Virus record (IMG/VR): IMGVR_UViG_3300037107_000172
Coordinates: 1 to 39,930 of that record
DNA from: a virus
DNA: 39,930 bases
Direction: 5' to 3' (one strand)
Made by a program: the position numbers and the translations under genes. The notes beneath the pieces are model-generated. The model worked only from the letters and a program-made list of their open reading frames with translations. It made no database searches and was not told the DNA's origin. Shown here one piece after another: positions 1 through 39,930 of the stretch (positions are counted from its first letter, which is position 1; every line of letters begins with the position of its first letter).

Positions 1-603
1 ATGAACGGCGGCGCTCAATCTGCGGATCCGCCAGCCGATGCGTCGGAACGTCCAGCGCGTCCGGCGAAGGAACTTCCCCCCGCGTTGGAAGCTGAAGTGC
101 AACGGCGCGGCGCAAAACATCGGGACTGGATTGGCGCTTCACGCCACTCAGTCGCACTGCGCGACGAGTTCAAGGCCGACGACATCCATCCCCTGCACTA
201 CGGAAATACCCCCTTTGACTTCGAGACAATTTTCGCTCGGCTTGACGGCGATACTGGCGATTCAAGTGGAAACGCAATGGACGATGTTTGCGCCCGCCGC
301 GCCGTCTTGAAGTTGGCCGGCCTGGCAGTGGGTTTGATTTTTGATTGGTTGTTGGAGGTGAACCTGAAAGATGCCCGTGCGGTCAAGGCTGTCGGCGTGA
401 GGGCGTGCGCGGCAGCATGGGTGATTGACCCTGAGCATTTCGACGGCGCGAGTTTAACTAAGGTGGCTCGGAGCCTCGGCTATTCTTCGCAAGCGGCGAT
501 CTCACCGGAGGCCGCGGATTTTTCACGGCGATTCGGAATCACGAACCATTTTCAGGCGCACGCGCCAGACAAGGAGGTCTATGAACCGCCCGCCACCAAT
601 TAA
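1..603 (+). CDS. Hypothetical protein, possible helix-turn-helix, may be 5'-partial
   Basis: A 200-residue frame opens at the first base of the window, so the true start may lie further left. I do not recognise the family. The N-terminal 40 residues are rich in Pro, Ala and Glu and look disordered. The C-terminal part, about residues 150-180, has a helix-turn-helix look (SLTKVARSLGYSSQAAIS), as in small phage DNA-binding proteins that recognise replication or packaging sites. It is the first visible gene of a tight four-gene operon; its last 23 bases overlap the next gene. The neighbours, one of them a DUF1376 protein, point to a phage or satellite replication module. Function is open. Confidence 0.6.
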   Translation: MNGGAQSADPPADASERPARPAKELPPALEAEVQRRGAKHRDWIGASRHSVALRDEFKADDIHPLHYGNTPFDFETIFARLDGDTGDSSGNAMDDVCARRAVLKLAGLAVGLIFDWLLEVNLKDARAVKAVGVRACAAAWVIDPEHFDGASLTKVARSLGYSSQAAISPEAADFSRRFGITNHFQAHAPDKEVYEPPATN

Positions 604-886
604 AAACCCCGCCGCGCCTGCAAGCGCAACGGGGAAGCCGAAAGGCAAAACCTACTCTTACAAAAGCGCGGACTATCACGCCGCCGTTTCTTGGAGCATC
701 CCGCCAGATGACCGAGATGGCTTCGAAGTTACCATCGGCAACCGGGGGCATGTCCTGTTGACGCAGGACAGGCCATTCACTGTTAAAGCCGTGATCGTGT
801 TACACCCCGTCGAGGCCAGTACGTTGCTCGGCATCCTACCGGATGCGATTATCGCGGCGGATAAACACCGAAAGGAGGCAGCATGA
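581..886 (+). CDS. Small hypothetical protein in replication operon
   Basis: This 101-residue protein has a disordered basic N-terminus followed by a compact beta-rich stretch (FEVTIGNRGHVLLTQ and FTVKAVIVLHPVEAS). I do not recognise a family. The start is well supported: a perfect AAGGAGGT Shine-Dalgarno at 571-578 sits just ahead of ATG 581, inside the end of the upstream gene. Its stop overlaps the next start as ATGA, so the two genes are probably translationally coupled. No catalytic motif, signal peptide or membrane segment is visible. It could be a small accessory protein of the replication module. Confidence 0.65.
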   Translation: MNRPPPIKNPAAPASATGKPKGKTYSYKSADYHAAVSWSIPPDDRDGFEVTIGNRGHVLLTQDRPFTVKAVIVLHPVEASTLLGILPDAIIAADKHRKEAA

Positions 887-1524
887 AGCCGCCCGCTTTC
901 CAATTTTACACTGACGACTTCCTGGGCGGTGTCGCCACCATGTCCCAGGCTGAGGTTGGCGCGTACATCCTGCTTTTGTGCCAGCAATGGAACCACGGTT
1001 CAATTCCGGTACAACCGGAGCGGCAACAGAACGTAGCCAAGGGTGCCGTGTCCGATCACGTCATCGCCAAATTCAAACGCGGTGCGGACGGTGAACTACG
1101 GAACGAGCGGCTTGAAGTGGAACGCAAAAAGCAGGCCATTTACCGCGAAAAACAACGGCAGAAGGGACTCGCCAGCGGGATTGCACGGGCATCATTATCG
1201 CGCGAACCACGGCTGAACAGCGGATCAACTACGGTTCAACCGAGTGGGCAACCGGAAGGCAACTCTCCGTCTCCGTCTCCTACTACAAAGCTTACAAAGG
1301 GCGGCAAAGCTCTGACTGGTGAAATTAAAGACCTGGCAGACCGATTTGAAAAAGCCCTGGGCCTTCAATGGGGCAATGATGCTGGCAAATGGATTAACCG
1401 GATAAAAGCCGAGACTGACAAAGCCCGCCGTGTTGTTGCCGATGTCGAGTCCGCCATCAAGGAAAAACGAATCGAAAAAGGCAGTGCACAGTACGCCGAG
1501 CAACAGTGGAAGGATTTCAAATGA
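883..1524 (+). CDS. DUF1376 (YdaU-like) phage replication protein
   Basis: The 213-residue product begins with the signature of DUF1376 proteins: a lysine/proline start, then FQFYTDDFLGGVATMSQAE and GAYILLLCQQWNHGSIP. That family is found in prophages, usually beside replication initiators or helicase loaders. The middle (about 90-130) is a low-complexity Ser/Pro/Gln linker. The C-terminal part (about 140-213) is helical, ends in EQQWKDFK and probably folds as a separate small domain. AGGAGG precedes ATG 883 and the start overlaps the upstream stop by four bases. The likely role is in starting element replication, but this rests on family and context only. Confidence 0.8.
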   Translation: MKPPAFQFYTDDFLGGVATMSQAEVGAYILLLCQQWNHGSIPVQPERQQNVAKGAVSDHVIAKFKRGADGELRNERLEVERKKQAIYREKQRQKGLASGIARASLSREPRLNSGSTTVQPSGQPEGNSPSPSPTTKLTKGGKALTGEIKDLADRFEKALGLQWGNDAGKWINRIKAETDKARRVVADVESAIKEKRIEKGSAQYAEQQWKDFK

Positions 1525-1904
1525 ACGCCACCAGCGCCAGCGAACAGCTACTCGACCAGGTTGCGTTGAAGCAACTGACTTGGAAGCCGTCACTCATTCG
1601 CAACCTCGCCGTGACCATCGTTGAACGGGCGCTGGCCACTGACACGCTTTGGCCTGATGAAATTTCACTGGCCGGTTTATTGCCCACTGACCGGAACACT
1701 GTCGGCATCGCTTGGCGTCTGTTGACTCGCGCCGAAGTGATTCAGCAGACGGGTGACTACCGCAAAAGCAACGCGGACGGGCGCAGATCGGGGACGGTGT
1801 TTGAGTATCAATTGAAATCACGCACCCGCGCCGAAACTTTCTTGAAGCGCAACGGTCGGACAGTGGTACGCGGCGAACAACAGGAAATGTTTGGCACGAA
1901 CTGA
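1521..1904 (+). CDS. Small hypothetical protein, probable winged-helix DNA-binding
   Basis: I start this 127-residue protein at ATG 1521, which overlaps the upstream stop (ATGA) and has GGAAGGA at 1508-1514. A longer frame opens at 1506 but would begin inside the upstream coding end. Residues of the type LAGLLPTDRNTVGIAWRLLTRAEVI resemble a winged helix: a recognition helix after LPTDRNTVG, then a wing-like basic stretch. It closes the left operon. It may be a replication accessory or regulatory DNA-binding protein. I do not recognise a named family. Confidence 0.65.
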   Translation: MNATSASEQLLDQVALKQLTWKPSLIRNLAVTIVERALATDTLWPDEISLAGLLPTDRNTVGIAWRLLTRAEVIQQTGDYRKSNADGRRSGTVFEYQLKSRTRAETFLKRNGRTVVRGEQQEMFGTN

Positions 1905-2354
1905 CGGCATATAGACTGAATTAAATCATATATGAACGGCACACCGAACAGACTGTCAAGACAATTCACTCACCAATGCGCTGTCAGGTGTTACCACTCA
2001 CACCCTGACTCATTTACAGGTGATAGAGAACAACGAGAAACCAGTTACCAGATACTTCCTAAGAGTTTTGCTCTGGCGCTCATTGCATTACCACAAGATG
2101 CCCGCCGTTCATCCGTAATCGCATTGCTGATTACTCCTGTAAATTCATTACTCCGAAACATCCTTAAAGGAGTTGTCACAACCATTCATAAACACATTGT
2201 GGATACAGGGAATAACGAGACGAGAGGGTTTGAAATTGTAACACGGCTTGTATCACACGACAACTCCCATCATCAAAGGAATCTCTTGCCGCCACCCCGT
2301 CAAATGGGGGTTTGGTGTCATCGCCCCTTTTATCTACGTTCTGACTTTTTTTGA
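1905..2354. other. 450-base stretch without a convincing gene
   Basis: The stretch is less GC-rich than its flanks. An open frame at 1932-2354 exists, but its product is compositionally odd and has no ribosome-binding site, so I do not call it. One DnaA-box-like word, TGTGGATAC, occurs near 2200. A weak hairpin (GGGG to CCCC followed by TTTT) lies near 2305-2337 and could end the left operon. It may be regulatory or a small replication origin, but a single box is weak support. Confidence 0.4.
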
Positions 2355-2642
2355 ATGATACACGTTTTTATGAAGCCACAGCCTTACGCGTACTGGTTGA
2401 GTTCCCACCGAAAGCAATTCGCTTCTCTGTCGGAGTTCCGCGCATGGGGGCGTGATCGCAATTCGGCTTGGCGTTCAGCGAACACCCGCAAACATTCAGC
2501 GCAATTGCGACGGCAGAAAATCTATCAGCGTAAGCGGATGGCCCGGCTGCGTGGCATGGTCGTGGGCGAAATCATCCGCCGTATCAAGGCCAGAACGCCC
2601 GTAAAGTCATTGGGACAAAATCGATATTTGTATCATCCATAA
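2355..2642 (+). CDS. Small very basic hypothetical protein
   Basis: The product is at most 95 residues and extremely rich in Arg and Lys (RRQKIYQRKRMARLRGMVVGEIIRRIKAR), which suggests nucleic-acid binding. Two starts are possible, ATG 2355 and ATG 2370; neither has a Shine-Dalgarno, and MKPQPYAYW from 2370 looks the more natural. Its stop overlaps the next start as TAATG. I do not recognise it. Coupling to a helix-turn-helix gene supports it being real. Confidence 0.5.
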   Translation: MIHVFMKPQPYAYWLSSHRKQFASLSEFRAWGRDRNSAWRSANTRKHSAQLRRQKIYQRKRMARLRGMVVGEIIRRIKARTPVKSLGQNRYLYHP

Positions 2643-3022
2643 TGCCCCCCGCCCCAAACATCCAGTACAAGCCGCCGTTTAAGGGCGAGAGCGGAATTGC
2701 TTTTGAGAAAGGCGAGTTGGTCGCCGTTGATCAGTTTAAATTTCCTGCCGAGGAAGCGGAAAAGGAAATGGCTAACAGCGAGTTGGAGGACATCGTGAGA
2801 CGGGCACAGCACGAAGCTGTGGTCGCAGTTCTTCAAGATTTGAATTTTGGAAATGCCTCACCCGTGGAGATCGGGCGGCGGGCAATCTTTCAGTTTCACG
2901 AATTGCGGCCCGAAAAAAGCCAAAATGAGCTTGCGCAACAAATTGGCGTAACTCGCCAACGGGTGGCGCAGCTACTTGCGGCGTTTAAAGGTAAAAGCCC
3001 CAATGTTTTCAATGGGAATTAG
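2642..3022 (+). CDS. Small protein with C-terminal helix-turn-helix
   Basis: The 126-residue product has an acidic helical middle (about 35-65). It ends with a clear helix-turn-helix, SQNELAQQIGVTRQRVAQLL (about 97-116), where the second helix would contact DNA. The start ATG overlaps the preceding TAA by one base and has no Shine-Dalgarno, implying re-initiation. Small HTH proteins of this shape act as phage regulators or as terminase small subunits. Since a 256-residue unknown and a capsid-like gene follow, either role fits. I cannot decide from sequence. Confidence 0.65.
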   Translation: MPPAPNIQYKPPFKGESGIAFEKGELVAVDQFKFPAEEAEKEMANSELEDIVRRAQHEAVVAVLQDLNFGNASPVEIGRRAIFQFHELRPEKSQNELAQQIGVTRQRVAQLLAAFKGKSPNVFNGN

Positions 3023-3064
3023 CGCGGTGACACCTTTTGCCCTTGCACTCGCGCCGAACAGTGT

Positions 3065-3835
3065 ATGCGTGAATTTTCAATACTCCTTGAAAAAGCGGAA
3101 AACAACCCGCTGTTAGACGTGGCCGGTCTGGTTGCTGCGGAAGACGCGCAGTGGAACCGAGACAAGCGGCCTCAGACAACAATCAAGGAACCCGTCGCCC
3201 CGGCTGCCAGCCCGGAGATCGAGGCCATTGACGCCCTGGTAAATTTACGACTCACCAAAGAAGTCAAGGCCGCTGTCGCCGCGTTGCCCTATGTGTCGCC
3301 TTCCGTAATCGTCGCGATCTCCAAATGGAGTTGTTTTTCCGCCTTGGTGCCGGATGAGTTACCCGGCCAGATCGCCGAACTTCAAAGGAAGTATGATGAC
3401 GCGCTGGGTGTGGCACTCTCTTACCTTCCCCGCGCTGCCGGTGATGCTTACCGCGCACACCTTGTCGAAAGCGAAAAGGTTGCCCTGGAAACTTCCAGTG
3501 TTCAACACTGCGTGGGGAAATCGCTCGAGGACTTTGAAGTTGAGTTTAAACACAAGTTTGAGATGGCAATGAAGGTTGCCAAATCTTTCTCGCCCCGTGC
3601 CAGCGAATTGATCGGCCCTCACATTTCCCGCTTCGTATCGTTCATTCGTGAACTCGCGGACAATCAGGCCGAGAACGAGCGGAGCAGGTATGAACTAATC
3701 GGCTTGCCTTGGGTGGTTTCAAACTTCGTCGCGGCCTTGTACCGCGCTGCCGAGACAGTTGAACAACACGGCGGCAGAGGCCACTCCCCGAAAACCTGCG
3801 CTCAATTCCTGGACTTGTCGTCACCGAAAAACTGA
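3065..3835 (+). CDS. Hypothetical protein upstream of capsid gene
   Basis: This 256-residue, mainly helical protein has no motif I recognise. Its N-terminal 50 residues are charged and Pro/Ala-rich. The rest is amphipathic helix, with a coiled-coil-like stretch near 100-125 (LPGQIAELQRKYDDALGVAL). It has no signal peptide or transmembrane segment. It sits 38 bases ahead of the capsid-like gene, where scaffold, protease or portal genes often lie, and its helical acidic character would suit a scaffold. That is inference from position only. Confidence 0.6.
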   Translation: MREFSILLEKAENNPLLDVAGLVAAEDAQWNRDKRPQTTIKEPVAPAASPEIEAIDALVNLRLTKEVKAAVAALPYVSPSVIVAISKWSCFSALVPDELPGQIAELQRKYDDALGVALSYLPRAAGDAYRAHLVESEKVALETSSVQHCVGKSLEDFEVEFKHKFEMAMKVAKSFSPRASELIGPHISRFVSFIRELADNQAENERSRYELIGLPWVVSNFVAALYRAAETVEQHGGRGHSPKTCAQFLDLSSPKN

Positions 3836-3872
3836 CTGACGCCGAATCATCAATCAAACCACACAAAAATTT

Positions 3873-5018
3873 ATGTCAAAGACCATCTTTCTCAACAACA
3901 TCGCCACCAACAATGACTCTGTTCGCAACGCGCTGACGGAAATCGCCCACAATGTCGGGACGGGCGGTCAGGCTTCATTTGACACCGCGACTGACCGCGC
4001 CGGTCGAGTATCAGCCGTGTACGCAGACCGCCGCAAAGAAATTATGACCGTGCTGAACGCCGCCGCCGCCAACACGATTGACGCCGGTTTGAAGCGCGTC
4101 CTCATCATGCAGGAAACGGTTCGTGATTTCGCCACCCGCGTTTTGCCGTTGCGCCTGTTCTCTACCATCTTCGGGGACGTGCCGCTGCAAGGCACAGACA
4201 CGGTTATCGTGCCCTACTATACGTTGCAAGCCGCCGCGAGTCAGGACTTCGTGGACGGCGACGGAACGGGTGGCACAGGCTACCAGTTCGGGCAGGCGAC
4301 CTCGACCGGCGCGAAGATAATCACGGTCAACAAACGGAAGTATCAGCCGATTGATTACAGTTCAAACACGTTCCGACGCCAGCCATTTTTCGACACCGTG
4401 CGTCTCGCCAAGGTCAACGCCGAAAAACTCGGCGTGGACATCCTGCTCGACATCCTGAGCATTTTCACCCCGGCGAACTATCCGACGATTGCCCAGGCAG
4501 ACCCGGCGTTCAACCCGAATCTGGCCCTGCCCGGGGCGGCCTACGACAGCAACCAGGTTGCCGATTTGAAGACGGTGGCGAATAATTTGAACTGGCCGGA
4601 CGGCGGACGTTCGCTGATTACCGGGACCACGCTTGACAATGCCCTTGGCAAAGACCCGACGTACAAGCTGGCGCTGAACATCGGAACGACCGATGTGATC
4701 CAGCAGGGCAAGTTCCCGCGCCTGTCCGGGTTCGATTACGCGACCTTGCCCAACTTCCCCGGCAACGGCTGCAACCTGCAAGGTTTGATCGCCTTCACTT
4801 CGGCCCTGGCCGCTGCGTTCGCGCCGATTGCGCCAGCCGAGGGCGTGCGTCATGCGTTGGTTGGTTACGAAGTCGCAACCGACATCGGCACCGGAATCAG
4901 CATGAACTGGCGTCACTGGGGCGTGGCGCAACAGGACCGCGACTACGAGGTCATTGAAAGCGCCTACGGTTACGCGCCGATTCTGGCGAAGGCCGCGCAA
5001 CTGCTGACACATCCGTAA
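3873..5018 (+). CDS. Probable phage major capsid protein (HK97-fold type)
   Basis: The 381-residue product has the size and texture of an HK97-fold coat protein. It has a helical N-terminal arm (about 1-60) and a segment at about 75-110 (VRDFATRVLPLRLFSTIFGDVPLQGTDTVIVPYY). Then come beta-rich domains with Gly/Thr-rich loops (DGDGTGGTGYQFG) and an alpha-beta C-terminal domain ending in YGYAPILAKAAQLL. The pattern of a metal-free, Ala/Asn-rich soluble protein without signal peptide fits capsid, and relatives of this kind are annotated as coat proteins in phages. ATG 3873 lacks a Shine-Dalgarno. It shares no obvious sequence with the other capsid protein at 25386-26396, so the two elements carry different capsids. 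Confidence 0.65.
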   Translation: MSKTIFLNNIATNNDSVRNALTEIAHNVGTGGQASFDTATDRAGRVSAVYADRRKEIMTVLNAAAANTIDAGLKRVLIMQETVRDFATRVLPLRLFSTIFGDVPLQGTDTVIVPYYTLQAAASQDFVDGDGTGGTGYQFGQATSTGAKIITVNKRKYQPIDYSSNTFRRQPFFDTVRLAKVNAEKLGVDILLDILSIFTPANYPTIAQADPAFNPNLALPGAAYDSNQVADLKTVANNLNWPDGGRSLITGTTLDNALGKDPTYKLALNIGTTDVIQQGKFPRLSGFDYATLPNFPGNGCNLQGLIAFTSALAAAFAPIAPAEGVRHALVGYEVATDIGTGISMNWRHWGVAQQDRDYEVIESAYGYAPILAKAAQLLTHP

Positions 5019-5174
5019 CAATTTTCCTCGGGCGGCGTTGCCTCACGTCAGAGAACAGCGCCGTCCGCAATTGAGCCAATCGGGTATGGGTCTTGATTTT
5101 GGGTACCCTTTCAGCCCGAAAAAAGGAGAAACCGCCTGGCGCTGTGGCATCACCGGCGCCGGGCAAACATTTTG

Positions 5175-5201
5175 AAAGGCTTCCGCGTCTCGCGCCTTTT
5201 T
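5175..5201 (+). terminator. Rho-independent terminator candidate
   Basis: AAAGG...CCTTT outer stem with an inner CGCG-TCT-CGCG hairpin, followed by five T. It lies about 160 bases after the capsid-like gene and before the next small gene. The rest of the 5019-5295 gap also contains a weaker GC hairpin near 5030-5070 but no gene I can support. Confidence 0.5.
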
Positions 5202-5295
5202 GGGTTGCCCTGTTTCGGCGTTGTCGTTCTTAGCGGGGTGGCGGCGCTGGACGGGGTGACAAATCACAAACGCGATTCGCGGTTAATTTGAACGC

Positions 5296-5508
5296 ATGAA
5301 AATATCCGACGAACATGTTGGGCGGACCGTGATGATTAAGGACACGTCTGCGAGCAATGGAGCCACGGACGTTGTGGCCGTTGACGAAGTGACACCATAC
5401 GGAATGTTTTCGGCTCGCACGCTCGACCCAAAAGGAAGCCTTGTTTTGTTCCGTGGAAAACAATTTCACCCGGTGAACAACTTCGATGTCATCACGCGCC
5501 TTGAATGA
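5296..5508 (+). CDS. Small hypothetical protein (70 aa)
   Basis: This 70-residue protein is beta-rich (GRTVMIKDTSASNGATDVVAVDEV, then GSLVLFRGKQFHPVNNFDVI) and might be a small SH3-like or virion-decoration fold. I do not recognise it. Its start is embedded in a leader word, TTCGCGGTTAATTTGAAC, then CATGAAAA. A near-identical leader precedes the next gene, which supports ATG 5296 as the true start. It lies in the structural region of the left element. Confidence 0.5.
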   Translation: MKISDEHVGRTVMIKDTSASNGATDVVAVDEVTPYGMFSARTLDPKGSLVLFRGKQFHPVNNFDVITRLE

Positions 5509-5539
5509 AAAAACTGCTTCGCGGTTAATTTTTGAACAC

Positions 5540-5779
5540 ATGAAAAAAATAATCATCGGGTCACTGGCGTTGCTGCTGTGCGATGCCATCAACAAATTTC
5601 CAAACCTTCCAATGCTGGCATGTGATGAGCGGTCCCGCCGAAACAATGTCCGGCTCGCCCGCATCAAACAGCGCATGGACGCAACCGTGAACCCCCCACA
5701 GAGAGTCATTGCTTCCCGCGTCGTACGGAACATGGACAGAACAGGAAAGAGCATCACAGATGATGTTATATCCCCATGA
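5540..5779 (+). CDS. Small protein with hydrophobic N-terminus
   Basis: I start this 79-residue protein at ATG 5540, because MKKIIIGSLALLLCDA looks like a natural short hydrophobic N-terminus and because of the duplicated leader upstream (TTCGCGGTTAATTTTTGAAC). A frame extending upstream to 5486 would overlap the previous gene. The hydrophobic stretch could be a signal peptide or anchor, but the residues before the Cys do not make a proper lipobox. The remainder is basic. Its stop overlaps the next start (ATGA). Function is unknown. Confidence 0.5.
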   Translation: MKKIIIGSLALLLCDAINKFPNLPMLACDERSRRNNVRLARIKQRMDATVNPPQRVIASRVVRNMDRTGKSITDDVISP

Positions 5780-6603
5780 CAACCGACCGCATCAATTCAA
5801 CCGGCCAGCCGGTGATCAAGTCCGAAAAACTAGTGAACAATCTCCGGTCTGGCAACAGTTACGACCGCATCAAGACCGGTTCATTTGCGGCGATGATGAC
5901 GGAGCGTTTGATTGCATCGGCGATGGGCGCTTCGCACATTGAACTGGAATCATTGGGGGACGGCAACTACCAGTTGACGGCCAGTTTCCCCTGGGACGGG
6001 GTGAACGGCTCAAGCTCGGAAGCGCCGGTCAATTCCCATGAACTGGACGAAAGCAAGGAACAGGTGCCGTGGTTTAAAAGTTCTGTGATGCTCAATCAAC
6101 TTTTGGCGGCGTTTGGCAGCACGCCTGCGGCAACAGCCGCATTGTCATTTCTCATGCGCTCGGTAAATTGGTATACAGCAAACGCAACTGCCGACATGAC
6201 GCCCACTCAGCTTGAGGCCGGATTCAATGCTACCTATGTCGGCGGTCAGTTGGCGTTGATGTTGAACCTGTTCCGGGGGGTTGCCTATTACGGTTACAAT
6301 AGCTGCGACCAGTTGAAAGTTGAATATAAAAGGCGCGTCACAGCGGCCAGCTTCAACCAGATACAAGCGTCCTTTACTGGCGCGGGGCAGATTTGGACGA
6401 CGGCGGAAGTGATCGCTTTTGAAAACACCCCGGCACAATGGTGGTTTCAATTGCCAAGCACAGCTTTGTGGCAAAAATCAAATCCGGTAGTGTTGACCGT
6501 TGCTGGCCAGAAAACCGAACTGGTTTTTTCCTATTCGACGATACTCCCGGCTTGGAACGGCCTTTACTCTGCTTACGCCTCGGCAGCTTTGTTGAGCTTC
6601 TGA
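5776..6603 (+). CDS. Hypothetical virion-associated protein
   Basis: The 275-residue product is soluble and rich in Ala, Ser, Asn and aromatic residues. It has Trp-rich segments (ENTPAQWWFQLP, MRSVNWYTANATADM) typical of structural proteins and no catalytic motif I can see. I do not recognise a family. It overlaps the preceding gene by four bases, so both are probably co-translated. Position after the capsid-like gene suggests a virion or head-completion component, which is inference from context. Confidence 0.6.
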   Translation: MTTDRINSTGQPVIKSEKLVNNLRSGNSYDRIKTGSFAAMMTERLIASAMGASHIELESLGDGNYQLTASFPWDGVNGSSSEAPVNSHELDESKEQVPWFKSSVMLNQLLAAFGSTPAATAALSFLMRSVNWYTANATADMTPTQLEAGFNATYVGGQLALMLNLFRGVAYYGYNSCDQLKVEYKRRVTAASFNQIQASFTGAGQIWTTAEVIAFENTPAQWWFQLPSTALWQKSNPVVLTVAGQKTELVFSYSTILPAWNGLYSAYASAALLSF

Positions 6604-6631
6604 TTTTATGATGCTCGCCACCTTCTCTGAA

Positions 6632-6928
6632 CTATGGTTTTTGCGTGCCGCTATCCTGTTTTGGTGTGTCGCGTTGTGCTTCTTTGTGAGCATCCTGGTA
6701 GATGAATACTGTGTAAGCGAGAAGTCCCGCCGTGAGAAAGATAAGCCCCCAAGTCAGCCGAACGAGTCGCCGGGTAGAAATCTCGGCAAGTTGTGATCCA
6801 AGGACAATAATTTCAGTGTGCCGGTGAACGATGGAAGCGGTCGAAGCGATGGACGACCTACCAGCCAATTCCGCAAGCTCTTTACGAAGCTGATCAATCC
6901 TGTTTTGTAGTTCTTTAGCCCTGCTCAT
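6632..6928 (-). CDS. Small coiled-coil membrane protein
   Basis: From ATG 6928 the product is 98 residues: an N-terminal heptad-like helix (AKELQNRIDQLRKELAELAG), then a single membrane span (RLVRLTWGLIFLTAGLLAYT), then a short polar tail. A TTG start at 6967 is possible but would run back into the terminator of the upstream gene. The opposite strand has a 62-codon frame (6608-6796) that also encodes a hydrophobic helix; I prefer the minus-strand reading for its coiled coil plus single span. The role is unknown; a small phage membrane accessory is conceivable. Confidence 0.45.
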   Translation of the reverse strand: MSRAKELQNRIDQLRKELAELAGRSSIASTASIVHRHTEIIVLGSQLAEISTRRLVRLTWGLIFLTAGLLAYTVFIYQDAHKEAQRDTPKQDSGTQKP

Positions 6929-6967
6929 AGAGTCCCGAAGGCTCCCCCTGATTGGATTGCCTGCCAA

Positions 6968-6999
6968 GAAAAAACGCCTGCCTCTTTCGAGACAGGCGG
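6968..6999 (-). terminator. Strong Rho-independent terminator
   Basis: On the minus strand, CGCCTGTCTC-GAAA-GAGGCAGGCG forms a 10-base stem (one G-U pair) with a GAAA tetraloop, followed by a T-tract. It lies just past the stop of the 71-residue gene at 7026-7241. Confidence 0.85.
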
Positions 7000-7025
7000 A
7001 CTGTTTCAGGTTTCCAGCGTGCGGA

Positions 7026-7241
7026 TTAAACGGCCTGAATCAACGGAGCCAGATCGAGGTAGGTATCGCACTGACCGGAATTGATGAACGTCAGAAATGC
7101 GATGACAGCCTGGCGCTGGGTTATCTTCCCAAGCGGGCGGATTCCGTCGTCCAGCAAAAACCGGCCATCGGTTGTGATGTGGAGTTCACGCTTGGTTCCA
7201 TCGGCCAGTACAGACGTGGCGATTACGTTCGTTTTTTTCAT
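7026..7241 (-). CDS. Small hypothetical protein (71 aa)
   Basis: Reading from ATG 7241 (MKKTNVIATSVLADGTKREL) gives 71 residues, with a beta-rich first half (ELHITTDGRFLLDDGIRPLG) and a helical second half (ITQRQAVIAFLTFINSG). A TTG start six codons earlier is less likely. It is framed as a single-gene unit: a strong minus-strand promoter at 7412-7439, a leader of about 165 bases with a small AGGTGG...CCACCT hairpin, and a strong terminator at 6968-6999. Such isolated, well-regulated small genes in phage islands are often regulators or anti-host proteins. I do not recognise the family. Confidence 0.6.
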   Translation of the reverse strand: MKKTNVIATSVLADGTKRELHITTDGRFLLDDGIRPLGKITQRQAVIAFLTFINSGQCDTYLDLAPLIQAV

Positions 7242-7411
7242 TGCGCTATGCCTTTCCAAAATCGAGCGGCGACCGGAAGGGCAGGGCCTTTTCGCTCTCG
7301 GTTGTCACACCGGGAACTATCCAATCACCGCTCAAGTGTTTGTTTTTACAGCAAAGGTGGGTGACTAGTCCACCTACAAACGCCGGTCTATACCCTGCTT
7401 TAGACGCGAAA

Positions 7412-7439
7412 ATCATATCACATTACATAACCATGTCAA
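7412..7439 (-). promoter_or_regulatory. Sigma70-like promoter
   Basis: On the minus strand TTGACA (7439-7434) is followed by a 16-base spacer and TATGAT (7417-7412), close to consensus. It would drive the small gene at 7026-7241. One TTACAT word (7423-7428) lies in the spacer, suggesting repressor control. Confidence 0.7.
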
Positions 7440-7491
7440 CTACTATTTATTACATTGTCTTACATTTGTCTTACACACTTTTGTATTACAT
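7423..7491. repeat. Five TTACA[T/C] direct repeats near promoter
   Basis: TTACAT or TTACAC starts at 7423, 7450, 7460, 7471 and 7486. The central three are spaced 10 and 11 bases, about one helical turn, within an AT-rich tract over and behind the minus-strand promoter. This fits a multi-site operator or a short iteron. The rest of the 7242-7633 gap holds the leader hairpin of the small gene and a weak CCGTC/GACGG stem after the ligase gene; I see no further gene there. Confidence 0.55.
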
Positions 7492-7633
7492 TTTGACCGT
7501 CTGAAACGGTTCAAACACCGTCAATTCGTTGGTTTCCCGTTCCCTGGCAGGGCCAAGGCTGCGCCGGGGATGCGTCCGGGTGTCGAGACAGTCAAAACCG
7601 TCCTGAACGATTCCAGACGGGGTTACGGGGTGG

Positions 7634-8185
7634 TTATTGGTTTTGTGCAGCAGTCAGCGCGGCAAGGGATTTGACTTTGAGCAGGTTGCTCGTTCTACCT
7701 GCCTGCCAAGGGGCGGACGCTTGATAAAGCATCAAGCCCTCACCACCAGCGTCCTGAATTTCGCGCAGGGCGTCCACCAGGTGATCCAGCCCGGCGCAGA
7801 CGGTGAAGGCGACCGGCGCGGCGTGCGGAGCGTTGGCGATAAGGCTGGCGGCGCGGGCAACCCGTTCCTGCACGTTGCCGGGAGCGTGAGGCGCGTCGAA
7901 TACCCGGAATGAGTGAACACCGAGCTCGAAGTGTCCGTATTGAGTTGCAGTGCGGGCGGCGGTTTCTACGTCGCAGTAACCGGCGAAGATTTCACCGGAG
8001 AGACGGAACCGTTGCGGCAGGCCGGCAGTGAACCAGGCCGGCGCGGGGATGATGTTGCCGTTCTTTGACCAAAGACGTTCACCATCCCATTCCCCGCGAC
8101 AGCCACGGAACTTTTCCATGACGATCATGCGGGTTGGGTCCTGACCTGACCAATCCACGCCCTGCATCATTTCGGATTCAGTCAT
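7634..8185 (-). CDS. Small ATP-dependent DNA ligase-like nucleotidyltransferase
   Basis: From ATG 8185 (overlapping the integrase stop as ATGA) the product is 183 residues and shows the ligase motif order. Motif I is MEKFRGCRG with the presumed adenylated Lys25. Glu65 lies in SGEIFAG (motif III), FRVFDAP at 93-99 is motif IIIa, GGEGLMLY at 147-154 is motif IV and LLKVK at 168-172 is motif V. A much longer frame upstream is only the shadow of the integrase. The OB-fold domain that normally closes on DNA is absent, so this is a bare nucleotidyltransferase domain. Motif I reads K-F-R-G rather than the usual K-x-D-G, which is odd. Sealing nicks during integration or replication is a plausible role; activity is uncertain. 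Confidence 0.75.
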   Translation of the reverse strand: MTESEMMQGVDWSGQDPTRMIVMEKFRGCRGEWDGERLWSKNGNIIPAPAWFTAGLPQRFRLSGEIFAGYCDVETAARTATQYGHFELGVHSFRVFDAPHAPGNVQERVARAASLIANAPHAAPVAFTVCAGLDHLVDALREIQDAGGEGLMLYQASAPWQAGRTSNLLKVKSLAALTAAQNQ

Positions 8186-9441
8186 GCGATTGCGAGCTTC
8201 CGGCCTTTGCTTTTTGCCCGGGGCGGCATGATGGAAAACCATTCGGCGGCGACGGCGGGCTTCACGCGCCGGAGATAATTCGTGCGGATCATCTGAACCG
8301 AGTTGCCGCTTTCGTCGGAGACGCGGGGCACGTCGCCACACTCGGCGATGCGGTAGCTGATGCAGGAATGGCGCATGGCGTTTTTCTTCCATTTGATTTT
8401 CGCCACCGATGCCAGCTTCAAAAGCTGTTTGGTCGTGTTCTCGAATGGGCAGACTTTGCCGGCCTTTTTCCGGTGCAGTAGCAGCCACGCTTTGAGATTG
8501 TCTTTCACTGGCACCAGCCGCCGCGTCTGCGTCTTGGCTTTACTGGCACGGACTTCGATGAAGCTTTCCACCGCTCCGTAGGCCAGTTCAACTTCGCCCC
8601 AATCAAGCCGTTTAATTTCAGCGTGGCGCACTCCGGCGAAAGCGGCGATGGCAAGGAACGGCACAAGCCGCTTGTCGGCCTTGCTCAACAGCAACTTCAT
8701 TTCGTCCGGCGTGTAGGTGGAAATTTCCCCAAGCTTGCGGGCGTTGTATTTCTGGACGCCTTTGAGCCAGTTCGTTCCCTCTTTCAGATACCCGCACAGC
8801 ACGCACCAGCGGTTGAAAAATCCGATCACGTCCCGATGGTTCCGGCGTGTGCGTTCGGCAAGCGGCATCGTAGCCAAGTATTGAGAAACCAGCGCCGGGG
8901 TAACGTCTTGAAGCCCGACGTTGAAGCTTTTCTCGAAGCGGTTCAGGACATTGGACAATTGCTTTACCCGCATGGCTGATTTGCCGTCCGCCTCCGCCTG
9001 CTGAATGATTTCTGCCACGGCCCTCGACACTGCCACAGGTGGAATTTGGTTGGTGTGATGCCGCAACCATTCACGGCAAGCCTCTGTGAGCGTTGCCCGC
9101 CCGCCCAAGAGCGTCACCGCGCTGGCGTATTCGTGCGCGGCCACGTCCAGCTTGACACCAATTGGTGCCAACGCTTCGGTTGCCCGCAGATATGCCATCC
9201 TGTCGGTGTTTGCCAGCGTCAAAGCGAGATGTTCGCCACCAGATATTTTTCCGCACGCATCCTCGGCGGCTGTCTCTGCCTGTGTCAGATCGGAACGCCA
9301 TACCCGTTTCCGTTTTCCAAGCAGCGAATAAACCACCATGAAGCCCGAATACCTTTGCCCGTTCTGAACCTGCTTTGCCTTGTAGATTTTTGCGGTCACG
9401 CCGTCCCGTGTAACCGCAATGGGGAATTTGTTCGTTTTCAT
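8182..9441 (-). CDS. int: Tyrosine recombinase/integrase (left island)
   Basis: The 419-residue product, starting at MKTNKFPIAV, has an N-terminal arm-binding region, a core-binding domain (about 130-240) and a C-terminal catalytic domain. Visible catalytic positions are Arg in GVRHAEIKRL, Lys in the beta-hairpin SKAKTQTRRLVPV, Arg in NAMRHSCISYR, and the nucleophile Tyr in VQMIRTNYLRRV. The residue three before the second Arg is Asn rather than His, and GN replaces GH before the Tyr. The gene begins 86 bases from a tRNA 3'-end remnant, the usual place for an island integrase. It is clearly paralogous to the integrase at 38668-39930 (for example both contain RTRRNHRDVIGFFNRW). Confidence 0.93.
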   Translation of the reverse strand: MKTNKFPIAVTRDGVTAKIYKAKQVQNGQRYSGFMVVYSLLGKRKRVWRSDLTQAETAAEDACGKISGGEHLALTLANTDRMAYLRATEALAPIGVKLDVAAHEYASAVTLLGGRATLTEACREWLRHHTNQIPPVAVSRAVAEIIQQAEADGKSAMRVKQLSNVLNRFEKSFNVGLQDVTPALVSQYLATMPLAERTRRNHRDVIGFFNRWCVLCGYLKEGTNWLKGVQKYNARKLGEISTYTPDEMKLLLSKADKRLVPFLAIAAFAGVRHAEIKRLDWGEVELAYGAVESFIEVRASKAKTQTRRLVPVKDNLKAWLLLHRKKAGKVCPFENTTKQLLKLASVAKIKWKKNAMRHSCISYRIAECGDVPRVSDESGNSVQMIRTNYLRRVKPAVAAEWFSIMPPRAKSKGRKLAIA

Positions 9442-9526
9442 TGGTTCCACCAAAGCGGGAACTATCATGCAGCCTGTGCATTAAAGTGCCCTATAAGGTT
9501 GGAACTATTGGAAAACCAAGGAAAAA

Positions 9527-9552
9527 TGGTCGGGGCGGTGAGATTTGAACTC
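9527..9552 (-). other. tRNA 3'-end remnant, probable attachment site (att)
   Basis: On the minus strand these 26 bases read as the end of a tRNA: GAG-TTCAAAT-CTC T-arm, the acceptor 3' strand CGCCCCG, discriminator A, then CCA. A matching acceptor 5' strand would be CGGGGCG, as in many tRNA-Pro genes. Upstream of GAG the match to a T-stem stops, so this is not a full tRNA. A lone 3' end next to an integrase is the mark of site-specific integration. Confidence 0.75.
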
Positions 9553-9781
9553 GTTAAGGCACATTTCACGAAAGCATTGAAAACAAAGGAACGCCAACAG
9601 CATCAATGGTTTCAATGGGTTTGCGCGTTTTCGTTAAGATGCAACAAAATGAATCAAAATCCTTTTCGGGTGATAGAAAAAGATAGAATTTTTGCGGGTG
9701 AGTTTTGCGCTCACTTCTTGCGTTCGGATAGAAGCGAACAAGGCTAAATTGAAACTGGCAGTCGCCGATCAAAAAGCCTCT

Positions 9782-9807
9782 AAAAAACGGCCAGCGGCGG
9801 GTTGGCC
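9782..9807 (-). terminator. Rho-independent terminator
   Basis: Minus strand GGCCA-9 bases-TGGCC followed by G and six T. It sits 15 bases beyond the stop of the 202-residue gene, supporting that gene and a minus-strand transcript. The remaining 9553-9781 stretch, the edge of the right island, shows no gene. Confidence 0.65.
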
Positions 9808-9822
9808 TAAAACGGGACTTAA

Positions 9823-10431
9823 TCAGGCCAAAATATTAAAATAGCTGTCAATTTGAAGCGCAAGTGGCGGCGGATATTTGCAACCGTTATTTCGTTGATA
9901 TGCGAGTGCTTCAAAGACAAGCGCCAATGTTCTTAAATGAACCCGAGAACACGCCGGAACGGGGCTGATAATGCTTGGGTCAATGACCGTTCCGAGCCTA
10001 CCGGCCGTGAGTGATAATTCACGAAAAAAGTGGTCTGAAAATTCAATTGGATGCTCAAGCTTCCTAACATCATTCGGCGCAATCAATAATTCAGCCCCAT
10101 GCATCCAATAAATGGATTCGAGTATCGAAAATACCGCATTCGGATAATCGGCAAGTTCTTTGAATGAAGCTTGCGGCAAAGATGCCTCAAAGGGGCGAGT
10201 TGCACATAATCCAATTGTCAGCGCCGCTGCCGCTTTGAAGCAGCTCGGATTTATGTATTGATGTAAAAGAAACAGTGATAATTTATGAGCCTGTTCTAGC
10301 CGCTCTAAATCATATTCAAAATCAGTGACGTCAATTCGGTAGAGATAGCGTTGAACCCGGTGAACAAAACCGGTCAAGGAGTTGCGAACTTGCAGTTCAC
10401 TTGGTGACTCGTTTATAAGTAAATCGAGCAT
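9823..10431 (-). CDS. Hypothetical protein at island edge
   Basis: This 202-residue, largely helical protein starts MLDLLINESPSELQV, has no signal peptide, and has one moderately hydrophobic helix (SCFKAAAALTIGLCATRP). I recognise no family and no catalytic motif. It is followed by a good terminator, and a sigma70-like promoter at 10723-10752 points toward it, so it is probably expressed. Its composition is less GC-rich than the defence genes on the other strand. It may be cargo between the attachment site and the defence cluster. Confidence 0.6.
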   Translation of the reverse strand: MLDLLINESPSELQVRNSLTGFVHRVQRYLYRIDVTDFEYDLERLEQAHKLSLFLLHQYINPSCFKAAAALTIGLCATRPFEASLPQASFKELADYPNAVFSILESIYWMHGAELLIAPNDVRKLEHPIEFSDHFFRELSLTAGRLGTVIDPSIISPVPACSRVHLRTLALVFEALAYQRNNGCKYPPPLALQIDSYFNILA

Positions 10432-10464
10432 ACAGCGGCTTCCCGCATTGCCGCTTTCGAAATA

Positions 10465-10647
10465 TTATTTAGCCCAAGGGGGGATTGTGGAAGGCTTTGT
10501 AACAGCGCAACGTGCGTTGCCTGTAGATTCTCGATCTTGGTTCCCGGATGCAGCCACAAGAATATCGGCATGATTTTTAGCCACCCGAGAGATCACATCA
10601 TGGGGCAACTCAACTGGCTGCCTGGTTGAGTGACGGATAAGGGCCAT
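10465..10647 (-). CDS. Possible small protein (60 aa)
   Basis: A frame reading MALIRHSTRQPVELPHDVIS from ATG 10647 (or from a TTG at 10689) lies between the promoter at 10723-10752 and the 202-residue gene, on the same strand. There is no clear ribosome-binding site and no family I recognise. It may be only the leader of the downstream gene. Confidence 0.3.
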   Translation of the reverse strand: MALIRHSTRQPVELPHDVISRVAKNHADILVAASGNQDRESTGNARCAVTKPSTIPPWAK

Positions 10648-10722
10648 ATTCGATGCTCGCTTTGGTTTTGGTTGTTCGGTCTTTGTCAAGGGTAAATTAA
10701 TTTAAAATTATCTTGACGCGCT

Positions 10723-10752
10723 TATAAACCACAGTGTGTGGCGCCATGTCAA
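10723..10752 (-). promoter_or_regulatory. Sigma70-like promoter with dyad in the spacer
   Basis: Minus strand TTGACA (10752-10747), an 18-base spacer, TTTATA (10728-10723). Between the boxes is CCACA-GTG-TGTGG, a 5-base dyad placed where a repressor would block polymerase. A second dyad, CATAAT-cca-ATTATG, lies just upstream (about 10757-10771). The AT-rich block 10690-11017 separates this leftward unit from the rightward defence cluster and may carry promoters for both. Confidence 0.55.
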
Positions 10753-11017
10753 CACCCATAATCCAATTATGAGACATTTTCTGTCAAAAATTACAACAGA
10801 ATATACATTACAAACGCTTCAATTTCAACTATTTAAATGTGGTAGCTTATGAAATGCCAGAGTCGATTGTTAATTTTCTATTTTTCTCTGTTTTGGACAA
10901 CGATTTCCGGCAATTGTTTTATTTTACTGGTATTTCTCAATTTGCGTTAAGTCCATACTCCCAAAACCATTGTGCCTTGGACAGCGAATGTCCCACCCCC
11001 GGCGTCATGCTGTCCGC

Positions 11018-11239
11018 ATGAAAATAAAAAACTCCTTCTGTTTTGGGCAGGCAACCGGCGAAATCCTCGCATCCTTTGGCACCGCCCGACTTGTGAAAAA
11101 ACGCGATGGCCGGCACGAACTCATCGGCGGCACGGCGGACGACCACGCCGTCGCCCGCGAATGGTGCTCGCTCTTCCTGCACGAGGCGGTTTTCTCGTCC
11201 GCGTCCCGGTGCAATCCTGCTGTCGCGTTCGCCGCGTGA
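11018..11239 (+). CDS. Small hypothetical protein heading the defence cluster
   Basis: From ATG 11018 the product is 73 residues. The middle (LASFGTARLVKKRDGRHELIGGTADDHAVAREW) is a compact beta-beta-alpha pattern that reads like a genuine conserved small protein. The last 14 residues (SSASRCNPAVAFAA) look less natural and may reflect a frameshift. I do not know its function. It is the first plus-strand gene before the DUF499 ATPase, 72 bases upstream, so it could be a regulator or small partner of the system, or a separate island gene. Confidence 0.5.
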   Translation: MKIKNSFCFGQATGEILASFGTARLVKKRDGRHELIGGTADDHAVAREWCSLFLHEAVFSSASRCNPAVAFAA

Positions 11240-11311
11240 AATTTCTCCGTGCAGATTTCGCGGAAGCGGTGCATTATCCGTCGTCATGTCGGCTGATTTG
11301 AAACGACCATT

Positions 11312-14300
11312 ATGAAGACACTCAATTGCTGTTCCCCCCGCCAGTCCGTTCTCGACGGCTCCGAAGACTTCGTGGTGAACATTTCCGGGCTGACGGAATT
11401 TACCGAGCAGGAGGCCGCAGAATTTCTTGATTCCAACGTCCTGACTTCCGGCATGGAGGATTTGATCATGCAGTCCTTCGACCGGCTTTCCGGCGGTCCC
11501 AGCCGGGGCATTTTCAAGCTGTCCGAATCCATGGGCGGCGGCAAAACGCAAAGCATGATTGTCGCCGGCCTGCTCGCCCGGTTCCCGAAGTTGGCCAAGG
11601 GCCTGAATTTCAAGATTGCACCGAAGTCCGTCAAGCTGGACAAAGTCGTTGCGTTCACCGGTCGTTCCACTGACGAAAATGTATGGTTGAATCTCGGCCA
11701 GCAACTCGGCGCGAAATTCGATGCCGACTCCGCACCGTCGGAAAAACAGTGGGCCGCCCTCTTCAAGAATAAATCCATTTTGATCCTGTTGGATGAATTG
11801 GCGTTCTACCTCGTTCACGCCGCGTCGAAGGGCAAAAAAGATGAAGGCGAGCGTTTTTCCACGCTGACCGCCCTCGCACTGACCAATCTGTTCGGCGCAG
11901 TCCGCGATCACAAGGAAGCAGGCAAAGTCGCCGTGGTTGTCTCCGACCTCCAAAAGGATTGGGATCAGGGGCACGAAGACCTTTCCCGCATCATGCGGTC
12001 GAATGTCTCGCTCGGTGGCACGATTCAGAGCGCGGACAACGAGATGAGCAAGGGCGCGGTTTCGATTTCGCCGGTGGACAACACCAAGGACGAACTCTAC
12101 GCCATTCTCCGCAAGCGCCTGTTCAAGGACATCAAGATTTCCGAAAAGGAAAAGAAGGCCGTCATTGACGCCTATTTCGCCGAACTCCAGACAGCCAAAA
12201 AAGCTGGCCTGGTTGAGCGGGCGCTCCCGACCATCCGAGAGGAATTGGAAGTGTCCTACCCGTTCCACTTTTCCACCAAGCACCTGATCGAAACTTTCAA
12301 CGACAACCCCGGCTTCCAGAAAACCCGCGACGTCATCCGCCTCATGGCGTCCATCGTCCGCTCCATTTGGGCAAAAGGCACACATGAAGTAGATCGGCAC
12401 ACGCTCCTGTCGCTGGCGTCGCCCGACCTGAACGTGTCGGCGGTGGCGGCGCGCTTCAAGGAAATCAAACGCTCGCTCGAAGGCGCGTTGCAGACCGACA
12501 TTGCCAACGCCGGCACGTCCTACGCCGAAAGCCTCGAAGCGGACACCGGCGGCCTGTCACTCATCACAGCCAAATGGATTTATGTCGCCTCACTTTCTGA
12601 AACCCGCCCGCGTGGGTTGTCGAAAGAGGAAATGGCGGAATACCTCGCCGCGCCCGGCTTGGACCTCACCGGCCTCGGCCACGCGCTCGAAGAGCTCCAG
12701 CGCAACTGCTGGTATATTGACCAGTATCGCAGCGGTAAATTTTTCTTCAACAAGGTCAAGAACCTCAACGCGCAGCTCAACACCTATGTAAAAACCTGCT
12801 CCGACCTCGACCGCGACGGGGTTATCGAAGACCAGTTGAAGGAAATGTTCGAGCCGAAGCAAAAGCGCTGCTACCAGCGCATTTTCATCCATCCCGACCT
12901 GACTAAAGTTACGTTGGAGCGTGACAAGACCACGCTCATTATTTGCGGCCACGAGTCGCCGTATCAAAAGTTTTTCGATGCGGAGAAATACAAAAACCGC
13001 GTCGCGTTCCTCACAGTCGTTGACCCCGCCGGCCTCGTTCGTATCCGCAACCATGCGCGCCGCCATTGGGCCATCGAACAGGTGATCAAGGACATGAGCC
13101 GCGACGACGCCCAATACGAAAAGGCCAAGGACGAGCGCACTACCATCCAGAGCGAATTATTCCTCGCCATCCGTTCGGTGTATGCGCGGCTGCTCTATCC
13201 GCTGGGCGACCCCTCGACCGGTGATTCCAAATTGACCGACACCACTTTGCTCGACAGCTACACCGAGCAGCCGGGCGGTCAGCCCATCAAATACGACGGC
13301 AAGGACAATTCCACCAAGGGCGAACTCGTCATTGAATATACGCTCAGCAGCGTCAAAAAATTCCACGTCATCCCGCCCGCGAGCTGTGCCGACAAGGTCA
13401 AGTCTTACAAATCCATTCGCAACCGCGTTGAAACATTTCTTTTTCCGTCGTCAGGCCGTGCGTCTTGGGATCAGATTCTCGATGCCGCCGGCAGTCGGGG
13501 CCTCATGATCTGGGCCGAGCCGGGCACACTGGAACGGATGAAGGATGCTCTTCTCACCGCTGGTGAATGGCGCGAGCAGGCGGGCCAGGTGATGAAGCCG
13601 CCGTTCGAGGAAGTCACCGCCGTCAGCATCGAATATTCACGCGACCCCAAGACAGGCCGCATCACCACCACCGACATCAAGCTCCATCACGCAGATACGC
13701 TTTACGTCACTGAGGACGCTGGCAAGCAGCACAAAATCAAACACGATGAAGCCTTCAGTTCCGACGCGATGGTGTTGGTGTTTTTGGCGAAAGACTCCAC
13801 CGGCAAGAACAAGGAAGGTAAATCTTACCGGATAGAAAATCACATTGATATAAATCACGACTTCCTTCCCAGCGCGACCGCCGGCCACCGCACCTTGAAA
13901 ATCGGTGTTGTTCCGGCGGATGTAAAGGTGAAGTGGACTGCCGACGGCACGGACCCCGCCAACAACGGCGCGGCCTATCCCGCCAAGGGCGTGGACGTGA
14001 AGGAAGGCGCGACCGTCAAGGTCTATGCGGAAAAAGCCGCCACCCATGCCGAGATTGCTATCAACGTACCAAAGGAAGACGAAGATGGCGGCGGCAAAGG
14101 CAAGGCCGGCACAGCCCTCGATCCTAACAAAGCCGCCACCCTCGCGGGCAAGGCATTGCAGGAAATGGCGCTGGTCTCGCGCATGAATGTCCACGGCTTT
14201 TTGAGCAAGTTGCCCGCCGGTGCAACGCTTGTCGGCGCTCGCGCCAAAGTCGTCAAGGCGGAAACGGACAACCGGGTTTATGTGGCCTGGGATGGCAAAA

Positions 14301-14473
14301 CCAAGCTCACGGCGGAGCGGTTGCTCAAAGCCTACGAATACCTGGACAAGGAACTGGTGGATGCCGAATGGGAACTTGATGCGTCATCGCTGACTTTCCC
14401 CACCGGCAAGGCGCTCATCGAATGGCAAAAAGAATTGTCCCTTAAAATCGCCCCCGGCCTCATCACCCAATGA
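11312..14473 (+). CDS. DUF499-family ATPase of anti-phage system (PglY-like)
   Basis: The 1053-residue protein carries a P-loop SESMGGGKT (71-79) and a Walker B SILILLDE with acidic residues at 161-162, followed by the long helical body typical of DUF499 ATPases. PglY of the phage growth limitation system and the ATPases of BREX-type systems are relatives; with DUF3780, DUF1156 and a helicase nearby, this is the known anti-phage-associated type. Residues about 858-920 (KVKWTADGTDP...KEGATVKVYAE) resemble a beta-sandwich domain of the chitobiase C-terminal kind. A charged DEDGGGKGK linker and a C-terminal domain follow. It overlaps the next gene by four bases and has no Shine-Dalgarno. It probably powers sensing or remodelling on phage DNA; the detailed role is unknown. 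Confidence 0.88.
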   Translation: MKTLNCCSPRQSVLDGSEDFVVNISGLTEFTEQEAAEFLDSNVLTSGMEDLIMQSFDRLSGGPSRGIFKLSESMGGGKTQSMIVAGLLARFPKLAKGLNFKIAPKSVKLDKVVAFTGRSTDENVWLNLGQQLGAKFDADSAPSEKQWAALFKNKSILILLDELAFYLVHAASKGKKDEGERFSTLTALALTNLFGAVRDHKEAGKVAVVVSDLQKDWDQGHEDLSRIMRSNVSLGGTIQSADNEMSKGAVSISPVDNTKDELYAILRKRLFKDIKISEKEKKAVIDAYFAELQTAKKAGLVERALPTIREELEVSYPFHFSTKHLIETFNDNPGFQKTRDVIRLMASIVRSIWAKGTHEVDRHTLLSLASPDLNVSAVAARFKEIKRSLEGALQTDIANAGTSYAESLEADTGGLSLITAKWIYVASLSETRPRGLSKEEMAEYLAAPGLDLTGLGHALEELQRNCWYIDQYRSGKFFFNKVKNLNAQLNTYVKTCSDLDRDGVIEDQLKEMFEPKQKRCYQRIFIHPDLTKVTLERDKTTLIICGHESPYQKFFDAEKYKNRVAFLTVVDPAGLVRIRNHARRHWAIEQVIKDMSRDDAQYEKAKDERTTIQSELFLAIRSVYARLLYPLGDPSTGDSKLTDTTLLDSYTEQPGGQPIKYDGKDNSTKGELVIEYTLSSVKKFHVIPPASCADKVKSYKSIRNRVETFLFPSSGRASWDQILDAAGSRGLMIWAEPGTLERMKDALLTAGEWREQAGQVMKPPFEEVTAVSIEYSRDPKTGRITTTDIKLHHADTLYVTEDAGKQHKIKHDEAFSSDAMVLVFLAKDSTGKNKEGKSYRIENHIDINHDFLPSATAGHRTLKIGVVPADVKVKWTADGTDPANNGAAYPAKGVDVKEGATVKVYAEKAATHAEIAINVPKEDEDGGGKGKAGTALDPNKAATLAGKALQEMALVSRMNVHGFLSKLPAGATLVGARAKVVKAETDNRVYVAWDGKTKLTAERLLKAYEYLDKELVDAEWELDASSLTFPTGKALIEWQKELSLKIAPGLITQ

Positions 14474-15195
14474 TGGAACCTTTACCGCCAACCACCCCGA
14501 CATTCGGCATTGTGGATCTCGATACCGAGCATGGGCTGCTGTATCTCGATACCGCGACCGGCACGACTTGCCGGCTCACGCTCGTTGCCCGCACCGAGCG
14601 CGGTTATCCGCGCCGCGAACTTGCCAGCATCCCCGGCGCGGTGTGGAAACGCATCGCCTCGGCGGTGCAAAAGGAATTGCTGCGCGGCATGGACGTTGCC
14701 GAGCAAGGGCCGAAGCCGCCTTTCTTGCGGCATGGTGACAACGCCATCGGCCCGCTCATTTTGCGCGAAGTAGCGGTTATCTTTTGGTCGCTCATGGAAG
14801 ACGGCGAAGGCACGCACATTGAAGCCTTGTTGAACGGCTGGCGTCAACTCGCCCGCGAAGAACGCTGGTGGCTTTACGCCCGCGCCAGCAATCCCAGCCA
14901 GCGCCAGGGTCAGGGCTGGCGGCGCGCTTTGTATTTTGCGCTGACCGACCCGGCGGACACCCGCACCGCGCCGCGCCTCCTGGAAATCATGGAGGCCGCC
15001 ACGGCTCAAAAAAAAACGTCGCCGATCTCGTCTCCCGTCAGTTATCGGAAAGTCCTCCACCAGCAACGGACGAAGCAACGCCGCCTCCAGTCGAAAGCCC
15101 CAGCCCAATCGTTGTGCAGGAAGAGCCGCCCGGCTACGTCCCACGCCTCCGCGAGGAAAACGAACCTGAAGACCCACCAACCGGCAGGCAAATAG
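14470..15195 (+). CDS. DUF3780-like anti-phage-associated protein, with possible -1 frameshift
   Basis: The first 180 or so residues match what I know of DUF3780: WKRIASAVQKELLRGM, then LREVAVIFWSLMEDGEG and LNGWRQLAREERWWLYARAS, then GQGWRRALYFALTDP. This protein accompanies DUF499 and DUF1156 genes in anti-phage clusters; its biochemical role is unknown to me. The zero-frame tail after residue 180 is an unnatural basic sequence. In the -1 frame after an A9 run at 15008-15016, the protein continues with a Pro/Glu-rich acidic tail ending RQIDLL at 15206, four bases before the methylase start. The working product may need slippage, or an indel has occurred. The start (ATGATG) overlaps the DUF499 stop. 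Confidence 0.75.
   Translation: MMEPLPPTTPTFGIVDLDTEHGLLYLDTATGTTCRLTLVARTERGYPRRELASIPGAVWKRIASAVQKELLRGMDVAEQGPKPPFLRHGDNAIGPLILREVAVIFWSLMEDGEGTHIEALLNGWRQLAREERWWLYARASNPSQRQGQGWRRALYFALTDPADTRTAPRLLEIMEAATAQKKTSPISSPVSYRKVLHQQRTKQRRLQSKAPAQSLCRKSRPATSHASARKTNLKTHQPAGK
15008..15016 (+). other. A9 slippery run in DUF3780 gene
   Basis: Nine A in the zero frame CAA AAA AAA ACG, giving a heptamer A-AAA-AAA. A -1 shift here joins the conserved domain to a plausible acidic C-terminus in frame -1 ending at 15206. It may be transcriptional slippage, programmed frameshifting, or a homopolymer sequencing error. Confidence 0.55.
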
Positions 15196-15209
15196 ACCTC
15201 CTTTGAATC

Positions 15210-18200
15210 ATGCCTGCCAAGTCCCTCCTTGAAGTCCAGTTTCCCATCGCCCAGCTCTCGTTGGAGAGTTACTTGGAACGGAGCGTTTCGCACGGCAAGT
15301 TGCTAAACTCGCTTGGCAAATGGTGGGGTGCAAAGCCTTTTGTTCTCACGCGCGCAATTATTCTTGGTTCACTTTTTGAGGCATCTGATGACCCGGCTCA
15401 TTGGCCAGAGGATTTAGAAATTTTTCTGAAATTGATGTCCTTCGACAACGCGGGCATGTGGAAACGAAAAAACGAACCGCTCCCAGCCTCGCTTTGTTAT
15501 CCACACGCTCGCGAAATGGAAAAGTTACTGTTTGAGGATCGCGAATCCTGGGCGCAAAAAATGACAGGTGAGCAAAAAGCGGCCCGCGAAAATTTGGAGA
15601 AACGCGTATTTTACACTTTGGGCTTCACCGTTCAACGTCCGTATTGCTGCCGTGTGGAGGAGACTGATGGCCCACCGGCAGAAAGCTGGGCTGAAATCAA
15701 TAACTTTTGCCGCACTAAGGCTCACAGCCAGCAAGAGTGGGTGGCTCAAATGTCCGAACGCCGATTCGGTCGGCGCTTGCGCGTAGGCGATGCGTTCAGT
15801 GGCATGGGTTCAATTCCCTTCGAAGCCGCCAGTCTTGGTTGTGAGGTTCTCGCTTCCGATTTGAACCCGGTCGCCTGTCTGCTCACCTGGGGCGCGCTGA
15901 ACATAATCGCGGGCACGAAAGAATTTCATGCTGAAGTTTTCAAAGCCCAGGAAAAACTCTACAGCGAGATGGACGATTGGTATCTGAAAGAAGGAACTGA
16001 AACCAGCGAAGAAGGCTGGCGAGCGACGGTTCATATCTACTGTTCAGAAATCAAAGTGCCTGAGTGGGATAATTGGGCAATTCCAATTGCGCCTACTTGG
16101 CAAGTCGCTCCTAAACTCGGTGCTTGGATTGATCTCGTGCCAGACGAGAGGCACAAGCGGTTCGACTTCAAGGTAAGGTATGGCGATGACGGTTTCAGAG
16201 ACGCGGAAAAAGGCACGAAGCAAGAAGCCGAAATTGTTTGCCCTGATGTGTTGTGGAAACTTTTGCATCATCACGGAAAAACCTCGAATGCTACTCGATC
16301 GATCAAACTCAACACTCTTATTGCTAACCACGGTGGCCTTCGGAAATGGGAAAAAACAGACATTGCCCCGCGTGATGGCGATTTCTACGCAGAACGCCTC
16401 TACTGCATTCGTTGGCTCAAGCCAGCACGCTGGAGTAAGGAAGGAAAGAAGGTTGGCCGTGACGAATTTATTTACCGCGAACCGTCAGAAAAAGAACTCA
16501 AGATAGAGGATAATATCAGAAAGCGCGTGCAGTCAAAGTTATCGGACTGGCAAGGCGAGGGATGGATTCCCGCATGGCGTATCCAATCTGGATACAATAC
16601 AGATCAGCCTATGCGCGAGCGCGGTTGGACCTATTGGCATCACCTCTTCAACCCACGCCAGCTTTTAATGATTGGAGAATATTCTCGGCGGATTGCAACG
16701 GTTAATCCAGCGATCAAACCTGGGTTAATTCTGAATTTGGGGCAACTTGCAAATTACAACGCACGACTTTGTCGCTGGCACGAAGGGGCCGGAGGAGGGG
16801 CGGGCAGCACTGAAATGGTTTTCTATAACCAAGCTCTCAACACATTATTCAATTACGTCGCAAGGACGTGGTCATTTATGGAAAAAGTGGCATCGCCTAA
16901 GCACGCGCTTCGGGAGAGCGCTAATCCAAAGGCTATCTTACTATCGGATGCACGAGCGGTCCAGAAAAGCGCTGACTTTTGGATTACCGATCCACCCTAT
17001 GCAGATGCCGTTAATTACGATGAGGTCTCAGAGTTCTTTCTTGCGTGGTATAAACCGCATCTTCAAGCTTGTTTCCCCGATTGGTATACCGACTCGAAAC
17101 GCGATCACGCAGTAAAAGGCGACGATGCCCCGTTTCGCGTGGCCATGGCCGAGTGTTATTCCCGTCTAGCGGAAAAAATGCCGGACGATGGATTGCAGGT
17201 GCTCATGTTCACTCACAAGGATACAGACGTTTGGGAAGACCTAGCACTCATCATGTGGGCTGCCGGTTTGCAAGTGAAACAGGTTTGGAGCATCGCGACT
17301 GAAACTGGAGCTGGAGCAATCAAGAAAGGAAACTATGTGCAGGCGACCTACAATATGGTTCTGCGCAAGCGGCCTAAAACCGCTCCGATGGGATTCGCCG
17401 AAATGGTCATCCCGCAAATCAACAGCCGGGTCAAGGAAGTCATCACGCACATGCGCGAGAGCCAGATGCAGGCCGGCAATCTTTCCTGCGGCTACACGGA
17501 CACGGATTATTTGCTCGCCGCCCAAGCCGTCGCCGCCGAGGTCGTCACCGGCTTCTCCAGCATTGACGGCATTGACCTCGACGAGGAATTGCGCACGCTG
17601 AACAAAGAGCGCCGGCAGCGCGGCGCATCGGTTCTGCGCGACATGATGAATCAGGCCAAGCGCACCGCCGTGGATTTCCTTGTGCCGCTCGGTCTGGAGG
17701 AACATCTCAAACGCTCGCCGGACGGCACCAGCGCCTACCAGTTTTGGCGCAGTCTGGCCCCGGAGGAAAAATTCCTGCTCAAGGCGCTTGAGCTTGAAGC
17801 CGGCGGAGTGGAAAAAATCGGCGCGTTCCAAGACCTTGGCCGCGCCTACGGCATCGCCACCAGCGATTATGAAGCTTTACTCGGCCCGCAAAAAGCCAAC
17901 GAAGCCCGCACCAAGTTGCCCGCCGAATTTCCGCGCCCCGACCTCTCCCGTTGGGATGATCTTCCGGCGAACGAGCGCGAGCAGTTCGCCCATTCCATCA
18001 CGCGCCATATTTATCACGCGCTCAATCTGCTCGGCGACGGCGCGGAGTCCGACCGCGCCGTAAAGCATCTGGTGGACAGCACGAATTTCTGGCAGGACAG
18101 GCACGGCAAACACCTCGTCATCCTCGGCTATCTTTACCAAATCACCGAACCCATTGCCGCCTGGAAGGACATCCGCCCGCTCATCCAGACCTTGCGGCTG

Positions 18201-18224
18201 GCGGTGGAGAACCATAGAGCATAA
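15210..18224 (+). CDS. DUF1156-type DNA methyltransferase of anti-phage system
   Basis: The 1004-residue protein is an S-adenosylmethionine-dependent amino-methylase. Residues 194-203 (DAFSGMGSIP) form the cofactor-binding motif I, and 594-597 (DPPY, within WITDPPYADAVNY) form the catalytic motif IV of N6-adenine or N4-cytosine methylases. The order (I before IV, far apart, with a large insert between) and the flanking genes fit DUF1156 proteins. It presumably marks host DNA so that the partner ATPase and helicase attack only unmarked phage DNA. Base composition is uneven: sampled lines in the middle (around 16.2-16.3 kb) are 40-53% GC, while lines around 17.5-17.6 kb are about 67%, hinting that the target-recognition region was exchanged. 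A 143-base gap separates it from the toxin cassette. Confidence 0.88.
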   Translation: MPAKSLLEVQFPIAQLSLESYLERSVSHGKLLNSLGKWWGAKPFVLTRAIILGSLFEASDDPAHWPEDLEIFLKLMSFDNAGMWKRKNEPLPASLCYPHAREMEKLLFEDRESWAQKMTGEQKAARENLEKRVFYTLGFTVQRPYCCRVEETDGPPAESWAEINNFCRTKAHSQQEWVAQMSERRFGRRLRVGDAFSGMGSIPFEAASLGCEVLASDLNPVACLLTWGALNIIAGTKEFHAEVFKAQEKLYSEMDDWYLKEGTETSEEGWRATVHIYCSEIKVPEWDNWAIPIAPTWQVAPKLGAWIDLVPDERHKRFDFKVRYGDDGFRDAEKGTKQEAEIVCPDVLWKLLHHHGKTSNATRSIKLNTLIANHGGLRKWEKTDIAPRDGDFYAERLYCIRWLKPARWSKEGKKVGRDEFIYREPSEKELKIEDNIRKRVQSKLSDWQGEGWIPAWRIQSGYNTDQPMRERGWTYWHHLFNPRQLLMIGEYSRRIATVNPAIKPGLILNLGQLANYNARLCRWHEGAGGGAGSTEMVFYNQALNTLFNYVARTWSFMEKVASPKHALRESANPKAILLSDARAVQKSADFWITDPPYADAVNYDEVSEFFLAWYKPHLQACFPDWYTDSKRDHAVKGDDAPFRVAMAECYSRLAEKMPDDGLQVLMFTHKDTDVWEDLALIMWAAGLQVKQVWSIATETGAGAIKKGNYVQATYNMVLRKRPKTAPMGFAEMVIPQINSRVKEVITHMRESQMQAGNLSCGYTDTDYLLAAQAVAAEVVTGFSSIDGIDLDEELRTLNKERRQRGASVLRDMMNQAKRTAVDFLVPLGLEEHLKRSPDGTSAYQFWRSLAPEEKFLLKALELEAGGVEKIGAFQDLGRAYGIATSDYEALLGPQKANEARTKLPAEFPRPDLSRWDDLPANEREQFAHSITRHIYHALNLLGDGAESDRAVKHLVDSTNFWQDRHGKHLVILGYLYQITEPIAAWKDIRPLIQTLRLAVENHRA

Positions 18225-18294
18225 CTATAAGTATCTAATAATGAGCAAGTTAAATACAATCCGCGTCTTGCTCAAAAAAACATCAAAAAAACAC

Positions 18295-18321
18295 TTGACG
18301 GTGAGTATCAATTGATACCAT
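18295..18321 (+). promoter_or_regulatory. Promoter with palindromic operator for toxin-antitoxin-chaperone cassette
   Basis: TTGACG (18295-18300) is followed after 15 bases by TACCAT (18316-18321). A perfect 14-base palindrome, GTATCAATTGATAC (18305-18318), lies between and over the boxes. The HTH antitoxin encoded downstream is the obvious candidate to bind it. A GAGCAAG...CTTGCTC stem (18243-18273) lies just upstream but lacks a T-tract. Confidence 0.65.
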
Positions 18322-18367
18322 TTTACTCAAGTGAAGCAGCAAACCATACGATTAGCAGGAGTAGGTA

Positions 18368-18754
18368 ATGGCACTACAGGAAATACCAGCGCAATGGCGA
18401 AAAGAAGTTTGTGCCATTTTAGCAACTGAAAGAACTGGAAGCCTGATCCGCTGGACTGATGATGCAATAGCGCGATATGAAGCGAGCGCGGCAGCAGTCA
18501 AAGTGCGCGCGGGGGATAATAATCCCGTATGGCAAAATGAAATTTACCAACCATTCAGAGATTTTCTCTCGTCTCCGCAGGCCAAGGGCTGCCCAAAAGA
18601 GATGCCATACCCTCCGGGTTATACCTACGATTTTTTGTTCCCCTATCGGGGTGAAGGCTTCTACGGAAAAATTCTTTTGTTCAAAGACCGCAAGCGGGTA
18701 TTGGTGCTTTCGGCCCATTTGCAGGATTTTGAGAAGCTGACCTGTGATGATTGA
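18368..18754 (+). CDS. Putative toxin of a toxin-antitoxin-chaperone cassette
   Basis: The 128-residue product has AGGAG at 18357-18361, six bases before ATG 18368. The N-terminal half is helical with a conserved-looking WQNEIYQPFRDFL. The C-terminal half is beta-rich (YDFLFPYRGEGFYGKILLFKDRKRVLVLSAHL), a layout reminiscent of RelE/MqsR-fold ribonuclease toxins, where a strand such as VYLKITVI is central. I see no proven catalytic triad, so the mechanism is uncertain. Position first in a three-gene unit, before an HTH antitoxin and a SecB-like chaperone, makes a toxin role likely. The cassette is less GC-rich than the methylase tail and helicase on either side, suggesting separate acquisition. 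Confidence 0.65.
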   Translation: MALQEIPAQWRKEVCAILATERTGSLIRWTDDAIARYEASAAAVKVRAGDNNPVWQNEIYQPFRDFLSSPQAKGCPKEMPYPPGYTYDFLFPYRGEGFYGKILLFKDRKRVLVLSAHLQDFEKLTCDD

Positions 18755-18769
18755 TGCGTTAAATTTTAC

Positions 18770-19462
18770 ATGAATACGAATATGAAAACCAAGACTGAGG
18801 AATTTGAAGTGCTGATTCCAAAATTGGACGGCACTGGAATCGGGCAACGGGTCAAAGTTCCGATCACTCTGGAATGGGATGAAGAGGTTCAACAATGGTT
18901 GGTTACGCCCGAGTCACACGAGCTGATTGATCGCACAAAGGCGCGGCTGATTGGTCTGCTGCTGCCCGAGCAACTGAAGGAACTGCGCGAGCGCTACGAC
19001 TACACCCAAAAGGAAATGGGCGAGCTGTTCCAGGTTGGTGAGAAAAGCTGGACTCGCTGGGAATCCGGCAAGCATCGCCCAAGTCGCAGCATCAATTTGA
19101 TTATCCGCGCTCTGTATGAGGGCGAAATTTCAATCAATTATCTGTTGAAGCGCGCTGGCAAGCCGCCGTGCGAAGTTGCAGTTGTCTCGGAAAGAGAAAA
19201 ATTTCCCGGTTGGCTTGCCGCGATAGTTGCAAACCCGTTTGGGACAAGCTATATGGCCGAAGGAATACAAGTGATTTGTTGCAAGTCGTCAGAATATGGC
19301 AAAGCAAGTTTCTTGGAAGCATTTACCAAGGGTAGCCACCAGTCCACGTTCCAAGAGGCATTTATGAGAAAACGTGAAACGACTCGTAGCCTGCTTCCAA
19401 CCAAAACTGGACATCGTTTCGATTACGAAAAAATCAATATCAGTTCACCCACTTTCGCATGA
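18770..19462 (+). CDS. HTH antitoxin (MqsA/HigA-like) with chaperone-dependent tail
   Basis: The 230-residue protein has a beta-rich N-terminal domain (about 12-50) without the Cys pairs of MqsA zinc fingers. A clear helix-turn-helix follows at about 65-118 (PEQLKELRERYDYTQKEMGE, then WTRWESGKHRPS). A long C-terminal extension (about 131-230) contains hydrophobic patches. Antitoxins of toxin-antitoxin-chaperone systems carry such C-terminal tails, which the SecB-like partner must shield, so I infer that role here. It probably represses the cassette through the palindrome at 18305-18318. MNTN at 18770 and MKTK at 18782 are both possible starts; neither has a good ribosome-binding site. Its stop overlaps the chaperone start. 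Confidence 0.78.
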   Translation: MNTNMKTKTEEFEVLIPKLDGTGIGQRVKVPITLEWDEEVQQWLVTPESHELIDRTKARLIGLLLPEQLKELRERYDYTQKEMGELFQVGEKSWTRWESGKHRPSRSINLIIRALYEGEISINYLLKRAGKPPCEVAVVSEREKFPGWLAAIVANPFGTSYMAEGIQVICCKSSEYGKASFLEAFTKGSHQSTFQEAFMRKRETTRSLLPTKTGHRFDYEKINISSPTFA

Positions 19463-19920
19463 AACCTTCCCCTCTCCAGTTGGTGCGCTATCTTGTAACG
19501 GATATTTCTTGCACCGCGAATCCTAATTTTAAAACCGAAAAGGCATTGGAAGTGGTGTTTGAACAGTATTCTGTTGATGTCAAAGTCCACTCTCTGGATC
19601 CCACGAAAGAATATCCTGGCCATCCCTGGTCGGTCGAAATGGCGATTACTCAAAAAATCAAGGAGGGACAGAATTTCCCATACGAATTTCGCATATCCTT
19701 GGTGGGGATGTTTGCTTGTCAGGATGGAATCCTGCCTCCAGAAAGGGAAACACAGTTTGTTAAAGTGAATGGCAATTCCATGTTGTATGGCATCGCACGG
19801 GAACACATCCGTGCCCTAACTGCCGCCGGCCCTTGGGGTTCCATTATCCTTCCAACCATGTCGTTTTACGACAAAGAAGCACCCAAGAAAGAGGAAGCAT
19901 CCGCACCAAAAGCTGAATAA
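19459..19920 (+). CDS. SecB-like chaperone of toxin-antitoxin-chaperone cassette
   Basis: The 153-residue product has the SecB pattern: beta strands in the first 90 residues (ISLVGMFACQDG), then VNGNSMLYGIAREHIRALTA and GPWGSIILPTMSF. This matches the SecB helix and the LP-x-x-F ending. SecB-like proteins next to a toxin and an HTH antitoxin are chaperones that hold the antitoxin tail folded; some known cassettes of this kind sense phage infection when the chaperone is diverted. The last 15 residues are a charged Lys/Glu/Ala tail. ATG 19459 overlaps the antitoxin stop as ATGA, so expression is coupled. The helicase gene starts six bases after its stop. Confidence 0.85.
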   Translation: MKPSPLQLVRYLVTDISCTANPNFKTEKALEVVFEQYSVDVKVHSLDPTKEYPGHPWSVEMAITQKIKEGQNFPYEFRISLVGMFACQDGILPPERETQFVKVNGNSMLYGIAREHIRALTAAGPWGSIILPTMSFYDKEAPKKEEASAPKAE

Positions 19921-19925
19921 CGCTT

Positions 19926-22667
19926 ATGGCCCTCCAGCGCTTCAGCTCCCGTCGCCACCGGTTGTATGATGCGTTTCTAGGGGATCGCTTGAAGGACGCG
20001 GTGTCCTACGACCGCATTGCCGGTTACTTTCAGTCGAGTTTGCTCGGCCTCGCGGCGCAGGAGTTACAAGCCATAAAGCAGGTTCGCATTGTCTGCAACA
20101 CGGAGGTGAATCCCGCCGATGTTCATGCCATCCGGCAGGCGACCGGCTCGCGCCGCGCAGAATTGGAGGAGGCGTTGCTCCGCATGGTCTGGAACGACGG
20201 TCGTTTCCCACATCTGGTGGATGTCTATGGCGATCAGGCTAAAGAACGCTTGCGCGTGCTTCAGAATTTGGTGCTAGGTGACAGCACCAGCGGAAGATCA
20301 TTCGACATTCGCATCGTCCCGGATTGTGAGTTTGGTTTCGTCCACGGCAAGGCCGGTATCATGCGCTACGCCGACGGCAAGGCAACGTCGTTCATCGGCA
20401 GCGCTAACGACACCGAGCGGGCCTGGTCAAAAAATTACGAACTGGTCTGGGAAGACGACACGCCCGAAAGCATCCAATGGGTGCAGGAGGAATTTGATGC
20501 CCTGTGGGAACGCGGTTTTCCCATCAGCGAGTTCATCGTCAAACAAATCGGCCGGCTCGGTCAGCGCACCATCATTGAACACGTTGGCGATTGGAAAAAG
20601 AAACCGGACGTCGGACCAATTTTGGCCGAGGTGCCGACCTGCACGGAATTGTTCGGATTTTGGGATCACCAAAAGTATTTCATAAAAAAAGCCTTCGACG
20701 AGCATCGCCGCTATGCCAGTCTGCTGGGACGTGGTGCCCGCTACTTGCTGGCCGATGGCGTCGGTCTTGGCAAAACACTCCAAATGGGTGGCCTTGCCAA
20801 ACTCATCGGCACGCTCGATGACGAGCCGGTTCTCATTATCGCCCCGAAGGCCGTCGTGTCGCAGTGGCAGGAGGAAATGATTGATAAACTCGCCGCTCCC
20901 AGCGCTCTCTGGACCGGACGCGGCTGGCTGACCGAACGGGATGAATTTCATCCGTCCACTGAAAACGACGTTCTCAATTGTCCGCGCAAAATTGCCATCG
21001 TGCCGACATCGGTTGTCTTGAGCGCTTCGCGCAGCAAATTCAATGGGAAGTTGACCGAAGACCTCCTCAAGCAGCGGTTCAGTTGCGTGCTCTGGGACGA
21101 GGCTCACAAGATTCGCCGCGAAAACCTGAGCGAGCCGAAGGTCTGGCAAGCGCCACAGAAAAACATGCTTTATGAGTGGGGCATGAAACTCGCCGCCCGC
21201 ACCCGCACCATGATTCTGGCCACGGCAACGCCGGTGCAGTTGCATCCGGTGGAGTTGTGGGATTTGTTGAATGTCTTGGGCGTCAATAATCCCCATGTTC
21301 TCGGCACGGACTATGGCCGCTGGCGCGACGCCACCCATCCATTGATTTTCAACATCCTTTCGGGCCAGGTCGCCATCGAAAAACCATATGAGAAATGGGA
21401 ATATTGGAAAGACCCCGTGCCACGCGAACAAAATAACGATGTTTTTCGCCATGTGCGCAATACGCTCGGCATGGGCGAGACCGATGAAAGTGCGAACAAC
21501 GCGGATTTCGACCGCATTGACCCGTTGGATCGGGATGACCTGGGACGCATCAGCTTGCGTGACCTGAATCCTTTCACCGTGCGCGTCATCAAGCGTTCGC
21601 GTGAACGCCTTGAAGAACAGGGCAAACTCGTCCGCATCGAAATGGTGGCGGTCGGCGACGAGCGTCCAGTGATCTCGACACACAGCGTCCGGCAGGCGTT
21701 GGAGTTGGCCGAGGAATTTTCCCGCGAACTCCACAAACACACGAAGGCCAGTGGGTTTATCAAGACGCTATTGCAGCGGCGGGTCGGGAGTTCCGTGCTC
21801 GCCGGCTACAATACCGCCTGCCGTATGCTTGAGGAGCGTGAAGTTGAGGATGAAGATGGATCGAACGAAACGGGCGAGAGCATTTATCCGCTCCCGCCAG
21901 AAGCACGCGAAATCTTGGTCCGCCTCCGCGACCACCTGAACCGCCAACTGCAATCTGAAGGCGACCCCAAGTTCGACCGCGTCCTAGAAGTGCTGCGCAC
22001 TGACTTTGAAGGCGACACCTGGCTGGATCGCGGTGTCCTGATTTTTTCACAATACTACGACTCCGCGCTCGCGCTCTGTCAGTTCCTTGCGCCAAAACTT
22101 GAAATTCCCATCGGCCTGTATGGCAACTCATCGTCATCAAAATTGTTCGAGGACGGCAAAGTTCAGACCATTGACCGGGACATCTTGAAAGAAAAAATCC
22201 GTGTCGGCGCGCTAAAAGTTTTGGTCGGCACCGACGCCGCCAGCACCGGTTTGAATCTGCAAAGACTCGGCAGCCTTATCAATTTGGATTTGCCGTGGAA
22301 TCCAACTATCTTGGAGCAGCGCAAGGGTCGCGTGCAGCGCGGCACGATTTCCAAACGCATTCCGTTCTGCAATCTCCGTTACGACGAAGGCGTGGAACAA
22401 CGCCTTTTCAACGTGCTCACTGGCCGCATCCGCGCCATCACCGATATTTTTGGAACCATCCCGGATTTCATCACCGACGATTGGGTCACGTCTATGTTGG
22501 AACACCGCGAGTTGAACGAAAACGATCTGGTCAAGATGGTGACGGGCGAGGCTCGCAGCCCTTTCACGGTCAAGGAAACCTACGAATATCTCGACGAAGA
22601 ATGGGAAAGCACCGCCGAGGTATTAAACTCCAATGAGGCTATGAACGTGTTTTTACAAAGTTGGTAA
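19926..22667 (+). CDS. Phospholipase D-SNF2 helicase fusion of anti-phage system
   Basis: The 913-residue protein starts with a phospholipase D-type domain: HGK at 140-142 and GSAN at 158-161, the HxK...GSxN half-site that often acts as a dimeric nuclease. An SNF2 superfamily-2 helicase follows: ADGVGLGKT (276-284, motif I), DEAH (391-394, motif II), ATATP (motif III), and GTDAASTGLNLQ with QRKGRVQRG near 798-806 (motifs V and VI). Helicases of this form accompany DUF499 and DUF1156 genes; it is the likely effector that tracks on and cuts unmodified DNA. Whether it cuts is inference. It follows the SecB-like gene by six bases, so the toxin cassette probably shares its transcript. Confidence 0.9.
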   Translation: MALQRFSSRRHRLYDAFLGDRLKDAVSYDRIAGYFQSSLLGLAAQELQAIKQVRIVCNTEVNPADVHAIRQATGSRRAELEEALLRMVWNDGRFPHLVDVYGDQAKERLRVLQNLVLGDSTSGRSFDIRIVPDCEFGFVHGKAGIMRYADGKATSFIGSANDTERAWSKNYELVWEDDTPESIQWVQEEFDALWERGFPISEFIVKQIGRLGQRTIIEHVGDWKKKPDVGPILAEVPTCTELFGFWDHQKYFIKKAFDEHRRYASLLGRGARYLLADGVGLGKTLQMGGLAKLIGTLDDEPVLIIAPKAVVSQWQEEMIDKLAAPSALWTGRGWLTERDEFHPSTENDVLNCPRKIAIVPTSVVLSASRSKFNGKLTEDLLKQRFSCVLWDEAHKIRRENLSEPKVWQAPQKNMLYEWGMKLAARTRTMILATATPVQLHPVELWDLLNVLGVNNPHVLGTDYGRWRDATHPLIFNILSGQVAIEKPYEKWEYWKDPVPREQNNDVFRHVRNTLGMGETDESANNADFDRIDPLDRDDLGRISLRDLNPFTVRVIKRSRERLEEQGKLVRIEMVAVGDERPVISTHSVRQALELAEEFSRELHKHTKASGFIKTLLQRRVGSSVLAGYNTACRMLEEREVEDEDGSNETGESIYPLPPEAREILVRLRDHLNRQLQSEGDPKFDRVLEVLRTDFEGDTWLDRGVLIFSQYYDSALALCQFLAPKLEIPIGLYGNSSSSKLFEDGKVQTIDRDILKEKIRVGALKVLVGTDAASTGLNLQRLGSLINLDLPWNPTILEQRKGRVQRGTISKRIPFCNLRYDEGVEQRLFNVLTGRIRAITDIFGTIPDFITDDWVTSMLEHRELNENDLVKMVTGEARSPFTVKETYEYLDEEWESTAEVLNSNEAMNVFLQSW

Positions 22668-22683
22668 CAAAGCAGGCCAAATT

Positions 22684-23067
22684 ATGCACTTCACCATTGA
22701 TCGAAAGCGGTTGGTCAAAATGCTGGAAAGCGTCCGGCGCAAATTGCCCGGCGCGAAAAAGAAGGACAAGGACGTGCGGATTTATGCCTGTGCCGCCCGC
22801 GTGTTCGTGGAGGCCAACGGCGTGACCGCTGGCGAGTAGGCGTTGGTCTTGCGTGACGGCGGTTGCACCCAGCCGATGGAGCAGTTTTTGATGCTGCTCA
22901 AATCATATTCCAACAAGGAAAATGTGACCATTGAGGCCGACGGGCGGACGTTGAAACTGTTCACCAGCACTGTGGGCGTTTCCGGTTACACGCCGGATGT
23001 AAAACCACCGGCCAAATTTTTCGTCGGACAAGTCACCGATACCTGGGTATCAGGCGGAGAAAAATAA
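22684..23067 (+). pseudogene. Clamp-like protein gene interrupted by in-frame TAG
   Basis: From ATG 22684 the frame reads MHFTIDRKRLVKMLESVRRK and on to GVTAGE, then TAG at 22837-22839. It then continues in the same frame with ALVLRDGGCTQPMEQFLMLL to a TAA at 23065-23067, 127 codons in all. The alternation of a helix after the first strand, an IEADGR hairpin and hydrophobic strands resembles one domain of a DNA sliding clamp, though this is weak. The reading frame is intact on both sides, so a single G-to-T change (GAG to TAG) or a read error explains it. A half-length peptide, amber suppression or an inactive gene are all possible. Confidence 0.65.
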
Positions 23068-23073
23068 TTTGCC

Positions 23074-23643
23074 ATGCCTGCAAATCTGAATCCCGACCTC
23101 GTGCGTCGCGCCGTGGATTCTTTTCCAGCCACTGGCGAGTGGCAGCAAATATCTTGCGCGGAGTTGCGCGCCGCTAAGACTTTGAATCCAGACGCCCGCA
23201 ACTGGTCGCCTTTGACCGCCACTGGCAGCAAAGGTGGCGTATATGCCTTTATCTTCCCCAAACAATTCTTTGCAGACCCGCGCACGATCATGCTCGATGG
23301 TCCGGGCCAAAGGCATATCCCGTTTCAATTCGCCGCCATGCCGGAACAGCTTACCGACCATGCCGGGTTTGTCGTTTATGTCGGTCGCGCTGCTAACCTG
23401 CTTCAACGCTTCCATTGGCATTTCAGCCTGACCGAACGCAATACTGGTGCACAGGTTCAATATGGGCTGGTAAAATGCGGAATTAGCAAGAGCAGAAAAG
23501 ATGCGGTTGGTTTCATGCTCGACCACGCACGCATTGCCTACCTCATCGTCCACGGTGACGACCACGCGGCCAATCGCGACATCATCGAGCTTTCGCTTTG
23601 CGGAAAATTCATGTCCCCGTTCAACATCAAGTCAGAGCATTAA
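23074..23643 (+). CDS. GIY-YIG nuclease-like protein
   Basis: The 189-residue product shows the elements of a GIY-YIG endonuclease. GVYAFIF at 55-61 stands for GIY and VYVGRAANLLQRF at 101-113 for YIG with the catalytic Arg112. Glu172 in IIELSLCGKF is the metal ligand, and a late Asn (184) completes the set. The gap between GIY and YIG is about 45 residues, much longer than the usual 10-15, so there is an insertion. It is the last gene of the defence cluster, six bases behind the broken clamp-like gene. It could be a restriction-like effector of the system or a passenger nuclease. No terminator is visible before the convergent phage genes. Confidence 0.7.
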   Translation: MPANLNPDLVRRAVDSFPATGEWQQISCAELRAAKTLNPDARNWSPLTATGSKGGVYAFIFPKQFFADPRTIMLDGPGQRHIPFQFAAMPEQLTDHAGFVVYVGRAANLLQRFHWHFSLTERNTGAQVQYGLVKCGISKSRKDAVGFMLDHARIAYLIVHGDDHAANRDIIELSLCGKFMSPFNIKSEH

Positions 23644-23655
23644 AACTCTGCGACG

Positions 23656-23739
23656 TCATCCACCGCCCCACCATTGCCGCTCAAACATGTCCCGCTCAAT
23701 CCGCACCGGCACGACGCAGCGCGGATCATCCGACTTCAT
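23656..23739 (-). CDS. 27-residue frame, possible truncated phage gene
   Basis: On the minus strand an ATG overlaps the stop of the upstream connector gene as TGATG. It reads MKSDDPRCVVPVRIERDMFE, ending after WWGGG at a TGA. The sequence looks like the natural beginning of a phage structural protein that stops abruptly at the edge of the defence cluster (23643). It may be the stump left where the cargo replaced the rest of the structural operon. Confidence 0.35.
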   Translation of the reverse strand: MKSDDPRCVVPVRIERDMFERQWWGGG

Positions 23740-24293
23740 CACACCCTCACCAGCCGCACCGAGCCGCTCTTGGCGCTGATTTGCGAGCCATACTTCGCCA
23801 GCATCACTTGCGCGACTTGTGAAAGCACCGGGCGCCGGTCGGTTTTGTCGTAACCGGTTTGAATGCCGGCAGCATTGTAATACTTCAAACCTTCACCCGC
23901 CGGCGCGACCGTCCGGTCGGCAATCAAAAATTCCCGCGCCATTTCACACGTTGCCTGGACAACGGCTTTCGGCACGGTGTCATATTGAACGTAGTCATAC
24001 GGAATCGGCAGCAGCACCGAGATCGGCACATGGACGTTGTCCGGCTCGGGGCACATCGCACGCGGCCATTGCAAGGATTGCCCTGCCGTGGTCCGCGTGC
24101 CGTTGAACTGAAACTCCGCGTCAATCAGCCGCGTCGCCATCACGAGCGCCACGGCCTTTTGATCCGCGCTCGCGCCGCTCCACGCCGTGGCATACAAGTG
24201 CCCGTCGTGATACGCGTCGCCATCCGCAACGCTCGCGTAGCTGTTCGCATCCGCCCGGCCCGGCCCGTCTTCCTTGATGATTGTGAGCGACAT
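23739..24293 (-). CDS. Head-completion/DnaT-like phage protein
   Basis: The 184-residue protein begins MSLTIIKEDGPGRADANSYASVADGDAY. This is the opening of the phage family often labelled DnaT-like ssDNA-binding protein, which by genome position behaves as a head-tail connector. Its helical middle (SADQKAVALVMATRLIDAEF) followed by QSLQWPRAM fits the family. It lies downstream of the capsid gene in the order expected for head completion. The next structural gene is missing or cut short. Confidence 0.75.
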   Translation of the reverse strand: MSLTIIKEDGPGRADANSYASVADGDAYHDGHLYATAWSGASADQKAVALVMATRLIDAEFQFNGTRTTAGQSLQWPRAMCPEPDNVHVPISVLLPIPYDYVQYDTVPKAVVQATCEMAREFLIADRTVAPAGEGLKYYNAAGIQTGYDKTDRRPVLSQVAQVMLAKYGSQISAKSGSVRLVRV

Positions 24294-24299
24294 AATTGA

Positions 24300-24956
24300 T
24301 TAAATTGAAATACCGATGTGAAACACGTCCGAGAACGGCCCGACCGCCGCGCCGTTTCGATAACGGATTTTGAACCAAAAATCAGCATCACCTACGACAA
24401 CCTCCGCAATAACGTAGTGATTGTTATTGCTCGGCACGGTCGCGCGCAGGGAATAATCACTTAGATTCGGGCTTATCCAAATTTCCATGTCCGCGACGGG
24501 ATAAACGCCATAATCGAAAGTCCAATCAATCCATAAATCAACAGTCTCGTCGCCGCATTCGTATCCGCCATCGCTGATGACCGGCGCATTCGGCGGCGGC
24601 AAAGCATCTTCAGGCCGAACCGCATTGCTCCGTTCAGTGATTTCGTTTCCGCTGGCATCACACCCAACAATGAACATCGGATACTGCCCGCCGTCCGGCG
24701 CATACTGGCGGTCAGTCCCAGCGCCACGGTCGTCGTAAGTAAAAGGTTCGCCCTCCGCGTGCTGATGATAGGCATACCAGTAAGCCGGGTCGGGATAATC
24801 CCACGTCCACACCGCAAGGTCGGGATAAGCCGCCACCAGCACCGGCGCGGGCAGCAGACAACGCGACCGGCGGCGACGCTCCGCCAGCCAAGTGCGCCGT
24901 TGCAGTGGCGTCCAGGGTGAGTTACCGCGCTTTTCTTGTGGAAATGCTTTTGGCAT
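24300..24956 (-). CDS. Virion-associated protein with fibronectin-like domain
   Basis: I start at ATG 24956 (MPKAFPQEKRGNSPWTPLQR), 218 residues. The N-terminal third is basic, then an aromatic-rich stretch (WTWDYPDPAYWYAYHQ). From about residue 120 (PPPNAPVISDGGYECGDETV) to the end is a beta-sandwich with FN3-like spacing, ending VGPFSDVFHIGI. Such domains occur on phage surface and decoration proteins. It overlaps the upstream small gene by about 35 bases. The exact role is unknown. Confidence 0.6.
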   Translation of the reverse strand: MPKAFPQEKRGNSPWTPLQRRTWLAERRRRSRCLLPAPVLVAAYPDLAVWTWDYPDPAYWYAYHQHAEGEPFTYDDRGAGTDRQYAPDGGQYPMFIVGCDASGNEITERSNAVRPEDALPPPNAPVISDGGYECGDETVDLWIDWTFDYGVYPVADMEIWISPNLSDYSLRATVPSNNNHYVIAEVVVGDADFWFKIRYRNGAAVGPFSDVFHIGISI

Positions 24957-25101
24957 CGTCGGCTTTTGGCTTATCCGCCGGTTCAACCAATGGAACTGTC
25001 GCCACCGGTTGAACCGGCTTTTCTTTGGTCGGAATAGGCGGAACGTCCTCGACAATCAAAGGACGCCGCTTCCGCCGAATGATGGGAAACAATTCACTCA
25101 T
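24922..25101 (-). CDS. Small proline/lysine-rich protein
   Basis: This 59-residue product from ATG 25101 (MSELFPIIRRKRRPLIVEDV) is mostly disordered, with PVQPVATVPLVEPADKP repeats. An ATG at 25116 would overlap the upstream stop by 11 bases and is an alternative. It sits in a run of small genes behind the capsid gene. I do not recognise it; it may be a spacer or decoration peptide. Confidence 0.45.
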   Translation of the reverse strand: MSELFPIIRRKRRPLIVEDVPPIPTKEKPVQPVATVPLVEPADKPKADDAKSISTRKAR

Positions 25102-25105
25102 GGCG

Positions 25106-25333
25106 TCAGATGGCATTTGCGCCAATCGCGATTTGCCGCCAATTCGTGCCATCCGAAATGGCGAGACACGGAACAGAGCCAGTGCCGCCAGCGGACAGAT
25201 AAATGATTCGGCGCGGATTCTTCGCCGCCATGACCCCAGCGGCCACCGCCGCCGCGACGTTGGTGTATGTCGGATACTGGATTTGTTCACCCGAACGAAT
25301 CCGCTCAAAACTGCGAGGTTGAAGTTTGCCCAT
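25106..25333 (-). CDS. Small virion-type protein (75 aa)
   Basis: From ATG 25333 (MGKLQPRSFERIRSGEQIQY) this is a 75-residue protein with an Ala-rich helix (NVAAAVAAGVMAAKNP) and a beta-hairpin (RIIYLSAGGTGSVPCLAISD). GAGAAAG lies about ten bases upstream. It is placed directly after the capsid gene, where decoration or head-stabilising proteins occur. The family is not recognised. Confidence 0.6.
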   Translation of the reverse strand: MGKLQPRSFERIRSGEQIQYPTYTNVAAAVAAGVMAAKNPRRIIYLSAGGTGSVPCLAISDGTNWRQIAIGANAI

Positions 25334-25385
25334 AAAATTCTTTCTCAAAAAGCGGCGTGCCGGCGCGAACCGGCACGCCTTTGGT

Positions 25386-26396
25386 TTAGATGTTGTGAGT
25401 GACCGCCACGACCGGGACGTTTTTGTTTTCCCAAACGCGCACCCAATTTGCGGCCGTCTCCAATTCCGTGTTCGTCGGGTTTGCACCCGCAACGCTCGCG
25501 CTGGTGAACTTCACACCGCGAGGGTGAAGGATGAACCGGCGACGGTTGACCAGGAATGTGTCGCTGTTCAGAGCGTCACGCGCCATTTCGCAACCTTCCG
25601 TGCCGTGACCGCCCTCGACGGGCGCACCGTTCAGATCGGCAAAACCCATGCCGAATGAGCCGAGGCCGAACAGATAGGTCGTATAGACCAAGCCGTCAGT
25701 CGTGCCTGCACGAGAAGGACAGCCGTCATCCACAATGACGCGGCGCCCCTGGAACGTGCGAATTTGAGTTTCACCCTGGCTGTCCGGGATGAAGTCAATC
25801 AGGTCGAGTTTCCGCAATGCGGCCTCGACTGCTGAGTGCATCGCCACGGCCACCAGCCGGTCGCCACGGTCGCCAAGGCGCTGCGTCGAATCCACAAATG
25901 TCGCGCCGTTGAGCCGAGTCGCAGCAGTTTGAGCGGCGACGCTTTCACTGTGAATCGCCAACAGATTGCCCGCCATCGAAGCCGCCGAGAACACGCCCTT
26001 CAGCGAACTGATGAGCATGTATTGGTTCTGGCGATTCCAGTAGTCGGCGAGGAAGTTCGCCAACGCCAGCGCCGGATCATCACCAGCGACCACGGTTGCC
26101 AGATGATTCCACGACCACGCATTACCGTCATTGTGAATGCGGGCAATGTCCTGGTCAGCGACGAGCTTGGCCGGAACCAGCGGGGCCGAATCACTCAACG
26201 GCTGGCGGTTGCCGGTCAGGTCATTCCAGTGCGGCATGTTGACTTGCGTGCCGCCCAGCGCGGCGCGTTCGTCATAGTCCGGCGTCCGCACGACAATGCC
26301 GGATTGAAACAGGTCGGATTTCTCCGCCGTGCGTTGCAACACATACCCGGCAAATTGTGCCGGAACGATGATGTCTGCTAATTGCGTTTTAGCCAT
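25386..26396 (-). CDS. Phage major capsid protein
   Basis: The 336-residue protein fits an HK97-fold coat protein: MAKTQLADIIVPAQFAGYVLQRT, then VNMPHWNDLTGNRQPLSD, a helical spine segment with NQYMLISSLKGVF, and a peripheral domain near the C-terminus. Also present is FLVNRRRFILHPRGVKF, a common capsid ending in which the subunit describes its own tag-free beta strand. It follows portal and scaffold genes in the classic order, which strongly supports the call. ATG 26396 has no Shine-Dalgarno, like the other structural genes here. It would form the satellite or phage procapsid shell. Confidence 0.85.
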   Translation of the reverse strand: MAKTQLADIIVPAQFAGYVLQRTAEKSDLFQSGIVVRTPDYDERAALGGTQVNMPHWNDLTGNRQPLSDSAPLVPAKLVADQDIARIHNDGNAWSWNHLATVVAGDDPALALANFLADYWNRQNQYMLISSLKGVFSAASMAGNLLAIHSESVAAQTAATRLNGATFVDSTQRLGDRGDRLVAVAMHSAVEAALRKLDLIDFIPDSQGETQIRTFQGRRVIVDDGCPSRAGTTDGLVYTTYLFGLGSFGMGFADLNGAPVEGGHGTEGCEMARDALNSDTFLVNRRRFILHPRGVKFTSASVAGANPTNTELETAANWVRVWENKNVPVVAVTHNI

Positions 26397-26420
26397 AAGT
26401 GAATAATTTGGTTGTGACCC

Positions 26421-27191
26421 TTACGCCGACGCTTTCAATCGTGCGGCCAGTTGTGGGTCGGATTTCTGCAATTTCATTTGTTCCGTGAGATTCCAGCTTT
26501 CCTTGCGGAACGGATTCTTCACGGACCGGTTGCCAGCCCCACCGGAGCCGGAGCCGGCGGCACCGCCACCAGCATTTGCCTCGAACAGGTGCGGTGCATC
26601 GGACACCAACGCATCCACCCACTCGGCCAAAGTCATCGGCGTGACGCCATCCTTGCCCATGCGGGCAGTCTGGCTGTCAGCCTCAAATGCCTGGGGCACG
26701 CCGGCCACCAGCTTGAAATTCACACGTGCTCGCGACGTGATGTCAGGAATCGCCGTCGGGCGCAGACCTCGCTTGGTCGCTTCGGTGACGACGGCTTGAT
26801 CAATTTGAATCGCCGACAGGCGACCATGCAGCGCATCACGTTCAGCGACCACGACGCCATGCTGTTTCTCCCAATCGGCACGGGCGGCCTTGAGGCGCTT
26901 TTCAATGATTTTCTCGATTTCTTCCGGCTTGTGCCCTTGCGCCAGCAATTCGAGCCGTTGCTTCTCTTCGGCCAACGTGCGGACGGCTTCCGGGTCAATG
27001 CCTTCAAATTTCTTGGCGAGGTCATCACGCTCTTTCATCAGCGCGACGTTGGTCGTGCGGAACTCATCCAGCTTGGATTTTTCAACGACGCCATCGGCGT
27101 CCAGTATCCAAGCGCCGTCGCGTTCGACATAAAGGGATTGTTGTTCAACAGGAATTTCCTGCTTCGTTGCGTATTTGTATTTCAGTGCCAT
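26421..27191 (-). CDS. Phage scaffolding protein
   Basis: The 256-residue product has the typical scaffold layout. A short N-terminal region is followed by a long charged coiled coil (about 40-135, with KKFEGIDPEAVRTLAEEKQR) and a C-terminal part. That part contains a Gly/Ser linker (AGGGAAGSGSGGAGNRS) and a basic helical tail (TEQMKLQKSDPQLAARLKA), the kind that contacts the coat protein. It lies between portal and major capsid genes, the canonical site. It should guide capsid assembly and then leave the shell. Confidence 0.82.
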   Translation of the reverse strand: MALKYKYATKQEIPVEQQSLYVERDGAWILDADGVVEKSKLDEFRTTNVALMKERDDLAKKFEGIDPEAVRTLAEEKQRLELLAQGHKPEEIEKIIEKRLKAARADWEKQHGVVVAERDALHGRLSAIQIDQAVVTEATKRGLRPTAIPDITSRARVNFKLVAGVPQAFEADSQTARMGKDGVTPMTLAEWVDALVSDAPHLFEANAGGGAAGSGSGGAGNRSVKNPFRKESWNLTEQMKLQKSDPQLAARLKASA

Positions 27192-27200
27192 AAATCGGTT

Positions 27201-28724
27201 TTAGGTTATCGGTTGAGGGTTTGCAGTCGTCGCCGCCGACACCGGCGGTTTGACCGCGACCGGCGCAGTTGATTTTTTCTCCGAAGAGAGCAACTTGATT
27301 TCTTCTTCATTCGTGCGGCCAGGGGCGATGACTTCACCAGCGCGGAACAGATCGAGCATCGTGTCCTGACTGATGGCACCGGCCTGCCACGCCGCGACCA
27401 GCGCCGTGATTTCCTGAAACGACATTCCGGTAATGCTGAAATCCGTGTTCAGGCTGGCGAGGACAAGGTCGGGACCGATGGCGTCAGGAATCGGCTCGGT
27501 CGAGTTCCACCAATAAACCCAGCGCAACACTTGCGTCAGCGACGCGCTGACGCTCAAAGAGACGGTGTTCAAAATGCTGTTCTCACCACTCTGGCGGAGT
27601 TCGATGGCAGCGGCGGTTTCACCGACACGTTTGCGCGATTCGAGCATCCGCGTGCCGAGGACGGCCATGAGTTGCTCGTCGCGATCCATCGCGCGTTCAA
27701 AGGTGGACAGACCTTGACCGTGAAATTCAAGAAAGCCGGCCGTTGCTCCGGGCGTCTCGGCGACCCATGCCGTGCTGGAGCCGATCCGAAGGGAGGAATT
27801 TTTGTCGAAACCGCTGACCCATGCCGTCGGCAATGCGGTGAAGTGCATACCATGCTTGTAATCAGCGGTGAGCCGGTAATGGTCGAGATTGACGACGATG
27901 ATGTCAGCCAGGGGGATTTTATCCACTTCCGGCAAGGAGTGGCGCGGACCATGAAAGACAAAGGGAATTAGCGGCAGTTGTTTGCCAAGGCGAAGCGGCG
28001 TCAGGGTGTCCACCAGCTTCCATTTCTTTTTGCCGCGATTGCGAGGGCCGCTTCCATTTTGGCCGTCCGCAAGGAACTGCCAGATTTCGACCTGATAAGA
28101 CCAGTCGGCCTTTGTGTTGTCAGCCGTTGTTTGCGGCGGGACAAGTTTCAGGACGCGAAGTTGCTGGATTTCTTCCGGCTCGAAAGGATCAGTTTCCGCA
28201 ACAGGCATCTGACTGACTTCCTTGAGGACGACGAGCGTCAGCACGTTGCGGCCATTCACCCGTTCCGTGTGCCAGTTGATGATGTCTTCAGCGGCATAGG
28301 CGATGGCATAGGCGCGTTGCTCAGCTTCCTCGTTCCAATCCACAAGCGTGCCAGACCGACCGACATTGATAATTTCCGCGACCAGCTTTTTCGAGAATGC
28401 AGTCAAGCTGGTCCCCAGCATGTCGGCATCTTCCACAAATTCGGTGAGCGCATCACCAACGCCGGAAGTTTTATCCGGCAATTTGAAGGTTGGATCACGG
28501 CGGAAAATCAGTCCAACGAAACCATCCGCCGTGCGGGCAGAGGCGTTGAAAAAGGAGGCGCGATTTTTGTAGGCGAGATATTCTTTGTCGTCCTGACAGT
28601 CGAGACGCGGCAGATACTTTTCAGCAGCGGCTTTGACGGCATCCTCGCCGGCGAAGACATCACGGGCGCGCAGCCAGGCAGGCAGGTTTGCGTCGTATTC
28701 AGGATGTGTGGAATTCACAGCCAT
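27201..28724 (-). CDS. Phage portal protein (DUF4055-like)
   Basis: The 507-residue protein matches DUF4055 portal proteins: YDANLPAWLRARDVFAGEDAV at the N-terminus, KNRASFFNASARTADGFVGL, IINVGRSGTLVDW, then VNLDHYRLTADYKHGMHFTALPT. The helical barrel segment (SGENSILNTVSLSVSASLTQVLRWVYWW) precedes a disordered Pro/Ala tail. Twelve such subunits form the DNA entry ring that docks the terminase. The start ATG 28724 has no ribosome-binding site and a promoter-like pair of boxes lies directly upstream. In ordinary phages it follows the large terminase gene; here 5 kb of unrelated DNA lies between. Confidence 0.88.
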   Translation of the reverse strand: MAVNSTHPEYDANLPAWLRARDVFAGEDAVKAAAEKYLPRLDCQDDKEYLAYKNRASFFNASARTADGFVGLIFRRDPTFKLPDKTSGVGDALTEFVEDADMLGTSLTAFSKKLVAEIINVGRSGTLVDWNEEAEQRAYAIAYAAEDIINWHTERVNGRNVLTLVVLKEVSQMPVAETDPFEPEEIQQLRVLKLVPPQTTADNTKADWSYQVEIWQFLADGQNGSGPRNRGKKKWKLVDTLTPLRLGKQLPLIPFVFHGPRHSLPEVDKIPLADIIVVNLDHYRLTADYKHGMHFTALPTAWVSGFDKNSSLRIGSSTAWVAETPGATAGFLEFHGQGLSTFERAMDRDEQLMAVLGTRMLESRKRVGETAAAIELRQSGENSILNTVSLSVSASLTQVLRWVYWWNSTEPIPDAIGPDLVLASLNTDFSITGMSFQEITALVAAWQAGAISQDTMLDLFRAGEVIAPGRTNEEEIKLLSSEKKSTAPVAVKPPVSAATTANPQPIT

Positions 28725-28732
28725 TTAAGGCT

Positions 28733-28761
28733 TATTTATTCCACAACCGGCATTTCGTCAA
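28733..28761 (-). promoter_or_regulatory. Promoter candidate for capsid operon
   Basis: Minus strand TTGACG (28761-28756), a 17-base spacer, TAAATA (28738-28733). The predicted transcript start falls within about two bases of the portal ATG, suggesting a nearly leaderless message. Confidence 0.45.
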
Positions 28762-28913
28762 ACATTACTTGTTGTTATTCAATGACTTATGCACGTTGTT
28801 GCATGTAATTTCATTTTCTCGCCGGTTGTTTCCACATACCCAAGAAGTCCAAAGGAAGTAATTTAGCAGATTCTCGCCCCCCTGCCCCCCAACCCCCATT
28901 TTTTTGGCAGCAT

Positions 28914-29849
28914 TCATTGTTTAATTTCAACATCGGGTGGAATACGCGAATCCGCGACTCGCTTCCAACGACGCGCAGCAAACGAGTTCTCGAAAGTCTC
29001 GTCTCCGACACGAACATACACGAGATCATATTTTTGATCGTTTGAAGGAATGTAGAAAGTAGCGTTCTGGCCGACCAGGCCTTTACTGGGAGGATTGAAA
29101 TCTGGCGTGATCAGCGCCTTGCCGACCACCGAGATGGAGCGCCCCTTCAAATCGTATTTCTTCGGATACTGCACATAATTAACCAAAAATGAGAATTGCA
29201 GAGCGGGAATATCGTGCGGGAAAGTAACGTGGATGGAGCCATTGTCGTGAGGCTGGACTTCGTAGTCAAAGTGGGGGCCTAGATCGTTATCATACGCATC
29301 CGCGAAATCCGTCAGGATTCCCGACAACTCCTCGTTGGCCCATCCCCGCACGACCACTTCTTTCCCATTCGCTGGCTTCGGAATATTCGCTGATTCACGC
29401 GGGGCTTGAATGATTTTCACTCCAATATCTTTCCCCTCCATTGCACCTTGCAATATTTTAGCGATGTGATCAAGGTTGCCATTACCAAATCCGGTCATTA
29501 TGCGAACTCGCCGCCCAACCTCCGTCCTGGATTTAAATACGATGGTAACAAAATCGGGTCCTCTGCCACCGTGATGTTTGCCAATTCGCTCAATCAGCGA
29601 CACAGGAACACGCGCCTCTCGACTAAAACCACGAATTATCAGGGTGTCTCCGTCAAGTATGACCTGCTTAAAACTCGAAAACCACCACAAGGCGATGACT
29701 GAAACCGGGGGGAGAATGTAATACATGACATCGCCTCTATGATTTCCATCCACGGAACCCTTTATCGTCATGCCCCACATGAAAAAAAGGAAGATGTAAA
29801 TCAACCACTTGTGAAACGCAGTCGAAAACGCTGAATCGAGTCGTCGCAT
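28914..29849 (-). CDS. Membrane protein with PH-like domain
   Basis: The 311-residue protein starts with two closely spaced hydrophobic spans (WLIYIFLFFMWGMTI and VMYYILPPVSVIALWWF). A beta-rich region follows (QVILDGDTLIIRGFSREARV, then IERIGKHHG) that looks like a bacterial PH-type domain, and a long cytoplasmic or periplasmic tail closes it. It is not a phage structural gene. Its composition, less GC-rich than the portal gene, and its place between portal and terminase mark it as inserted cargo. It may be a host-altering membrane factor; function is unknown. Confidence 0.7.
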   Translation of the reverse strand: MRRLDSAFSTAFHKWLIYIFLFFMWGMTIKGSVDGNHRGDVMYYILPPVSVIALWWFSSFKQVILDGDTLIIRGFSREARVPVSLIERIGKHHGGRGPDFVTIVFKSRTEVGRRVRIMTGFGNGNLDHIAKILQGAMEGKDIGVKIIQAPRESANIPKPANGKEVVVRGWANEELSGILTDFADAYDNDLGPHFDYEVQPHDNGSIHVTFPHDIPALQFSFLVNYVQYPKKYDLKGRSISVVGKALITPDFNPPSKGLVGQNATFYIPSNDQKYDLVYVRVGDETFENSFAARRWKRVADSRIPPDVEIKQ

Positions 29850-30732
29850 ACTGATAAACGACTACCAGAAATTTTACCGAGGCACAAGCGGCTTGCGGTG
29901 GTTTTGCGATTTGTTTCAACTTCGCACCGCCCTTGATAATTCAACCGTTCAAATAATTCGCAAATCGCTTGGCATTCGACACACGCAACCAGGAGAACTC
30001 GTTTGTCACACACAATTTCAACCCGACTTCAACCTCGTTCGTCCTTCAAAGACAAACGTTGGTTCGCTTCGCTCAACGAAATTTTAGTTCGCGCTGCACT
30101 CCATTCGTGTGCTCAATAACCTACGATGCGCCCACACGTCGAAAGTCGTTCCATTTGCCAAAGTCACGTCCGCGCACGCGCATGCCTGACGCCCATGCAC
30201 GTCGGGTGGGGCTGTCATCGGCTTCGGCGAAAGTTTTCAGGTAATCCAACGTGCCTCATGCTACCAACGTCATCCCCAGCCCCACCCGCCGGCACCGCGC
30301 CGCCTTCACTGGTTTTACTACGTCATCCCCGGCGGCGCTTGGGCTACCCTCGCGCGCACGTTGGACGACCCATCTTCATCGGATGTTTTCGGGGCAATCC
30401 AACCGTCCAGGTTTTCCAACGGTTTCAGGGCGCGAGGGTCAGGCATGAAAAGATGGCCGCTTCGCGGAAGAAAAGAAATTGGCAACGCCGCTGTCGCGGC
30501 GCAAAACAGCAGCCCAGGCTTCACAGAGCCGACGCTTCCCCGAAAGCATTCGGGGCAAGTATCGGCACTGTTTCGCCCACGCCCTGGCCGGACTCGCCAG
30601 CTTTGCAGACCGTTCCACTCCGCTGCACTAATCCGCTTCGCAGGCTACGCGGAGCGTTTCGCTGCGTTCCAACGGCCGCAAACAGACGAGACCGGCCTCA
30701 GATCGGGCGCACCCAAAAGAAACAACAGCAGG

Positions 30733-30884
30733 ATGTCGCAAGGCTTCGCCCGACATGAAAAAGCAATATCGTAATCCGATTACGCCGGTTGGTCGCGAGG
30801 CTTCGCCCGACCAAAACCTGCAATAGCCCGCGATGCTTCGCACGGGCAAGACATCGGCAATACGGCGCGAGGCTCCGCCCGGCC
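30733..30884. repeat. Four tandem hairpins with conserved loop and co-varying stems
   Basis: Hairpin 1: ATGTCG (30733-30738) with CGACAT (30751-30756). Hairpin 2: TTGGTCG (30789-30795) with CGACCAA (30808-30814). Hairpin 3: GCCCG (30826-30830) with CGGGC (30843-30847). Hairpin 4, imperfect: GGCG with CGGCC (30880-30884). The loops are all 12 bases and near-identical (CGAGGCTTCGCC and variants), while the stems differ but still pair. Looser relatives with 12-base loops occur at 30057-30078 (CGTTG/CAACG) and 30632-30653 (TCCGC/GCGGA). Confidence 0.65.
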
Positions 30885-31405
30885 AAGACATCGGCATTAA
30901 CCGTGAGCACGGCCATTTTCCGTCCGCTACACTCCGCTGGCGCTCCATTCGCCGCCCGGAAGAATGTCCGACCTCACTGATAAAAACACATTGGTCTGAC
31001 ACCTGAGCGTCACATTCCGCACCCGGTCTGCCTGCTGCCCCCTGTTACCTTGACAGCCGCAGCCCTTGCGCTCCATGTGACCGTGCAAGGCACTCGCTCA
31101 GGAGTCAGAACAAGCCGCGCTCGCGCTAGCGCGACTCGCCAAACGAACGGCGCGTCAGACTGCGGCCAATGGCTTCGGCTACGATGCTCGTTCCTGCGCG
31201 TCTGTGCCTACACGATTGGTCGCAGACTGTCGCTTCAGGTAAGAGCGCCCGTGCTGTGCGGACGCGGCTGCTCGCACCGGCGCAGGAACCACAGCAGACC
31301 CGGCAAATAATTGGCCAATGGCGGCGCTGTTGGCATGAAGCACCAGCCGACGCTACGCTTCTCACTGCGTTCCGAGGCTGGGTGTCGGCTTTGCTTCCGG
31401 TGGTT

Positions 31406-31536
31406 CACACAACACACATTGTGCGTTCGTTCCACTCGTTCCTCGTTCCACACCTTTATTCTTTTCGTGCAGACACTCCCCGCTCGCGGGTGCCCTTCTG
31501 CACGGAATAAAGGGTCGCACAATGTGCCGTTGTGTG
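31406..31536. repeat. Long nested hairpin of about 131 bases
   Basis: Four helices nest in order: 31406-31425 with 31516-31536 (one insertion), CCTTTATTC (31453-31461) with GAATAAAGG (31505-31513), CGTGCAG (31466-31472) with CTGCACG (31498-31504), and CCCGC (31479-31483) with GCGGG (31486-31490). Such a stack is far beyond chance and would form a stable RNA arm or DNA cruciform. Confidence 0.7.
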
Positions 31537-31551
31537 CAGCACCGCTGCTTC

Positions 31552-31624
31552 ACTGTCACGCTCACTCTCGCGGACGGCTGCACTGACCCTGCGCCCCCGC
31601 CGTCCAGGCAGCGAGCGTGACAGT
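31552..31624. repeat. Second long hairpin
   Basis: A perfect 12-base stem, ACTGTCACGCTC (31552-31563) with GAGCGTGACAGT (31613-31624), encloses GGACGGC (31572-31578) with GCCGTCC (31599-31605). It follows the 131-base hairpin by 15 bases. Confidence 0.7.
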
Positions 31625-31947
31625 TCGCAGGCATCCTTCACGCCAACTGCGCCGAAGCGGAACGACCAGCCGGGTCTGCTGCCCCAAATCCCCCGCCCAC
31701 CCCGTTGCGCCTTTGCCCCCTCCATCCCCAGGGGGCGGCGCTAAAGGCAGGTGGCGCTGCCACGTTTTCAGGTCCGGCTTTTTCTGCCCTGCGTTTCTCT
31801 CCATCGCCCTCACTGCGTCACCGCAACACCAGCCCGCCCTACGCGGCGACCTTCCTATGGATTCCTTCCGCAGGGAGGGCTGGCGGCTCCGCTTCTTAGT
31901 GACGGGCGACGGACAGAAGACGCACAGCAGAGCAGAAAAAAAAGACC

Positions 31948-32361
31948 ATGAAAACAAATACAAAAAATATATCAGGGCTCGGGAGCAGATCCGCACAGTT
32001 GAGTAGTAACAACACCGCAGCAGCGGAAGCGCCAGCGCAGAAGCCGGACAATCGTTTGCCGATTGACACCGAGGCGCGGAAGAAAAACCGCACCTTGCCC
32101 ACCACCAAAGTTTTGGAGCTTTTGAAAGCCAGCAATCCGGGTTTGTTCAATCTCGCCGAGGTTGTCGGCAGGTGGATTTGGGTTGCGTTCCGCGAGACAC
32201 CCGCGCCGGAGTTGCGGCAGCAGTTGGCGCAACTTGGTTTCCATTGGAACCGTGAGCGCCAAGCATGGCAGCACCCTTGCGGAGTTTTCCGTTTGGGCAG
32301 CCAGACCGACCCGCACCAGAAGTTTTCAAGCTACTTCCACGCCGACATCAAGGCCGCCTGA
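31948..32361 (+). CDS. Hypothetical plasmid/island-type small protein
   Basis: The 137-residue protein has a disordered Ser/Asn/Ala-rich N-terminus (about 1-45). A compact domain follows, with VLELLKASNPGLFNLAEVVG, VGRWIWVAFRETP, and LAQLGFHWNRERQAWQHPCG. The last part reads like a small fold in which a Trp/His-rich motif compares expected with found residues, as in proteins accompanying DUF6573 genes. I do not know its function. It lies just after the structured gene desert and 57 bases ahead of the DUF6573-like gene on the same strand, so they may be co-transcribed. Confidence 0.65.
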   Translation: MKTNTKNISGLGSRSAQLSSNNTAAAEAPAQKPDNRLPIDTEARKKNRTLPTTKVLELLKASNPGLFNLAEVVGRWIWVAFRETPAPELRQQLAQLGFHWNRERQAWQHPCGVFRLGSQTDPHQKFSSYFHADIKAA

Positions 32362-32418
32362 CACCAACCGGGCGGCAGCAATGCCGCCCCATTCCTTCAT
32401 TTTCAACCACATCACACC

Positions 32419-32880
32419 ATGAACACAGACCCAAATATCAATCCAGAGGAAGCACTCGCCGCTGTTTTCGGCGAGCCGCAGCAGATCGCCGACGGCATCA
32501 CCGCGTTTGGCCCGGTGATTTACGCCTACACCCGAGCACAGGCTGTCGCCGACGGCGTGCAGGTTGAAGTCACCAAGACCGCGCAGGAAGCCGGAATCAA
32601 GTTTCCGGTTTTCATCACACGCACGGTTTTTGATGCTTACGTAGCCGTGCCGGAAGGCGTGACCGGGCAAGATGAAGCCGGACGCCTTTGGGACATTGTC
32701 TGGATGCTCCGTTTCGGAATCATCCGCAGCCGCCCAGGTTGCGACCGCATCCCGGTTGCGTTCTACGTCCGCAACGACAACCAGCGTTCCCGCCTCATCA
32801 AATTGATTGCCACTTGCGGCCCGCTCGACATTGACGACCCGCAGCCCGCCATCACCGTGATGATGCCGGACGAAGATTGA
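32419..32880 (+). CDS. DUF6573-like protein
   Basis: The 153-residue product matches the pattern I know from DUF6573 proteins: YTRAQAVADGVQVEVTKTAQ, FPVFITRTVFDAYVAVP, GQDEAGRLWDIVWMLRFGI, then VAFYVRNDN and CGPLDIDDPQPAITVMMPDED at the end. These proteins are widespread on plasmids and integrative elements, and no biochemical function is known to me. Its presence supports a mobile origin for the 28.9-33.9 kb segment. No Shine-Dalgarno precedes ATG 32419. Confidence 0.8.
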   Translation: MNTDPNINPEEALAAVFGEPQQIADGITAFGPVIYAYTRAQAVADGVQVEVTKTAQEAGIKFPVFITRTVFDAYVAVPEGVTGQDEAGRLWDIVWMLRFGIIRSRPGCDRIPVAFYVRNDNQRSRLIKLIATCGPLDIDDPQPAITVMMPDED

Positions 32881-32929
32881 CCAGCAGACACACCGCGCCC
32901 GACGCCACCGCGCCGGGCGTAATAATTTT

Positions 32930-32960
32930 CGCGGCTGAACGCCCATGTCGTTCAGCCGCG
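32930..32960. terminator. Perfect 11-base stem-loop after DUF6573 gene
   Basis: CGCGGCTGAAC, a 9-base loop, GTTCAGCCGCG. It lacks a T-tract on the plus strand, so it may be a Rho-dependent or processing stem rather than a classic terminator. Confidence 0.4.
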
Positions 32961-33005
32961 CAGCCATTTCTTGACGAGTAGGAGAGCGTGAAATAAGGTC
33001 GCCCA

Positions 33006-33314
33006 ATGCCACCGAGCGAACCACCCGTCACCCGTATCCATGTGGAGTATGCGGATGGCAGTTCTGACAAAATCACGTTGCTCCAACGTGGAGCGTGTCC
33101 ACTTTTTCGCCTTGAACGAAAGCGGCCTGATGCCGAGATGTGTAACTTGGGTGCATATTCGGCAGGCGCTATCGCTGGCTTGCTCTTTCGCACGGCAGTG
33201 ACCACCGAACGCACTGAAAAGCCGTTTGACGACCCTAAACTTAAAGCTGTTCTGCGCCAGTGGTTTGATCAACCGCCAAAAAAAAGCAGCCAAGAAGGAA
33301 GTCAGCCAAAATGA
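33006..33314 (+). CDS. Small hypothetical protein (102 aa)
   Basis: The 102-residue product starts MPPSEPPVTRIHVEYADGSS, a beta-rich opening, followed by a helical segment (GAYSAGAIAGLLFRTAVTTE) and a charged Lys-rich tail. I recognise no family. It overlaps the next gene by four bases (ATGA), so the two form a translationally coupled pair. It is part of the plus-strand cargo between terminase and portal genes. Confidence 0.55.
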   Translation: MPPSEPPVTRIHVEYADGSSDKITLLQRGACPLFRLERKRPDAEMCNLGAYSAGAIAGLLFRTAVTTERTEKPFDDPKLKAVLRQWFDQPPKKSSQEGSQPK

Positions 33315-33883
33315 CGCCGTCGAATTTAGGGCAGATTCTGCATCTTGATGATGCAGCGTTCGTTTCCTCTGTCAAAAGGATGTTAGAAAGTTCTCATCCT
33401 GCCGCTTGGACCATGTGTGTGGTTGCATATCAGAATTTAAATCCAATGCTTCAGGCTTGCGAAGAACTTTCCCACGAAGAAAGAGGGAAAGATGTCCCTG
33501 CTGACCTTGACTCATTTATCAGAATGCTATGTTTGCGACTCGATGAACAATTGGAGGAAATTCCTAAGCGTCGTCTCGCATGGTTCTTCCAAGCGGCTTT
33601 GATTCGCCGCGCGACTGAAATTGCATCTCGCAATACTAATCTCCAATCCGACGTCGCAGCGCTTTGGATAATGCTCGCACAAGGATCAGCAAATCTCAGT
33701 GAATTGCTTCCCCAAAATTTATTATGGTCTGATGATGAGAAGGCATATTTTGTCGACATCAAGAATCAACATGATGGAATCTGGTATTGTCTCCAGATTC
33801 TTACGCCAGGCTATCTGCGTATAGACAAACAAATGATTTCGTTCGCAAATTCACATGACATTATTCTTCTGCCAAGATTGTAA
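33311..33883 (+). CDS. Hypothetical helical protein
   Basis: The 190-residue product is predominantly helical (VSSVKRMLESSHPAAWTMCV, LDSFIRMLCLRLDEQLEEIP), soluble, with no signal peptide or recognised motif. Base composition is lower in GC than the terminase gene that abuts it tail to tail (one base apart). With the 102-residue partner it forms a two-gene unit that could be a toxin-antitoxin or anti-phage pair, but nothing in the sequence proves this. Confidence 0.6.
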   Translation: MTPSNLGQILHLDDAAFVSSVKRMLESSHPAAWTMCVVAYQNLNPMLQACEELSHEERGKDVPADLDSFIRMLCLRLDEQLEEIPKRRLAWFFQAALIRRATEIASRNTNLQSDVAALWIMLAQGSANLSELLPQNLLWSDDEKAYFVDIKNQHDGIWYCLQILTPGYLRIDKQMISFANSHDIILLPRL

Positions 33884-33884
33884 T

Positions 33885-35282
33885 TTACAACCCCCGCAAC
33901 TTCCGTTGCGTGACCGTCCGCGACTTCGTCGCCACCAGGTAGCGTAGGACATCCGCCGCGTCATCGCCGCCGATGCCATCCTCGTCGCAATCCACCTTCA
34001 AAACATCTTCAGGCCGGTTCGGATCATGTTGCAACGCCGGCAGCGTTTCGAGCAACCGCCCGCACCGCTTATGAATGAAAAGCGTCGGGCGAATCCCGGC
34101 CTCGACATCACCGAACCCTTGCAGAATTTCCGCCCAGCCATTCACGCGGTCCATGTTGGCTGCGCGCAGCCGGATTCCCTGCCGTTCGTATTGTTGCGCG
34201 ACGGTGGTTCCGTCGCCCTGGCGGGAAAACACATCCGCGCCGGCCACGAACCGGCGGAGATCCTCGACGGCCAGTTTCCGGTCGCCGATTTTGTGCCGTG
34301 CCAGCATCGCCTTGATTGCCGCCGCGTGGCGCTGCGGCAGCCAAAGCCGCTCCGCGTGTTCATCCACGACGAACGTGTTCCCGTCGCCATCCCGACACCC
34401 GAGCAGGCAGACGGTGTAATGCACATGGCCGTAATCCAGTGCGGCAAACCATTCAACCGCCCGCGAATCGTCGAAATCCTCGACGACGTGAAACTCGCGG
34501 CGAAAGGTCGAGAAAAATTGGCCCGCCGCAATATCCCAATCGCCATCCAGCCATGCCCGTTTCTGCCAGCCGGTCAACCCTTCCAGCACCCGGACGTAAT
34601 CAGGATTATTCCAGCGATTGTCGGTGACACGGGCGGGGATAAAGCGCGTTTCTGACTCCCGTTTTTCCTGAAATGGCACGATGAATTTCGTCCGATACCA
34701 AGCATGGCCCACGCCGCCAGGATTCGTGGTCGAATACATGCGCGGACGCCAATTCGGCTTGGACGAGCGGCAGCAGGTCGTGATGTCCTGGTATTTCCGG
34801 CTGGTCAACGTCGTGGCCTCCTCGATCCCGATGATGTCGTATTCCAGGCCGAGGTAGGCATCAATATCCTTCTCATTCTGGAAATGGCCGGCAATGATGC
34901 GAGAGCCATTGGCAAACGTCAGGATGCCACGGAATGCCGAGAACTCGTGCGGCAGCCGGTTAAATAGCTTCCGGCGCAAGTCCTCGAAGTGTTCCAAATT
35001 TGCTTTACCAACTTTGCGGAGCAGCAGGCATTTCAAGCCGGCGACGCGCTGGCAATCGTCCACCCCCATTTGTGCCAGCAGCCAATGCGATTTCCCGCCG
35101 CCGCGCGCCCCGCCGTAACCGATGGCCGTCGGCCCGCCGGCATGGTCGCACAGCCGGGCGGCAGCACAGGCCATAAGCTGCCGCTCGTGCAGGAAAGCGT
35201 CGGCGTGAACCAGCCGGACCAGTTGCGACGGCGGACACCCCGCTTTCATGCCGGCGGCGGAAAAAACGGCGGCTTCGTTCAT
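33885..35282 (-). CDS. Phage terminase large subunit
   Basis: I start at ATG 35282, which overlaps the small-subunit stop (ATGA); 465 residues. Walker A is GGARGGGKS (57-65), Walker B is IIGIEEAT (about 150-157), and a coupling-type STTNPGG follows. The nuclease half begins near WFAALDYGHVHYTV with its metal-binding Asp, and DAADVLRYLVA near the end is the familiar late acidic motif. It is a complete packaging motor that would cut and pump element DNA into the capsid. The longer frame upstream of 35282 is the shadow of the small subunit. Confidence 0.93.
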   Translation of the reverse strand: MNEAAVFSAAGMKAGCPPSQLVRLVHADAFLHERQLMACAAARLCDHAGGPTAIGYGGARGGGKSHWLLAQMGVDDCQRVAGLKCLLLRKVGKANLEHFEDLRRKLFNRLPHEFSAFRGILTFANGSRIIAGHFQNEKDIDAYLGLEYDIIGIEEATTLTSRKYQDITTCCRSSKPNWRPRMYSTTNPGGVGHAWYRTKFIVPFQEKRESETRFIPARVTDNRWNNPDYVRVLEGLTGWQKRAWLDGDWDIAAGQFFSTFRREFHVVEDFDDSRAVEWFAALDYGHVHYTVCLLGCRDGDGNTFVVDEHAERLWLPQRHAAAIKAMLARHKIGDRKLAVEDLRRFVAGADVFSRQGDGTTVAQQYERQGIRLRAANMDRVNGWAEILQGFGDVEAGIRPTLFIHKRCGRLLETLPALQHDPNRPEDVLKVDCDEDGIGGDDAADVLRYLVATKSRTVTQRKLRGL

Positions 35283-35887
35283 GGCTGGCCCCCTTTGCCC
35301 TCCTCCAGCTTCGCCGGAGGCGCCACCGGCTCGACTTCCACAATCGGCGCATCGTCGGGCAGACCGTAGGCTTTGCGGATGGCTTGCTCCCACTCCACCG
35401 ACACCTTGCCGGTGACGTGCTGATGCACTTCCTTGATCTCCGATGGAATCCCGGCGGCGAACTGCTTGAGCTTGAACGCCAGTTCCAGCATTCGCGCCAT
35501 GCCTTCAAAGCCAGGCACCCGCCCTGATGCTCGCCAGCGCCGCCGTGCCTCCCGAACGTCGGCAATCGCCTCCTCGGCCTCCAGCCACGCCTGCCGCTTG
35601 GCTGGCTCGTGCAATTGCCACCATTCCACCGCCTTTTCGCAGGCCAACCGCTCAATGGCCTGCCGTTCCAATTCGGCAAAATGGGCATCCCGCGCCGCCA
35701 CCCGCCCCTGCCAGTCAAATTTTACCGACCACCTTTTCAGAAAAGGCACAGATTTGGCTAACTTCTGGCTAACGCCAGCTATGGACCGTTCCGGCCCCAT
35801 TTCCAGGTAAGCCTTGAACGCGGCGAATGCCTTGTTCGACTCTCGCGGCTGTTGTTCAAATGGGTGATTTGCAGTTTGGAGATTCAT
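35279..35887 (-). CDS. Terminase small subunit-like protein
   Basis: From ATG 35887, which overlaps the primase stop as ATGA, the product is 202 residues. The N-terminal part (NKAFAAFKAYLEMGPERSIA then VSQKLAKSVPFLKRWSVKFDW) is a helix-turn-helix of the kind that recognises the packaging site. The middle is a long coiled coil and the C-terminus is a Pro/Glu-rich tail that would contact the large subunit. In satellites this subunit redirects packaging to the satellite genome, which would be the case here if the island is one. Confidence 0.82.
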   Translation of the reverse strand: MNLQTANHPFEQQPRESNKAFAAFKAYLEMGPERSIAGVSQKLAKSVPFLKRWSVKFDWQGRVAARDAHFAELERQAIERLACEKAVEWWQLHEPAKRQAWLEAEEAIADVREARRRWRASGRVPGFEGMARMLELAFKLKQFAAGIPSEIKEVHQHVTGKVSVEWEQAIRKAYGLPDDAPIVEVEPVAPPAKLEEGKGGQP

Positions 35888-37191
35888 TTGAATGATTTTG
35901 GGAGCAGCCACTTGAAACGGGCCGCGGATTTATTTGGGACATAATCCACGGTCTTGGAAATGGCACCCAGCCGGGCGAGCTTGTCCCGAATCCCCGCCGC
36001 ACCGTTGCCGGTTATGCCCAACCGGGATGCCAAATTGTCGCGCACAATCGGAAAATCCGCCGCGCCGTCTTGCTCCGCTTTGCGGGCAAAGCTTCGCACA
36101 ATCCGAAACGCATCGCGCTCGTTGTCAGTTTCCAGCCGTGCAACAAATTGTCGCTCGGAATCTGAAAGACTGGATACCCAACTTTCCATGAGCCCGGACC
36201 ACAAATCATCAAAACTTGCCATGTGATCCTGTTCGTCGGCCTCGGTAGGAACAGATTTGCGCTGAAATTGAGCCTGAGCTGTTTGTCTCGCCACAGTGAA
36301 GCCTAATTGATGAAAAGCAGCACCAGTTAAAGCAGCGAGTTGGTTATTACGGGTGTTTGACTCCTTAATGCTGAATTTACGAAGAAGTTCCAATTGAGTG
36401 TGATTAGAAATAAAAGAAGGAGAGAAAGAACCTTTTTTCTTTGTATCGGGGAAGCGAGTTTCTAAACCCTTGCAATTCAAGGGGGCAGTTTTTGACTTCC
36501 TCGATAGGACAGTTTCAAGGGAAGTGCGGCAATTTTCCCAAACAATTCCCGAGCAACTTTCCGTGCCGGGATTCCAGCAACCAGGCGCACGCATCCCTTT
36601 GCCAAAACGAGACGGCAGACTGTCAGGTGGAAAGATTTCGCAGACGCCGGCGGCGATGACTGTGCCGATGGCCGCAACAACCGATTTTAGTAGCCGAACC
36701 CATTCGCCAGCCGGCTGAAAGTCCGGCGAGATCGCCCAGACGTGCCAGCCACCGCTGCCGCTTGTTTCCAGAATCACGGCAAAACCGGGGGTGTTCAACA
36801 ACACCCGGAAAGCGGCAAATGCCAACTCCCGCGCCCTGTCGGCCTGGCCGGGCTGGTGGGCGTCAAAGTCCATACCGCCCCAACGCGATTGCTGCTGGGC
36901 GTTGACCGAATAGGGGACAAAGGCTAAACGGGATTTCGGCGAACCGGCGATGCTTCCCCAACTCCATGAGATTGCCCGTCCAACCGACAACTTCTTGCTG
37001 CGAACATATTTTTTGCACCCGTCCTTGTTACGAAAGCCCATGACGAAATGCGTAGTGTCGTTTTCGTTATGAAGATGCTCGCAAAGGGCCGTCCATTCGA
37101 TCTGCGAATAAACCGCGTCGGCACGTTTCGGCTGCCAACTCAAAACGGCGAGCGGATTCGGGCCTGCCCGTTCTAATTGGGAAATTTTCAT
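35884..37191 (-). CDS. Archaeo-eukaryotic-type primase, phage/satellite replication protein
   Basis: The 435-residue protein carries the metal-binding GGMDFDAH (106-112, D-x-D) and the nucleotide-binding SGSGGWHVWAI (144-154) of AEP-type primases of the kind in conflict-system and plasmid primases. The C-terminal 100 residues (FPIVRDNLASRLGITGNGAA, then RDKLARLGAISKTVDYVP) form a winged helix for origin recognition. No helicase domain is visible. It sits behind the excisionase-like gene and in front of the terminase genes, the position of the replication gene in phage-inducible islands. Codons such as AGT/CAA are commoner in the middle, but I see no frame break. Confidence 0.78.
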   Translation of the reverse strand: MKISQLERAGPNPLAVLSWQPKRADAVYSQIEWTALCEHLHNENDTTHFVMGFRNKDGCKKYVRSKKLSVGRAISWSWGSIAGSPKSRLAFVPYSVNAQQQSRWGGMDFDAHQPGQADRARELAFAAFRVLLNTPGFAVILETSGSGGWHVWAISPDFQPAGEWVRLLKSVVAAIGTVIAAGVCEIFPPDSLPSRFGKGMRAPGCWNPGTESCSGIVWENCRTSLETVLSRKSKTAPLNCKGLETRFPDTKKKGSFSPSFISNHTQLELLRKFSIKESNTRNNQLAALTGAAFHQLGFTVARQTAQAQFQRKSVPTEADEQDHMASFDDLWSGLMESWVSSLSDSERQFVARLETDNERDAFRIVRSFARKAEQDGAADFPIVRDNLASRLGITGNGAAGIRDKLARLGAISKTVDYVPNKSAARFKWLLPKSFK

Positions 37192-37226
37192 CCGTTCATC
37201 TCGGCGTAGGTGAGAAAGCGGTGAAA

Positions 37227-37460
37227 TTATCTCCGCCCGGCAGCTTTGGCGTCGAAGTGGGCCTTGACGATTATCGGGTCGAAGAAAACCCGCCGGCCAA
37301 TTTTGGCAAATGGCAGCGCCCGCGCTTTTTGCTGGTCCCGAAGCCAGCGAAGACTGGGTCGGCTCGCTTCATCGAATAGAATTTCGAGCAGTTTGGGGGC
37401 ATCCACATAGCGTGTCGCCAGTGCGTTTTGTTTCTCGGTCTGCGATGTTAATTCATTCAT
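37227..37460 (-). CDS. Excisionase/AlpA-like small HTH protein
   Basis: The 77-residue product has a MerR/Xis-type winged helix: KLLEILFDEASRPSLRWLRD followed by KARALPFAKIGRRVFFDPII, where Phe-Ala-Lys-Ile-Gly-Arg-Arg is the usual wing. Proteins of this family (AlpA, Xis) bend DNA at attachment sites or turn on island excision. The gene lies 35 bases before the primase and follows a strong inverted repeat at 37544-37580 that could be its operator. It is the natural partner of the integrase at the island edge. Confidence 0.78.
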   Translation of the reverse strand: MNELTSQTEKQNALATRYVDAPKLLEILFDEASRPSLRWLRDQQKARALPFAKIGRRVFFDPIIVKAHFDAKAAGRR

Positions 37461-37543
37461 GTCATCAACTGTGTTTAGTCAACTGGTTTAGTTGCGTTGA
37501 CCTGCACGTTGATGACTTTAGGCCGAATGAAAGAAACCTCACC

Positions 37544-37580
37544 TATATGGGCCAAACGCAAAACAGGTTTGGCCCATATA
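37544..37580. promoter_or_regulatory. Perfect 14-base inverted repeat upstream of excisionase-like gene
   Basis: TATATGGGCCAAAC (37544-37557), a 9-base loop, GTTTGGCCCATATA (37567-37580). No T-tract follows on the minus strand, so an operator is more likely than a terminator. It fills most of the 124-base gap between two genes. Confidence 0.6.
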
Positions 37581-37584
37581 CGTG

Positions 37585-38649
37585 CTATGGAGAATTTGGG
37601 GGCGGTCCGGACGAATGTTTTGCGACCAGTCCAAGCGTGCGATAACGGAAGTGTTTCACCTGTCCCGACGTGAATTTCGTTTCAAGAATTTCGCCCAGTT
37701 TCTGGGCAAGCTCCTCATCGGAAAGATAGCACCAGCCCAATTCCCATTTGAAGGCGAGCAGATAAATTGCCGTATCAATGATTTTGCTTTTCCCCCGCTT
37801 GGTATAGTTATGTGCCGCCTTGTGCAATGAAGATATGAGCTGCATATCGGCGCGCACCTTGCCGCCATCGGCTGACTTCAGCGAGGATTCCCCGCCATTC
37901 CTGACCAAGTCCAACAGGTAGGCATCTTCCATCTGCTGGTCGGTGATTGTGACACCTGGATTTGATTTCTGTCGCTCAAAGATTTCAAAACAGTGCGGCC
38001 ATTGTTTTTGCAATGCCGTCATTTTGGCAGTTCCCAAATCCTGAATGTCGGACTTGGTTAGCGGTATGCAACGTGGCGGCGGCGGTGGCGTGACGCTTTT
38101 ATTGACCGAATCGAAATATGCCGCTTTTTTCTTGTTGGATTCTTCCACCCATTTATTTGACCAATACTTGGCTTCACCTTCGGAATTCGTTTCCTTTCGC
38201 TGGAGCGTTTTTATTTCCAAGGTGTCTTTATCTGTCTCGCGCTCAACCACCACCCATAATTGTTTCCCATCGGGTAGGTTTTTGAAAAAGATCACAATTT
38301 CAGTGACAAAGCGGCGGAAACCCGTCACCCACCCGACTATCCCGCCACCCGCCCATTGTGCAGATACAAGATGCTTTTTGCTTCGGTTGCTAAGATTTTC
38401 GTAAGTCTCCTTGGTCTCTGTTTCCGTTTGGCAGAGAACACCAGCCCCTTTTTGTTCCATCTTCAACCCGTCAATGATTTGAAATGGCGCAACCAAGTAT
38501 GAAAAATCCTGCCCATCCTGCTGGTGTGGTTCGCCGAGCTTCGCCCAAAGATAACGAACGCCGTCGCCAAAATCTTTCTTTACCGCATCAGTCAATTGCT
38601 CTGGGCTTGCCAGAGTTAGCGTAAATTGGCTTTTCAGCGCAGCTTTCAT
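37585..38649 (-). CDS. Hypothetical protein next to integrase
   Basis: The 354-residue protein is soluble, with a mixed alpha-beta N-terminal half (FSYLVAPFQIIDGLKMEQKG; AGGGIVGWVTGFRRFVTEIV). A poly-Pro linker (VTPPPPPRCIPL) comes around 190, and a helical C-terminal half has a possible winged helix (LSDEELAQKLGEILETKFTS). I do not recognise a family. It lies 18 bases beyond the integrase stop on the same strand, so it is probably co-transcribed with it and could be an island-specific regulator or replication factor. Confidence 0.62.
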   Translation of the reverse strand: MKAALKSQFTLTLASPEQLTDAVKKDFGDGVRYLWAKLGEPHQQDGQDFSYLVAPFQIIDGLKMEQKGAGVLCQTETETKETYENLSNRSKKHLVSAQWAGGGIVGWVTGFRRFVTEIVIFFKNLPDGKQLWVVVERETDKDTLEIKTLQRKETNSEGEAKYWSNKWVEESNKKKAAYFDSVNKSVTPPPPPRCIPLTKSDIQDLGTAKMTALQKQWPHCFEIFERQKSNPGVTITDQQMEDAYLLDLVRNGGESSLKSADGGKVRADMQLISSLHKAAHNYTKRGKSKIIDTAIYLLAFKWELGWCYLSDEELAQKLGEILETKFTSGQVKHFRYRTLGLVAKHSSGPPPNSP

Positions 38650-38667
38650 ATCCCGAATTTTCCTCCA

Positions 38668-39930
38668 TCATTTCTCATTCTTGGGTTGCGGTGCAATGGC
38701 AAACCACTCAATCGCCGCCACCGGTCGAAGCCGCTTCAAATAATTCGTGCGGATGACCTGCGGGCTGTTTCCGGCTTCATCGGCCACGCGCGGCACGTCG
38801 CCAGATTCCGCCACGCGGGCGGAAATGTAAGTGTGCCGGAGCGCGTTGTGTTTCCATTCCAGCGCCTCGATTTCATTCTCCTTGTCTCCGGTGTCCGCCG
38901 CCGTTTTCAAAAGTTGCTTTGTCGTGTTCACCACGGAAACGACTTTCCCGCTTTTCTTCGCCAGCTTTTTCAAAAACGCCTTCAAGTTTGGCTTCAACGG
39001 CACAATCCGGCGCGTGTCTGTTTTGGCGTTCTCCGCTTTGACCTCGATAAATCCTTCCTCCAGGTCAATGTCCTGCCATTCCAGCCGCGCAATTTCGGCG
39101 TGACGCAAGCCGGCAAATCCGCCAATGACAATCATGGGCAAAATCCGTTTATCGGCAGCGGCAATCAGCCGCTGCATTTCGTCGGCGGTGTAGGTTGAGA
39201 TTTGGCCCAGCTTGCGTGCCGCGTAGTTTTGAACGCCCTCCAGCCAGTCTGTGCCCTTCGCCAGATAGCCGCGCAGAACCAGCCAGCGGTTGAAAAAGCC
39301 GATGACATCCCGGTGATTCCGGCGGGTGCGCTCAGCCAATTCCAGCGCGGTCAAATATTCCGCAATCAATTTAGGCGTGAGCGTTTGGACTTCCAGATTG
39401 AAGTTTTCCGCGAACCGATCCAGCACATTTGCCAACTGTTTCCGGCGCAAGTCGGATTTGCCGTCCGTCTCGGCCTGTTTCTTAATCTCCTTCACGGCAT
39501 CGGCCACGGTGATCTTGGGAAGTTCTACGGCGTTACGCCGAAGCCAATCGCGGGTGACTTCCAACGGAGTTGCCCGTCCTCCCAACATTCGGCGGATTTC
39601 GCAGATTTCCCCGACGAGCTCGTCTATCTCTTTTTCTATCTTCGTCTCACCCTCTTTGCCTTTTATAAAGGCGCGGGCACGGATGATGGCGTGAGCATCG
39701 GCGGATTTTAGATTGAGGACTTCAGCCTGGCCCTCGGAGATCTTCTCAGTCGCGGCTTTTGCGGCCCTGCGGGCATCGGCCAAAGTTGACCGCCAAACCA
39801 GCTTTCGCTGCCCATTGGCGCGATAATCCAGCACAAAATAATTCGTGCCGTTCTTGATTGTGGGGCGAATCCGGACGCAAATCCCGTCCCGCTTATACTC
39901 CTCAACGTCGCTTTCGGTATCTGTTTTCAT
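38668..39930 (-). CDS. int: Tyrosine recombinase/integrase (right island)
   Basis: The 420-residue protein starts with its ATG at the last base of the window and is complete. Catalytic positions: Arg in GLRHAEIARLEW, Lys in ENAKTDTRRIVPL, Arg in HNALRHTYISARV, Tyr in VIRTNYLKRL near the C-terminus. As in the left integrase, Asn stands where His is usual three residues before the second Arg. The two share long identical blocks but differ throughout their N-termini. It faces outward, so the attachment site should lie just to the right of the window. Confidence 0.94.
   Translation of the reverse strand: MKTDTESDVEEYKRDGICVRIRPTIKNGTNYFVLDYRANGQRKLVWRSTLADARRAAKAATEKISEGQAEVLNLKSADAHAIIRARAFIKGKEGETKIEKEIDELVGEICEIRRMLGGRATPLEVTRDWLRRNAVELPKITVADAVKEIKKQAETDGKSDLRRKQLANVLDRFAENFNLEVQTLTPKLIAEYLTALELAERTRRNHRDVIGFFNRWLVLRGYLAKGTDWLEGVQNYAARKLGQISTYTADEMQRLIAAADKRILPMIVIGGFAGLRHAEIARLEWQDIDLEEGFIEVKAENAKTDTRRIVPLKPNLKAFLKKLAKKSGKVVSVVNTTKQLLKTAADTGDKENEIEALEWKHNALRHTYISARVAESGDVPRVADEAGNSPQVIRTNYLKRLRPVAAIEWFAIAPQPKNEK

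Follow-up and report, generated by a model that had tools for sequence, protein, structure and literature searches.

Few RNAs of bacteria and phages are as large, or as poorly understood, as GOLLD and ROOL. Both are encoded by phages and prophages: GOLLD is a large, ornate RNA of unknown function with one half more conserved than the other, and ROOL, exemplified by a molecule of 659 nt, is a large structured RNA for which no protein partner has been identified (PMC12286853). Abundant long non-coding transcripts are also produced by the PLE satellites and phage ICP1 (PMC7567579). Known satellites carry varied defence cargo (PMC11389934). The capsid-forming PICIs (cfPICI) are attributed in PMC11389934 and PMC10803314 to Alqurainy 2023, and PMC10803314 gives Enterobacteriaceae/Firmicutes as their hosts.

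The window analyzed here comprises all 39,930 bases of one IMG/VR virus record, and a gene-free stretch within it (29850-31947) lies between a minus-strand ORF with a start codon (28914-29849) and a plus-strand ORF beginning with ATG (31948-32361). An earlier sequence-only reading of this stretch had described more than 2 kb without a convincing gene and with many inverted repeats, and had proposed a large structured RNA of no named class or, alternatively, a repeat-rich remnant; it mentioned neither the minus strand, nor a split into two elements, nor a satellite-like carrier. The lack of a gene was borne out by the flanking ORFs and by the ORFs called mechanically within the stretch, the frame and place of which vary among homologues. 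Six inverted-repeat pairs of 12–15 nt each were confirmed.

Folding energies of 600-nt windows were compared with dinucleotide shuffles on both strands. The z-scores were approximately −7 on either strand for 31201-31800 and −7.5/−5.8 on the two strands for 31501-32100, only −1.4 to −3.3 for 30001-31500, and mostly between −5 and +2.6 for the remaining windows tested in 24001-38700. The right-hand part of the gene-free stretch therefore folds far beyond chance unaided, and the left-hand part needs homologues to be convincing. A search of the whole window against Rfam 15 at the gathering score gave no match, in agreement with the earlier view that no named class applies, and a relaxed search (E up to 10) of the gene-free region gave just three chance-level matches. 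No tRNA or tmRNA was detected in the window, and a distant blastn search against phage and plasmid collections gave no match.

Searching with p137, the conserved 137-aa protein of no known family encoded by the plus-strand ORF (31948-32361), retrieved eight viral contigs and 46 bacterial-genome loci, nearly all from MAGs of Verrucomicrobia subdivision 3 / Limisphaerales. Two elements were distinguished. The larger, RNA A (29974-31690, minus strand, approximately 1.5–1.7 kb), is present in 51 distinct copies in Limisphaerales-type Verrucomicrobia; it shares 67–87% nucleotide identity with its viral relatives, with mosaic insertions. The smaller, element B (31763-31947), is structured and in the alignment ends at the p137 start codon. 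In about ten loci, RNA A is located downstream of p137 and the adjacent DUF6573 gene (32419-32880, plus strand; Pfam PF20213, E 8.5e-21), with element B still fixed to the p137 start codon. Because B stays with p137 when A is elsewhere, A and B are separate elements, and a single plus-strand RNA spanning both was rejected.

A covariance model built on 31540-31657 detected RNA A in 10 of the 384 genomes searched from the class. Most of these belong to a single order, for which the model gave 33 positive genomes out of 320. Up to seven copies were found per MAG, a number possibly inflated by mis-binned contigs. All of the carriers are metagenome-derived, and their MAG contigs may be incomplete or mis-binned. 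A second, truncated copy inside one element was observed at L035, L037, L048, L049, L165 and L167, which from the sequences looks as if the RNA region had been duplicated or swapped by recombination. At L121, a lone fragment of the core domain (9508-9864) lies amid ordinary chromosomal genes, with no integrase or phage genes nearby, and may be a relic or a domesticated copy. RNA A matches no Rfam family and constitutes a previously undescribed family of folded RNA; in the open-access literature, we found no report from Verrucomicrobia of either a structured RNA or satellites that form capsids.

The consensus from 26 near-complete copies contains approximately 30 helices, with 245 pairs that are at least 70% Watson–Crick, 136 of which occur in two or more Watson–Crick forms. 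Covariation was assessed against a tree-based null, in which the substitutions of each branch were redistributed over columns, with a threshold of E ≤ 0.05 across all column pairs; this simulation is an in-house approximation of the R-scape idea, and its E-values are approximate. With 26 copies, 12 pairs passed, 10 within the predicted structure as compared with 0.006 expected. With 51 copies, 16 pairs passed, including 14 Watson–Crick covarying base pairs distributed over about ten helices. The strand-neutral helices of the 51 copies contained 277 inferred replacements of one Watson–Crick pair by another, and the core domain structure outscored 500 shuffles and all slid versions of itself in paired cells and covariation score. 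We conclude that part A of the gene-free stretch almost certainly encodes a folded RNA.

These results also bear on the repeat-rich remnant and on a decayed coding region, which the sequence-only reading had set against its own proposal. In several copies, hairpin modules have been shuffled, duplicated or truncated, and the isolated L121 fragment lies among host genes, as might be expected of a relic. However, the architecture is conserved in 51 copies, no reading frame is conserved, and the folding and homologue comparison which that reading had suggested yielded significantly covarying pairs. The covariation refutes a relic for RNA A as a whole, and this explanation is barely credible; both a decayed gene and a random repeat relic were ruled out as candidates.

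The best-conserved part of RNA A is a multi-branched domain (31292-31681), defined by predicted helices, covariation and the shuffle and slide controls. In the consensus structure it is closed by the helix 31296-31304/31669-31677, followed by a long helix (31321-31342/31634-31655, covarying pair 31339/31637). Its arms comprise an optional arm at 31345-31390, and those at 31398-31425/31516-31544 (covariation in 31417-31423/31518-31524, with pairs 31417/31524, 31418/31523 and 31423/31518), 31452-31473/31497-31515 (31457/31509) and 31552-31568/31608-31624 (31565/31611); a further pair, 31546/31629, covaries significantly. Adjacent to this domain is a lineage-specific insertion of 179 nt (31113-31291); the window and L002, its closest relative, are the only copies that have it in full. 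The insertion holds the hairpin that occupies the 31345-31390 slot in other lineages, showing that hairpin modules move around.

The remainder of RNA A contains a long hairpin (30995-31110) with covariation in 31003-31012/31079-31101 (31003/31101, 31004/31100, 31012/31079) and at 31020/31070, and an array of hairpins in units of 35–40 nt (30734-30890), recognized from direct repeats, the alignment and the covarying pair 30800/30806. The array units are joined by the linker GCAATA (plus-strand reading), vary in number between relatives, and, read on the minus strand, have GAA, GGA or GCA as inner loops. Further along are a helix at 30587-30612/30673-30696 in the consensus structure, a hairpin at 30523-30541/30552-30571 (30525/30569), and a region of crossing helices (30165-30440). 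Here, the 10-bp helix 30171-30180/30351-30360, which includes the covarying pair 30175/30356, crosses 30346-30349/30436-30439, which includes 30349/30436. The two helices have comparative support and from their sequences may form a pseudoknot, although an inner extension of the second competes with the first. The crossing repeats that the earlier reading had placed at 31157-31289 are a different matter: they lack comparative support, because they lie in the insertion that no copy other than those of the window and L002 has in full.

On the minus-strand reading, the 5' end of RNA A is on the side of 31690, possibly further out, at a G-rich hairpin or in element B. This G-rich hairpin, which is followed by G-tracts (31720-31750, minus strand), is present in 23 of 48 copies, and a G-quadruplex-like pattern was found in 21 of 48, as compared with 4.9 in shuffles.

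The strand of RNA A was assessed from the tolerance of an RNA helix for G–U but not A–C, a pair of mismatches that swap when the opposite strand is read, using helices selected without G–U scoring. In the plus reading of the 51 copies, Watson–Crick pairs changed to G–T in 30 events and to A–C in 89 (p about 1e-9), and the baseline for equivalent changes in unpaired columns was 1995 (G–T type) versus 1783 (A–C type). A per-pair sign test gave 8 versus 40 (p about 3e-6), and a cell-level test gave 202:74 on the minus strand and 112:125 on the plus strand. For RNase P of related genomes, the cell-level control gave 53:23 when the true strand was read and 32:32 when the opposite one was; an event-level control with ten RNase P sequences showed no strand preference (14 versus 13), so the method carries noise. 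In the minus reading, 24 of 26 copies share one fixed G–U pair, and inner loops read GGGA (GNRA) in several lineages despite wholly different stems. The G–U tolerance therefore makes the minus strand the most likely one, and these substitution patterns suggest that RNA A is very likely transcribed from it. The proposal of a large structured RNA is thus borne out by covariation against the tree-based null, strand-specific G–U tolerance and minus-strand GNRA loops.

In the window, the minus strand of RNA A is co-directional with the integrase, primase, terminase and head genes, and opposite to the downstream plus-strand gene. Promoter and terminator searches around RNA A gave counts equal to those in shuffles, and no common T-run was present on the 3' side of the copies. 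This orientation also bears on the possibility that RNA A serves a p137–DUF6573 operon as a regulatory leader on the plus strand. In most loci A and B do immediately precede p137 in the plus-strand direction, and B folds right up to its start codon. However, the loci with RNA A downstream of p137/DUF6573, the occurrence of RNA A without p137 at L118, and G–U tolerance on the opposite strand make such a leader highly improbable for RNA A, and the idea may apply to element B only.

Strand tests of element B favored the minus strand in a first set (9 versus 28) and were ambiguous in a larger one (8 versus 15, p = 0.21). Element B contains a poly-A run and abuts the p137 start codon, and could be a regulator of p137 translation or a separate minus-strand RNA. 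For p137, no match was found in Pfam or PHROG, and the AF2 model, of low confidence (pLDDT 69.5), had no PDB match. The protein carries a strictly conserved LGFHWNRERQAWQHPCG-type motif, and is a possible candidate for a nucleic-acid-binding partner.

The element carrying RNA A probably extends from a 31-bp att core (9522-9552), which has 97% identity with the 3' end of the tRNA-Pro that a related element uses, to the tyrosine integrase at the right end of the window (38668-39930, minus strand, PF00589), because the att core adjoins an integrase that belongs to another element in tandem. Profile matches within it identified a plus-strand defence cargo (11312-22667) of DUF499, DUF3780, a DUF1156 methyltransferase and a PLD-SNF2 helicase, and minus-strand head genes (23739-28724) for the head-tail adaptor Ad1, p251, a Gp13-like capsid, a scaffold and a DUF4055 portal. 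The large and small terminase subunits follow at 33885-35911 (minus strand; PF03237, phrog_6299). The order scaffold-portal, RNA A, p137-DUF6573, terL-terS recurs in most loci. The tandem element (1-9552) uses the same att site, and contains an integrase (8182-9468, minus strand), ligase-like and replication-like ORFs, and a 381-aa capsid-like ORF (3873-5018) without a PDB match; it may be a small, unrelated virus or satellite.

A related element of 38.65 kb (G011:C87), which contains a copy of RNA A, is bounded by perfect 38-bp att repeats in a tRNA-Pro gene. It contains head, terminase, primase/helicase, integrase, methyltransferase and Z1/AIPR-type defence genes, with no tail or lysis family among the matches listed (25 of 27 PHROG families), and just two ORFs of approximately 250 aa between Ad1 and attL. 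No clear att repeats were found on the other long contigs. The defence cargo varies across A-carrying elements, and distant relatives of the DUF499/DUF3780/DUF1156/PLD-helicase set of the window flank A elements in G001:C56, G553:C15 and G566:C8.

The carriers could instead be ordinary temperate phages with unrecognised short-tail genes, together with decayed prophages. No carrier contig, the window record included, was matched by a tape-measure profile, and a baseplate profile search that included the window record gave no match. The absence of a tail is a profile-search result, weakened by the probably poor coverage of Verrucomicrobia phage tails in databases. One tail-protein family and one head-closure family were matched among ORFs flanking three further elements, and the DUF4055 portal, found here with a Gp13-like capsid, is of a type possibly compatible with a short-tailed phage. 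Capsid-less islands, described below, could be deletion products; against this, several of them are compact, with integrase and primase intact, and the att-bounded 38.65-kb element leaves only the two ORFs between Ad1 and attL. We regard ordinary phages with a real RNA as a doubtful explanation, and satellite-like elements as the probable one.

At least four compact islands that have neither terminase nor capsid genes also contain RNA A. The first (G230:C32) contains full-length RNA A, a Fic cargo gene, two primase genes, a tRNA-Pro, a weak 15-bp attL candidate, and an integrase 86% identical to that of the window. The second (G562:C87) has type I restriction-modification cargo and a tRNA-Pro, and the third (G566:C8) has Hma-type defence and a tRNA-His; G568:C24 is the fourth. 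A genome-wide search located the terminases of these four genomes on other contigs, and genome G230 contains both capsid-bearing and capsid-less islands on different contigs. Some islands consist of just integration and replication genes and cargo, plus RNA A. Its presence in such islands shows that RNA A is not tied to the capsid module, and RNA A is probably central to the way of life of these islands.

The main rival to a transcribed RNA is a cis-acting DNA site, in which the structure would act as a folded single-stranded origin, or as a pac/cos-like site through which capsid-less islands would be packaged by capsid-making relatives. The position of RNA A fits such a site, as it accompanies primase and integrase in capsid-less islands and elsewhere lies between terminase and portal, and so does the presence of both island types in genome G230. 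A single-stranded DNA structure would likewise tolerate G–T over A–C. C(GNA)G triloops, typical of stable DNA mini-hairpins, are seen in the hairpin array; as a DNA signature they were dropped, there being too few perfect cases. Pairing in DNA only, considered on account of few mismatches and no plus-strand G–T enrichment, was weakened by the minus-strand G–U tolerance that emerged with a larger set of copies, and is retained here as this rival. Approximately 1.5 kb, with helices closing 290–370 nt apart, is large for an origin or packaging site, however, no skew switch was found at the locus, and strand-specific G–U tolerance and GNRA loops suit RNA better. Altogether, a DNA site appears rather unlikely.

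The favored reading is a minus-strand structured RNA of approximately 1.5–1.7 kb at the core of integrative satellites of Limisphaerales, either capsid-forming or reduced, the reduced members containing integrase, primase and cargo only, alongside RNA A. Taken jointly, and leaving its role aside, we consider this on balance likely. RNA A would most likely be made upon induction of the element and fold into a multi-domain particle, in which the repeated hairpin array would offer a multivalent docking site, and may, by analogy with GOLLD and ROOL, serve as a scaffold or sponge in replication or particle formation. This is the role that we favor, tentatively, and we would not put it at even chances. 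It is unlikely, though conceivable, that RNA A works as a giant RNA machine specific to satellites and required by capsid-forming and capsid-less islands alike, and as a shared "key" through which the latter exploit the former. The capsid-less island would then be a satellite of a satellite, and RNA A might, for instance, help in packaging or assembly; with similarly low probability, RNA A would then rank, leaving aside rRNA and large ribozymes, with the largest families of structured RNA in bacteria.

An independent RNA family of about twice the length, in an apparently unreported satellite family with capsid-forming and capsid-less members, would help to separate hypotheses on the role of giant phage RNAs. 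For RNA A, a role requiring the capsid or tRNA genes of the carrier itself would be excluded by islands without both. RNA A also provides a marker for locating such islands in Verrucomicrobia genomes.

Among described elements, cfPICI is the closest carrier type. Like cfPICI, the carrier is an integrase-bounded island, with att repeats in G011:C87 and an att core in the window, and has its own terminase, portal and capsid, and cargo. Profile searches recognised no tail genes in the window or among the families listed for G011:C87, but matched a tail-protein family near three further elements. It differs in its Verrucomicrobia host, DUF4055 portal, Gp13-like capsid and giant RNA, and, being likened through gene content, is not assigned to cfPICI. 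PLE and ICP1 provide a parallel in satellite-linked long non-coding RNAs, although their transcripts were defined by RNA-seq and RNA A by conserved structure.

RNA A shares with the giant ornate phage RNAs a very large structure supported by covariation and a phage, prophage or satellite carrier. It resembles GOLLD in being large, ornate and phage/prophage-encoded, with more- and less-conserved halves, but is about twice as long, has no Rfam match and contains a hairpin array; GOLLD is found near tRNA islands, whereas RNA A is flanked by terminase and portal genes or resides in islands that lack a capsid. With ROOL, it shares phage/prophage encoding, large size, structure and the lack of an identified protein partner, but the 659-nt ROOL example compares with approximately 1.5–1.7 kb for RNA A, which has no Rfam match and a different carrier and hosts. 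Against the Rfam 15 covariance models of GOLLD, ROOL, OLE and every remaining family, RNA A scored below the gathering score. By analogy, RNA A would work most like GOLLD and ROOL, yet as an unrelated family of roughly twice the size.
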